From the NCBI GenBank assembly GCA_001630475.1, contig KV419406.1, forward strand, positions 133,892 through 197,891: DNA of 64,000 nucleotides, given 5' to 3'. The DNA comes from Sistotremastrum niveocremeum HHB9708 (lineage: Eukaryota > Basidiomycota > Agaricomycetes > Sistotremastrales > Sistotremastraceae). Shown here in pieces: positions 1 through 64,000 of this stretch; within the stretch, counting starts at the first letter, position 1, and every line of letters begins with the position of its first letter. The notes below the pieces were generated by a model that saw nothing but the letters and a program-made list of their open reading frames with translations, was not told the origin of the DNA and did not search any database. A program made the position numbers and the translations under genes.

Positions 1-418
1 CACAGGTGGCAGCGTGTACGAGCTTGTCTCGTAGAGAGACGAGGTTGGGTCTCGCAGTCGTTGCTTCGCTCCGCCGTTCCCTCCTCTTCCCGTGGTGGCC
101 TTGAGCCGCCTGGGAGCTTGCTGTCTCAGGGCGCGAGCCCGCACACCTCCGGTTGATGATACGCAAGCTGGCGTTTGGTCAGCTTGTAATTCCTTCCACA
201 GGTGGCAGCTTGTACGAGCGTTGCTCGTGGAGTTGGGAGGAGCGTTGCTTCGGCTTGTCCTTCCCTGCCTCGACCCTCCCTTCTGGGAATGGTCGGTGGC
301 GGGGAGGGATACCCTCCTTTCGATAAGTCCTTCCTCCTCCTTGTCTTCGCTATTTTGCTCATATTTTATCTCAGCACCAACCACTAATGTTGCGGACGAG
401 GTCGCAGATATTATAACA
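1..418. repeat. Tandemly duplicated repeat, possible LTR remnant
   Basis: A stretch beginning CACAGGTGGCAGCGTGTACG at position 1 recurs, slightly diverged, from about 199, so roughly 200 bp is duplicated in tandem. The block ends near 418 in TATTATAACA, which resembles the CA-type 3' end of a fungal LTR. The 5' side lies outside the window, so neither a second LTR nor a target duplication can be tested. It is treated as a broken fossil of unknown family. It could equally be unrelated simple duplication. Confidence 0.3.
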
Positions 419-848
419 CCCGGGTGAGCTCCGTCCTCCGTAATAGCCCACCCAGGCCCTTCGCTGTTACTTTCTGCCATTGAAGTACACTGTCTCTTTG
501 AGCTCTGGTCAGTAGTATAGATAGTCTTGCACTACCACGTTACTCTTGTGATAGACTAGAATTTGCGCCCGTCATGCATTAGCATCTTTCCGCTAGATCA
601 TGTTATCGTCAGGCAGGAATTCTCCCCGTCTGGTACCGCCGATCCGCCATCAGCGCGCATTTCGCTGCACCCTCTGAATCCACCGCCAATGTCGGCAGCA
701 GCCTAATGTCTTTGCTGATTGTATGGCTGCACTATCTGGATATATTTGAACAGGTTGGCGTACCCGCGCGTCGAGACCTGATCAAATGAACGGCCCGCAC
801 CCCTGACGACTCCTGCACTCGTGGTCTGCTCAATTCTAGAGGAAAGCC
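419..848. other. Intergenic, upstream of the MSP-like gene
   Basis: I see no supported gene or RNA here. It presumably contains the promoter of the gene starting at 849. Confidence 0.4.
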
Positions 849-2199
849 ATGTCTGCCAGATCATTCGCAGTCTCTGTCTACCCAAGCACCGTCACTCTTG
901 GGGATCAATCATCCGGAAGAGCTGCTACGTTTCAGATCAGCAACGAATCGAAGCTGCGCGCTGCATTCCGCGTTCAGGTCCTGGATGGGCAGAGTAGTGG
1001 GTCTTTGAAGGTCTGCATCCACATCCCAGCAGTGTATATGTGACTCATCCGCTTTGAATCCAGTCCGCCAATATCCAAATTCAGCCTCAGGCGGGAGAGA
1101 TCGACGCTGGCGATGTGGTGGATATCACAGGTAAGGACGTCGAACTAGCTTCAAAATGGAACAGTCGCAGTATTCATCATCTACTCTCAGTGAGCCTCAA
1201 ATCTGCACTCAAATTAGTCGAGGGAGAATCTGTGGAGTTCACCGTGGATGCCATTGCACGGAACGACATCAACAAGAACTTTGACTTGACGAGCCTCGTG
1301 AGTGTACGTTTCTCCACAATGACATCGCCTGAGCTATGCCACAGTGGTCACTGTTCAGTGTTACGCCAGATCGACATAAGCGATCGGAAACAATCCGATG
1401 CATATATTCAGCCAAGAGTTCCAGTCCTGTTTCTCTCCCAGAGCCGGTATGACGCCTCCATGCTTTGCTTGCCAGATAATCCATGTTGAAATCCTTTTCT
1501 CCTAGTCGCTGACCCATTCTCAAACCACTCCAACACCATCCGTCCATCTCTCTGAATTGCAAAAACATTCTCCTGCGATACTGGGTTAGTTTACTCCTCG
1601 CAGACCATACAATAGTGCTGAACAGTCCGTTACGATAGGTCAGGGCAGCAAACCATTAGTTCGTCCGCCGCCGCCGCCACCACTCCCTAATCGCGCGAAA
1701 GATACTCACTATTCTCCGAATGCGGGCCCATCCCCCTCTTTTGTACGTCTGATTTATCACTGCTTTTCTGTCCCTAATTCGATCCCAGGTCGATACCCAC
1801 GCTACTTCTCATTCGCCCAACCCTCTTTTGATGGGGTTTCATGCACCCCCGACAATGCCTTCAACCTTGCCTGGAGCTTCTACAAGCGATACGGTCGGAG
1901 GCGATCATCGTCCCTCGCCCTCCAGATTCCGTCATTCTCCCAGCCCATCAGTTAGCGAAGGCAGACCACGGGTTCCGTCCATTTCTGCCGCCACACCCGT
2001 GCCTCGCCCTAGGCAGGAATCTGACCCATCGAATTACGTCGATCTCCCAGAAATACAGGTTTCATCGAATGGAAAGTTGGAAGAAATCATGGCCGCTTAC
2101 CACGATGCTCGAAGGAGTCTGGATAGACTAGGAGCACTACTTCAAACATTTCCACAGCTTGCTGTGACCATGCCGATCAATGAGAACGGCAGGATCTAG
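849..2199 (+). CDS. MSP-domain-like protein, multi-exon
   Basis: Visible exons join in frame: 849-1010, 1064-1130, 1191-1297, 1345 to about 1477, one or two short exons near 1500-1745, and a last exon from about 1791 to 2199. The N-terminal 100 residues look like a major-sperm-protein/VAP-type beta domain: a V-x-P-x-x-V start, a strand reading NESKLRAAFRVQV, then QPQAGEIDAGDVVDI, which matches the proline-gly-x-I-x-x-G-x-x-V pattern of that fold. A low-complexity Ser/Pro middle follows, then a short predicted helix (KLEEIMAAYHDARRSLDRL) near the C-terminus. There is no membrane anchor of the usual VAP type, so it is at most VAP-related. In VAPs this domain binds FFAT peptides; that role is not shown here. 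The gene boundaries are well supported by intron phase, but the family call is tentative. Confidence 0.5.
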
Positions 2200-3739
2200 C
2201 ATGTGTCGATCGTGATCAGGGAAGCGAGGTATAAACAACATGCATTCCACGCACCCCGTTGCTCATCCTCCCTTCTGTTTCTTATAGAGAATTGTCCTTG
2301 AAGGATGAAGACTTACTGTCCTGGTAGATACGGTTGATGTCACTGTATTACCGTGATGACCTGGATTTCTCTAATATCTCAAAATTTGGGTTTTTTGATC
2401 TGGGCTGGAGTGAAGCAACATCGGTATGCTAGTTGCTCCGCAGAAAGGGGATGAACTCGCTGCCGGCGCTGTACGAACAATAATATGAATGTTGCAATGT
2501 TATCGAGTGAAGCTATAATATAGTGCTGAAGCATGACCAGTGCTTTCCTCTCAGTTCCTTATGCCGATTTTCGGCCGATTGAGTGGTTTGGCTGTATGTA
2601 CGCGTTATTTGGATCTATCTACGCGAATCTTCTCGAGTCGAACCGACTGCGAGGCCTCTCCCAGTGGCTGCACGACAATAGTTCGATGGGCTTTGCTCCC
2701 TCAGAAAATCGTTTTGAACATAAAAATTCAGCCGGCTTTTTTGTTCATTTGAGTGCATCGCCCGGGCTCGTGAGTCGTGAATGTTGCTCAATGGCTGAGT
2801 TTATTAACCTTGCCTCTTTTTGCAGAGAGACCTGAGATCCACAAGCTTCAGATTCTCACCTGACTTGCCTCCCCGCTTCTCATAAAGTAACCCTCTCTCT
2901 TGACCCCGAAACAACTACTCCAAAGTGTCCTACGCAGGCGAAAGACAAAGCTTGTTGTCACTGGACGTACACGATAACCCCAAGCATTTCACCCAGAATG
3001 TAGATCAGAGGAGTGCTATGAAGAGCTCTACCGAGGCGCTGTCGCACTGTCACGCACATGTCCGACCTTGGTGTGTCGGCTTGCATCTCATCCGTCACAG
3101 GGAATTAATATTTTCGTTCTGCTAGATCGGGTTAAGGACCAAGCCAAACTTTCCATGGGTTCACCTATACTCTTGCAAGGCGTTTTCTATATTAGGGTTG
3201 TCGATTGGGCGGCCGTCCCTCTTAGCACCATTGTCAACCGATCGGACCATGGCCACAAGTTCGAGAGGCTAACATCGGCCCTTAGATACTGGAACCAGAC
3301 CTTTGGTCGGTGAATGGCAGCCTGAATTCTTCCCTTATGCTGATGTATTGTCTCGAAACAGTGCTGGCATTTTCGCCTTGATTTTCGCGTCGCGTATATG
3401 GTCCGAAGGCGTCAGGCGGAGAAGACAAGTGAACGCAAAGATAATGATTCTCAACAGCGAGCTGGATTTGGGCATCGGCATCGGTCCTGGGGTTGAAGAC
3501 CTGGAAGAGTAAATGTTGAAAGCGATCTCTCATGTAGGCATCTCCATTCAAGCGTCCGTTATCTCCGAATAATCGGCCTCGTGACTGCAGACTCCAAGCT
3601 CACGTTAGCCGAGTGAGATTCTATGAGCGATAAGATAGCGGTTCTGCTATATGACCCTGCAGTTCGGCTCTTCTTCCGAGCAGCTTCACGGGACACCCAC
3701 CAGTAGTCCCGTTCTCGCTGAGCTGAAGATCGCTGGAAG
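2200..3739. other. Intergenic, no gene recognised
   Basis: Only short overlapping frames occur, with no recognisable domain and no convincing chain of exons on either strand. Part may be 3' UTR of the upstream gene and 5' region of the nickel transporter. Confidence 0.35.
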
Positions 3740-5704
3740 ATGGATGCCAGGACGACGATGGTGGGCAATGCGAAGAAAAGGCGGTGCTTCTCCATAAGAA
3801 TACGCGGAAGAAAGCTCACGATCCTTGGACGATCTCTGCTTCTGTTTGGCCTGGAACTAGTCGCCAATGCGGTCTGCTGGATTGTTGCCGGTATTTTATT
3901 CGGAAGACATGAAGAAACCCGCAGTCTCCTCAGTTTAGCACTCCTTGCCTGGGTATGTACCAATATCCGCAACGAGAAGCTGTTGCTGATACGTTCCTGC
4001 AACTCAAGACTATAGGCTTAAGACATGGTACGAGTCAAGAGTCGCGGGTCATTTGAGAGATGGATTAATCAAGCCTAGGCCTTGACGCAGACCACATAAG
4101 GTGGTTTACGGCTTCTTACTCGTGAGCTGGCTCTCCTACGTATCTTATGACATTCAGGTGCTCATGGAATTTAGAAGACGTAGTCAATGCTGATGTATAA
4201 AAGCGCAATCGACAATGCGACTAGAGGTCTCATTCAACTTGGACAACTTCCCGTCACATGTGGATTATATTTTAGTCTTGGACACAGCACCATCGTCATT
4301 GCAGTCAACGTTGCCATTGCTATCTCGACTGATGTGTTCGATCATATCGATGGCGTGGGCTCGGTTGGAGCAATTGTTGGTGCGTTTTTTAGATATTTTA
4401 TTCAGCGGTCTCCAATTCACGTACTTCTCGTGATCGCTAGGCTCCGCCGTCAGCGGCTCATTTCTTTTCATCATCGGGCTTGCGAATTCCATCATCCTGG
4501 CAAAAATACTTCGAAAACGTCGGCAGGTAGGTGATTGCTTGTTCAAATTTCACAGGACGGTTGTTGAGAAATGATTCCCTAGAGAAAGCATCGAATTGCG
4601 GAACTAGAACGTCAAGGCCTACCTTACGATTACGAGGAAGAGCAGGATGAGGGGCACAACACGATCATGATGAAGATCTTAGGTCCAGTGACTCGATTTG
4701 TAAACCGACCTTGGAAGGTCTGTTAAACCGCTTTTACGTCTGAGACGGTACACCGAAATTGACGCGTCTTGCAAGATGTATATTGTGGGGGTCTTGTTTG
4801 GTAAGTCTCAATGAATCAGGACAATTAATTCGACATTAATTATCTTTAGGCTTTGGGTTCGACACCGCGTCTTCGATCGCCTTGCTGGCTGTCTCGGTCA
4901 TCGCTAAGCGAGGTGCGGATGGGAAAGGCGTTCCAGCATCATATGTGGTCATTCTACCTGTAAGGAAGCTAGCCAATCCCAAACTATATTTGCTGATCAT
5001 TATGTCTTCGATAGCTCTTGTTTACTGCTGGAATGTCGCTCGTGGATTCGACGGACTCGATATTAATGCTCTACTCCTATGCTGGGTTTCCGGAGCCCGG
5101 CTGGAACCTACTGGAGAAGCCGTCAGAAGATCCAACATCGCTTCCTCAAGCTTCTGCTAATAGTCAAGACACTACTGCAGCCCTGGTCGTTCCCGCTCAC
5201 ACAATTACCGACGCGCCGATGACAAACGAAGCATCTGACGCGAGTTCCGTAGAGGACAAGAACGAGAGGAGAAGGTCGATCAACGTCAAGAGACATACTA
5301 TGTCTGACTTGAGCGTCTTCTTGACGCTCGTGAGCATTTTGGTGGCTTTCAGGTTCGAGGAGCCTATGCAATTAGATTTCGCCACTTCTGACTGGCATTA
5401 TTTCTTAGTGTTTCCTTAATTGTCATCATGGGCTTGATCGGCGATAATTGTGGGCCGTGTCAAGAGGCAGCTAATGATCCCAATGGAGGCGGTCTCGCTG
5501 GACGTTGGTGGAGAGGATGGGCGAAGGTAGATCATCATGCACACCTCCCTCGAATTTCACTCATTTGAGATACAGGCTAATGATGACAGTGGTTTCATAG
5601 GTGCTGCCATTGTTGGAGGGTTTGCCACCATCTTCTTTGGGTGGTTTGGTGCTCGTTGGTTCTCGAGAAAATGGAAGGGACGGCGATCAGAATCTGCGCC
5701 ATGA
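3740..5704 (+). CDS. nic1: NiCoT-family nickel (cobalt) transporter
   Basis: A multi-span plasma-membrane permease for Ni2+ (some relatives carry Co2+), which in fungi feeds the nickel enzyme urease. The family signature R-H-x-x-D-A-D-H is assembled across three short exons (about 4009-4027, 4079-4100 and from about 4210) as RHGLDADHISAIDNATR. The second family motif follows as FSLGHSTIV. Later exons give IIGLANSIILAKILRKRRQ, then VGVLFGFGFDTASSIALLAV, TAGMSLVDSTDSILMLYSY and a final helix ending near WFGARWFSRKWKG. The long hydrophilic loop between the helices, rich in charged residues, is usual for fungal members. The length is about 450 residues, so the protein looks complete. The start at 3740 is the first ATG in frame with the first helix. 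At least ten exons are needed, two of them under 25 bases. Confidence 0.9.
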
Positions 5705-6060
5705 TACTGAATGTGGGTAAGGTAGCTCTTGCGGTAGCTAAACATGCGACTCGATGTACGCTTTTCACGTTTTGATCAAGAGCGAAGGATGTAAAAAGGT
5801 TTATGGGCTACAGCAATAATTAAGCATCGCGTGATATACATTACGGGTTACACCAGTTTGAAACTTCTATAAGGACAGTACGAGCATTATCCGCCGTCAG
5901 GCTTGACTGTCATACGTCAGATATTTCTTTGCCGGCGAGAAAGTGAGACTCACTCATTAAGGCACTCATCAGCAACAACGGCTCACAATCGGCGCACGGA
6001 ACTGCAAGAAAATATTCAAAACCTGCAATGTAGTGCGTCGGAAACTGGCGTACCACCATA
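5705..6060. other. Convergent intergenic region
   Basis: This lies between the 3' ends of the nickel transporter and EAF6 and presumably holds both transcript ends. No gene is seen. Confidence 0.4.
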
Positions 6061-6726
6061 TCAATCATCGTCCATCATTTTCTGCCTTTTGGTCGTCCTT
6101 CTGGGAATGACCTCCGGTTCTTCCGCACTTCCCGTGCTAAGAGCTCGTTTACTAGCCCTCTTCTTCCGCTGCCACTCTCGATCCCGTTCTCGCTTTAGTT
6201 GATTAGGCGTCATCTCTTGACTTTTCGGTGCAGGTGGCAGATGTACAGTAACGATTCCGCCGCTCCCGGCTGATCCTCCTGGATATTTATTGAGGTCAGC
6301 CTCAGACTCTTCGGCTTCGCCGTGTAGCTCTAGAGACTGTATATTACTTGTTAAAAATCCTTACTGAATAGTAGGAGTGACGATACGTACCTTCGTATAT
6401 GTCAAGCTACTGTTGCTGAACATCCGATCCGCTTCCCCAATCTCATATCTTCGCTTCCCTGGGCCTTGACTCTTCAAATATCCCTCAAACCCCTGAATAA
6501 TATTCCCGCCATGGTTCGAGGTCTCCATGAGATATGTGCCTTCAAAGTTATAAATTTGAGCCTCCAATTCGGCCTATTGACCCCTGTCAGTCATGCAGTC
6601 AATTGAGCTCGTACGGTTCCTGCTCACGAGTTGTTTGTCAGCAGCTCGTTTCTTTATGAGTGCTTGGACGAGCTCGTTTTTGGCTGTTTCATACTGAGCA
6701 CGAGCCTCGGCATCCGTTTCAGCCAT
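6061..6726 (-). CDS. EAF6: Chromatin modification-related protein EAF6 (NuA4 subunit)
   Basis: A small accessory subunit of the NuA4/MYST histone acetyltransferase complexes in the nucleus. Three exons read in frame. The first starts at 6726 and gives a predicted coiled coil (ARAQYETAKNELVQALIKKR). The second carries the family core EAQIYNFEGTYLMETS, GNIIQGFEGYLKS and YEIGEADRMFSNSSLTY. The third (about 6340 to 6061) is a polar, basic tail ending KRQKMMDDD before the stop. The order and size match fungal EAF6. The gene is transcribed divergently from the wax-synthase-like gene, with only about 170 bases between the two starts. Confidence 0.92.
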
Positions 6727-6896
6727 GGTTGCAGCAGCGAGCTCTTCAATGGCATCCGGAGAGAGACGGAGATATCGGTGAGTTATGACCAGGCGAAGGT
6801 TTCACTTTTTGGTGACGCACTGCGCCAGTGCGCCTCGTCGATGAACGTATTGCGGCTCGACGACGCACGAATCTCAGTTGCGTGCAATTCATGATA
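6727..6896. promoter_or_regulatory. Shared divergent promoter region of EAF6 and wax-synthase-like gene
   Basis: The two predicted start codons (6726 on the minus strand, 6897 on the plus strand) are back to back, 170 bases apart, so both promoters must lie in or overlap this segment. No clear TATA box was found. The arrangement is read directly from the gene starts; co-regulation is only inferred. Confidence 0.5.
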
Positions 6897-8380
6897 ATGA
6901 ACGAGGAATCTATATTCTCGTGAGTCGCTCCCCTCGTCAGGATATCGATTTATTTTCTTAACACATCATTAAGATCAACTTTGTATCGACTTTCACTCCA
7001 GGCTCACCTCTTTTTCCGTACCATCGTCCCGGAGCCACAGCATAGACGACCAATCACTCTCAGCAATGCCTATATTCTCACCCTACCTTTCTATCCGATG
7101 CTCTTGATGGGCTACCTCGCCCGACGGCCTAATACCTATCTGCTACGATTATGTTTGGCGCCTCTAATCATATGGATAATCATCAAGACCTACTATTCCC
7201 ATTACTGGGTGCAGCCGTCTTTGAATGTATACAACTGGGGAATGGGTGAGTGCCCACTATGCAAGGCCAGATTATGAGCTCGATTATCGCGGCGTTTAGG
7301 TCTCCTGGCTCTTGCAATGACAGCCCGAGCCTTAGAATTCGCATATCTTCCACAAGGGATTTTGAAACGAGGAGAAGTTCGCCCGGGTGAGATGCTGACC
7401 CCTGCTGTCTCGCGCAAACAAGGCGTTCATGCACCTGGAGACGGCAGCTCGCTGAAACGACCCGCCTCTGGCCTCTTTCCCTTGTGGTTTCAAGATTCTA
7501 TGGAAGTTCTATGTGCGATGAGAGGCATGGGATGGCAATTCGGAGAAGGACTTCATGTCCCGGAGCAGACCCGACCTATCGAGCGCGCTGCCTATTTGAA
7601 AGCCACTCTGCGTTCCTGGACCATCAATTATATCGCATTGGATCTTCTCGAGTCCTTCATCAAATTGACGCCAAATTTGCACTCCCCTTCCGGCGGGTCT
7701 ATCTTTCTGCACACGCTCTCCCCGCTTCCCCGATATATGGTCTCAACTTCGGTCCAATTCGCGACAGGCATCGCCTTCATCATGGGCTTTGGAATGGTCT
7801 ATGATCTTCTGACCCTGTTTTGCGTCGGTCTCTTGATGCACTCTCCAACATCATGGCCTCCACTGTTCGACAAACCATGGGCAACCACCTCACTTCACGA
7901 CTTTTGGGCAAAGCGGTGGCACCAGATCCTTCGCCAAACCTTTCTTGTATTCGGCGGATTTCCCGGAAAACGAATCGCAGGTGATGCCGGCTTGGTCATT
8001 GGCACCTTTCTCGCCAGCGGACTGTTCCATGATCTTTCGATGTATTGCATGGGTCAGGGGACCAGTTGGGTCGTGGTCCTCTTTTTCTTATCGCAAGCTT
8101 TTGGGATGATATCCGAGAGAATGTGGAGGAAGATCACAGGGAAGCGTGTTGGTGGATGGCCGGGACGTGTGTGGACGTATCTCTGTGTTGTGGGATTGGG
8201 TCAGCCATGCAGTACGTTTCCATCCCCGTTCATAACGGTTCAGCCTCTCATGCATACCTAGTTGATACATGGCACCGACGAGGATTGGGCGGCGGCCTTG
8301 TCATTCCGCCTATGCTGAGTCCTACTCGTCGCATCTTCCCACTCTTCCAGCGCATTTTCGAAACGGTCCGTAAATCATAA
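6897..8380 (+). CDS. Wax-synthase-domain (MBOAT-type) acyltransferase-like membrane protein
   Basis: Family members are ER membrane O-acyltransferases related to wax-ester synthases; fungal members often act on sterols or terpenoid alcohols. Several hydrophobic spans are visible, for example ILTLPFYPMLLMGYLA and LRLCLAPLIIWIIIKTYY. The family hallmark is the stretch TTSLHDFWAKRWHQILRQTF at about 7890-7950, followed by a helix containing GLFHDL, whose histidine sits at the usual catalytic place. The start at 6897 (MNEESIFS) joins over a 54-base intron to the frame that opens at 6974. Another intron lies near 7244-7300. The last exon (about 8259-8380) begins after an intron at 8213. The length is about 440 residues. 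The substrate cannot be read from sequence. Confidence 0.82.
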
Positions 8381-8667
8381 GCAGCGTAATTCCTTCCATG
8401 AAAGTTCCCGCGTATAATGAATTTGACGGGTGACACCCTCACTGTGCGCGATTCGACACATGCTTGCAACCCGACCTGTGCGAAATACCGATCACAGTAC
8501 ATACTCGGATTATATGGCAGTCAATGGACAAAGATGCCTCAGCGCGCCCCTGTTCTAGTGTGTCACACGAAACTTGCTCGAATCGGAATTCAGGCTACCC
8601 TAGTCTACAAGATGAGTACATACAGATACAGTCCAGTCAGCAGATGATCTATCGCTGTGCTTGATAT

Positions 8668-10134
8668 CTAGTCCTTGTGAATCTCGATGCCGGGTGGTGC
8701 ACCCAAAGCTAAACTGGCGTCAGCAAGGTCGCAATTAGATGAACTCAATAGACTCACCTTCTTTGATACCCCCATAAATTAAGAACTGGCCAGATACCAG
8801 TCCAGCAGTCATAACCTATCGACCAAATAAGTTTTTGAAGGACACTCAAATATTCATAAATGAAACTTACCATACGTGGTCCAAGTCCGGCGAAGAGACC
8901 TTTGAATCCAGCCTCTTTGGCTAAAGTATATAATCGGGATGCCATCGGCCCACCGGGTCCGTGGCCCTTGTTAATCTAAAGAGAATCCTTAGTTAAACCG
9001 AATGAGCTTAAGATGCGGGAAAGATATACCTGGCTCAACAGAGTGTCGGCGGGCTATTGAAGAGGTTAACGCTTGTCGCATTCGGTCACCCCGGGACATA
9101 CATGTGAGAGAATGGCTGCAGCGAAACCTGCAATTATGCCACTTCCAAGGGAGATGCTGAACTTGGAGACACCACTCAAATTCGCCCGGGTCTCTTCGGT
9201 CATGGACCTGTTCGCTAGCTCGTGGCAAAATTCGTTGACAGTAAACCTGGGCACATGCTGAGTTTCTTCGGAACCTTCATGACAATATTTGATGATACGT
9301 ACTGTCCGATTGCGTATGGTATCTGTCTGAAAACGAGAGTCGGTTAGCTGCCTACTTCGGGGTCGAGCACACTTACTTGCACAGAATGGGCAAAAACCCA
9401 GCATACATGTCGCGCAGTCCGCCTTCACGAGCCAGGCGAGTAAATCCGGTAACTAATCCGGTGGCATACGTTCGGTCAGAGACAAGTCGGATACGCGTAG
9501 CTTCAAGAGGAGTAAGGAGAATATCCGCAAAAAACCTAGCATATATGCATCAGCGATCTATTCGGTATAGGGTATACGAGATACTGACTCTCCGACACTG
9601 GCAGCTCCTAGATAAATGGCAGTTCTATACTGAACAGCCACCTCTTGACTTCCGGCAATCTCTACGAATTTCTTCTTCCAAAATTCGTAACCGGCGAACT
9701 TGCCACCACCTTGAACAAGATAGCCCACAGCGGTCGGTCCGAATCCAGTCATGAGCCCCTTGGGTCCCTCAGCTGCGATAATCTTTCGTCCTCCAGACAG
9801 CAATGAATGGCGGGCCAGTTCGGGGTCGACTTGTATACGCGTCTTGACCACATCGAGCGCTATAATGAGTCGGCAAGAACGAAAACATATCAAGATGTTG
9901 GACTCGTCGAGGGATAAAACAACATACGGGTCATAGCGCCATGTGTGATCCTGATACGTTCAAGTAAATATTTGGTAAGAACAACATTGAGTGCGCGACG
10001 TACGTAGCACAGAGAGCCCCGGCGGTGAAAAATGCAGAATAATCACGCAATGTGAAGTTGGGAACGAGTGGAGAGGCAACCACAGTTCCTCCTCGAGGCT
10101 TGCTATCCGACTTGTCGCTCGCCATGCCAGTCAA
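8668..10134 (-). CDS. MIR1: Mitochondrial phosphate carrier
   Basis: An inner-membrane carrier of the SLC25 family that imports phosphate for ATP synthesis. Three carrier repeats are visible, each with the P-x-D/E-x-x-K/R signature: [11 protein letters not shown] in the first, [11 protein letters not shown] in the second and [10 protein letters not shown] in the third. Phosphate-carrier traits include [30 protein letters not shown] and [10 protein letters not shown]. At least eight exons with short introns are needed. The last exon ends with a stop at 8668. Two in-frame ATGs stand at 10134 and 10125; either could be used. The length, about 330 residues, is normal for the family. I favour MIR1 over the PIC2 branch because of the second signature, but the distinction is not certain. 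Confidence 0.9.
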
Positions 10135-10642
10135 CGGCGGGGGTGTAGGAAATGGTTGGAAGCAGACGCTATCGCAGTGACATCATATATCATGGGCGAC
10201 CGATACCGCGATGACCGACTGAAACCGCCTGCAACGGGCCGCACGTCCGAGCAAGCCTCCCTGCCTTGTTTTGGCGTCGCATCGCCCTTCGAGGCCAATC
10301 GGTCTCGTTGAAATTTGAGATGGACGCGAGACGAGCGTCGACGTCGTCAATCGGAGCTCAAGCATTTCTTTCGCGAAATTCTCGGTTCGGCCATTATTTA
10401 TCAATATGCTAAAGGATACACCTTGTAGAATTCAAATATCTGCTCATTCGCCGCCTTGAGATGTTACGAGCGCCGCAACATGGGTTTTGAATTCGTCGTC
10501 AGCTAAAGCATTCAGTGTAACAAACGCTGTGACTGATGATCCTATGAATCGTGGTTCGGAATGACCGATGGAAGCTGCCTATGTGCGCCTGCTTCCCACC
10601 CAATGCGTGGAGAACGTCCAGACACCCCGACCGCGATGTTCG
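10135..10642. other. Intergenic between MIR1 start and NCA2 end
   Basis: No supported gene. It should hold the MIR1 promoter and the 3' end of NCA2. Confidence 0.4.
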
Positions 10643-12742
10643 CTACGCAACAGCAAATCTATCCCACCCCAAAGGAATAGACCAACACCGCCACATGCGT
10701 TCAATCACTCGTCTCTTCTCAGCCCTCGTAAGGTTAGGATCTTCCAAATCGCAGATATCTTCAAGGAATCCATCGCGAAGACGAGAACGTTTCGGAAGAG
10801 ATTTTTCTGCGTACGACCGTAATGTTGATACAGAGAGAATGATCAGGCCATTGGTCAATGGAGGGAGAACATCGTTCTCGGAAGCCTTCGAAGTTGCAAG
10901 GAGCGTTTCATGATCGGCCATGTCGGAATTCTTCCCATCGATATATTGCGGTGCATTCAGGAGACGCTCGACGCGCCTAGGTCAAGACTCAGTATCACTA
11001 TCTGACTTGAATGACGACCAAATACCTCATTGAATTCCAAACGAGAGATCGAGCTCGCTTTCCTCCGATTTTCCCTCCGTCCCTTCCCCCGGACCATAAA
11101 CTTCGCAACCAGCTAGACGCAGCATAGAGGATAGCGAGCGAAGGAGCTACACCGACGAAGGCAAAGGTCAATTCTTGAGATTTCAACAACTTGTCTATGC
11201 CGGACATCGCGAGGTCAACATCAACCTGCTCAAAATGAGTCTCTAAATCGGATCTTGGCGCAGGTATCTCTCACCTTGACCTTCTGTACTTGTATCAGCA
11301 GAGTGCGGACTAAACTTCCGGCGATCACATTTTTGATGGGGCTTTTGATGTCATCTTCGTATAGCTTGAGCACAGGGGTAAGGTCGCCCAGCTTGATTTG
11401 TTTCGAGAGTTCTTCTAATTGCTCAGAGCTGTAGTTCAGTTTTTCGGCGCTCAAAGAAAGAGCCATGCGTTCTAAAGACTGTCAAGTTTGTCACTCGATG
11501 TGATCGCTATTGTCAGATAATCACTCACCTCCATGTCTGCCTTCATACCATCTTGGCTAATAATCCGCGGCCCATCACCTCCTCCACTCCTTACGGTATC
11601 GAGAATCTCTCTGATAGGAGACATTACATAGCCTGTCCAGAAACCTTCCACGGTCTCTTGAGCGTTCTTCAGGGTTTCGAATATGCTATCACGCGAATTA
11701 TAGATCATGCGAAACATGAGCAGCGCGATAGGGGGTCCAAGTAAAATACGCGGCCAAGTTCGAGTGAGAAACGATGGCCGTCCGAACTCGCTGAGCGTTG
11801 CGGAATGCTGCGATCTCGAAAAGGGTAGACTTTGAAAGGCGAGGTTCCACACTTCGGGCAGAGCGTGGTGAGTATCCTCGACCGTGAGGATCGATTCGCC
11901 TTTAGTGGTGATACTGGCCACTTTCGAAGCAAAGCCACGTAACGATTTCTCTGCTTCGGGCCCGCTGGGGCCGATAGCTTCGTACAGAGCGCCCCTTATA
12001 GTCGTCAACTCGCCCAACATCTCTGCTCTAGAATTCCGCGTTTTCTCAAGTTCTTGTCGTTTGAACCGACATTCTTGCCAAGCGAGCTCTAGGGGCGACG
12101 TGAATAGATTATGATGCTGAGATTTGAGATGAGGGAATAATGTTGTAGATAACGCGGAAGGGTTGAGTGTCCCAGGTGCAGACAAGAGGTTTCGAATGGA
12201 AGATGGGGTGAAGTAGCGCAGTTGCAGTGGCAAGTTCCTTTCTCTAAGAACGTCAATCGTCTTCAATACAAGGCGATGTATTCGGATAGGAAAGGCTAGT
12301 TTTCTGTGAGATGTAGGAATTTGAGAAACCAAGGATGTGACCTACTCTGAACCAGATACCCTGCTGTACGCAGTGAGGACCTTTCGATATCTGACCACCA
12401 GTTGACCTCGTCATCCAATTCGCGAGCTTGTTTCAAGCATTCTTCCATTGCTTCTGCGTAGATTCCCACCAAGACTCGTTTGGCCACTGCGAGTTGCAAG
12501 GAGTCTAGCTGCACGTCACCATTCTGAGTGAAGGATTCGTGTGGCTCGACGTCGTCCAACGTGTGGATTGCTGAATGAACGTTTTTGGTCTCCAGCGAGT
12601 TTGTCAAATTCACGAGCACCGTCCGCCATTTATCGTACTTGGGCAATGCCTCGCCCGTTGGAACAGCTTCGTCGTCAAAAGAGACAGGACTACGGGACAG
12701 CAAGGGTCTCGTATGATTGAGCGTGAAGGACGACAGAGACAT
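10643..12742 (-). CDS. NCA2: Nuclear control of ATPase protein 2 (NCA2-like)
   Basis: A mitochondrial membrane protein family; in yeast it is needed for proper expression of the mitochondrial ATP6/ATP8 transcript. The diagnostic C-terminal block reads AGSLVRTLLIQVQKVKV, then, after a short intron, DLAMSGIDKLLKSQELTFAF followed by a membrane segment VGVAPSLAILYA. A second hydrophobic segment (WPRILLGPPIALLMF) lies about 150 residues earlier. The N-terminal exon starts at 12742 (MSLSSFTLNHTRPLLSRSPV). Exons of about 12742-12320, 12300-11530, 11480-11280, 11230-11025 and 10970-10643 account for roughly 620 residues, normal for the family. The C-terminus reads RMWRCWSIPLGW near its end. Confidence 0.88.
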
Positions 12743-13355
12743 GGTCTGAAAGGTGGATGAAGTAGGGGCGACTTGACATCATGAAAAGCACTACTGAGCC
12801 GTGGGAAACGAATTCCAACTTGGTCGTCTGGACCTATCATGACGATCATTTGACGATCTCAGGAGGCAGTCCTTGAATTTCTTAGGCAACCATCAACACG
12901 ATTTACTGGTACTTTTCAGCTCTTTTTATGTCTCTCGAAAGGCTACCCAACTCTTGCGATTTTCTGGCAATTTTTTGCGTCGCATGGAAAATCGCCGTTT
13001 CAGTTCTGAAAGCCGAAGGGAATCTCGTCCGAGTCAATGGCTCACGAATTTGCTTGCCTCAAGAAGTCCTCTGAATGTTGGTTTTTTATTGAATATACTG
13101 CTCTCCTTGGAGAAAGATGCGGGCGCTATTTCGTTGATCGGGCCCTAAGATCATCAGCGCTCAGCTTTTCTAAATCATCATCTATCCGACCGTTGTTCCC
13201 ATCAAGCTCGGCCTTTCCTGATGGATAGATTCACTCACTTGATACCTCGTGCGCACGTTGGCTAACTCTCATCACAACCCCAAGCTGGACTTGGACGAAC
13301 ATCGGGGAGAGCAAGGAAACCCCTGTTGTGCTTGAAGCACTGAGAGCTGGCTAGG
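12743..13355. other. Divergent intergenic region
   Basis: This region lies between the NCA2 start and the 7TM gene start. No gene is visible; short frames at 12873-13228 show no domain and no exon partners. Confidence 0.4.
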
Positions 13356-14694
13356 ATGTATATTTCGGCGGGATCGAACGCTGTGTTATCTCAATACCAG
13401 GACATTGGTGTGTTAATATCCATGCTCTACTACTCGTAACGCTGGCTCATGTTTTGGGTAGACTTCTCGGGCGACGAAAATCTCGTGCAAGGCTCACAAC
13501 CATTGCTTGTTCTCTACCTCGTCTTTCAAATCAGCGATCAAATCCTCTTGCCAGTATTAATAGGCACTCTGGTATTCTCCAACGGGGTAAAGCGACATCC
13601 GACGCTCATCAACCTCTGTATCACCTGGTTGATAGCAGGAGTAGTCGGTAGCTTGCTGTGAGACTTTCCTATCACGCTTCGGTACTCTTTTTCATCACCC
13701 TGTTAGATTTTATGCGGGTCATCAAACTGGTCCCGAACCTCCCCCAGACCTCTGCATCATACAAGCCTCCTTAATCTACGCCCTTACGCCCATGACATCC
13801 ACTTCAATCCTTTGTCTTGTATTTCAAGCTTGGGCTTCCATAACCAACTTTCGGTTTGGTGAAAATCACCCTATCATCCGATCAGCAACGGTTGGTTTCT
13901 ATTATCTTCTGAAGATTGTGGCTCACTAAGTAATGCCCCAGCTTCTGATCTTGCCCTACGTGTCTTTCATAGCATTTGGGACGGCAACTCTTATATTGGC
14001 TAGCACTCATACTGGTCCGGTAAATCGCAATCGCAAGTTCTTCTATTGTAGTCTGGATAATAAGACCTTGTGAGAGCCATTTCTTTAGTGCGCCTCCTCA
14101 CCCAATGCTGAATGACAGAGTTCAGCGGTTACTCCATCGCAGTCTTTTGTGGCATTATTTTGACTGCCACTTTCATCATGGAAGGCGAGTACACGTCTCA
14201 ATAAGAAGCGTAGTTTACGCTCATGAATGATCTCTTCCAGCTTGGATCGCTGCGACCTATTACAAGAATTGGCGCACCCTCAAAAGCTCTGCCCAAGGGC
14301 AACACACCCTACGCCTCCTTATGCTCGGATTTTGGATTTTCACCGCCTTGAGGTTTGTCTTGTGCATTTCTGAATGATAAATCACGGATGCTCAAAATCT
14401 AAGCAGCTTGAGTGGGCTCTCTTTCGTGCGGCCAAGATCTCCCGTTCCCGATCTACTTATCTCTTCCAGTGAGCATCACTAACCCAAGTCGGCAAACCTT
14501 CTCTCAATATTCCTGCAGTCGGAATCGTTGTTTTTTCGTTCTTCGGCAGTCAAAGTGAAGTTCTTCGAAGCTGGAAGTCTGTCTTTTCTCGCCGACCCAA
14601 GGACTTAGTTAACGTTAAAAACGCGAAATTCCCGAGAGTGGATCTATTAGCTAGTCAGGGAAACCTTGTTCGAAACGCTGAAGATGACGTGTGA
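13356..14694 (+). CDS. Seven-helix membrane protein, basidiomycete orphan family
   Basis: The start at 13356 (MYISAGSNAVLSQYQDI) joins over an intron to DFSGDENLVQGSQPLLVLY. Hydrophobic spans follow in order: LLVLYLVFQISDQILLPVLI, LINLCITWLIAGVVGSLL, CIIQASLIYALTPMTSTSIL, LLILPYVSFIAFGTATLIL, SIAVFCGIILTATFIM, TLRLLMLGFWIFTALS and VGIVVFSFFGS, giving about seven helices. A polar C-terminal tail of about 45 residues ends at 14694. This layout resembles the large agaricomycete family of uncharacterised 7TM proteins sometimes discussed as GPCR-like. Receptor function is not shown. About eight short introns are needed. Confidence 0.75.
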
Positions 14695-14848
14695 CGATGT
14701 CGCCGCTCTGTAGACCTTGCCTGACCTTATCTGTCTTTCTGAGGTAGCCCGCCATAATAGTATGTTATTAAATGAGATATACAAAGTCGGATGTCAAGAA
14801 ACCTCCAATAGAAGATGTCGAAGACACCCCGCATAATAGGCCAGCAAA

Positions 14849-15941
14849 TCAGAAAGCTCCTCCCGAACCTCCTACGATAAGACCTTTGAAAAGCTGTATC
14901 AGATGCAAGGTCTGGCAACATATATGTTCACTTACGGCGAGGAGGACAATGCATATGACGATGGCGACTACTATCATGAGACACGCAGCTCTCTTGCCTG
15001 CCTTGCGCTGATAATCATGAGCTGTGTGAAGCTCCTCAGCGGCGCTGGACGTGTCCACCGCGACACTCGAGATATTTGACTCGATATTGTCAATCATGGT
15101 CCCTTGCTCGCCGACTATCGTTCCGAGATCTCGGAAGATCTCCGAAAGCTCGTGGATGCCAGATTCGATTTCTCGAATTTCTACTTCCCGTTCCTGGATA
15201 AGCATTTCTTGGTGTGCGAGTTCGGCCGGGGACAGTCGTCTAGAAATTATGATGAGCGGAGAATGGTACAAGTTCATAGACGCACTGTTGTAAGACTAGC
15301 GATTGTCGCTCTTCAGGCGAGGATGCAGTGTCCTGCTGTCCTCTATAGCAGCGCACAATTAGTATCACCTCCGAAGCACGCTGCCAACTACGTACCGTTC
15401 TTGTTCCTCTTCAACGGCAACCTTTGCCCCGTCCACTGCGTTTCTTTGCTTCTCCGCGCTGACCTGCTGCGCTCGTTGGAATGCCACTAGCGATAACTGG
15501 AAATCGTGGGAGGTCTTCTGACTGGAATTCTTGAATTGGGGCTGTCCAAGTCATAATGAGATCATTTACGAGAGAGCGAAGTCTCCAAGCCCACCAATGA
15601 AGTCTGAAGAGCAGCCAGTTTCTTGAGGTCTTCGGTGCCACGCTTCGCCATATCTCTTGTTGTCTCCGTCAAGGAATGCCTGGTTGAATCCTCTAACCCT
15701 CGAACGTAGAAATGTTGTTCATGAGCACTCACAAGGCCGTTCTGACATTGCCAGTATCGCGAGCTGTACCGAGCTGATCCACAAGCTTCAGGATTCCCTG
15801 GACGTTGGCATTTATCTTGAAGACCTGGAGAGAAAGCGATTGCTGCAGCGCCTGGAAGGTGGCTTCCTGGGGCGAAGCTGGTACGCCTGAGGTACTATTT
15901 GTTCTTCGGGGGAGGCCAGCTTCAATGTCAGCGAAACTCAT
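14849..15941 (-). CDS. PEP12: Qa-SNARE, PEP12/syntaxin-7-like
   Basis: An endosomal t-SNARE that drives fusion of vesicles with the prevacuolar compartment. The N-terminus (MSFADIEAGLPRR, from 15941) leads into a helical Habc-like region including FQALQQSLSLQVFKINANVQ. The SNARE motif reads REVEIREIESGIHELSEIFR then DLGTIVGEQGTMIDNIESNI, the classic Qa pattern with a central glutamine. The C-terminal anchor is AACLMIVVAIVICIVLLA. An intron donor falls just after this helix; splicing adds a short tail LFKGLIVGGSGGAF before the stop at 14849. The assignment to the PEP12/syntaxin-7 group rather than another Qa group rests on overall pattern. Confidence 0.85.
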
Positions 15942-16115
15942 GATTTGCACGCAGTGACGAGGGAATGAAGTCGCAGCGACGGAGGCTGATCTCAGCGCCC
16001 CGAGTGATTACGTAACATAATTTCGTCGCATGAACTTCCACTTGCCCTCCTTCCAAACTCTCTGAGAGGACAAGCCTACTTGCTGAATTCACGTCAAATC
16101 TCAGACTGTGCATAA

Positions 16116-16993
16116 ATGTCGATCGAAACTCTTCCTACAGAGATACTGTTGAAAATCGCCAGAGAATATGTTAGCGATTGCGAGTCGACTGGGACAACGA
16201 CGAGTGCGAAGAAGAGACTTGATGCGATATTGTTCTTGTGCTCGATGTGGGTGATCATTGCTCTAGTGCGACCGTATGTATTGCTGAGATACGACTTCCT
16301 AGAATCCCACGATTTCGCCTCGTCATGCGCGAATCTATGGAGTTTTGGGCCACTGTGCACCTCTCTTGGCCGGAAGCGATCGTCAATCACTTTTTGGAGA
16401 TCTCAGAGGAAAACCCGAAGTATCTGGTGCTAGATACCAACGAGGGCGGCCGGGACAATATGGAGGAAAAATATGCGCGATGGGCAACAGCTCTTACCAG
16501 CACAATTCCGAACACTAGAAAACTCATCGTCCGCATTCACAATGGCCACGGCGACTCCAGACTTGCTACAGCACTAACGACGGCCGCACCAAATCTCGAA
16601 ACATTCATTCTCAACCTCGGCAAAAACGTTCAAGCAATAGACAATTTGTTTTCGTACGCAGCTCCAAGACTTTCGACGATCTCACTGTACACAACCCTTC
16701 GCGTCGATCTGGCCAGATTCCCTTCCCTTCGTCATGTTACCATGCATGTTGGGACTCGGAATTACCGCACTCTACTCTCAACTCTAGAACCGCTGTCTCA
16801 GATTGTATCTCTCGTCCTCATTGGAACCGAGAACGCGGCGAGGATCAGAATCAGTCCCGCACCACAGCCAATTTCACTTGAATCATGCTCCACACTCACT
16901 ATACGCAATATGGAAGCGAACCGAGCAGATTATCTACGCAGCAGGATTGGATTGCCAGACTCTCACGTCTTTCAATTTTGGCCAGCAACATGA
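16116..16993 (+). CDS. F-box-like/leucine-rich basidiomycete protein (paralogue 1)
   Basis: The N-terminus MSIETLPTEILLKIAREYV has the LP-x-E-I/L-L-x-x-I start of fungal F-box domains. The rest continues in a different frame from about 16290 (RLVMRESMEFWATVHLSWPE) to 16993. The frames join in phase if a 38-base intron runs from the GTGATC near 16249 to the AG near 16286. That is short for this genome, so a frameshift cannot be excluded. The C-terminal two thirds has irregular leucine-rich strands (APNLETFILNLGKNVQAIDN, APRLSTISLY, FPSLRHVTMHV). It is homologous to the genes at 33649-34588 and 34956-35829. Such proteins may recruit substrates to SCF ubiquitin ligases; this is family inference only. 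Confidence 0.6.
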
Positions 16994-17530
16994 GCATACA
17001 CTGCCTCAGCTGCAAACGTGCAATTGTTACCATCGATCTCGACCCAGTTCTTCTCAATCATCAAGCAGCGTCATGGTCTGCGATCGAAGAGTCATACATT
17101 ATGCAGCGAGATCACTTTGATCATATTCAGTTCAATCATTTTCCGAGGGCAACTCTGATCATGTCCTGTCTTCCAGTGTAGTGTTTAATCTTCTATTCAT
17201 GTTCATCCGCTAAAGTTGTTTTTCTAGTTGTGTCCCATCGTTTTGTGCCCTGTCCTCGACCAACGTCATGCTACCAAACCTGCTTATCATAGATTTCTTT
17301 GTCTCGCCTCTTTAGAGATGTTGAGTGGTCATACCGAGGTCCCAGTGGACACTGCTTGTGAAACTTGTCATATTACTAGTAATTAGTCTGCGTATGAAGC
17401 AATAGGTCCTGCAGTTGCACTCCCGGTGTGAGACCAATAAACGTTTCAGGAGCTCAGCCAAGTCGAATCCGTCTCCTAACGAGTCCCAACTGCCGAGTCG
17501 ACGCCTGACCAATATGACGGCTATGGATCA
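16994..17530. other. Convergent intergenic region
   Basis: No gene is recognised between the F-box-like gene and the first epoxide hydrolase. Confidence 0.4.
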
Positions 17531-19279
17531 CTAAGTGCAAGACTCATCAAAAAGGCCAGGTGATGTCACGAGAAGCTTTTCGGTGAAACGTTGAATGTCA
17601 TCTATAAGCTGGTTTGGCCTATTGAAGTAGATAGATGAGCTTCGAGAGGGCGCATGATGGAAAGCATACGCCACCAACCTCTCCCAGGCTGCAAAATGTC
17701 CCCCGCTTTTATGACGTTTGTAGAATATGACAGGCCCCACCATTTCAGCCCAACTGCAATATGTTCAGTGCTCGCTCGGAGACTTCAATGAGTACGATGG
17801 CTTACTCGTGCGGAGGAACGAAGAGCTCTTTGGGGAATACGCTGACGCCCATAGGCACTGGCGACCATGTTTTGAGGCAATATGTCCTCCAATCTGTAAC
17901 GCGAACAGATTCCTTATAGTATCGCACTGACCCCACAGGACCTGGGATCCAATACAGCATCACCCATGTCAGGATCTCATCGTTCGTCCACGGATAGTCA
18001 TCCGTCCATCCGTGTAACTTCTCGTACATCCAGCCGAGTAGACCCACAGGACTATCTAGCTTAGATGATCAGTCAAATTCAAAGTTAGAGAACGAAATAA
18101 CCAGACCAGTCAATCCATAAGCCAAAGTCTAAAAGAGAAAAATCGCACAATAAGCTTAATTGATGACAGGACGACGAGTGTATCCTTACCTGTGGTTTCC
18201 TTGATTGCAACTCCAAATATCCAGTTTCTTCGTCCACGAACTGTTGTACGTTTTTCAAAGGCTCAAGTTCCTCAGCCGAGTACCAGATCGGCCAGCCGAC
18301 TGCCAGACCGAGGAATCCGACGATTAGTTTGAACAGCTTGAAGGGGCTGCGCAAGGGCGTCGGTGGATGTGTGACGAACATGTTGGTGTGTACGCCCTTG
18401 CAACATTCCGGGTGCCAAATTGCGAGCCCGCGGATTAGCATGGCTCCCCTGTGAGAAAGTGTTAAACTGAGCTTACTGAACCTGGAACTTCAGTCTCACC
18501 AATCACCTCCTTGCGCGATGTAGGATTTGTAACCGAGTTTGTTCATCAGTTCATTAAACATGTACGCAGTCACCTTGAGGTCCAGGCCTGGCTTCATGGA
18601 GGCTTCAGAGAAGCAATATCCAGGCAAACTGATACATGAGTAACATCAGGAGCACTGGCAGATGCACATGGTAGAGCTGAGCGTACGACGGGGCGACGAC
18701 ATGAAACGCGGGGTCGTTCGTATTTGTGGGTTCAACGAGTTGAGAGATGATCTTCGAGACCTTGAAGGACATCAGGTACGCCGTGGATGAGAACCGAATT
18801 CGAGACCTCCAAGAAATTTCCCGGCCATCCTATAGCATCGTGATAACTTCAGAGAGTGTTGAGATCAAAGCTGCATAAAATGTACCGTGTATGAAAAGGA
18901 GAGGACTCGCGTTCCTACGCCGAGATTTTCTATGCACAAAATGCACCTTCAGCTTGCCATGATCTTCACTTCCACTATCGACCTCTGTGACAAACTGAGG
19001 AAGCTGAGCGTTGATCTCGCTTTCAATTTTGCGCCAGTCGAATGTGGTCCTCCAGTGATGCACGAGCTCTCTGACTTTCTAGCACGGGTTTTAGCACACC
19101 AGATAAATTCAAAGCAAGACTGTCGAGAGACCTACTTGTTCAGGAGTCCCGTATGACCATTCTTGTCCAGGCGAAAGGGCCAGTTCGACTGGAAACCGTG
19201 CCATGGACAGGCGCGTCTGCAAGTCTTCTAGTTGGCTGTCTGGAACATTGATCACGAACGGCTCGATGGCGCTTGACAT
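17531..19279 (-). CDS. Epoxide hydrolase A, microsomal (EPHX1) type
   Basis: An alpha/beta hydrolase that adds water to epoxides. The start at 19279 (MSSAIEPFVINVPDSQLEDL) opens the EHN domain, with RLSMARFP and WRTTFDWRKIESEINAQLPQ. The oxyanion motif HGWPG is formed across an intron near 18835-18890. The nucleophile motif reads GGDWGAM near 18490-18440. The cap region includes WTDDYPWTNDEILTW. The catalytic histidine is in SGGHFAAWE near 17690. The last exon joins as ERPNQLIDDIQRF and ends at 17531. About eight exons are needed and the length is near 400 residues, so it looks complete. It is the close paralogue of the gene at 22022-23794 in the same orientation. Substrate unknown; such enzymes serve detoxification or secondary metabolism. 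Confidence 0.88.
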
Positions 19280-19678
19280 GATGGTTCAACGGATAGCAGT
19301 GAGCACTCTCGAACGTTCAGGCCGTTCACGGCGTTCAGGATCAAGTTCAGGTTCTGAGGCGGGTCCATGAAAGGTACGATTTAGCGCTGGCGATGGGCTA
19401 TAACGGCCGACAAATATTCTTAAGTTCGAAGAAAATACTAGTATTGTCACTGGAAAAAAAATCTTATTCGGATCTGTGATCTGTGATATTTCTAAGACTG
19501 AGATGCATGGACAAGGCAAAGAACTACGGATTTATGACTATCAGAACGAAATCAGAACATAAGCTTATGGCCCTCAGGCCGACAGACAGTCGTATGATAG
19601 CGCATACGAATTTCGGTTAGAAACGATAGAGCGCGACGTCTGTCCGATTTATCCTGGCTGAAAGAGAGAGAGAGAGGT
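19280..19678. other. Intergenic between epoxide hydrolase A and zinc-motif gene
   Basis: No gene is seen. A short GA run (about 19660-19677) lies beside the end of the next gene. The epoxide hydrolase A promoter should be here. Confidence 0.4.
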
Positions 19679-21205
19679 TCAAAGATCCGCTCCTGATGTC
19701 TCTAAACGAGCTTCTTGACCAAGGCGGTAGGTTTGTTTCCAGCGGTCGTCGATCTTATCCATCAGCTCATACGGGAGTTCATGAGACTCGCCAAAATCAA
19801 GGAGTAACGATAAGGCCTTCTTATAAGTAGCGAGCGATGCCCCTTGTTCGATAACATTCATCCACCAGTTGACGATAGTATCTTCGATTTCTTGTTGGAA
19901 CTTGCTCCTGAAATCGGGCTCTAAGATGATGAGAAGGTTCCTTGTTGCTCGAACGGTGGTCGCGAGATGATCCATCGGCACTTGAGATATTCGTAGAATA
20001 TGGGAGATCCACTGTCGCATCCGATGATGCAACCAGTCTTTGTCAATTTGCTTATCTTGAGCCAGCTGAATTATGGCGGACCACGAATCTTCGGCAGAGG
20101 GAGGGAAAGTGGGTTCTGACGGCATGCATTTGAGTTTATCGAGAATCTTCTCAATGAACTCTCGCTTGTACTGAGGTTTGATCGATAAGCCTTGTACCGC
20201 GTGAACGTTATCCATAGCCCATATCAGTTCGCCGTCCGGAGTCAAATCTGGGTTGACGGGGGCGTCGTTCAAATCGATGGAAGGAGTCGCATGATCGGTA
20301 TTTTGGGGTTCCGAAGGTGTTGTCGTGGAGTCGTCAGGAAGGGGAACATGTCCCTCGGTTACTGTTGCACCGTTAGCAGAATTGCTGGGTGGATCTAGAG
20401 GCGCTGCAGGCATAGAAAGCCTTGGCGTCGTGGATCCAGCTAGGTGTAGCGTTAACGGCTGCTTGTTCACAATGGCTAGATGACATGTAGTCTTACCGTC
20501 TTCTAAGCTAGAGTCATTTCGACGCGTGCAGTGTAGGAGAATGGCCATGTCCTTGGTGTCGGTAGCGCCGGGATCAACCTTCAATTTTGCCGAAGATTCT
20601 GAACCAAATAAGGTAAATACGTAGTGAAGGTCAATCCAGAAATAATGCCCGCACCGAAAATCAATCCGTCTTCAAATTTCTTAGGAAAGGCTGTCGGAGA
20701 AACTCGGTTGAGATCGATGTGTAGCTGGCAGACAAGGTGTTACCTTTTCGTCTTTTCCGGTCCTGCTCCAGTGCTCGTAGGCGGAGAATCTCATCGTAGA
20801 ACTGGCTGCGCTCTGTGGATGCCTTTGGACGTGACATAGGTGCCGTCGCTTTTTGCACATTCGAACACGTCGAGTCTAAAGTCCCGATCAGAAAGGATGA
20901 CTAAACAGCAAGAGATGCCGGGAGGCGGGGAAGGCGGACAAGCAGAGTACAGCTTGGCGACTTACATCGACGCATTTCAGCGCAGGTGGCACAAGCATCA
21001 CCCTCTAGACTTCCAACATCTTTCCTGGAAGTAAGACTGGGAATACTCAGCATCTCGTCCGGAACTAATGGGGAAAACACGACAGGCAAACGAATCGGCC
21101 GCCTGTGAGGTTTCAAAACGACACTCACTTATGACATTTGTGGCAACGCCGCTTCGTCAGGTGAGACTTTTTACCACCTTTATCTTCGGGAAGTCGTTGC
21201 CTCAT
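19679..21205 (-). CDS. Hypothetical protein with C4 zinc-binding-like motif
   Basis: The start at 21205 gives MRQRLPEDKGGKKSHLTKRR followed by CHKCHK. The next exon supplies KDVGSLEGDACATCAEM, so a C-x2-C-x13-C-x2-C set is formed by splicing, a plausible zinc-ribbon-like site. Then come the polar exon SQFYDEILRLRALEQDRKRR, a short exon FPKKFEDGLIF, and a long exon from about 20600 to 19679. That last exon holds a Ser/Thr/Pro-rich segment and an all-helical C-terminal half (for example MDHLATTVRATRNLLIILEP and KKALSLLLDFGE). The helical repeat resembles no family I can name. It separates the two epoxide hydrolase paralogues and shares their orientation. Confidence 0.6.
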
Positions 21206-22021
21206 GGATGGATGGAAGAGCAAAGCTCTGGTCGAAGAGTTATTCTTGATGGTGTTTGTTGCGTTGCGAAAGAATGACGCAAAGTGGAATCTTCGTGGCA
21301 CTGAGGCCAGGGACGAATGTCAATGTGTGACCAGTCTTCAGCGTATCGAGTCGAGCCCGATGGATGTTCGGTACAATTTGCAGATGTCTGAACATGTGGC
21401 TGAGTAAGTTGGAGTAGATAATTCCAAAAGCCAATGACTCACAAGAGGGACGAATGTGTGCTCACGCGAGAGACACTGAGATAAGATCCAGATCACACCA
21501 GACCAGCTGGTGAGACTGCAGATAATGCCCGTCTTGCAGTGCGAGATGAAAGTCGCCAGGACTTGAGATGTAAACTCGGCGAAGATATTCTCCTGGAGGC
21601 AGCGTAGGTAGGAGATGACACTACCCCGTAGCAGGCGTTAATCACGCAGATTCAATGACTTGAACAGGCTCGACTTTGAAGTTGAAAGCGAATCTGCGCC
21701 TTTGCTCTGCGTCGTTGGCGCAACTCAAACGCGTCGCGTCACGACCTGTCACCCGTCACGGTTTGCTTCAAAGTCTTGTCGAAGTTCAGGACCTCAAGCG
21801 CAGATAAAAATATTTATACTACTGTTCAGTGTATAGTATGTATTGCCTCTCTTATATCCTTCTTCAGCGAGCGCAAACGCATTATTCACTGTCCAATGAT
21901 CGGACGAGGCGTCCGAGGATTGACATTTGCTTAGGATAGTCGTCTGATATTCCCGATAAAATATATTTTAGTGCGTGATATATCGCACGATGTCAACGTG
22001 CGCACCTAATATTAACGACTT
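21206..22021. other. Intergenic, no gene recognised
   Basis: No supported gene on either strand. It is AT-rich around 21950-22020. It probably contains the promoter of the zinc-motif gene and the 3' end of epoxide hydrolase B. Confidence 0.4.
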
Positions 22022-23794
22022 TCAGGTGCTTATTGTGTTTGACCTGAGGCTTAAATCGTCCTGGACAACGATCTCGGTAAACTGACGAATATCGTCGATC
22101 AAGATTTTGGGTCTAAAGTTGACTCGATTAACCATAGAAGACCGTGATGAGAATTATGACAGCACCTTTCCCATGCGGCAAAATGCCCTCCCTTCTCGTG
22201 TTTCTTCCAAAACTTTAGAGGTTGGACCATATGTCCCCAGCTGGGCGAGAAACAGATTGATCAGTAGTACGCGGAGTGTATAAAGATTGGAGGCTTACTC
22301 ATGAGGGAACCGGAAGACTTCATTCGGGAAAACTGAGACTCCAAGTGGAACGTTGGTATACTGAGAGACGACGTAGGTCCTTTCGTCAGTCTTCAAATAC
22401 GGGGTTTTAGCCTCTTTGTAGTATCTCAATGAACCGACCGGCCCGTTAATCCAGTAGAGCATCACCCAGGTCAAGATTTCGTCATCCGTCCAGGGATAAT
22501 CGTCAGTCCACCGACGCAACTTCTCGTGTAACCAAGTCAAAAGACCGACGGGACTGTCTGGAGAAGCTCTAAGGCCAGAGGTATCTACGAGAGTAAGCGA
22601 AAATACCTGTTAGCCCGTAAGCAAGAGTCTATACTGATTTAGCAGAAGGTACAAGGCATGGATAATGAGCGCATGCATACCTGCGGCTTCGTGGACTGAA
22701 CGTGCATATAGCCCGATTCCTCTTCCATGAAATATTTTGCAAATTTAAGGCCTTCGAGTTCATCCTTGCTGTACCCAATCTCAAGGCCGACAAACGATCC
22801 TAGCACCGCTCCGATCAGCTTGACAAGCTTGAAAGGATGTCGTATGGGTGTCGGCATGGTAGTGATGAACATGTTGCTGTGAATGGCTTTACAATTCTCC
22901 GGATGCCAGATGGCCAGCGCGCGAATGACCATTGCCCCCCTGCAATTGCACTTCTCAGCCTCTTTTCATCAGTAAGTTGATCTCACGACGCACCAGTCAC
23001 CCCCTTGAGCCATATAGGCTGTGTATCCCAACAACTTCATGAGTTCGTTGAACATGTAGGCGGTGGCTTTGAGCGATAGACCCGGCTTGCGACTGGGTTC
23101 GGAGAAGCAATATCCAGGAAGGCTTGAAGGCGAGTGAGAAAATAGACAAACGAAATGCAAACCGATCCCTAGACATACGACGGCGCTACAACGTGAAAGG
23201 CTGGATGTTTTGGGTCCGTGGGCTCAGTCAAACCGTCGATGATCTTTGAGACCTGCGAATGCGTCACGCTCCCGAATCCAACAAGAGTAGCATCTCATCT
23301 CACCTCCAAGAAACTCCCGGGCCAACCTACATAGCGACTTTCAATTCAATGTGTTCTCTCTCTCCCGCTCCTACTAGGATGAACTGACCATGTGAGAAGA
23401 TAAGAGGGACTGCGTTCGGTCTTGTCGATCTTTTATGTACGAAATGCAATCTGAGCGATCCATGTTCCTCGCTTCCAGTATTCACGACCGCAGTGTATTG
23501 AGGAAGATGAGCATTGATTTCATCTTCAATATGTCGCCAGTCGAAGGACGTCCTCCAGTATTCAACAAGATTTCGTGTAACCTAGAGAGACACAACCGAA
23601 TCATGAGTGAATGATATAGGAGTATGTCATCGCACTAGGAGAAACGGTACCTGTTCGGGTGTGCCGTAAGACCATTCCTCTCCTGGCGACAACTGCAGTT
23701 CATTGGGAAAGCGCGTCAGTGCTAGACGCGTCTTCAAGTCATCCAGTACGTCCTCTGGTACGTGGATGTTGAACTTCTCGATAGGGCTTGTCAT
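22022..23794 (-). CDS. Epoxide hydrolase B, microsomal (EPHX1) type
   Basis: The same fold and exon plan as epoxide hydrolase A. The start at 23794 (MTSPIEKFNIHVPED) opens the EHN domain. The oxyanion motif HGWPG falls at an intron near 23390. The nucleophile stretch is AQGGDWGAMVIRALAIWHPE (about 22995 to 22910). The cap has WTDDYPWTDDEILTWVMLYW. The catalytic histidine is in KGGHFAAWE near 22180. The final exon, joined over an intron at about 22165-22115, reads PKILIDDIRQFTEIVV and ends at 22022; this short last exon mirrors that of paralogue A and decides the 3' end. About 400 residues; it looks complete. Confidence 0.88.
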
Positions 23795-24469
23795 GGGCTT
23801 AGGCTGTCAAGAACAATGAAGGTCGCCGCAGAAATTCAGGGAAAACCGCCGCGCTTGCTGCATCTCGAAGAGCTCGTCGGTCTCTAGTTGATCCGGAGGC
23901 TTGAAATGTTGTCCGACAAAGACTCTTGGAGGATCTCGAGGACACTGCCGACCATCCTGGGGTGAAATCTGCCGACTTGTTAGACATCAGGATCATGATA
24001 TCATGATATGGGACTGCATCCTTCAGTAAGTTGAGAGGGGAATTCCACATAGTCATCTTTGATCGAATGCTCTCGCTGTACTATAGACTAGAACACAAGC
24101 GCACGTATAATCCAATTTCTCGAAATAATTGATCAATATTCGCGCGACTACACCGAACATTACCAACAACCGTATATCCAAATCGTATCAGAATATTACA
24201 AGCCCCTTTGCCAGTATACATATACCTATCAGCTCGCCGAAGAAAAGAGGACGAGTGATATAGAATAAGAATGCAGGAACACTTGGGCGCATAAAACCTC
24301 TCCACCCTGTTGAAAAAACCCAGTGGGAAAAATACATGATGGGCGAGGAAAGCCTCCCAAGCACCGCTAACAAAATTGTCTGCACTGTAGAACGGTGCTC
24401 CATTGTCAGGATGTTGATGCCTAAGTTCTATCATAAGAGAAAATGGAATAAGTCAGCGTCATTCCAATG
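23795..24469. repeat. Intergenic with a piece duplicated from the mucin locus
   Basis: The segment around 24115-24190 (containing GACTACACCGAACATTACCA and CCGTATATCCAAA) matches about 50615-50670, just downstream of the intact mucin gene. The rest holds no supported gene. This ties the region to the duplicated mucin-locus material that follows. Confidence 0.45.
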
Positions 24470-24830
24470 AGTCCACGTCGGAAAGCTGATCTTACATCTT
24501 ATTATCAGAGCTATGAGCTCGAGCATCTCGATTAATCGTCACCAGAATCAGTGGGACTCGAAGTTGCAGGATCTAGAGGTCTGTCAGCAGGCGTCGAGGG
24601 CATCGGTATGTCGGTGGACGACTCACGGTCGAAGCGGGCGCATATATTGGTGTCCATGTCGGTGAATCTGTCAAAAAGAGAAAAGGAATGCAAGAAACAG
24701 AAGTCGTCGAAGAGAACAAGTACGAGAGGAAGAAATAAAAGTCAGACGATCTTGACGAAATAGAAGATGCCGATGAGATCCACGAAGGCCGAAGAGGGGC
24801 AGGTGAAGGAACGAGATGTAATGAAAGAGA
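24470..24830 (-). pseudogene. Broken fragment of MSB2-like mucin gene (copy 2)
   Basis: The segment is strongly similar to 27320-27730 (for example CGGAAAGCTGATC.TACATCTTATT and AGGATCTAGAGGT in both) and both resemble the repeat region of the intact mucin gene near 53200-53450. There is no long open frame on the mucin-sense strand. It is a partial, non-coding duplicate. Confidence 0.55.
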
Positions 24831-25290
24831 AAGAGAGCTGTAAAGGATGTTAGCTAAAGACCAGAGGGGCGAAAACAGGCAGAAGTGTAGAAGAAGAATG
24901 GGTCAACGTCGAAGGAATGGAGGAGACAGACAAAAAACTAGGGTGGAAGAAACTTCAAGAAACCGTCAGAGAGGCAAAGAAGGAGGACGAGAGGACTCAC
25001 TACTAGGCTATATGGGACGCGCGGTCGGTGCAACAAAAGTTGTGAAGATGACGAAGAACATTCCCGAACCTAGCTCTTGCATGGCACAGGCATTCCAGAG
25101 CTCTCGAGGGAGTATGACCGTCCCGTACTCATCGCGAGCCCAGGCCCAGAACGAGCCCAGACGAACGACGATGGGACGAACGGTGCTGATGGCTTGTGGC
25201 CCGCCCTCTATTTTATCACTGATACCATCAGACCCAGCGGGTAAGCGAACTCACGACTCGACCACCAAGGTGGTGGTCAAGTGAGGGAGA
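24770..25290 (-). repeat. Composite repeat unit 1: mucin scrap plus promoter-like module
   Basis: The left part (24770-25000) derives from the mucin gene, with a GATGAGATC.ACGAAGGCC stretch as at 53428. The right part (about 25040-25290) is a shared module running, on the minus strand, from GGTGGTCGAGTCGTGAGTTC past a TATA-like segment to an ATG-containing exon and GGTTCGGGAATGTTCTTC, then a GTGAGT donor-like site. The module recurs at 25555-25800, 28050-28350, 28650-28930 and 38789-38980. Its neighbour from 25291 repeats the same arrangement in tandem. Confidence 0.6.
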
Positions 25291-25800
25291 AACAGGATGT
25301 GGATGAGATTGATGAAGGCCAGAGAGGGGTAGGTAGGGACGAAAGGTGAAAACAGGTGAGGAGAACCGTGAAGGATGTTAGTAGAAGACGAAAAAGGGCG
25401 AGAAAAGGAAGAAAGTGTAGCTGATGAAGGGATCAATATCGACGAAATGGAGGAGAAGACAAAGAACTAGGGTACAACAGTTAGAGAGGGAAAGAAGGAG
25501 GACGAGAGGACTCACTATATGGGACGTGCGATTGGCGCAACAAAAGCTGTTGAAGGTGTTGAAGAACATTCCCGAACCTAGCTCTTGCATGGCACAGGCA
25601 GTCCAGAGCTCTCGAGGGTGTAAATTCGTCCCGTACTCATCGCGCACCCAGACCCAGAACGAGCCCGGATGAACGACGATGGGAAGAACGGTGCTGATGG
25701 CTTGTAGCCCGCCCCCTATTTAAACAGTCCCAACGGGAAAGCGAACTCACGACTCGACCACCTAGATGGTGGTCAAGTGAAGGAATGAAACGGAGTTTCA
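25291..25800 (-). repeat. Composite repeat unit 2, tandem copy
   Basis: Same order as the preceding unit: a degenerate mucin-derived stretch (25300-25500), then the promoter-like module (about 25555-25800). In this copy the upstream TATA-like element is CCTATTTAAACAGTCCC on the plus strand, the complement of a TTTAAATAGG box for minus-strand transcription. The small minus-strand frame it would start (MRDEYGTN then PRELWTACAMQE) is preserved in the copy at 38886 on the plus strand. Confidence 0.6.
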
Positions 25801-26020
25801 TCATGGGGGAATTGTCCCATTTATACACCGTCAAAACGTTTCCAGCTCCGCCCAATTTCCAAATACAGGTGGAGACTGGTGGAGACTCTCCAGAGCTCAT
25901 GCTGACGTTCGAAGGGGAAACTGAGACACAAGACTCCGTGACAACTTACAAGAGAGCCTCGAAAATTGCTGCCCGCGGAGAGCTCCCAAAAATGACAGCA
26001 AAGAAAAGACTAATCTTGGC

Positions 26021-26385
26021 ATGAATTTAAGCTCCCAAAATTCTGAGGCCATCGTTCAAGTTCTGCGTGAAGATCAGGGCAAGACTCCAAAAGTAACTGC
26101 AAAGCCTTGATTGAGTTCGATCGACAGCAGTTGCTTATGTCATCACGAAGCGAAGCTGCTCGGAGTGTTATATCCGTAAATTCTATTTTTGATTCCGAAA
26201 AGTTGACATATGAAAAATACAAGAGCGGGAAGTGTTGGCTCGAGTGCCACGATTTGGCGAATCCCTGCCTGGAAATGTCCCCTTATTAACCTTGTTATTC
26301 TTCTCGAAGATCCAGAGAAACTCGCCGCGCCATCTGCATGTCGAAGTGCTCAAGTTGTATAACTACTAGTATTGACGTGAACGAT
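26021..26385 (+). repeat. Duplicated segment, copy lacking the transposon insertion
   Basis: 26021-26165 aligns with 42345-42497 and 26156-26385 aligns with 50098-50340. The two halves at the second locus are separated by the 7.6-kb transposon, so this copy is a paralogous uninterrupted site. Identity looks near 80-90 percent by eye. On the minus strand both copies keep a similar reading frame containing RAASLRDxIS and CRSNSIKALQ. Confidence 0.7.
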
Positions 26386-27800
26386 ACGTTGATCAGCGCT
26401 AGGATTCAAAGGAGGATTCGGGACAAAGATCGTGAGGAGGCTCTGAGGCAGTTGCGCCACAGTCGGAGCCACAATCCCCGTGGAATCCGTCAACGAAGTG
26501 AAGGTGGTGGAGCGTCAGGGCCAATCTGAGTGAATGGCGTGCTCGTGGTCGCAAGAGAATCAATCTCCAAAGATGACGTCTGAGTCAAGAAGGTGGGCTG
26601 AGACGAGAGTGAGATGGAGCTCGTGGGCGTCAGCGGGATGGTGGTCCGTGTCCGTGGTGGCCAGGGTGGTTGTAGGCGAAGAGTAGAGATATGACGGGTC
26701 TTTTGACAAAGTGAGTGATGCCGACGTGGTGAGCGTGCTCGCGACGGTGGAGATGTTACTGTCAGTAGCAACGGTGGCAGTATCAGTGCCAGTAGTAGAC
26801 ACGCCAGTATGGGTGGACACGACTATATATTTAAATCAGCTTAAGAGCACGTATTGGGGAAGAAAGTCAAACCTGAAGTAGCAACCGTAGTCGGCAAGTC
26901 CGTGCCAGTCGAAGCGACGACAGTAGAGCCAGTATTCGTATCAGTTGAAACAACACCGATGCCGAACTATCCGTATTCGTCGACGCGACGGTAGTAGGCG
27001 AAGAACTGCCAGTGGTCACGGTAGAACCCGTATCAATCGTAGCCTGAGTAGCACAAGATACGGTGGACAACCCAACGGCGGCTGAGGATACACTGGACGA
27101 TCCAGTCATAACAGTCGCGGTGACGAAACTGGTAACCCGTAGGAGACCACCAGAGGAAATCCTGGATGTCTCCTGAGGAGTGGACGTCGGGATAGATGTC
27201 GGGCTACTGTCAGCATCGACGTAGGAGTGCCAGAGCCTACATGAGAAATTAACACAGTTATTCAGAAAAGAAGGAACCATCATACCGGTGTCGTTCGAAG
27301 ATCTTTTGGGAGTATCCTTTGAAGTCTACATCCGAAAGCTGATCCTACATCTTATTTTCAGAACTACGGGCTTGAGCATCTCGAGTGCTCATTACCAGGA
27401 TTAGTGTCACTCAAAGTTCCAGGATCTAGAGGTGCGTCCTGAAGCGTTGAGGTTGGTCTATCCATCGAATTCATGGTGGACGATGCAGTGGGTGTCGAGT
27501 TTGGCGCATCGGTTGGCGTCGAAGTCCGTAAACCTGTCAAGGAGAGAAAAGGAAATGTAAGAAACAGAATTTGTCAGAGAAGTTAGAGATGGGGAGGAAG
27601 AAAAGAGAAGGTGACCCGGACGAAATAAAGGATGTCGAGAAGATCGACGAAAGCCTGAACGGTAAATGAAGGAAGGTGACGAATGAGAAAAATGACCGAA
27701 CACTTGAGAATGTTAATAGCGGAAGACGGGGCGGACGAAAGAGAGGCCGAAACAAGAGGGGACAAACAGATGAATATCGACGAATTAGAGGATAAAGACA
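26385..27800 (-). pseudogene. Broken partial copy of the MSB2-like mucin gene (copy 1)
   Basis: 26385-27290 follows 52055-53020 of the intact gene: shared peptides on the minus strand include STVASTLTTSASLTLS and TSSISLSSQ. 27320-27800 follows the 53200-53450 region. Compared with the intact gene it lacks the membrane helix and cytoplasmic tail, and its left end is joined directly to sequence that lies beyond the 3' end of the intact gene. The frame is repeatedly interrupted, so it cannot make the full protein. Confidence 0.7.
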
Positions 27801-27949
27801 GAATTTGAAAGTGGGGGAGACATTTAGAGAAGGAAAGTAGGAAGAGATGGACTCACTATAGCCTAGTATAGAGAGAGCAGGGGCCTATCAGTCGACACGA
27901 CAGAGATTATGAAATTGTTGAACAACACGAGCGTGCAGAGCGGCGGCTG

Positions 27950-28349
27950 CTGGCCTTCACTGAAACGAAGTGATTCAGAGAGGAGAAGAAGGAAAACGAG
28001 GACTTACGATAGGGCAAGGAGAGATCTGTCGGTCGGTGCGACAGAGGTTATGAAGGATCTTGAAGAACATTCCCGAACCTAGCCTCTTGCATGGCACAGG
28101 CAGTCCAGAGCTCTCGAGGGAGTTCATTCGTCCCGTACTCATCGCGCACCAAGACCCAGAACGAGCCCAGATGAACGACGATAGGAAGAACGTTGCTGAT
28201 GGCTTGTGGCCCGCCCCCTATTTAGACAGTCCCAACGGGAAAGCGAACTCACGACTCGACCACCTAGATGGTGGTCAAGTGAAGGAATGGAACGGGGATT
28301 CAGAATGCAGGTGCGTACCATTTATCGACCGTGAATGCGTTTCCAGCTC
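27950..28349 (-). repeat. Left arm of long inverted repeat 1
   Basis: This arm is near-identical to the reverse complement of 28650-29053. On the minus strand it reads GCGGAGCTGGAAACGCATTC, then the TATA-like CTAAATAGGGGGCGGG, the ATG exon, and a GTAAGT...TTTCAG intron-like segment. Confidence 0.85.
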
Positions 28350-28649
28350 CGCTCCAAAATTCCAGAGACATATCGAAAGTTTCCATAGATTTTGCTCTGG
28401 ATTTAAGGGGAAATAGAAATCAAGAGAGCTTTGAGAGTGAAAGACCGATTTGTCCTGAGCGGGCCACCAAACGAGCGTAAAGCTGAAGAGCACCGCAGCC
28501 GAACTCCGATTCCGTTGCTTTAGCACTGTCGCCGTGTTGCGCTGCTAAAGCTCTAAGGCAACGGTCTACAAACGGTCTACAGCTGTTCTTCTGACCGTCC
28601 TCTTGAATGTCCTTTTGGAGGAGACTGAGAGTCTGAGTTGTGGAAATGC
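28350..28649. other. Spacer of inverted repeat 1, with a smaller hairpin
   Basis: A unique 300-bp spacer between the arms. Inside it CCGTTGCTTTAGCA (near 28515) faces TGCTAAAGC...GGCAACGG (28544-28565), giving a smaller imperfect hairpin. GGTCTACA is then duplicated (28565-28582). No gene is seen. Confidence 0.6.
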
Positions 28650-29053
28650 GGAGCTGGAAACGCATTCACGGTCGATAAATGGTACGCACCTGCATTCTGA
28701 ATTCCCGTTCCATTCCTTCACTTGACCACCATCTAGGTGGTCGAGTCGTGAGTTCGCTTTCCCGTTGGGACTGTCTAAATAGGGGGCGGGCCACAAGCCA
28801 TCAGCAACGTTCTTCCTATCGTCGTTCATCTGGGCTCGTTCTGGGTCTTGGTGCGCGATGAGTACGGGACGAATGAACTCCCTCGAGAGCTCTGGACTGC
28901 CTGTGCCATGCAAGAGGCTAGGTTCGGGAATGTTCTTCAAGATCCTTCATAACCTCTGTCGCACCGACCGACAGATCTCTCCTTGCCCTATCGTAAGTCC
29001 TCGTTTTCCTTCTTCTCCTCTCTGAATCACTTCGTTTCAGTGAAAACCAGCGG
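28650..29053 (+). repeat. Right arm of long inverted repeat 1
   Basis: Reverse-complement partner of 27950-28349. It carries, on the plus strand, the TATA-like CTAAATAGGGGGCGGG near 28776-28791, an ATG at 28859, and a GTAAGTCC donor at 28995 with TTTCAG acceptor at 29040. The two promoter-like modules therefore point away from each other. Confidence 0.85.
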
Positions 29054-29390
29054 CCACACTCCCTCACACTTCCTGCGTCACAGCGCTACTCTCCCTATAG
29101 TGGTGAGCAACAATTATCAGTGCGCTGTCTTCATGAATATTGACACCTTGTTTTTTTCTTGGTCGAAGTTCGTGGCTGCGCTTGCCCCACACTTTCTTTC
29201 TCTGCCTCCTGTCCTCCATTTGCGCTGCGGAAGCTTCCAAAAAGCAGCAGCTGGCCATCCTCTCGCTCCGCTGTTGGCCAGACTCGGCCATGTGCGGCGC
29301 TCATTACGACAACGTGCCCAAGCCCTCGAGGATGCGCTCTCATGCGCTCCATCGAGGGTTTTCAAAAGTCGGTCAGTGTCCCATTTTGAT
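29054..29390 (+). repeat. Extension of the repeat family beyond the arm
   Basis: Similarity to the second locus continues: 28983-29350 matches the reverse complement of about 38050-37690, including the frame MPYRKSSFSFFSSLNHFVSV. Identity drops after about 29220, so the shared element tapers here. No protein family is recognised. Confidence 0.55.
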
Positions 29391-32300
29391 TGCGATGGTG
29401 TATGGAATATTAATCCAGACACTAGGATCAATCCATTCGTTGTCAGACTGCGGGCCTTCAGCAATTACAATCACGGTCCACGTCGCTACTCGTTGCCTCT
29501 CACAACTGTCTGTTGCCGCCGTAGACTCAGTGCGTCTTCCTTGCCCTAGTGATGCTATCGGTTTCCGCTGACGACATGGTTCTCAGCGCATCCGCCATTA
29601 TTAATTTTACGCGTTGCCATTATGCCTCCCTCCTCTCTATGACATAGCCGTCCTTCACTGGACACCAAAATCACTATTCTTCCTCACACATCGTCATCAT
29701 ACGACTATGCATCCGACGAGCCTGACTCTGCAGATCCGTCACATGCGAACGAGCTCTTCATTCCGCTGCCTGACTTTGATCCCGTCATGAGAAACGCAAC
29801 TTTTTTGAGCTTTTGCGCCAGGCAGGTCATTGGAGTATTCTTAAAAAGCTTCCGCCAGATGGCGGGATGGTGAACTGCAGGGTTCGAGTGTTGCAGGTCA
29901 TCCAATGGAAGCTTTCCTAGCATTTACGTGTGCACGAATACTGGACGTATGGAAGAAGAAGAACCCGAAAGTACTCAAACCTTTTACCCGTCATATCTCG
30001 TCCGAATCTGCATCCAGGAACAGGTCCCCTTGGAGTTCAATGTTTTATGGGCGTTCTTAAGATCTGCCTCGGAATCTCCGTCTGGGAGACACATGTCTTC
30101 CAATTTCTCTTCGTCATCACCGCTTTCCTCATCTGGATCATCCGAACCGATTTCTCCGTCACCTCAAGCGTGACCGCACGAGCTCTCCCTTCTTCTTCAG
30201 CGGCAGTCCGTAGCAGACGCGATACCCATTCCAGCCGTCCGCTGCGTTTAGACTATCATGCATCCGCAAGCTGCCGGGCGAGACGGGCTGTCAAGCTCGG
30301 AACAGTAGTTTATTGTTGCGGCATCCTCAGTTGCTGCGAGCTCGCAAATCGGTCTTATCAGATCTCCCAGCTCTAGTTAAACACCCAGCAAGAGCCGCTG
30401 GTTTCGATACAGCTCTGATTGAGATCCTCTGGGTGCTCAAGAAGAAGAGATGGATGAGAGGCTGAGAATGGCAGCAGCGGTTTCTGAAGCCCTGTGGCAG
30501 CATCCACAACTATTTCAATGTTGCACCGGAACTACTGCGGGCAGAGTGCTGACCAAAAGCCTACGAAGTTCTTTTGCGAGTAGTGGCGCGAGCATTGTGG
30601 ATGATGTTGAATACGCTCGCATCAGGGACAGTAGCAGTTCCCCCGACGTCACTCCAAATGGGAACAATGGTGGCTTGATCGTCGGAAGGGCAGTTCGCAT
30701 GTTACTGAAACGCGCCTTAGACGGATACACTGCCGCTTGTGATCGCAGCGCGGCATCCTCGTCCTCAGGACCCCCGGATCATAGACACAAAATAGCACGG
30801 TCTGCGCCCTTATTGCCACCAAAACCGACTCGTCCAGACTGCTTCCGCGACGTGTGCCAGCCTCCGAAAGAACGGTGATGTCATCGACCAGGTCTATCGA
30901 GTCCATCTATACGGTTGGACAGAAATCAATCCCATCGTCGATTCGCGAAGTAGCCATCTTCCCTCTCGCAATGTTGGGCTAGGCCAGATCAAGAGAGACT
31001 CCAAGTCAAGGTCATCCTCGAACGCCCCGATTCGGAAGAGAACAGTTAAAAAAATACGGCGTGGGAGAGTAAACACTTCAGTATGAGTGTACTTGCTTTG
31101 CCCATCTAGTAGCAATAGGACGACCGAGCCTATTTTACGCCAATTCCTCCTATCGCATCGAACTGATATCGATTAAGTGGCCTCCCGGAGACGGCGAGAC
31201 CTGTTTTGGCAAAACATGCTGCTCTTTCGACGCGCAGGATGAGCTCGATGCCCTGGATTGGATACACTCGCTGTTCCGTATGAAGCTCATTATCGCATTC
31301 CTCGATCTGTCACTTGGCCCTTTGAGCATACTTCATCGATCTCTTTCTCGAAGCCCTTTATGTACATGCTCGAGCCACCTCCTTTGGCTCCTCAATCGCC
31401 ATCGACAACTTCGGATTCTGCCTCGGAAGAAGATGAGTCAAAGACGAGGAACGGGCTTGAGGACGCAGCAATGCTGCGGCTCCTCGCGGTTGATTGCTCA
31501 CTGATTTTCTCGCGAACAAGCCCTCACGACTCTTCCATCATCGACGCTCACGTTCGCGGGTCTCACCATCGGAACCATCTTCGATGGGGTCATGTCCATT
31601 CAATGAACCCTTGCCTCTTGATTCCATCAGCGCAGCAGGCTCTGCTGAGAAGACATCGCGAACGGTCATTGCCGAGCTATTGTGAAGATTCGGTGTTGTC
31701 TCTCTGGGTCTGTGGCCACTCAGAAACATCTCGCGCACAGTCTGAGAAAAAGTTGGAGCTCTGTCTTTGAACTGGCTCTAGGAGTGTGTTCATACAGGGA
31801 TGCAATATCGGTGTTCTCAACTACTTCGCTGAAACCTGAAAGTCATGCTGGGTTTTTGACTTTCATAGCCTGACATTATTCTAGCTCTCGTCTCCTATGC
31901 GGGCGGGCGCTGTTCTTTTCTCTAAATGGACCAAATCTACAGTCAGATGTTTTCTTGGTATTGATGGCGCCGCAGTTCATCATTTGCGCTGAGTTCGAGT
32001 TTCTATTCCCGAAGTCTCATGTTCAATTTTACTGCTAGCCGGACGTGTTACGAAAGCCGATCAAGGCGCTCGTAACCTCCTCCACATCCTCCTGTTGACT
32101 CCCGACAACAATAAATGTCAAGCCAGCATCAATCTTCCAATCTCAGGCTTCGACTCTTTCAAGAACTTTGAGTTCTCTTGTCCGGAACAACTCAATGTCA
32201 CAATCCTCAGGGGCCTCCCCCTCGATGTCTCTGCCGGGGAGAATGCCTCATTACTTGTACGATGTTCAATGTGGTATGCTTTCATCTCCTCGTGTCGAAA

Positions 32301-33648
32301 GGATATCACTCATTCATTCGTGCTCAGCTCCGGTCGACAAAGTTTTTGAACTGGTCTTCGCCTTTTCGCGAGAACTTATACGGACGAAGACATCGCGTCA
32401 TGCTCGCATGGCAATCGTCTTCATTCAATGTCGTCGCCCCCGAGACTCGTTGTCCCGCAGACGTCAAGACTATCGGCCTGCATCGTCCACCAAATATTTT
32501 CTCTTTTTGCAAGACATTTGGCTCGTCCTCGCTGCGGTTACTAGAGCATTTTTGTTTACAAGCATCCTAGTCATGTCCCGGTTCATGCTCGCAACACATT
32601 CTCATCAAGTCTTCACCACCGGGATCGCGACGCTCACGGTACCTCTCATGGCTTAAGGCCGCTTATTGTTACGACCATGCCATGTCCATGATCCGTATTC
32701 TCTCCCACACGTCCTTCACAAGCAGCAGCTATGATTGTTAATTGTGAATGTCCGGAGGCATCTATTGCGAACCGGAAGCTCTCGGTCATGGTCCTATCAC
32801 CTCCCCTCAGAAGGACCTGTCCGATGGTGTTCGATGAACGCATTTTCGTGTGGTTTGATCCAGTTCGGAGAAGAGGCATGCCTCTCACATCAGGACATTA
32901 TTGGTACGATCGCGATTGCGTCTTTGGAAGCCATCCATCTAATGCTTCGCTTCAAAGCGGCGCGTCTATAGGCCGACGTTCTCGAAATTTACGTATTCGA
33001 TTTCCAGAAGCCGAAAATGTCATCTCTCGCTGTTGAGTCTATGACGGGCGGAAATCCTCAAACATTAAGGACAAGACAATAGACCGGTTGAACAATTTGG
33101 ATGATAGCCCGTTAAGCCGTGTTACAGGACTAGAGGGTTTGCGCGGAAGATATCGTCACCGAAGGGGGTATAGAAGCGGAGGGGTACACAGTGATCCGTC
33201 TGATAGTTTTGTCATTTATAGTAAATATCTTCCTCCCCTCTTTCTGATGGACAGGCTAGTTTGAGGATCGGTTTCATATAGTCAGCAGATTCTCGGCGAA
33301 TATTATGTCTCTATTCATACGATGCAGGAATTAATGACAAAGACTACAGCGAAAGTCATGTCCGAAGGACGCAGATTTCTACTCTATTTTTGACAATTAT
33401 GACGATTATTGGTATTCGGATCTTCAGCGCGAGGGAAGCCACAATTCATCCAGCCCTGTCCTGACAGCAACATTCCGGCTGTGGTCCCATATATGCGAGC
33501 AAAACTGGCATTTCGTGTTAGCTTGGTTGCCAGATGTGTCAGGGTGAGATACTAGTAGACAATACGGACCAATAGCAGATTTTGACGAATCGAGCTTGGA
33601 ACAGACTGAGCATGATAGATGAACAGTTCAACGTGACAATGACCTACC
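29391..33648. other. Accessory region without a recognised gene
   Basis: Frames of 60-190 residues occur on both strands but none chains into a recognisable protein. Short stretches look once-coding, for example IELISIKWPPGDGETCFGK near 31160-31215 (plus) and ISGFDSFKNFEFSCPEQLNV near 32140-32200 (plus), then lose frame. I read this as decayed mobile or accessory DNA of unknown family. No terminal repeats were found by eye. Confidence 0.35.
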
Positions 33649-34588
33649 TCACAAATCGAAATCTATGGCTCGCGGAATCACTTCGAGATGTTCAAGGTCT
33701 GGGCTTGTGATGTGTTCAGAATAGAATTTCGCCTCTCGGGCTGCCATGGCACTGATGCTGAGCGACTTTAAAGTAGGAATCGTGATTTCTTGAAGGTTTT
33801 CGTCCTCGAGTTCCCAGTCGTGACGAAGGGTGCAGTTCCCGGTTCCCAGCAAATGGAGAGTCGTCAAATTTTTCATAAGCAGCAGGGCCTCAAATAGTCT
33901 TCTTGGGTCGTGTGTAGTCGGCGTAATCACGAGCGCCAGATCCTGCAGCGCAGCGAAAGTTTCAAGGTGGTAATAGTAAGGGGAGCATATTTGAGCCTTG
34001 CGTAGTTCTGGTGCAATGTTGAAAATAGATGTGACAGTTTTAACTTCATCGCCGACTTGCAAATGTAGGCTTTGCAAGCGGGGTGCAGCTAGTTTAAGGA
34101 CTTCTCCCAGCCGCATTGTATCCGCGCTGGGTATGATCACGATGTCAAGAGTCTCGATCCGTTGGATATTTTTCGTTAGGAATTGGGACCAGTAGCTCTT
34201 GATCTTAGGTGCGTGCTTTTTGGCCTCGTCGGTATACAGAGCGACCCTGATAGGTTTGCCTCGGGTGTACTGCAGGTACATGTCGACAATGTTCTGATTC
34301 CAGTGTAGGCATATGTCGGTCCAGAACTCTGGGGTCCGACGGATCAGTTTTCGGAGCTCGCTGTTACTGATGGATGAGCAGTCAGAGAGATGCGCATTCA
34401 GAGAACATCATACTGGGGACCTACGCTTGTGACAGTCTCAAAGCGACGCAATCTCGCGACGCCTGTCGACCAGTACGAAATCGAGGCTGCATTGCTTCAT
34501 CAACCATGAACGCGATTATGTTGCGCAATATTTTGATGTCCAAGATGAGGAGGCTGCCTTTCGACTTTGGGACAGGCTCTGGGGACAT
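33649..34588 (-). CDS. F-box-like/leucine-rich protein (paralogue 2)
   Basis: The start at 34588 (MSPEPVPKSKGSLLILDIKI) leads to an F-box-like first exon that ends near 34425. A short intron then joins to SELRKLIRRTPEFWTDICLH. The second exon runs without interruption to 33649 and shows irregular leucine-rich strands (IETLDIVII, LAAPRLQSLHLQV, LEALLLMKNLTTLHLLGTG). The conserved block L-R-x-L-x-R-x-x-P/M-x-F/L-W is shared with the genes at 16116 and 34956. It is transcribed divergently from paralogue 3, with 367 bases between the starts. Function inferred only from the family: possible SCF adaptor. Confidence 0.65.
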
Positions 34589-34955
34589 GGTCGCGGTATC
34601 TGTTAATCGGATGACTCGAATCACCAACGACGCGGAGAGCTGGAAACACTGACGCGCTGAGAAATGTATCAAAAGCTTGTAAGATGCTCGATGGTGACCG
34701 ATGCTGGCACTCGTGAAGCTTGGGTGAAGCAAAGGGATGAGCGGAGTTTGATTGTATACGAGCCTGACGTCACGCGTCGTGCTGGACTGGAAGAGCTTGC
34801 ACAAGACTCGCGAGACTCAAGACCCAGCATCGCCATTCTTTGCAATTTTGCGCGCGTAAAATATGGCGAACAACGCGGTATATATTAACTGACACAAACC
34901 CATAGCGCAATGCTGATACCGTCTGTAGCTCTTTGCCAAACCGTCTACTAGTACT

Positions 34956-35829
34956 ATGCTCCTGTCTGATGAACTTATTGTCGACGTCTGGAAACACTAC
35001 ATCAATGGGGAATCAAAAGGCACGGGTGGGAGTGCGAGAAGGCTTCGTGCCATCATGCTCTTTAGGTGTCTGTGAGTCTCTGGTGTCTAGAGCGGTCTGC
35101 TTTGCTTGACACTCGCCTCACAGAAATTCACACCTCAGAGACTTATTATTACGAACGCCGTCCTTATGGAATCCTATAGATCTATCATGGCCGTCGCCCA
35201 GCGTCGCTCTTCTTCTGCCCCGCCCTTCAAACGAGAACACAGGTTCCGTGTCCGCCGTCCTGGACGCCGAAGAAGGTGGCAATGGACTGCACGGTCGTCG
35301 GGTGGACAATCTGACTACGCACCTATCACTTCTCAGCTCAATGGAAATCAGTATACGCCATCCTCCCGATATGGAAAACCTTGCCATTGCCTTGACGGGA
35401 AATGCCCCTAAACTCCACACACTGGTAATAAATCTCAGCGCCGACGTACCCTCGATTGGGAATCTTTTCGCCGCGGGCGCCCCTCTTCTTCGAAAGATGT
35501 CGCTCTCGCCAGCCCTTATAATCCAGGCCACACCGTTTCACACTCTCCGTGAACTAAACATACTTGTCACAACATTTAACTATCCCGACCTTCTCCCGTC
35601 TCTCCGGGAGATGCCATATTTGCAATCCCTTGTGATGACTGGTGGCGAAAACAGTGCCGCCATTCACAGTGATCCTCCTCCCGCCAGAATTACTTTCAAC
35701 GCCTGCCGTACCCTGATCATCCAGGGAATGGATATTCCTCGCGCCCGCTACTTATCTTCCAAAACTCGCGTTCCCAACGTAATAATTTATCGGCTGTCTC
35801 CAACGACAACAAGAACCGCTTCCCGCTGA
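34956..35829 (+). CDS. F-box-like/leucine-rich protein (paralogue 3)
   Basis: A first exon at 34956-35065, too short to stand out alone, reads MLLSDELIVDVWKHYINGES and ends LRAIMLFR. A 58-base intron (35066-35123) joins it in phase to NSHLRDLLLRTPSLWNPIDL, matching the conserved block of its paralogues. The rest continues to 35829 with leucine-rich strands (APKLHTLVINLSADVPSIGN, APLLRKMSLSP, MPYLQSLVMTGG). These align with paralogue 1, including the spaced GNLFAAGAP/DNLFSYAAP motif. The protein is about 270 residues, shorter than paralogues 1 and 2 in the middle. Confidence 0.65.
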
Positions 35830-37099
35830 GCATATGCAATTTTTATAACCAATGACTCCGAGCATTTTGCAACCATAATCAGACCGTTATCCAGGCGAAT
35901 GGGCTTCTGCTTTTATTGCTTTGACTTTTCTCCCTCACGTTCCATAACTCCCAATTCAGTATCTCCGGTATAATGAGTGTCTATTCTTCAGAGTTATTGG
36001 CAAGGTCTGGACTCTGGGTCTCACTCTTCGTGTCCGAATTCATTCCAAGTTCCAGCCTTTATTAGTGACCTCTTTCTCAGTTCCAATTGAAAAGCTGCTG
36101 TGTATGTAAAAGTTGTTTCCGATGTAATGCTAGTGATGAGATGACACATATGCGCGTGAGACCCTCTTCTTGCCAATTGCTTGTTGCATTCACTTTCGCT
36201 GCTCAAACATTCAAAGATTTCTGGCTTGACCAATGCTCATCACTCCTAATTGCCTCTATCTGGATGAATTGATGGGTTGCAAATGAGATTCCATTGCTCA
36301 AACGTGACTTCAAGCATACATCGCTTTGAAGACCCCAAGGATGTCTAGGTCACAAGATGACAAAAGCAACAAAGGATGGTGAGGACGGTGACGGCTGAAG
36401 ATTTTTGCACGGAGAATACGAGCAGTCAAGTGCAGCCGCCTTGTACTCGAGAAACTGGTTTGAATTTGCGCTGAGTCTAATAGTCGGGCACTACATCGGA
36501 TAGACCATCGACCGCTAAGAATTCCGCTGACAGTAGCCGAAACCGTTGCTCGAACACAGTGTCCAAGGCGGCGCATCGTTTCCGCAGTGCTCCTTCGACT
36601 CTGAGTATCGACATTAGACGAATGATGTGCAGCCAGATGCAAAGCTAAACGTACTCTCGGTTTTAAGCTTTCAGCATCGATGGCTGTTGAAGGCTTTGCC
36701 TCCGATTGAAGAGGTCCATGAACTTCCTAGCCCGCCGCGCGATAGTCTCAGCATGATCTATGCTTTGTCAGTGAGAGAATACGAGTTCAAAGACTTGCGT
36801 ACTCATGCCTGAGAATGCATGACACTCCATTTGTCGAGACCTCCCTTCCCGGACAGATCTTCCACCTCCACGTGTTGAGGAATATGATCCGAATATCCAG
36901 CATACTTTGCGGCGAATTGGAGGCCGGTAGTCTGACGCACAACGGATTGTCCCTAGATTTAGATGAATAGTCCGTAGAGCATCGCGATCGCGACAGAATA
37001 CTGACCAACTCTGAAAGCTCTCGGAAGAGCGTGTGACACTCCCTCATCCCGAGAGATAGCACGATACGTTTGAACTATCAGAGTCACAACGCCCTAATA
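35830..37099. other. Intergenic, no gene recognised
   Basis: Short frames on both strands only. Part of 36780-37060 (minus) may be further remains of the broken 7TM-type gene next to it. Confidence 0.35.
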
Positions 37100-37690
37100 T
37101 TGTATCAGTATCTGCATCGTAGAATTCAAAAGGGTGGCGTACAGTTATCACAACGTCGAGCTAAAGGGATGATAAATAAGCCGAAATATCCAGTGTGAGG
37201 TACCGGTAACCTACATAGAGGCTCCTAGCACACAGTCAGATGGATTGATGCCGCTTGAAAGCATCACAAGTACTCACCAAACGCCATCGGATAGGACTGT
37301 ATGGTTAAAGAAATTGAGGACGAAGTAGTAATACATGGCATGTCCTAACAGTCCGGCTTGAATTACGTCGAACAGCCTGGACACAATGAGAATGGGTAAG
37401 GGCGCCATGAACGCAGTATATACCAGGTAGCAAAGACCTGATGGAAGGTAAATCACTGAGAGTGGAGGATTGATCATTCACGTACGGTGATCTTCAATCG
37501 TCTAGGATCGCCCGGATATTGACTGAAATAATATATGACTTGTGAGGTGTTGATCCCGGACAAGCTGCGACCGAAACTCATGAGTGCTGTTCCGTCGATG
37601 ATGGGAGACACGGGGATCACAACGTTGAAATGATAACGCCGATCAAGATAGCGCCGTATGTTTGAGGGAATGAAGACGGACTAGACATGT
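37100..37690 (-). pseudogene. Broken 7TM-type gene (DUF6534-like)
   Basis: On the minus strand a start near 37688 gives SFPQTYGAILIGVIISTL, then GINTSQVIYYFSQYPGDPRR, then after an intron LFDVIQAGLLGHAMYYYFVL and a segment ending LSDGVW. This order is typical of the first three helices of the agaricomycete DUF6534 membrane family. Downstream of the next donor (37270) the expected fourth to seventh helices are not readable, and the first two exons do not join cleanly. I call it a truncated host gene abutting the repeat arm at 37680. Confidence 0.5.
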
Positions 37691-38083
37691 TGGGAACGGA
37701 TCATGAGACGCATCCTCAAAAGCTTGGGCATGGGGTCGCACATGGCTGAGTCTCGCCGATGGTAGAGCAGGAGAGTGCCTGTCTGTTACTTTTGCGAAGC
37801 TTTCGCAGCGCGAAGGGAGGACAGGAGGCAGAGAAAGAAAGTGTGGGGCAAGCGCAGCCACGAACTTCGACCAAGAAAAAAACAAGGTGTCAATATTCAT
37901 GAAGACAGCGCACTGATAATTGTTGCTCACCACTATAGGGAGAGTAGCGCTGTGACGCAGGAAGTGTGAGGGAGTGTGGCCGCTGGTTTTCACTGAAACG
38001 AAGTGATTCAGAGAGGAGAAGAAGGAAAACGAGGACTTACGATAGGGCAAGGAGAGATCTGTCGGTCGGTGCGACAGAGGTTA
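37680..38083 (-). repeat. Left arm of inverted repeat 2 (outer part)
   Basis: The reverse complement matches 28983-29350, and 37960-38083 matches the outer left arm 27958-28050, with CACTGAAACGAAGTGATTCA in common. The sequence breaks off into the assembly gap exactly inside the repeat. Confidence 0.8.
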
Positions 38084-38788
38084 NNNNNNNNNNNNNNNNN
38101 NNNNNNNNNNNNNNNNNNNNNNNNNNNNNNNNNNNNNNNNNNNNNNNNNNNNNNNNNNNNNNNNNNNNNNNNNNNNNNNNNNNNNNNNNNNNNNNNNNNN
38201 NNNNNNNNNNNNNNNNNNNNNNNNNNNNNNNNNNNNNNNNNNNNNNNNNNNNNNNNNNNNNNNNNNNNNNNNNNNNNNNNNNNNNNNNNNNNNNNNNNNN
38301 NNNNNNNNNNNNNNNNNNNNNNNNNNNNNNNNNNNNNNNNNNNNNNNNNNNNNNNNNNNNNNNNNNNNNNNNNNNNNNNNNNNNNNNNNNNNNNNNNNNN
38401 NNNNNNNNNNNNNNNNNNNNNNNNNNNNNNNNNNNNNNNNNNNNNNNNNNNNNNNNNNNNNNNNNNNNNNNNNNNNNNNNNNNNNNNNNNNNNNNNNNNN
38501 NNNNNNNNNNNNNNNNNNNNNNNNNNNNNNNNNNNNNNNNNNNNNNNNNNNNNNNNNNNNNNNNNNNNNNNNNNNNNNNNNNNNNNNNNNNNNNNNNNNN
38601 NNNNNNNNNNNNNNNNNNNNNNNNNNNNNNNNNNNNNNNNNNNNNNNNNNNNNNNNNNNNNNNNNNNNNNNNNNNNNNNNNNNNNNNNNNNNNNNNNNNN
38701 NNNNNNNNNNNNNNNNNNNNNNNNNNNNNNNNNNNNNNNNNNNNNNNNNNNNNNNNNNNNNNNNNNNNNNNNNNNNNNNNNNNNNNNN
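38084..38788. other. Assembly gap of 705 Ns
   Basis: No bases are known. Both flanks belong to the inverted-repeat family in opposite orientation. The equivalent interval in inverted repeat 1, from 28051 to 28753, is 703 bases. Frames that appear to run through this gap are artefacts. Confidence 0.95.
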
Positions 38789-39260
38789 TCGCTTTCCCGT
38801 TGGGACTGTCTAAATAGGGGGCGGGCCACAAGCCATCAGCAACGTTCTTCCTATCGTCGTTCATCTGGGCTCGTTCTGGGTCTGGGTGCGCGATGAGTAC
38901 GGGACGAATGAACTCCCTCGAGAGCTCTGGACTGCCTGTGCCATGCAAGAGGCTAGGTTCGGGAATGTCTTTCATCAACCTTCGCATCTTGTGTTGTGTC
39001 GACCGCGCGTCCCATATAGTGAGCCACTTTCTTACATTCGTTCCCCCCTCACATTCGTCTTGCGTCTCATAGTTGCTCTCCCGATGATGGAGATGATCAT
39101 GAACCATCATCAGTGCGGTGTCTCCATGCTTGCCCTACAGTGAGTCCTTGTCCTTGTCTTTCCCATCTCTGACCTCTTCGTTTCAGTCAAGGCCAGCGGC
39201 TACCCCCTCCACACACACACTTGTTGCGCTCCAACGTCCCCTTTCTCACAGACTTCAATC
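38789..39260 (+). repeat. Right arm of inverted repeat 2
   Basis: It starts at the equivalent of 28754 with TCGCTTTCCCGTTGGGACTG and the TATA-like CTAAATAGGGGGCGGG. The ATG exon at 38893 follows, and then a version that differs from repeat 1 by an extra intron-like segment (39017-39073), after which similarity resumes at the CTTCGTTTCAG acceptor near 39176. Confidence 0.75.
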
Positions 39261-40491
39261 CTTCATCACGAGGTTTGTACATTTGTGTCTTTTCTCATCA
39301 ACGCAGACCCTGACTGCTCACAGGCGGCCGCGACTTAGGATTTCTTTTCGGATTTCCTGCTTGCCATATACTTTGGATACGTGTGGCGCATGCCACTAGT
39401 ATTCGCATTGAAATCCGTCTCGACGTATAACTTCCCTTTGGTGAGCGAATGCACTTCTTTCCCTAGGCTGCTTGTATACTCATGATGATGCGTATATAGC
39501 CCTGTTCATCGTCAATTCTTCCAGTACTCCCAGGTGTTCTCTTTACGATACCGTTTACGGCTTCTCATCGACTGAGTCCTGCTGAGTCTCCCAAACTTGA
39601 GCGTGGAACGAACGACTTTTTCTTCGTTGATTGCGGCGGCAGCCAACTGTAACGTTTGCCGATTATGTTCATCGTTTTCACCGTCAATTTCATTGTTCTC
39701 AAAGTATGTCGTCCATCCTTGTGTGAGTCAAGTCCATCGTCTTCTTTGTTCATTTTTGACGCTTCAACTGTCTCATTACCTCGTCTCAGGTCCCGCCCAA
39801 GGGTCCGCCTCCTGACGTGCCTTGAATTCTCACTTCAAACAACGGCTGGCGTTGCCCCTATCATTGTCGCGGAGGCGCAGCGTCCTTGCTCGAGCGAGAT
39901 CCTTCTGTTTGCTTTTATTTCTTTGCTTCTATGGCATATTGTAGAGCTCTTTGTTGCTATTACATGAAGTGCAAGACTAGTATACAGGATTGTGGCAGCA
40001 GAATTCTATGCATTGTACTCTATGTATCTGATAATATGAATGAAATGGCGAAGTGAAAGTCTAGCTCAACGCTGATCAGCGTTTCCTGTCGGCACCTTGA
40101 TCAGAATAATAAATACCTTGAATTTATACAATTGTCGTCGGCGGTGACCCGAGCTCCTGGCGTTTCGTTTTGACTATGTCTGGACTCTCAACGTTGTCGG
40201 CTACTCAATAAGGCGTGCGGAGAGGTTGGTTCTGAAGGGTATATCAAGCCGGTGACAGTCAATGAGCCCACAGCGAAAATTGAGAAAAGCCGACCTCTTT
40301 TGCTTCGCGTACGTTCCGGGCTGAGCTTGGACCAGCAGAGGCCCTGGGTTTTGTAGGGATAGCAGATCTTGAGGGTTGGAAAAATCTCTGCGCGTTCGCT
40401 GCGCCTGCCGAGACATTTCATAGGAGAATACCTACGATGAAAGAATTGTTACTTACTGCTTGGGGCGGGCTTCATCATGATCAGACGCCTC
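39261..40491 (+). other. Downstream of inverted repeat 2, possible decayed exons
   Basis: Several GT...AG pairs and short frames are present on the plus strand, one ending VPPKGPPPDVP before a stop near 39822, so a transcript starting in the repeat arm is conceivable. No family is recognised and no full chain can be supported. Confidence 0.3.
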
Positions 40492-41795
40492 TTATACAGG
40501 GTTGCCTGTTGTGTCACAGGGTCTTGTAATAGTTTGCGCTTCTACGATGCACAATGAGGAAAGCGCGTATACGATGAGAATGGAACATACCCGCTCAATG
40601 TTAGCCTTTTCGCCGGTGCGGATAGCTGTTCCCATGTTAACGAGTTCCGTGCTAGGCGAGCTTATGTCAGTATTCATCATTGAAACCAAACCAAACCGAA
40701 CCATACCGTTGTTGAAGAGGTCCGCGACAAATTTCTTCCAGTTTCGACATCAGCTTCCGCAAACCCAGCGTCTCCCTGTCTTCTACATGCTTCCACGGCC
40801 ACTCTTGTGCACAATATCGTTCTTCCCATTCGGCATCTTCATCGAACGCAAGCTCTGGAGACATGACCGCATACAGACCACGTCCGATATCTAAGGGTAA
40901 TCTTCCCGTTGGGGCGGCTGTGAAAACTCCACCCATGGAGAACGAGTTGATATGCTCCCCTACAACGACGCCTGATCCCTCTGTCAGTCAAAACTTGCCG
41001 CATAGACGGACCCGACGTACAGACAGTACGAATCCGCTGCGGATCCGCTTGCGCCACAACGTCGGCCCATGGCGAATTTATTCCCGCAAGATCTAGAGAG
41101 AATTCTAATCAGAGAGTTTCTGTGTCCACATGCATTTGCTTTCGACTAACCATCACTGATTGCTAGGGTCCAAATTATAGCGCTCGAGTTCATATGGGCG
41201 ACTGTTCGACCACAGGGCCATCGTCGAGCGCAGTCCGGGATGTTGCTGATAGACATGTCGGGGGCCCCCGGATACGACACTTCTATGTGAATGAAGCTTG
41301 TTGATTCCAATTGGGAATGGCCTCCCTACGTATAGAGCAATGCTCTGGTATGAGCAAGCGACCGCGCAATAAAACAAGATCAGTACTCACCGCCAACATT
41401 GTCTCTATAGTCCCCTGGAGCAGGGAGCCTAGTTTCTCAGGGTCCTGGCAGGTGCCAACATCCATGCGTCTTATCTCGACCTTTCGCTCCAACCCAAAAT
41501 CCCAGACCCTATTGATTTCGCGCACAACCCTTGCACTCCATGCTCCTCTCGCGCCGGCGGGAGCTAAGTGGTAGACGGTCACGATGTCGGAGGACTTCAG
41601 CTCCCACCAATCTGGGACCTGTCAAGGGCATATATATGCGCTTCGTTCTTCAAGGCCTGAGGCACTCACCTTGAGCAATCTACCCAAGAATTTGTGTTTG
41701 TCGTCGTGGGGACCAATGAGACACAACGTCCTCGGTGGCCTGAGGTTCTTAACATCCAGAGAGTAACCCTGGGTGGGACCGGTGGGTTGATCCAT
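40492..41795 (-). CDS. Hypothetical multi-exon protein
   Basis: The start at 41795 (MDQPTGPTQGYSLDVKNLRP; an in-frame ATG also stands at 41858) begins a chain of exons that join with consistent phase. They give LVIGP-like CLIGPHDDKHKFLGRLLKV, then TVYHLAPAGARGAWSARVVR, then after an intron ALYVGRPFPIGINKLHS, ALWSNSRPYELERYNLD, DLAGINSPWADVVAQADPQR, and VVVGEHINSFSMGGVFTAAP. The chain ends in an acidic helix EWPWKHVEDRETLGLRKLMS. The 3' end is less sure: the last exons reach a stop at 40492. No domain is recognised. Good intron phase suggests a living gene rather than decay. Confidence 0.5.
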
Positions 41796-42299
41796 TGTCG
41801 AGAAGAGAACTGCAGGAAGAGTGAGAACACTACAAGAGAGCATCGAAGCAACGCACAAGAAACAGATATTGAGCGTATGTATTGGGGCTTGAATTGTGGA
41901 TTTTAGGCTTTGCTGGCCCAGTCGACTTTGATACTATGGGTCGGCGAGGGTGTCAATGGTCGGCGATTCGAATGCCGAAATACGTTCCTGGGCTGAAAGA
42001 GTGTGAAGTATAAAAGAAGTTGACCGTGATATTGTTTAAATAGCCGTAGTAGTCCAGGAACCTTCGTGAGCTGGACGCTGGCGGTGGTGGTGGTATGGGA
42101 GAAGGAATTGAACTTGAAGCCCCGATCGACGCAGCTCAGGTTGAACGCGACGCGCTCGGACCGACCTAAAGCCGTACTTACTCTGAAGAAAAACGAACAT
42201 CAGCAGCCGGGGTCGAACCTGTGTTGCTCATCCTGGCCTGAACAGTCTGAATTCAAACGTCGAAGGAAAAACAGAACCAGAAAAGCCTAGTACAATCTG
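41796..42299. other. Intergenic
   Basis: No gene seen. It probably includes the promoter of the hypothetical gene. Confidence 0.4.
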
Positions 42300-42497
42300 C
42301 TCCCAGAGACCTCCAAAAAAGAACGACAGCAGAAGAAAAACACTAATTTAGTCATGAAATTAATTTACCAAGAATTTGAGGCTTTCGTTGGGGCTCTACA
42401 TGAAGATCAGGGCGAAACTCCAAAAGTCGCTGTAGAGCCTTGATTGAGTTCGATCGACAGCTGTCGCTTATGTTATCACGAAGCGAAGCTGCTCGGA
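42300..42497 (+). repeat. Left half of the duplicated segment flanking the transposon
   Basis: Matches 25985-26165 and stops at the target duplication. Continues at 50108 on the far side of the transposon. Confidence 0.65.
42488..42497 (+). repeat. Target site duplication, left copy
   Basis: GCTGCTCGGA, repeated at 50098-50107. It can be read as 11 bp if the next A is included. The uninterrupted paralogue at 26156 has a single copy. Confidence 0.85.
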
Positions 42498-42498
42498 A

Positions 42499-44870
42499 GC
42501 ATATACAATTGTGCCCCAAAGTTTGGCTATATTGCCCCATAGCACAGAAATTTTGCCCCATGGCCCAGCTATTTCGACCCAAAGCCTCAAAAATTTAGCT
42601 CCATAGCAGTCTTTTTGGCCCCACGGTTCACTCAATTTCGCTCCAATGTTGTTCATCTTTCGCTCCAAGGGAAGCCTAATTTGCGTCCACGATGATTCCT
42701 ATTTCGCCCCGTTCTCTCACTGGTTCGACCCAGGCAAAGCTCTGTTTTCCTCCATTCAAACCACAGCGCCTAGAAGATATTTAGCCCCATCGCTTTGTAT
42801 TGTTACCTCAAAAGCAGCCATTTCGGGCCCCTGATGGCTGCTCACTGCTGTGCTCGACTCTAGACTTTCAGAATGGACTGATTCAAGCATGGTGTGAGTA
42901 GATTTGGACATGTAGTGGGTTCTGACAATATATCTTTGTGGTGCTCTCACAATGTTCGCGGCGGGGTACTTCATAATGTTCCCGCCATCCAAACTTCCTC
43001 GGCTTGTCAATGAACACGCTTAGAACTCCTGTTCATTGTTACTTGCCGCTCTGTTCTTGCGCTGGCTGATATCAGATCATACTAATATTTAATCATGCCG
43101 GCCTCTGCTCGCTTGACATAGATTTCAGCAGCTCGTCACTGCATTAGTCGACTCGCATGCGCAATTACAAGGCGACTTCAAAGCGACTTGAAGCACAGCA
43201 CAGATTGGCGGATTGGCATTTTTTAAGGATCACATTTCGATCAAAGCCGATTATTTTTATTATCTGACAAGTGTCCAAAGACACCTAGGACTGACAACGT
43301 GTTTATTATTGCGTACATGTTGACAGTGACCTGGTACATAAAGCTGGCATAGAGTTTTGCAAAATGAACGTAATCACGTTGAAAATTAGCGCCGGGTTTT
43401 TGGTAGCGCAAACACGCCGCCGTACGAAACAGAGGTTGGTTATCCGTGGCCAAACTCGTGGCTATGTAGGTATGCCAATGGTCTAGCTACTATCCGACCA
43501 AGTTTTTCTGACCACATTGCTCTATTTCACCCCAAAGTGATGTCTTTTGGCCCCGCGTGTCTGCAGCCATTTCGCTCCATTCACGGTCGTTTCGCCCCAT
43601 CGACCTCCGCCAATTTCGCCCCTTGTAAACTCACAATCAACCTTTACCGTCCTTCATCTGATCTTGAAAGAACCGGTCACGATTCTTTGGTCTCAGAGTC
43701 GTAAGGTGGGGATTTCGTCTGTAGGTGAGGGGCTTTCATTGGTGTACAAGGTTCATCTCATGGCTATCCTGGGCTAGATAGGTATGCCAACACTCTACCC
43801 ACTATTATGGCAGATTGTGCTGACCATATTATTGCAATCCGCGCCAAAGTCATGTCTTTTGGCCCCGGGTATCTGTCGTTTCGCCCCATCGACATCCGCC
43901 AATTTCGCCCCCTCTAAACTCAACACCGCCCTTTGCCATCTATCAGTTCATCTTGCACTGTCTGCTTAAGTTACTATCGTCTGAGAGTCGTAGCGTGGGT
44001 CTGTAGGTGAGGGGCTTTGATGGTTGGCGTGTCGTCTCGTGGTGACATGCCGGGATGCTGGCAGATTGGCGGGTCTCGAACACAGCGACGAATGAACAGT
44101 GTTCTGATTTGTAGGTTTCTGTGGTTTGGCCGTCCGTTTGGTGCCGGGCGCATGAGAACTGACGGTAGGACAACAGGTCGTTTGTTCGCGAGCTGTGATT
44201 CTAGGGCAGGGCAATGATCAATATTACAAGAGTCATAGCTTGGGCATCGGAAGTCGGGCAGTGATTGCATGGGTGGCACAGGCGTGCAGCGTATGCGAAC
44301 GAATGTCGTGCGTATTTTTGCCCCATGATCTCTGACCTATAGCTTATTTCGCCCCAGCCCATAAGTCCCTGCGGAAATTGCTCCATTCACACTGAGGTGC
44401 GCTCTAATTGTACCAAGTTTCTTTCATGACAACCCGATGCACCCAGGTACGGTCTTAGACCCAATCATTGGTTCCAAGACCGTTCGTCTGCGTGAGGCTC
44501 ACAGGCGGCGCGGCCACGGGGTCGTACGACGTACTACTCGCTGTCAATGAGGACATTGTGCAGCTGTGGGAGAGCAAGGTGCGGTCGTGGCAGAAATTCT
44601 GATTTATGCAATCGATAGTGTCGGCCCGGTGAGAGCGAAACATCATGTCTCGTTGTCATCCCTGATTCCTGCGGAGCTTTCTTTGGGCGAGAGCCCAAGG
44701 TTGCAGGATGCTTTGAAGAATCATGACATCCTCTGTGGAAGGTGGTGATGATTGGGACGAATGGGACGAAGAGGGTTCAGGAATATCGCCCCACCGCCTC
44801 TGGGATTTCGCCCCATATGTCCCTACCCTCAATTTTTTCGCCCCATCCTGTCTTGTATTTAGCTCCAGGT
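42499..44870 (+). repeat. Left subterminal array of TTTCGCCCCA-like motifs
   Basis: Dispersed short motifs of the form TTT(C/T/G)G(C)CCC(A/T), with variants such as TTTCGCTCCA and TTTGGCCCC, occur in the plus orientation, for example near 42550, 42620, 42705, 43590, 43612, 43872, 43905, 44345, 44810 and 44840. Each is separated by about 15-40 bases of unrelated sequence within clusters. Likely binding sites for the element's own transposase; that is inference. Confidence 0.7.
43465..44030 (+). repeat. Tandem duplication of about 300 bp inside the transposon
   Basis: 43465-43775 and 43778-44030 share, in order, GGTATGCCAA, CTGACCA, AAAGT.ATGTCTTTTGGCCC, the TTTCGCCCCATCGAC cluster and GTCTGTAGGTGAGGGGCTTT. 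Confidence 0.7.
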
Positions 44871-45455
44871 ATGTTATCAACTCTCCACTTCATTTCTGAA
44901 TCGTTATGCGACCATCTAACACCCGTCTGCTAAGCCCACCATCGGCTTGTATGTCGGCATTGGCCCCACTCAGGCTCAGAGACGATGGTCTCGGTTTGGA
45001 GGTGTCCTGCAGGCCAGAGCTCGACGCTTGGACCCTCACGTTGGCTCTCAGTGCGTGGGACGTCTGTTCAGCTGGAGCATCTCTGTTGATCACTTGTTGA
45101 CAGTTGGTTAACTGAGGCGAACATTGTGGATGAATCATGAATTTCGTCGTGCTAAGTTCCAGCTGGTTTCGCAGTCCGAGGACCACGCAGATCGCGGTTG
45201 GATTAGGTTTGATGGAAGGTTGTAAATTCTATGTCTGGGTGATAGTGGAGGTCACCGGGAGTGGAATTGTGTTGGGGCTGGAATGCAAATGTGATAGCGA
45301 ATAGTTGTATTGAGTCTGCGCCGGTCATAGTACATAATAATAAGTTTATCTATATACATTATGGGGTGGCCTCCGGGCTGCTACAGCTCCCTAATATATG
45401 AAGTAGTTTTGCTCATCCAAACTGGATGTGTCCTCGCTCTCCAGATCCTCGGTTT

Positions 45456-47847
45456 TCAAATACTCTCCATGCTCATGTGGATCGCTTCATTCTTCTTTGT
45501 CGACCCAGCAGTGCCACTGTTGTATCGGGTGATCGCCTGGATCACATGAAATTGACAAATGCGGATGCAAGCGTCAGGCCAGACTAAGACGCGCGTTTAG
45601 CACAAGGCAGGACGCGGATAATGAATGACTTACTCTCAAGTATAGCATTTTTCTCCGCAGTACTCTTGTCAATCATCCAGAACAAAGGCTGAAAGCCATG
45701 CTTCAATATTCTGGAAGCGTTCTTGCGGATCAGCTTGCATTCTTCAGGTGTTCGTCTCCAGGCGTCCTCAATCTCGGCCCCATCTAGAACAGCAGAGACC
45801 GTCTTTGACTTAGACATATGTGTTCTGCGCTGCAACAACCGGCGGACTGACCTGCCAACTGCTGGCACCTCTTCAGCAGTTTCTCCAGAAAAGCTTGGAG
45901 CATTGCCACCAGTGTCCTTTTCTTGATATTTTGGGTGACCCATGCCGCGCCTGCACCCAAAATCCTGTCAGTAACATAAGCCCCACATGAGAATAGACAT
46001 TACCAGGAGCTCCGTGACCATTGTTATCCACCGTGATAATCAGAGTCAGCGGGGCATAGTTTTCATTCACCCCTCTAAACTTGGAATCCAGGGCAACACC
46101 CTGGAGCAAATAAAAAAGTATTATTGACTCAAGAGACCACAGATCCGTAATGCCAATAAGCAACTCGGTTCCAGGGTCCTTTCCCTTCTTTGGCGTATAT
46201 GGGAGGTAACTGGGAACTTGTCAGCACGCATCCTCGGAAAGCAAGCGGAGGACCATACATGAATACGCGTTCTGGATTTCGCTCTGCAAAAATCCCCAAA
46301 GCTTGAAATGCGTCCGCATGCAGCCGCCCTCGTTTTCGCATTGTGTTGACGACAGTTCTGATGTCGTAGATGTCCGGTTGTCGGTAAAGTGGTAGCTTTG
46401 GACCATTTGGATGACCCTTCTCAACACGATCCGTCAAGTCTACGGTTATGGTCAAGGACTTTATTCGCAATGTTGGAACCATTACGACTTACTCCTCATT
46501 ATAGTACCAGCTGTCAGCACACTTCCACCCTCTCGCGCTGAATCCCCCACGATTGCTCTTATATGACGCGAATATTCTAGCTGTTTCTCTGGGTCGGCAC
46601 AATCCTTGTGCCGATGACGTTGCCAAATTTCAACAGTGGTAAGATCCCGGGCCACAATTTCCAACTGAAATGGCATCAAACACAGCATTCAATTGGTGAG
46701 AAAACAAGCACTGACCACCCACTGCACTTTACATGCCCGAGTCTCTCGAGTCTCTCGCTTCCTTTTCTTCTTGGCTGGTTGCCCCTCTTTCGCTCCCCCC
46801 TTAGGCGCTCGAAAACTCTTGAGTCCGGGACCGACATGCTCGCGGTGAGAACCTGATGAATATCCGTCCTCCGAGTCTGGCTTGCTATCCGCATCCTCAA
46901 TTCCTGCCCACGAGTCATCAGAACCCCCCTCTGAGTTGTCGCTCCCGAAACCACCCCCCTCGTCCAAGTCATCCTCGCTGTCATCGTCGTTCTCTTCGCC
47001 TCCACTCCCTCTGTCTTCTTCGGTGGTCCCGTGCTTCGATTGGCCGTCTGATGCATTTCCATCCCCCTGCTGACTCCCATCTTCCACTATTGGACAGCAC
47101 GTGCCGGAGCACTCAAGGCTGTGGCGATATACCACCTCATCGTCGGCCTTTATTTGATCCCATAAACGGGCGTCCACATCCTTGCCAACTTTCAAGGCAA
47201 ACCGACGTGCCCGCGGATCAAGCAAGTCAATCCCCTTCTCTTGTATCCAATGCTGCTCCACTTCTGCAGCTATTGACCTGACTTTCAGTCGGAAATCATT
47301 TTTCTGTCACACAGATTTTCCAGTCAGCTTTGTGCCCTCAAGCAATTCCACTTCCACCACAATCTGAGTTACTAACCTCTTGTTCAAAAACGTAAACAAG
47401 CTCGTCAAGAGGCACCTTCTTAATCATTCTCCATTCGTTGGGATCTCGATCAATTTTCAGCATACGATGGCGCTTTTGACTGGGGCCGTTTTGTCTGACA
47501 CTTTTCACAGACGCTGCGGGAGGGCTTGCACTGATTATCAAGAAACCCGCTGCTCTCCGTCTGAGATCTCGAGCTGTGTTTGGTGTCACAAAGATCTGGT
47601 GATCCAACGACTCTTCGGTCTCATCCTCAGCGGTTGGCGCAAAGGGTCCTCGCCGAGTCCGTTTCTTAACCGGGGAAGGCGTCCGGGGTGCTTGGAGGAA
47701 TCTGACTTGCAGCTCTGCAGGCGACGAAGGAGCGGTAGTCTGGTCCTGAGCTCGCTGTCGACGTGCTTTTGCTGGTCGACCTGGCCGTACACTCCCTTTG
47801 GCTGTAGGAGGTACTAGTGGCTGTGCATAACAGATATCAGTAGACAT
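45456..47847 (-). CDS. MULE-type DDE transposase, truncated at the C-terminus
   Basis: The start at 47847 (MSTDICYAQPLVPPTAKG) is preceded on the minus strand by a TATATATA-type stretch near 47865-47874. Exons give a basic N-terminus, KNDFRLKVRSIAAEVEQHW with DLLDPRARRFALKVGKDVDA, an acidic Ser/Asp-rich linker (about 47020-46850), a block near 46680-46500, and the start of the catalytic core. That core reads GVALDSKFRGVNENYAPLTL (first Asp), GFQPLFWMIDKSTAEKNAI (second Asp), then after an intron WPDACIRICQFHVIQAITRY, the C-x2-H motif of this superfamily. The frame stops at 45456, about 25 residues later, before the region where relatives place the catalytic Glu and the conserved Trp-rich segment; no such sequence is readable downstream. 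Splicing at the GTATTT near 45461 also meets a stop. Confidence 0.75.
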
Positions 47848-48719
47848 TCATGCACATTAATGAATATATATAAAGCATACCACATGACGCTTGGGTCTCC
47901 TCATGGCTGGGGGCGCAACGGCAAGCTTGTGGACAAGTCCGACGAAAACTGTACAGTCGGTCACGATCCACACGTGAGACGGGATCAAATTCCAGACACC
48001 GCCAAGTTTGTGTTGACAGTATGCATAGATTATCTACTCGTTTGATAAGGACTGTCTATACGCCAGACCTGATGGGAGACACATCAAAAGCTCGATTGGT
48101 GCATCTCAGGCCTCATCTGCAGCCAAATTGTCGAGTTCGGGAGTCTTGTCTTTCAGACTGCAGGGGCCGGCGGAGACAGATCCAACGAAGAGGTGACGGG
48201 CTGATATTTTCAGCGACCAAGCCAGAGAATCCCAGAAACACAAGAGGACCAATGACCCTTGCTATCCTGACCCCTCGTGCTCAGCAATCACAAGCGGATC
48301 CGGGAAAGCCACATAAAGCAGGATTTTGGGAACATAATCTGCATAATCATGGTACTCATATGTGCTGCCAGCCAGATGAACAAAGACACGTTTAGCCATC
48401 TTCGTACCAAACCAAACCGAGAACAGAGCGCCGGAAGAATGACCATGCCATCGACGAATGGGGCAAGATCAGACTGAATCCTACAGTTAGATTTGACGAT
48501 TTCAACCCCCGGATAACACGCAAGAGTCTCCGTCTTCAGGCGAAAGACATTCCAGTATGATCAACAAGTGAGAGCGGAGACGAATACATACGTAGACGCC
48601 TTTCGGCTAAAGCGCCCAACACGTGTAGTCCCTTAACGCGAAGTCGATTTTTATGCCGGCTCCGATCCATTGACAGCATTCACACCGCCAGTGCTGCAAG
48701 ACCACATATCGACTTGTCT

Positions 48720-50097
48720 GGACCGATATGAAATTGAAATGGCCGAGCCACTGGGGCCAAATGGCAAAGAAATGGGGCGAAATTCATGAAAACATCGATA
48801 TATATGTATATATACAGGAGTCTATACTTTGCACAGAGTCCCATTGTTCAGCCATCCATCTAATGCATTGTCAAAGAGTGTTCAGGCACAGATTCCAGCA
48901 GTGTGGACAAAAAGATGCGGACAATGGGGCCAAACCATCGAGCGCCGTCCCTGCCCTCCCCCCCCCCCGGACATGGTTTTCCGAGGCTCGGCGGCGGGCC
49001 ACAACGGGCAACACTGTTTGTATGACAGGGTAAGTACGCTTTCAGGTGCATATTAGGTAGGCTAAGGTGGCTCACCTCCAAAACTCAAACACTCTCCGAT
49101 GCCTAGGTCTACGATATAGACCCCGTGGTGCTTCGCATTCACTCATGGCCCCATCTCGCACAACCAAATCGACGAAGATTTGTTGAATCGGCAGCGATAT
49201 CAATGTGCGTCTCTTGCATGATGGAGTGAACAAGCCGGAAACTGAGAAGATGGAGCCAAATTACTCATCTGAGTCGTGGAATGGGGCGAAAAGCCATGGA
49301 AGCTGGACCAAAATTGACGTTGCAGCTGAAAGCTATTTCACAAGTTGCATTGAGGACGGAGTGAGAGGCATACTCGGCGGGCAGATCGAGTGCGGCAGAC
49401 GGTGTTGATGGCACTGCAGACTCAGGCAAGAGAGAAAGATGATTCAGTGACAGGGAACATCTATACTGACGCAATTATGCGAAGTAGCAATGGATCAGGG
49501 CTTCAGAAGAGTCGTCAACCCCAGACGCAATGAGACACGTCGCTACGAGGCGACATGATAATATGGGATGGGCCGAGGTGAGAAGAGGCACATTTCTTGA
49601 ACATCTTGAGCCTGGCAACCCGCAGTAGGATGGAAAGGTGCCTCAGTACGAAGAAATGGACGTAGCCAGAGCGAATTGATGATCAGAGGCGGTTGATGGG
49701 CAGGCACAGAGGAAACCGAGGGGATGAGAGCCCAGAGTCAAGCAATCGACCTTGTGCTGCGTCGGTGGCCGAGTCACAGACTTGCGAAGGAGTGTAGGAT
49801 CCCCCGATAGCCAGTGCGAGAATCTAGAATGAGTGAGGTGAGCTTTGGACGAAGTTGGGATAGGATGGGGCAATATTCATCGACTATGGAGCTAAATTGG
49901 CATGACCTTGGAGCGAAAAGGAAATGCGTCTGGGGCAAAATGGGACTCCGTTTGGGCACAAATTGGGGGAGTTTTGGGGCAGATTCACACTCAATGGAGC
50001 GAAATAAATTTCACTTTGGGGGAAAATACATAGGCTGCGGGGACAAATGGACTAGCTATGGAGCGATACTGGGTAAAAATGGGGCACAATTATTTTG
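48720..50097 (-). repeat. Right subterminal array, mirrored motifs
   Basis: The complement motifs TGGGGCGAAA/TGGGGCCAAA/TGGAGCGAAA occur near 48752, 48772, 48925, 49253, 49280, 49870, 49907, 49932, 49996 and 50060, in opposite orientation to the left array. No gene is seen between 47848 and 50097. Confidence 0.7.
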
Positions 50098-50107
50098 GCT
50101 GCTCGGA
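50098..50107 (+). repeat. Target site duplication, right copy
   Basis: GCTGCTCGGA, identical to 42488-42497. Confidence 0.85.
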
Positions 50108-50340
50108 ATGTTATATCCGTAGATTTTATTTTTGATTCCGAAAGGGTTGACACATGAAAATACAAGAACGGAAAGTGTTGGCTCGAATGGCAAAATTTGG
50201 TCAATGCCTGCCATGGGCATGTCCCCTAATTATCCCTGTTTTTCTGCTCGAAAATCCAGATAAAGCCGTTGCGCCTTTCTGCCTGTCGAAGTACTCGAAT
50301 TCTACAATACAGTATAACTTGATCAGTACTGTAGCTTTCG
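50108..50340 (+). repeat. Right half of the duplicated segment
   Basis: Matches 26166-26385 (TTATATCCGTA, TTTTTGATTCCGAAA, AAGTGTTGGCTCGA and following). 50341-51179 beyond it holds no supported gene apart from the patch at 50615-50670 shared with 24115-24190, and GA/AAAG-rich sequence near 50790-51020. Confidence 0.65.
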
Positions 50341-51179
50341 GAGAACCTGGGCGAACGGGATTGCGACAATCAAGACTGATTTGTTTTTCTCTGAATATAC
50401 TTTGACGCAAAATATTGTTGTCGAGAGCAAAGAGGCCGTTTTGATTTGAAAAACGTGCAAAATTTTTGACGGACTTTCGAGTGAAGGACTTGAGATCTTT
50501 GGACCGACTGCTGTAGTCAAACATCAATGACATATTATGCAGTTCAGCCTGAGACTCGCCAGACAGCCGCCTTTGGGCCAATGGCATCACGCCATCACAG
50601 AATGATTTTCCGAAATAATTTATTCGTGAGACTACACCGAATATTACGAATAACCGTATATCCAAAGCGTAGCCTGGATTTCCCATTTGCTATTAACAAG
50701 ATCAGTAAGAAACTTCTCCTTTGTCTTGGAGTTTGTCAAGCGGGGAGATAGAAACTCGACCCTGCAGTGAAAGTTCAAAAGTGTATCAAAGAGACGAGGA
50801 AGAATGAAGAAAAAGGGGAACAGGCCAGTGTCGTGTCGAAGGCTAAGGAGCGTGTGTGCGTAAAGGAGCGGAATATAAAAGAGTGTGAGGACGGGCACAA
50901 GTGTACCCATGATAGAAGGATAAGTTAAAAATAGGGTAGGGGTATTGTTCACGAAAAGGGCCAAGAAGAATCAAAGAAAAGAAAATCCAAAAAACCGAAC
51001 AGAAAGAAAGAAAGAAAGAGAAAGCTCGATGAAATAACGCTGAGAGGGAAACGAAGGCCCTCGAACCACCAGCGCAATGGAAAACGAGTCCATCCCGAAA
51101 TGAGAAAGTCTATAATTTTGGGTGAAGATGAGAGAAAGAAATCGGCATAGATGACCGATCCAAATTAATGTGGATCGTA

Positions 51180-54100
51180 TCACCAGTTGAGGGTGTTGTC
51201 CCTGAGGATGGGAGCAGAGATGTGCTGAGGAAGGACGGGTCTCCTCTGCTGCATCTGCGGGCTAAGACGGTGATTATAACCCATCTGCTCTTCCTCTCGA
51301 AGTTCTCGGTTCGGGTCCTGGAACCCTCTCAACGAATCCTCCGCGAAGTAGAAACTGTTGCGACGGCCATCAGCGCCAACGCTCATCTCTCTAACGCCGA
51401 ACTCTGCCGCGCCGTATCCACTGGCGGGCACCATGTCACTTTGAGCTCCGGATAGACGACGATGAGCGCTCTCTCTGCGGATCTTCATGTTCCGATAGAT
51501 CCACCATCCAAGGACCAGAAGGGCGATTCCGCCAATGGCAGAACATACTCCAATGATGGCGTTTCTCCTCTTTGTACCCGCGGCCAGGGTTCCTACAGAG
51601 CTATCGCTCAAGCTCGGGGTATTGTTCGAATTGCCACCGTTCGAAGAACCGGAAGACGAAGAAGCGACTGGGAAATTGCCATTCACATTAGCAGCGAGCT
51701 GCGAAGCTATACCACCGCTAGCTGAATAGAACTCAGAGTTGCGAGCCTTCAGTTCGAGCGAAAGCTGGTCCACGGAATCGGTAGGAATGTAGCAATAGAA
51801 CATAGTGAGGAGCGTAGACGGATCTCCGTTGTAGTTAGCAGGGATGTACACTTCGAGAGCGTACGTCTTGACTTGATCGGCTATTACAGAAATGTTACGA
51901 TAAGAGTATGATAAGTAGTATACAATAAGACTAACCTGTCAAACCAAGCGCATTTTGAAGGACCTGTGGCATATATGCGAAGATCTGACCAATCGTCTGT
52001 TGGTTGGTCGCAACGAAGCCCCAATCCAACGTCGACGTAAATAGGATATTGATCAACGTGTATCCGGAGAGATCAGTGTTAGGATCCAGAGGAGGATTCG
52101 GCACAATGATCGTTGGAAGACTTTGAGGCAATTGCGCAACAGTCGGAGCCACGGTACCCGTGGAATCCGTCAAGGAGGTGAAGGTCGTCGTCGGAGCATC
52201 GGGGTCAGTCTGGGTGAACGACGTGCTCGTGGTCGCGAGAGAATCGATCTCCAACGACGAAGTCTGCGTCAAGAAAGAGAATTGGGACGAGAGGGAGATG
52301 GAGCTCGTGGGCGTCGGCGGGATCGTGGTCAATGAGTCAGTATCCGTGGTGGCCAGGGTGGTCGTGGGCGACGGGAACAGAGATGACGGATCTTCTGACA
52401 ACGTGAGTGATGCCGACGTGGTGAGTGTGCTTGCGACGGTGGAGATATTACTGTCAGTAGCGACGGTGGCAGTATCAGTGCCAGTCGTAGACAGGCCAGT
52501 ATCGGTGGACACGACTATAACTTCAAATCAGCATAAGAACACGCATTTACGATTAAGTCCTTACCTGAAGTAGCAACCGTAGTCGGCAAGTCGGTGCCAG
52601 TCGTAGCCACGACAGTAGTCCCGGTATTGGTATCGGTTGAGACAACACTCGTTTGGACGACCGATGCCGAACTATCCGTATTCGTCGACGCGACAGTAGT
52701 AGGCGACGAACTGTCAGTCGTCACGGTAGAGCCCGTATCGGTCGTCGACTGGGTGGGACCTGATACGCTAGACGTCCCAATAGTGGTTGGACCGGTAGTG
52801 TCGGTAGTACCACTATCTGTGGCCGATGATACGCTGGTCGATCCGACAGTGACAGTTGAGGCAACGGTACCCGTATCAGTAGGAGACCCAGTAGGAGTAG
52901 TACTGGGGGTGTCAGTGGGACTTCCAGTGGGTGTGTCCGTTGGAGAAGACGTCGGGGTCGACGTAGGCGTATCCGTTGGCGTATCTGTCGGCGTCGAGGT
53001 AGGAGTGTTAGAGCCTACATGATATATTAGGACAGCCGATTAACAGGCAAGAAATCGTGATACCTGTGTCGGTGGGCGAGCCTGTGGCAGTATCCGTAGG
53101 AGTCGACGTCGGGGTACTTGACCCTACATCCAGATTTTAGCGATACAAATTTGTACATTGCAAGAATCATTACCAGTATCGGTCGGGCTCGAAGTTGGAG
53201 TATCCGTAGGCGTGTCCGTAGGCGTCGATGTCGGTGTATCCGTCGGCGTGTCAGTGGGCGTGTCAGTCGGTGTCGATGTCGGTGTGTCGGTCGGAGTATC
53301 CGTTGGCGTCGACGTCGGGGAACCTGTCAAGGAAAGAGAAGAAGTGGAAGAAACAGAAGAAGCCGAAGAAGGCAAGGATAAGGAAGAAGAGAATGAGTCA
53401 GATGACCCGGATGAAATGGAAGATGTCGATGAGATCGACGAAGGCCCGAGAGGGGTGGATGAAGGAACGGATGGCGATGAGAGAGAAGAAGGACCGGTGA
53501 AAATGGTGGTCGAAGACGAAGAAGATAAAGGAGTGGATGAAACAGTAAGTGACGAAGAAGTGATCGGCGACGAGATGGAAGAGGAAGGAGTAGAAGACAA
53601 AGAGTCGGACGTGATGGTAGAAGGACCAGAAAAGATAATGGAAGAAGATAAAGGAGTGGAGGACGAAGATATCGGAGAGGAAGAGGAAGATAAAGGAGTG
53701 GACGAGATAATAATAGGAGATGAGGGAGAAGATGAAGGAGTGGAAGAAGTAACAGTAGAAGAGAATGAAGAAGCGAAAGTTGAAGGAGAAGAGGAAGGAC
53801 CGGTTGAATCAGTACTTTGGCTCGCAGACGTAGGCAAAACGGTAGGGGCACCTGTAGGAGTATCCGTTGGAGTATCGGTGGGAGTCGATGTAGGAGTATC
53901 CGTTGGGGTGTCCGTTGGTGTATCTGTCGGCGTTGAGGTAGGAGTGTCCGTGGGCGTCGAAGTTGGGGTGTCCGTTGGAGTATCGGTCGGGGTGTCAGTC
54001 GGTGTCGAGGTCGGAGTGTCCGTCGGGGTGTCAGTCGGAGTGTCGGTGGGAGTCGAGGTCGGAGTGTCTGTTGGAGTATTGGTGGGGGTGTCCGTCGGCG

Positions 54101-56444
54101 TTGGCGTCGGTGTATCTGTGATTGAAGAAGAAAACGACGAAGTAAAGGAGGAAGAAGAAAGGACAGAATCGGTAGAGGAAGAAGATAGCGATGAAGGAGT
54201 GGATGAAGAGAACGTCAACGAAGGAGATGAGGGAGGAGTAAATGAAGAAGACGAGGACGAAGAAACAATTGGTGTAGAAGGCGACAATGAAGATGAAGAT
54301 AAGGAAGTGGGAGTGAACGAAGGAGAAAAGGGAGGAACAGATGATTGAGTAAAGGTCGAACTCGTAGAAAGAGTTCTTGTACCTGTCGGCGTCGTCGTCG
54401 GCGTTCCCGTATCCGTGGTGTCGGTCCCAGTGCTCGTGACCGTATCCGTAGTATCCGTCGACGTAGACGTCGTCACAGCTGTAGTAGAAAGAAAACAGCC
54501 AATGAGTACCGCGAAAGACCTAGGATTACGAGTAACTTACTTGACCCTGTATCCGTAGGAGTGGTCGACACGCCTGTGTCCGTGGGCGAAGTCGTCGGTC
54601 CATCGGTCGGGCTATCAGTTGGCGTTGACGTAACTGTACCTGTGGGAGTAGAAGAAGGGAATAATGTAGGAAACGAAGGGGTAGGGAAGGAAAGGGTAGG
54701 GAAGACAGAAGAGGAAGAATGGGTGGGGAGAATCGGGGGAAATACAAAGGAAAACGAAGACGACGTCGAAGTGGACGTAGTCGAATCCGACGAAGGAGTG
54801 GAATCCGAAGTAGAATCCGAAGTGGTCGTTGAAGTCAACGAAGTGGACGAAGAATCGACCGAAGAAGTTGGCGAAGTTGAAATGAACGAAGAAGTGGAAG
54901 AAATCGAGTCAGTCGTCGAAAGAGACGAGGTCGACGATTGAACAACCGAATCGGTAGTTGAAGTGGTAGAAAACACAGAAGTGGAAGAAGTCGTCGAATC
55001 AGACGATGAAGTAGAAGAAGACACCGTTGAAGGTGTAAAAGGAGGAGGTGTTTCAAGAGACACCGATGAAGTAGTAGACAACGTTGAAGAAGAAGACGTC
55101 GAATCAGACGTGGTTATTGAAGTTGAAGTAGTCAAAGACGAAGTCGTCGAAAAAGTTGAAATTGGAGTTGAAGAAGAGGTTGTGGTTGAGTCAGTCACCG
55201 GTGATGTTGTGGAAGTTGTGATTGTACCTGAATCGGTGGTGGTGGTGGTGGGAGTGTCGGTTGGGGTGGTCGAAGTCGAATCGGACGTCGTGGTGGTGGT
55301 ATCTGTATCTGTTGAAAAAGACAAAATAGTGGAAGAAGATAAGGTCGACGTCGACGTCGAGGAAGAAGTCGAAGTAATAATTATGGGCGAAGTGGAAGAA
55401 GTGGTCACGGAATCAGAAGTCGAAGTTGAAGTGGTCGAAGTAGTTAAAGGAGTTGAAGAAGACGATGAAGATGTTGTGAAAGTTGTATCAGACGAAGTTG
55501 TAAGGGAAGTGGAGGAAGTGGTAGAGGTAGTCAAGGAAGGAGTCGAAGACGTAGTAGAGGTGGTGGAAGTCGTTGTAGGAGTGGTTGAAGTAGTGGAAGG
55601 GGTAGGGGTTGAAGACGATGTAGTCGTCAAAGTGGTATCGGTAGAAGTGGTAGATAAAGTGGTAGATAAAGAAGACGAAGTCGACGTAGACGTCGTAGAA
55701 GTAGTGGTAGGAATAGTCGTCGTCAAAGACGAAGAAGTAGTAGAAGTGGTAGTCAAAGATGAGGAAGAAGAAGTTGAAGTTGAAGAAGAGGAGGAAGTTG
55801 TTGAATCAGTACTTGAAGTCGTGGTACTCGGGGTAGGAGCAGGTGTACCTGTGGAAGTAGCTGAAGTGGTCGTAGTAGTCGAATCAGTGGTGGTGGAAGT
55901 GGTGGAAGAAGAGGTGGTAGTACTTGAAGTGGTTGTGGTGCTATCACTGGTAGTAGTGGTAGTGGAAGAGGTGGTGGTCGAGGTAGTAGAATCAGAAGTA
56001 CTACTCGTCGTGGTCGACGAATCCGTGCTCGAAGTACTGCCTGGAAACGATGGAGCAGGGGAGACCACAGCCGCGGAAGAGGTAGTGGTGGTGGGAGTTG
56101 CTGATGAGGTTGATGAAGACGTTGAGGTTGACGTGGTTGACGTGGTTGACGTTGAGCTGGACGTACTTGTGGTAGAGTTGCCACCATCCAGTAAATTATT
56201 CACAGGCGGAGGGAGGGCTTTTGGGCAATTAAAACGCGAACAAAGGGACGCGAAGGGACGTACCATCGACTACAGAATCTACAACGTCTCCAATGCTCTG
56301 TCTCTGAGCCAGCTGCAGTGATCTAACCCGTCGTTGTATGTCGCCATGTGCGCGGGACCAGAGGCGATCGGGACGGGCATTGACGAATTGGAGAAGAACA
56401 AAGAGAGCAAAGAGACGAATAAAGAGACGGCATATCGATTGCAT
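51180..56444 (-). CDS. MSB2: MSB2-like signalling mucin
   Basis: A cell-surface glycoprotein that in fungi signals through Cdc42 to the filamentous-growth/pathogenicity MAP kinase cascade. The start at 56444 opens a signal peptide (RLFIRLFALFVLLQFVNA). An intron near 56261-56216 leads to a very long Ser/Thr-rich extracellular part, including TPTDTPTSTPTDTP-type repeats (about 53220-53340 and 53850-54110). Introns every few hundred bases keep the frame. The membrane-proximal part reads LINILFTSTLDWGFVATNQQ, VLQNALGL, YALEVYIPANYNGDP and MFYCYIPTDSVDQLSLELKA, resembling the Hkr1-Msb2 homology region. One helix follows (AIIGVCSAIGGIALLVLGWW), then a tail of about 90 residues ending ISAPILRDNTLNW at 51180. 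Length is of the order of 1,500 residues. Broken partial copies lie at 24.5-27.8 kb. The MSB2 name is a family inference from architecture. Confidence 0.78.
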
Positions 56445-57199
56445 ATCACAAAGACGAAAGCGAAAGCGAAGAGAAAAAAGAGCGTAAGGCGGGTAAGGTA
56501 CCCTGGAAGAGGAGAAGGATGTTTGGTCGTGTTAGTTGATCTGTTCGTATACGACGGCGGGCTTGTCCCGCAATGGGATCAAATAAGCTGTTCCCAATAT
56601 ATCGCTCTGATCCGCTTCCAGGTCTTTCTTGCTCGTCGTCGCGCGAGGTCGTGAGTGACGGGGAGGAGACGCGTTCGCTGTCGTTTGAGTCCTAGTTGAA
56701 CTCTTTGTTGTTGCCACGCAGCAACAGTCTCGTGCATTTCATATTACCTGCTTCTCTCATCTCGTGACGCTCTCAGAACCTGCTTTACTCGACGAATGCC
56801 CGACAGATCAGTTGATGCTGATGCCATCCATCATCCAGTACTCCCATACTTTGGTGTCTCCAGCCTGCGTCGGACTGCAGTCTACACGTTTTCTTATCGA
56901 GTACAAGGTCGAGAATAATAATCCCTAGCAACTACTAATTGAACACGCGTTCTGTGCTTGTTTTCCTCGATAAATGAGTCTTCTTGTCTGGTCCAGCGTC
57001 TGCTAGGTCGACGTAACAAACGGCATCAAATGATCATCGATCAACTCCGTCGTACCTTGCGTACCAGCCTGAGTACCAGAATAGTACCCCTTGCCATCAA
57101 TCTCTCCACGTAACGACCCGACAGCGAACACCCAACATTCTCGTTCTTTCGATTATAAACGATGTAAAAAAAGACTATACACACGTGCACCCACTCCAC
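56445..57199. other. Intergenic between mucin start and POB3 end
   Basis: No gene recognised. Should contain the mucin promoter and the POB3 transcript end. Confidence 0.4.
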
Positions 57200-59610
57200 C
57201 TAATCATCAGACATCCTCGGCTTCTTCGCAGGCGGTCCGTCGCCATCCGCGGGTTTAGCTTTCGGTTTCGGTTTAGGCTTGGGTTTCGCCTGCGACGGTC
57301 CAGCCCCGTCTTCATCAACGTCCATGGCCTCCTTGGCCTTTGGCTTGGGTTTCGGCTTCGCTTTAGGCTTCGACGATCCCTCTTCGCTCGCCTCCTTCGC
57401 TTTCGGCTTAGGCTTGGGTTTAGGCTTAGCTTTCTTAGCCCCCTCGTCGTCCGATCCATCGACTTCCATAGGCGATTTCGGTCGGGGTTTGGCTTTCGGC
57501 TTCGGCTTGCTCTTTTCCTGGTCATTCTTCTCCTTCTCCTTCGACTTTTCCTTCGGGGGAGCTTTTTTCGTCTTCGCTTTGGGCGATCGGGTCGACCCTC
57601 CGCTGGCCGCCGACTTCGCATCAGAGTCTTCATCCGAATCAGAAGTAGGTGATCCCGCATCCGAGGAGGATGCCTGGAAAGATTCATCTGCAAATATATG
57701 AGCATCACTTCTCGAAACACCTAACAAACCATCTCAGTACTCACCTTCCGAACTATCCTCGTCTTCATCTCCGACCCGCGGAGCAGGTCGCTCCTCTCCA
57801 CTACTAGCAACGCTTTGCATCTCTTCGTCTTCATCATCCTCAATACCAGGACCGGCCATCACATCATCTGCCATCTCATTCTTCACCCGTAACTTCTTCG
57901 AGATTAAGAAGGCTTCCATAGACTCGTGTTCTTCCTTGTTGATCGCAGTGAACGTGTAATCCGTCCCCGATGATTTTGTAGCAATCGTGAGATCAAAAGT
58001 TCGAGACGTCCCCAACGCCGTACCCACACTGAAACGCTATAAATAAAAGGTCGAGTACCGAGAAGAGTAAGCATACCGAGAGAAGACCGCCTGTGCCACG
58101 TCCGAAAACTCGACGAGTACAGGTTGTTTTGACACGAAGATAAGATTCTTCTCCAGAAGATGCATCTCTCCAGCATTCGCTTTGAGATTGCATTTGATCC
58201 CGTGCGCATCTTCCTTACTAATTTGACGCACATCAGCATCCGATTCGCATGAGTGGCATGAACGTACGTTTGCCCAATGATTTTCTTGCCGGTCAGCCCT
58301 CGGAAGATATCCGACACGACTTGGAATGCCGCCTCGTCATATGACTTCTTCAGCTTTTCGCCATATTTATCTTGGATGTCCTCCCTGAATATTTGATCGT
58401 CAGTTACAATTATTGCACCGAGCAGTTGCGCTTACTCTTCCATGTTGATCTCTGCAGCCAACTCGAGATCTTTCTGGAATTGCATAACCAAGAAGCCATA
58501 GCGAGTTTGTCCTTGTCGGATAGGAGGACTGATGGATATCTAGGCCATGTTAAGTACGGCGCGTGACTAGACACGGAAAAGCGTACCAGGAATTGAACAT
58601 GTAGTTCATCCTTGGATAGTAAGAATAACCGCTTGATACTATCGTACATGACCTTGTAGTCGTATGTCTTTCCGCGCAACCTATGCAACCAGTTAGTAAA
58701 TGCTCAGCAAACCATTTTACTCGACTTACCGCATAAATGTGGCAAACATATCAATGTCGTATCTGCCTCTCGGCGTTGTAACCAAAATATCCTCAAAGCT
58801 GACCAAAAGTGCGCCCGCCGATGTCTGACTACTCAAACTCGCGCGCTCTTTCACAAGATTATGCAGCTGCTGCGCTGCACTCTCTTCATCGTCGTCCCCG
58901 TCTCTTTCTTTATCTGAATCGTCAGAATTGACTTCTTTGACGACCGTTCCGGGGACGTAGAAGCGCAGTTCCAAGAGTTCATCGACGAACTTGGCTTTTT
59001 TCTTCTCTTCAGGCGTTTGAGCTGTTACGGTGGCAAATTCCAGCGAGACTTCTGTTTTTCCCGCAATATTCGAGTTCGAAACAGTGGTTAACGGGACCTC
59101 GAACAATGTCTTGTTAGACACGAGGAACGTCAGATCTCTCCCTATTCCGTCAAAGAATAAGCGCGGCTTCAAACCCCACCGAGAGCAAAACGAACCTTCG
59201 AAATCTGTTGTACCCCAATTCCATCCTTTGACAGAAATCTCCTTCGTCTCCACACCAACATCATAATGCTGCTTCATAAGCCCAATAATCTTCTCATGAT
59301 CCTCTCTAGCGAACCCATCGAAAGTCATTCGTCGTCCTTCATCATCTTCATCTTTCTTCGCATTCAAGAATAAGCGAAGTTGGTAATTTCGAGCGACTCG
59401 CAGCCATTGCGAGGATTTGATGTCTCCAGCGGGAATAGTGAGTTTGTTTTCGGGGTTGGAGGTCGACATCCATCCTAGACCGGCGGGTGCGAAACGCATT
59501 TCTGAAGTGGCATTGTATATCGAAGTTCAGATTAAACGGAGGGGTAACTTACTGCCCACATCTGTTGATAGGCCGTGATAGATTCCTTCGAACTGCGTCG
59601 CCGTCGTCAT
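57200..59610 (-). CDS. POB3: FACT complex subunit POB3 (SSRP1 family)
   Basis: A histone chaperone subunit that pairs with SPT16 during transcription and replication. The start at 59610 (MTTATQFEGIYHGLSTD) joins to MRFAPAGLGWMS and the N-terminal PH-like domain. Next comes the SSRP1 block VSVKGWNWG-type KEISVKGWNWGTTDF, then NKTLFEVPLTTVSNSNIAGK, then LRFYVPGT, an acidic loop, FEDILVTTPRGRYDIDMFAT and LRGKTYDYKVMYDSIKRLFL. Later exons give the third PH-like part and an acidic stretch. No HMG box is present, as in yeast POB3. Instead the last exon (57727-57200) is a Lys/Pro-rich tail with KPKPKPKAK-type repeats interrupted by acidic linkers, ending KKPRMSDD. About ten exons. Confidence 0.93.
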
Positions 59611-60404
59611 TTTGGGAGGGAATGGACGGGGAAGAGAGGAGAGAGTGCGCGACGGTGAGCGCGTCGTCACGCCGTGACCCGCTCTCTCCCCCCTCAGCTG
59701 CTCTTGGTTTCTCAGTCCTCAGCTTGCTGGCTTACTAGTAAATTTCGAGTTGTGAATCTGCTGTGTCTAGGCAGCATATCTGAAAGCATCGGTGCTTTCA
59801 GTATTGCTTGTATGAACCTGTCTCAGAGGGCTTGCAATGTCGCTTCTTCTTCAAACCTCCCCGAACTTGAGTGTCTTTTAATCAAAGGTCCGATCTTCAA
59901 GTGTCTTCACTGTCAGGAACCATGCGCTGTGGTGAGGCGAATTGAGGGTATCCATACGCTCTCCTATCAACTCGGCATTCATACGAAAGCCCTGTATACA
60001 TGACTGGTGCCGGTACTGTCAATCGAACGCCCTGACTGAATGATAGGTTCATGACCTTTCTCTCGATGAAGTAGGAGGTTGATGGCACTAGCTCGAACTC
60101 CCGTTTTAGTCCTTGCTTTCGCCTTTCCTGCTCGCAGCTCGCAGCTGGTGCTGCAACTAGACCATGGTCCGACCGACAAACGATGTTCAGCGTTCGAAAT
60201 CCCGTTTCTCCGAATGCATTAACTCGATCCAGGAGTGATGGACTATCATGAAGCCCCAAAACTCGAAGTTCTCGCTCCAGAAACGTATGCTTTACTCTGT
60301 ATGTTCAAATTGTCTTTACATGCGATGGTTGTGCCTCGTCACCGCTCTCTTGCTCTCGGGCTCTGCAAGGTCCATTCAAGCTGAAGCATGCGGCACAGGA
60401 GCCT
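59611..60404. other. Intergenic, possible short minus-strand frame
   Basis: It holds the POB3 promoter. A minus-strand frame at 59897-60259 (120 residues, ending DSEDT) has no recognised domain or exon partner, so I do not call it a gene. Confidence 0.35.
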
Positions 60405-60735
60405 TTGTCCCAGTTTCTTGACTTTCTTCCAATGTCATTGGAATACACCGCTACATGGACCGTCCATTACTCTTCACCTATTTCCCAACTGTCTCTCGTC
60501 TTTGCCCGCCGAGAACTGGCAGTTTATTTCGATGATCTTGGGGTCGCCGATGAAATACTTGCCGACGGCGATACAAATGTGTCTTACCTAGATGATCGTA
60601 TAACTGATGTGGGCGTGAACGATCAAGTGTGTTATTGTGCTGAATTCACTCATCGCTCGCGACTCACCCCGTGATAGGGAAACGTTTATATGAAGTTCGA
60701 TGGGGACGGGAAGAATAATAAAGATATGTATGTTA
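60405..60735 (+). pseudogene. Broken member of the right-end tandem family
   Basis: The frame through 60674 reads SLEYTATWTVHYSSPISQLS then YLDDRITDVGVNDQVCYCAE, and after two in-frame stops near 60673-60678 continues in the same frame as GNVYMKFDGDGKNNKDMYVN before a GTGAGT donor-like site. This order parallels the first exon of the gene at 63276 (VTGAGMNTNPLSFFFF, then NKYINITGPRGDSYIYSTS, then GTGAGT). It is a weak but ordered match; the stops make it a likely decayed copy. Confidence 0.4.
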
Positions 60736-61872
60736 ATCGGTGAGTCATTGACAGTTTTGGCGAACGGGATGTCGTGTTCACGAAAGACTTGAATCCAGAG
60801 CTGGAGGGTATCCGAAGATCGTCAAGATTTTTTAAATCTTCGTCAATATTGTGAGGGGTACCTTCACGGATTTTTTTCCCATCCTACCCTTCAAGAAATT
60901 TCACAACGTGGCTGCAGGATGGAAGGTGCGAATTCAACTCGCCCTCATGAATCATCTTTTCGTTTTTATGCCATGTACTTGTTCCTCATTCGTTTCAGTA
61001 CTCGCCTCGATTGTATATAATTCGAACTCAGATTCCAGTCATCGATAACAGTCCAGTATAATTCAGATGGTTTCGCTTTGCTGGCATTCTCCAACACTAG
61101 TACTGACGCCCCCGAGTCAAATCTGTCATGGTCCACCCGCACGATCTCGGGTTATGCGAACGAATCATTAATCTAAGCACCAATATACTCAGGCGTCAGC
61201 GCCTCGCAAAGTTGCAGTGCTCAATCTCTCAACCTGGAGCTGCTGGTGTCCTAGATCTGCCTACAATTGCTTCTCGGTCCGGTGAGTGTTTATCAGACTC
61301 TACGAGCTTCAAGCATTGACTTTGGCCATCCGTGTAGGCATGCCGGCAGCGTTATGATGCATCGTCGAATGTACGCCCACGTCGGTGGTTTTATCGAGAC
61401 CCTGCAGGCACTTGAATCTGAAAGACGTCGATCACGCATCGCCTTGACTTATTTGTGCATCCATTCCTCAGGCAGGGCGTCAAGACAAAGCCTCAATTCG
61501 CAGATCGCAGTGCGAGCTCGACAGCGGTGCTGTATAGTTGTCGGATTTGCATTCCGTAACATCCGTTATTATTACCGTGCAAGGCTATGCACCCGTCGCC
61601 CCATGACCCTTAGCTGATTAACTCCCCTTTCCCCGTCTCTCTCTCCTGTCTCACCCAGAGCACACGACTCCAAACTGTGTGGTCATCATTCTGGTTGCAT
61701 CTTCCGAGATTTCCTCCCTAATTCAAGTATTCAGTTGGCATTCAGTTGGATTCATTGGCACTTCTCGACCACCATCGCCAGAGTTTCGTGATCGCCTCAG
61801 TCCAGATATCAAGTTTCCGTGCTCTCAATTTAGCACTCGAGTCTCATATCACTAGGATCTTCTGAAATTCTC
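60736..61872. other. Intergenic
   Basis: No supported gene. A plus-strand frame at 61128-61319 (63 residues) shows no partner or domain. Confidence 0.35.
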
Positions 61873-62508
61873 ATGCAGTTGGATTTCTCCAACCATTTTC
61901 TTGAGACTCGATTCACCGAATGGGACCTCGAGTCGCGATTGATAGCAGCAGGGCTTGACGATATATCTCACGTTGGGGGATGTATCAGTGGGATAGGCAT
62001 TAATAACCTGGTACCTCCCTTCGGAATTCACCTCCATCGCAAATTTGAATTCTCTTCTAGGGCAACACGTACATTAGTTTCGATAGGGGGACTTCGTACC
62101 TTTATCTCAACAAGTGAGCAAAGTCTGTATCAGGCGACGCCTCATTGACTGACAGCGTCGCAGAGATCGCAATGATCCAAATCGTGAGACTGCATATTAC
62201 AAGACCACAGAAGCCGACGAGTTCTACGATAATCAGTCCGGTTTCAAGAGCTGGAAGAAATCGAATGGCGAGTCGTTGACTTTCAGACGTCCTCCTCATG
62301 TGCCCCCCGAAGATGCACACGTTGAGTACATCCCCCCTCGAGGAAAGGACGGCGAGTCCGAACCCTCCCATCGCTTTCCTATTCCTGCCACTTTGGTGGT
62401 GACCCATCAATCGATGTCTTTGAGCCAGAGGACTGTACGTATTATAATATCTGTCCTATGACAAACTAATGATAACTGTGATTTATCAAGTGCGGCGTAT
62501 CGCAGTAG
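61873..62508 (+). CDS. Orphan tandem-family protein, copy 1
   Basis: Exon 1 starts at 61873 (MQLDFSNHFLETRFTEWDLE) and runs through SGIGINNLVPPFGIHLHRKF to a GTGAGC donor near 62112. Exon 2, from about 62157, reads AYYKTTEADEFYDNQSGFKS, then RRPPHVPPEDAHVEYIPPRG, and ends after an intron at about 62426-62490 with a short exon and stop at 62508. About 170 residues, no signal peptide or membrane helix. It is paralogous to 63276-63847 in both exon positions and motifs (EWDLESRLIAAGLDDI vs EAKFSALGLD; VPPEDAHVEYIPPRG vs VCPEEDHIIYVDPNG). Function unknown. Confidence 0.55.
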
Positions 62509-63275
62509 CCAACTGGCATGACCCGTATCTTTGTCTCGGGATGATTGTTTACTGAAGCGCTTGATCTGACCCCGCCACACACGATGCATTGACAGTCTCA
62601 TGCCATGGTTCTCCGTGAATCAAACAACTAACAGGATAGGCAAACATGTTGGCACCTTCTCGTTATCTGTATGTAGCAGACAGAATCCTAGGGTCTAGTG
62701 TTCTCGAACGTAAAACCTGGCAAGCTCCGCACCGAATTGCTCTTCAGCTTTATTGATCAAGCATTACTCAAAATTCGCATCAAACTAGAATTCCCACTTC
62801 ACAAGATCCTAACCAATTTTTTGATCATTCCGCGGATCAGATACTCAAAAGAAGAAGGGACCTGTCCCGTCAAAGCTTGTGTCGGATATCAAGCCCAGTT
62901 CCGGTTCATCCGAGTGACTTCACTGCATTGACAGCTCCCATAAAATTCTGGACTATTTCGGTATATCATACATGACCAGACGCGCATTGCTGTTTGTTGT
63001 ATCGAGTGGCTGCACTAGTGGAGCACCTGCTTTCAGGGTGCCTCATTTCGATTGGTAACGCCAGATCCCTCCTTCATGACATATACCTCTTATGTTTGTA
63101 TCCATACCGAGAATCTCGGTAGGCCCAACAAGACTGGGTGTCCGAGCTGTCAGCCGCAGTGGTGAAACCAAACATACGCTCGATTTCTTCTCAGGCACTG
63201 AGCGCTGCCCTAGCTTAGAATACATAAATACAGAGCTCAGTTCTGGTCAGTCCAGCACTCATCCAACTTCCTTCC
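62509..63275. other. Intergenic
   Basis: A plus-strand frame at 62698-62931 (77 residues, LLFSFIDQALLKIRIKLEFP) might be another remnant but has no clear match to its neighbours. Nothing else is seen. Confidence 0.35.
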
Positions 63276-63847
63276 ATGTCTACCGAAATTGGTTTCATCA
63301 ATGAATGGGTGGAAGCGAAATTCTCTGCCCTAGGGTTAGATCGTGCCCTTTCATTGACACGACTAGCAGACTTGGGAAACCTCGTCACAGGAGCGGGGAT
63401 GAATACAAACCCGCTGAGCTTCTTCTTCTTTAGGCTACATGTTCTTGACGAGCTACAATCATTTCAGGGTAATAAATACATTAATATAACCGGTCCTCGT
63501 GGAGATTCTTACATATACAGTACATCAACGAGTGAGTCGTTCAGCTATTCGTATTGGTGCTCACCTCGCCCATTCGCCACAGAAGCCAGAAAGTTGTCAG
63601 GAATCTTTTTATCCATATGTACAATGGCGTCAAATTTTGTGACAACCTCAAAGGTACACGCTGGTGGGGCAAACCAGGAGCCCAGAAATTTACGAGCATG
63701 GAATTCCCTAGCGTTTGTCCCGAAGAGGATCATATAATATACGTCGATCCCAACGGGTATTCTTCCCAGATCTCAATTGCTTCTTCGTTACTCCAAAACG
63801 CCCCGCTCTCGTACAGTTGGATTACCAGGGATGTTCATCGGTCTTGA
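63276..63847 (+). CDS. Orphan tandem-family protein, copy 2
   Basis: Exon 1 from 63276 (MSTEIGFINEWVEAKFSALG) runs through GNKYINITGPRGDSYIYSTS to a GTGAGT donor at about 63531. Exon 2 begins near 63590-63605 with an AG acceptor and reads RNLFIHMYNGVKFCDNLKGT, then FPSVCPEEDHIIYVDPNGY. The frame ends at 63847, unless a further intron begins near 63835. About 165 residues. It matches copy 1 (61873) in exon layout and in the P-E-D/E-x-H/x-I/V-x-Y-x-x-P core. No known domain is recognised. Confidence 0.5.
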
Positions 63848-64000
63848 TGGCATAGCTCAGTCTATACAAGGTTGCTGCACAAGTATCTGTATAACTAAAT
63901 TCTTGTCCCACACATGCGATTCTCGCAAATATGTGACAGGATCCATTAAACGAAACGGGAAACCTCTTGGATCTCCATTTCCAAGTCTACTACTATATAG

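Follow-up and report, generated by a model that had tools for sequence, protein, structure and literature searches.

Within the window, i.e. the whole stretch of 64,000 nt analysed here from Sistotremastrum niveocremeum HHB9708, a 7.6-kb block is bounded by a short direct repeat and carries a truncated transposase gene together with rows of a short motif pointing inwards from both ends (Table 1). By its kind and anatomy, the block is very probably a member of a family of Mutator-like (MULE) cut-and-paste transposons, and a homologous segment without the element lies in the same window. An initial annotation, read from the sequence, had proposed the transposon and its empty site; it made no mention of phased arrays or of a truncated gene.

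Table 1. Features of the element, its flanks and the empty site (window coordinates)
Feature	Position	Strand	Remarks
Homologous empty site	25969..26372	+	Single target copy at 26155-26164
Left flank	42297..42497	+	Homologous to 25969-26164, 80.6 % (BLAST)
Left target-site duplication, GCTGCTCGGA(A)	42488..42498	+	10 bp in the initial annotation, 11 bp exact
Mutator-like element (very probable), 7.6 kb	42498..50097	-	Orientation taken from its gene
Outermost inverted 12-mer AATTGTGCCCCA, left	42507..42518	+	
Left terminal array	42509..42831	+	13 motif calls, TTNNGCCCCA-like; 9/12 gaps 20-22 bp
Second left group	43525..43912	+	5 + 4 motif calls, gaps 20-24 bp
Third left motif group	44316..44867	+	7 calls, looser spacing
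Truncated transposase gene	45456..47847	-	8 exons, 7 GT-AG introns, 664 aa
Exons 1-4	47847-47377, 47303-46716, 46664-46493, 46439-46259	-	
Exons 5-8	46209-46004, 45950-45852, 45783-45634, 45583-45456	-	
Inner right motifs	48752..49330	-	8 calls, some weak; looser spacing
Right terminal array	49866..50089	-	12 motif calls; 9/11 gaps 20-23 bp
Outermost inverted 12-mer AATTGTGCCCCA, right	50080..50091	-	
Right target-site duplication	50098..50108	+	
Right flank	50098..50315	+	Homologous to 26155-26372, 81.9 % (BLAST)

Boundaries of the insert and the empty site

The direct repeat of 10-11 bp first described around the block is borne out: GCTGCTCGGA occurs on the plus strand of the window at 26155, 42488 and 50098 and once on the minus strand, at 3675, and the copies on either side of the block belong to an exact 11-bp repeat, GCTGCTCGGAA (42488-42498 and 50098-50108). 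Comparison of the filled and empty sites, which had been said to fix the ends, does so to about 1 base per side; a duplication of 9, 10 or 11 bp is possible because neighbouring bases are identical by chance, and the left duplication would measure 9 bp if the value of the short copies C24 and C44 (see below) applies. The inverted sequence reported at the ends is likewise present on both sides, as a 12-mer with one occurrence per strand in the window, but not at the extreme tip: counted from the ends that the 10-bp repeat defines, it begins 9 bp further in on the left and 6 bp further in on the right, and it is only the outermost unit of the motif array. In the relatives, the offset of the outermost motif from the tip is similar, not identical. 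Among 7775 position pairs with the same separation as the element ends, sampled every 7 bases, the pairing of a direct 10-mer with an inverted 12-mer was unique to the element. Beside the 12-mer and the arrays, the longest ungapped pairs across the window element reach 38 nt at 71 % identity. Long terminal inverted repeats are typical of MULEs, and some members lack them.

The two BLAST matches of the flanks overlap by exactly 10 bp. When the flanks were joined at one repeat copy and aligned with 25.97-26.37 kb, 336 of the 404 columns were identical, with 20 gap columns, and the alignment continued through the join, as expected from the initial claim that the flanks meet at 26.16 kb without the element. 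Searched against the genome, the empty site gave three places among the best candidates, which alone were scored: its own position and the two flanks, each matching half of it. BLAST pieces, joined alignment and genome search all support an empty site kept in the same window.

Insertion after duplication of the flanking segment, as first proposed, is the simplest and likeliest reading of this pair of sites; the pair does not prove it, since Mutator-like elements can excise precisely. If the element predated the duplication and was then lost by precise excision from the 26.16-kb copy, the empty site would be a healed donor site, and a precisely repaired site would be indistinguishable from 26155-26164. 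When the Mutator-like element Muta1 was flanked by target-site duplications (TSDs), about 90 % of the yeast revertants are described as products of precise excision (PMC5225508). Nevertheless, this order of events appears quite unlikely: one additional event is required, a footprint is absent at 26155-26164, and the flanks are only about 81-83 % identical, a low identity that makes the duplication an old one.

Transposase gene and relatives in the same genome

The exons of the window gene were picked by hand from homology with a 14.6-kb relative on contig C11 (hereafter C11), and the spliced 664-aa reading frame is open throughout. Its protein matches Pfam PF10551 (MULE) at 5.8e-8 with 33.5 bits (cut-off 27.6), depending mainly on the D2-CxxH stretch, and this match emerged with the spliced protein only, the best E-value being 0.12 for the unspliced open frames searched, 10 out of 65 with a length of 60 aa or more. 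DUF4512 was seen at E-values of 0.12 and 0.7, under the cut-off. D1, D2 and CxxH could be recognised by eye, and the protein ends 29 codons past CQFH. The parts of C11 with the catalytic Glu, the SWIM finger and the protease have no counterpart in it, and in Pfam the truncated protein gave no SWIM match. The window copy is probably non-autonomous.

The proteins of C11 and the window element are 45 % identical. The full 848-aa C11 protein reaches 26.4 bits for MULE, slightly under the cut-off of 27.6, and its 368-aa catalytic part 29.6 bits, over it. SWIM (PF04434, 1.1e-6) was the sole match over the cut-off among ten C11 pieces in Pfam, and Peptidase_C48 (1e-4, 22.7 bits, cut-off 20.7) matched one of five protease-region pieces, the Ulp1-like stretch lying downstream of the transposase on the same strand. 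A candidate catalytic E lies in NNWVEALF; like D1, it was assigned by eye. A complete DDE triad with CxxH between D2 and E is a MULE trait, and a zinc finger such as SWIM is found in many MULE groups, not all. A PDB sequence search with the C11 catalytic part gave no match up to E = 10, and one with the piece L005:5428-5799 gave a single weak match, to sentrin-specific protease 2 (E = 0.13). The ends of C11 are 98-bp inverted repeats, 86 % identical, next to a duplication of 8 exact bases (8/9 in register, by eye). The single long relative, C11, carries nested insertions, one of them within the Ulp1-like region, so that none of the copies found is clearly intact and autonomous.

Three short copies of 1.44-1.48 kb have exact duplications of 11 bp (C39), 9 bp (C44) and 9 bp (C24), C39 with 96-bp inverted repeats at 80 % identity. 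The initial annotation had suggested that the tips would reveal further copies with their own duplications; when the 113-bp left tip of the window element was run against the genome, it matched nothing but itself, and the further copies with duplications of 9-11 bp come from a related subfamily. A strict pattern of three GCCCCA words occurs at 2 places in the genome and a looser word pattern at 9, i.e. 5 within the C11, C13 and C39 elements and 4 on C1, C6, C23 and C46; its reverse complement returned the same 9 places, so the strand count is no artefact of the search. Other loci with a MULE domain (L014-L017; four pieces, 1.9-3.3 kb) show weak similarity to the C11 protein (best 2.2e-7) and hold 0 to 3 GC(C/T)CCA words per strand. 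The transposon family is real.

The assignment to the Mutator-like elements made at the outset is thus upheld by the PF10551 match and by relatives with 9-11-bp duplications. MULE target-site duplications measure 8-11 bp (PMC6446971), and those observed here fall in this range (window 11 exact, i.e. 9-11; C39 11; C44 9; C24 9; C11 8 exact). That the element is instead a KDZ (Kyakuja-Dileera-Zisupton) transposon is extremely improbable. Some KDZ members bear a protease, and the 8 exact bases at C11 equal the KDZ length. Although the genome holds 19 matches to the KDZ transposase domain (PF18758), 0/19 fall in the six elements; PF18758 is also absent from the Pfam matches of both spliced transposases up to E = 10, an absence limited by the HMMER filters, which discard most weak matches, and with PF10551 over its cut-off the Pfam results count against KDZ. 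Furthermore, the exact repeats of the window element, C24, C39 and C44 measure 9-11 bp, as opposed to the 8 bp given for Zisupton (PMC12730594).

Terminal motif arrays

All 11 ends examined show motifs (about TTNNGCCCCA) that point inwards and mostly recur at 20-23 bp; as the ends belong to just two subfamilies, the number of independent cases is far below 11. Of the 152 spacings of up to 60 bp, 119 measure 20-23 bp, with motif weights chosen by eye once the ends had been seen. In the arrays, a 10-bp motif recurs on one strand every 21-22 bp, i.e. at about two turns of the double helix. The spacers are divergent, each array covers about 0.2-0.45 kb, and additional inner groups extend more than 2 kb from the left end. 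The second left group sits in tandem copies (43460-43739 and 43772-44021, 68 %, BLAST). At the end downstream of the gene, the elements have GC alone in common, not a GC....AC pattern.

Over both strands, the two outermost 300-bp stretches of the window element together hold 24 motif calls, and 18 of the spacings measure 20-23 bp, compared with means of 3.4 calls and 0.05 such spacings (maxima 9 and 2) in 500 base shuffles; in the remainder of the window, 2 of 20 motif spacings fall in that range. An independent count of CCC triplets at the two ends of the window element was highest at lags 21, 42, 63 and 22, with 16 seen at lags 21 and 22 versus at most 11 in base shuffles; since shuffled counts reach 11, random clustering of C has to be reckoned with.

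Tandem expansion is a known origin of such arrays, and the element contains one tandem duplication internally, so a decayed minisatellite without function has to be considered. We regard this as very unlikely, given that the motif core has stayed far more similar between elements than the spacers (89-91 % versus 48-57 % identity) and that two subfamilies whose proteins are 45 % identical have the motif and period in common. By individual comparisons, the core was identical in 94/106 cases versus 107/222 for spacers beyond the inverted repeat, the defining row being omitted and the spacer alignment uncertain.

We rather favour that the arrays are phased sites to which the transposase, or a protein accompanying it, would bind. 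In the course of events envisaged here, a full-length transposase, supplied by a C11-type relative or an ancestor, would have bound the ends and excised the element, which would then have been joined to a staggered cut in the already duplicated flanking segment, with repair creating the target-site duplication. With a motif every 21-22 bp, each end would present its candidate sites on the same helical face to several molecules of the transposase or of an accompanying protein, and a row of weak sites, not one long terminal sequence, would be recognised.

By analogy, the arrays might serve in the escape from silencing, coated by an element-encoded protein as VANC coats Arabidopsis VANDAL elements. 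VANC21 is described as binding a 9-base motif in dense arrays of one orientation, which lie in noncoding stretches and owe their spread to tandem repeats (PMC5735166). The motifs studied here are also one-way and lie outside the gene that could be placed, a stretch of about 0.3 kb is repeated in tandem in the left arm, and the inner motifs reach farther than 2 kb from the left end, beyond the apparent need of end binding. On the other hand, the arrays begin near the tips of 11/11 ends and are tightly phased there, which fits end recognition, and no VANC-like protein was identified, MULE, SWIM and Peptidase_C48 being the only Pfam matches over the cut-off among the element proteins with a profile set that did not include VANC. 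An anti-silencing role is unlikely, if somewhat less so than the minisatellite origin.

Going beyond phased binding, one could imagine that the arrays seed a regular filament, with one element-encoded protein per motif every two helical turns at both ends, so that the assembly and not a single terminal site would mark the transposon end and perhaps shield it from silencing. The 664-aa frame, which keeps the N-terminal half without the catalytic Glu, might then encode a regulator able to bind, unable to cut and acting on the relatives. We hold this extended version to be doubtful.

Comparison with known systems and implications

Muta1 and other MULEs of Aedes aegypti resemble this family in their TSD of 8-9 bp, their many non-autonomous derivatives and their repeat-built ends, described as nine copies of a 12-bp subterminal repeat, but these lie 3-4 bp apart inside a 145-bp inverted repeat (PMC5225508). 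VANDAL MULEs likewise have a short motif densely arrayed in one direction in their noncoding parts and spread partly in tandem (PMC5735166); no VANC relative was identified in the present elements, and helical phasing at the tips is not among the VANDAL features noted here. In plant KI-MULEs (Kaonashi), as in C11, a MULE transposase is accompanied by a Ulp1-like cysteine protease, but the hosts are plants, the protease is given as reverse to mudrA, and inverted repeats are lacking (PMC2528002). Galileo and other Foldback-type elements likewise have several binding sites in long terminal repeats, proposed as a source of specificity; Galileo is, however, P element kin, with sites reported at about 70, 561-577 and 701-718 bp and not every 21 bp (PMC3688188). 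Among the matches listed in a search of titles and abstract starts in open-licence PMC, which is not proof of absence in print, we found no fungal MULE with a Ulp1 domain and none with terminal motifs phased at 21-22 bp.

The insertion event in itself is ordinary transposon biology. To our knowledge, end recognition by Mutator-like transposases is poorly understood, and a family whose ends come down to a short word repeated roughly every two turns, conserved while the spacers have drifted, provides a direct and testable hypothesis. The paired filled and empty sites, together with a small family that includes short members, offer a tractable system for this purpose. If the arrays were anti-silencing sites instead, they would represent a fungal parallel to the VANDAL system.

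Insertion site and its empty counterpart

Mutator-like elements (MULEs) move by DDE-catalysed cut and paste, the staggered cut in the target being filled in as a duplication. The length of this duplication is reported to range over 8-11 bp (PMC6446971). According to the initial annotation, a 10-11-bp direct repeat bounds a 7.6-kb block with inverted ends in the window; this was confirmed, the exact repeat reaching 11 bp (GCTGCTCGGAA), and among 7775 position pairs of the same separation (sampled every 7 bases) the window element was the sole case combining a 10-mer direct with a 12-mer inverted repeat. Since two copies of the family have duplications of exactly 9 bp, the outermost one or two bases of the 11-bp repeat may be identical by chance, and the target-site duplication (TSD) of the window element is therefore given as 9 to 11 bp.

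The proposed empty site in the same window was also borne out. When the flanks, joined at one target copy, were aligned with 25965-26375, 336 of 404 columns were identical, with 20 gap columns and no break at the join, and the overlap between the end of one BLAST piece of the empty site and the start of the next was exactly the 10-bp target. When all 111 contigs (34.7 Mb) were searched with the empty site, the places listed were the site itself and its two half flanks, so that, at the sensitivity of that search, the flank does not belong to a dispersed repeat. The duplicates diverge past 26372/50315 and homology is back at 26391 and 52071, so that around 1.74 kb is found in only one of them; this one-copy stretch adjoins the insertion site and contains a minus-strand frame (51180-51938).

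That the element inserted into one copy after the segment had been duplicated, as previously stated, is the simplest reading. It is weaker than the assignment of the element's kind, since the empty copy could instead be a donor site healed by precise excision: for Muta1 in yeast, excision is reported as precise in about 90 % of revertants with TSDs (PMC5225508).

Elsewhere in the window, a near-perfect inverted repeat lies at 27945-29055 (408-bp arms, 99 % identity, around 295 bp between the arms), parts of which recur at 25.5, 37.7-38.1 and 38.8-39.0 kb, adjoining a masked stretch. The region 53000-56300 shows strong GC skew (up to 0.63, 1-kb steps) over Ser/Thr-rich repeat sequence of the TPTDTPT type, with open frames of 400-600 codons on both strands.

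Features of the window element and short copies of its family
Feature	Position or length	Strand	Details
10-bp direct repeat GCTGCTCGGA	26155, 42488, 50098	+	sequence match in window
Inverted 12-mer AATTGTGCCCCA	42507, 50080	+, -	sequence match in window
Transposase gene	47847 to 45456	-	8 exons, 7 GT-AG introns, placed by comparison with C11 relative
Short copy on contig C39	1477 bp		exact duplication 11 bp
Short copy on contig C44	1442 bp		exact duplication 9 bp
Short copy on contig C24	1465 bp		exact duplication 9 bp

Transposase gene and its relative on contig C11

Pfam searches with ten single frames of the window element gave a best E-value of 0.12. When the genome was searched with the longest exon, a single relative turned up (3.5e-27, 48 % identity), located on contig C11. 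The window gene reads through as one 664-aa frame, free of stop codons and frameshifts, and its protein matches the MULE transposase domain PF10551 (5.8e-8, 33.5 bits; cut-off 27.6). This domain, together with the duplication, supports the designation as a Mutator-like transposon as to kind; both are observed here, and the window element itself presumably moved in this way. Residues D1 (LDSKF), D2 (MIDKS) and CxxH (CQFH) were assigned by eye, the protein ending 29 codons past CQFH, and identity with the C11 protein is 45 % over 667 columns.

The C11 element (about 784935-799541, 14.6 kb) has 98-bp inverted repeats (86 %) and an 8-bp exact duplication (8/9 in register by eye). The part of its protein missing from the window protein includes a candidate catalytic Glu in NNWVEALF (by eye); there is also a SWIM finger (1.1e-6) and, further downstream, an Ulp1-like stretch in one of five pieces tested (PF02902, 1e-4, 22.7 bits; cut-off 20.7). 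The element contains nested insertions, one of around 290 bp within the Ulp1-like region (by eye), and is therefore not called intact. Three nested insertions lie in or near it, at around 5957-6247, 7012-7756 and 7937-9893 of L005, the stretch of contig C11 holding it; judged by eye, two of them seem to be bounded by TA and to have inverted ends, and one has 42-bp inverted repeats (97.6 %).

The C11 exon beginning at CxxH matched the window only over residues 13-56 of 135, a later exon did not have the window among its matches, and the tblastx matches listed were, below 45.4 kb of the window, confined to short and weak pieces. Because neither exon searches nor tblastx gave any sign of the candidate Glu, SWIM finger or Ulp1-like stretch there, the window copy is, judging by its sequence, most likely unable to move by itself. 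That the frame has stayed open points either to a recent truncation or to continuing constraint on the shortened protein. The genome also holds four further MULE-domain loci (C27, C17, C6 and C100) with weak similarity to this family, and 19 Kyakuja-Dileera-Zisupton (KDZ) transposase domain matches, e.g. C24:55294-56181. Gene structure and these KDZ elements suggest that the host is a basidiomycete.

Phased motif arrays at the element ends

Searching with the C11 end revealed the further copies, i.e. one end on C64 and the three short copies, which share 75-82 % identity and are too short to hold the gene. In elements with two ends, both subfamilies (C11-type and window) have AAAAT near the tip upstream of the gene and, downstream, only GC in common, possibly by chance; the first motif begins 9-12 bp inside the tip.

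TT-preceded GC(C/T)CCA words occur 17 times inward and never outward in the left arm (42498-44870), 11 times inward and never outward in the right arm (48750-50097), and 3 and 4 times in the remainder of the window (55,095 bp). Without the TT condition, inward/outward counts are 18/0 and 13/1, compared with inward means of 1.5 (left) and 1.3 (right) and maxima of 10 and 6 in 1000 dinucleotide shuffles. With a looser 10-base score (weights set by eye), each of the 11 ends examined (five two-ended elements, and C64 with one) carried an array; of the 152 spacings no longer than 60 bp, 119 were 20-23 bp, most commonly 21 (52) and 22 (37). The outermost 300 bp at the two ends of the window element together gave 24 motif calls and 18 such spacings (500 base shuffles: means 3.4 and 0.05, maxima 9 and 2); in the remainder of the window, 2/20 spacings fell in this range.

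Because the weights had been set by eye, bare CCC triplets were counted instead at the two ends of the window element: the top lags were 21, 42, 63 and 22 (9, 8, 7 and 7 pairs), followed by 64 and 43 (6 each), lags off these multiples averaging 1.1. Lags 21 and 22 together gave 16 pairs (mean 0.9, maximum 11 in 2000 base shuffles). Across four C11-type upstream ends, the motif core was identical in 94/106 comparisons versus 107/222 for spacers, and with C39 as the defining row in 82/90 versus 142/250, counting only positions beyond the inverted repeat with the site-defining row left out; uncertain alignment may lower the spacer figure.

Motif and period are common to both subfamilies. Repeated at 21-22 bp, a motif returns to roughly the same face of B-DNA, a pattern that fits several weak protein sites in a row acting jointly. 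Galileo is described as having several transposase sites in its long ends, proposed to supply specificity (PMC3688188), and Muta1 as having nine 12-bp repeats within its inverted repeat (PMC5225508). Alternatively, the arrays might serve anti-silencing, as described for VANDAL elements (PMC5735166), which would apply above all to the groups of motifs lying further inside, at 43.5-44.9 kb. The MULE is a known kind of element; the phased array is new as far as the open-licence papers listed show.
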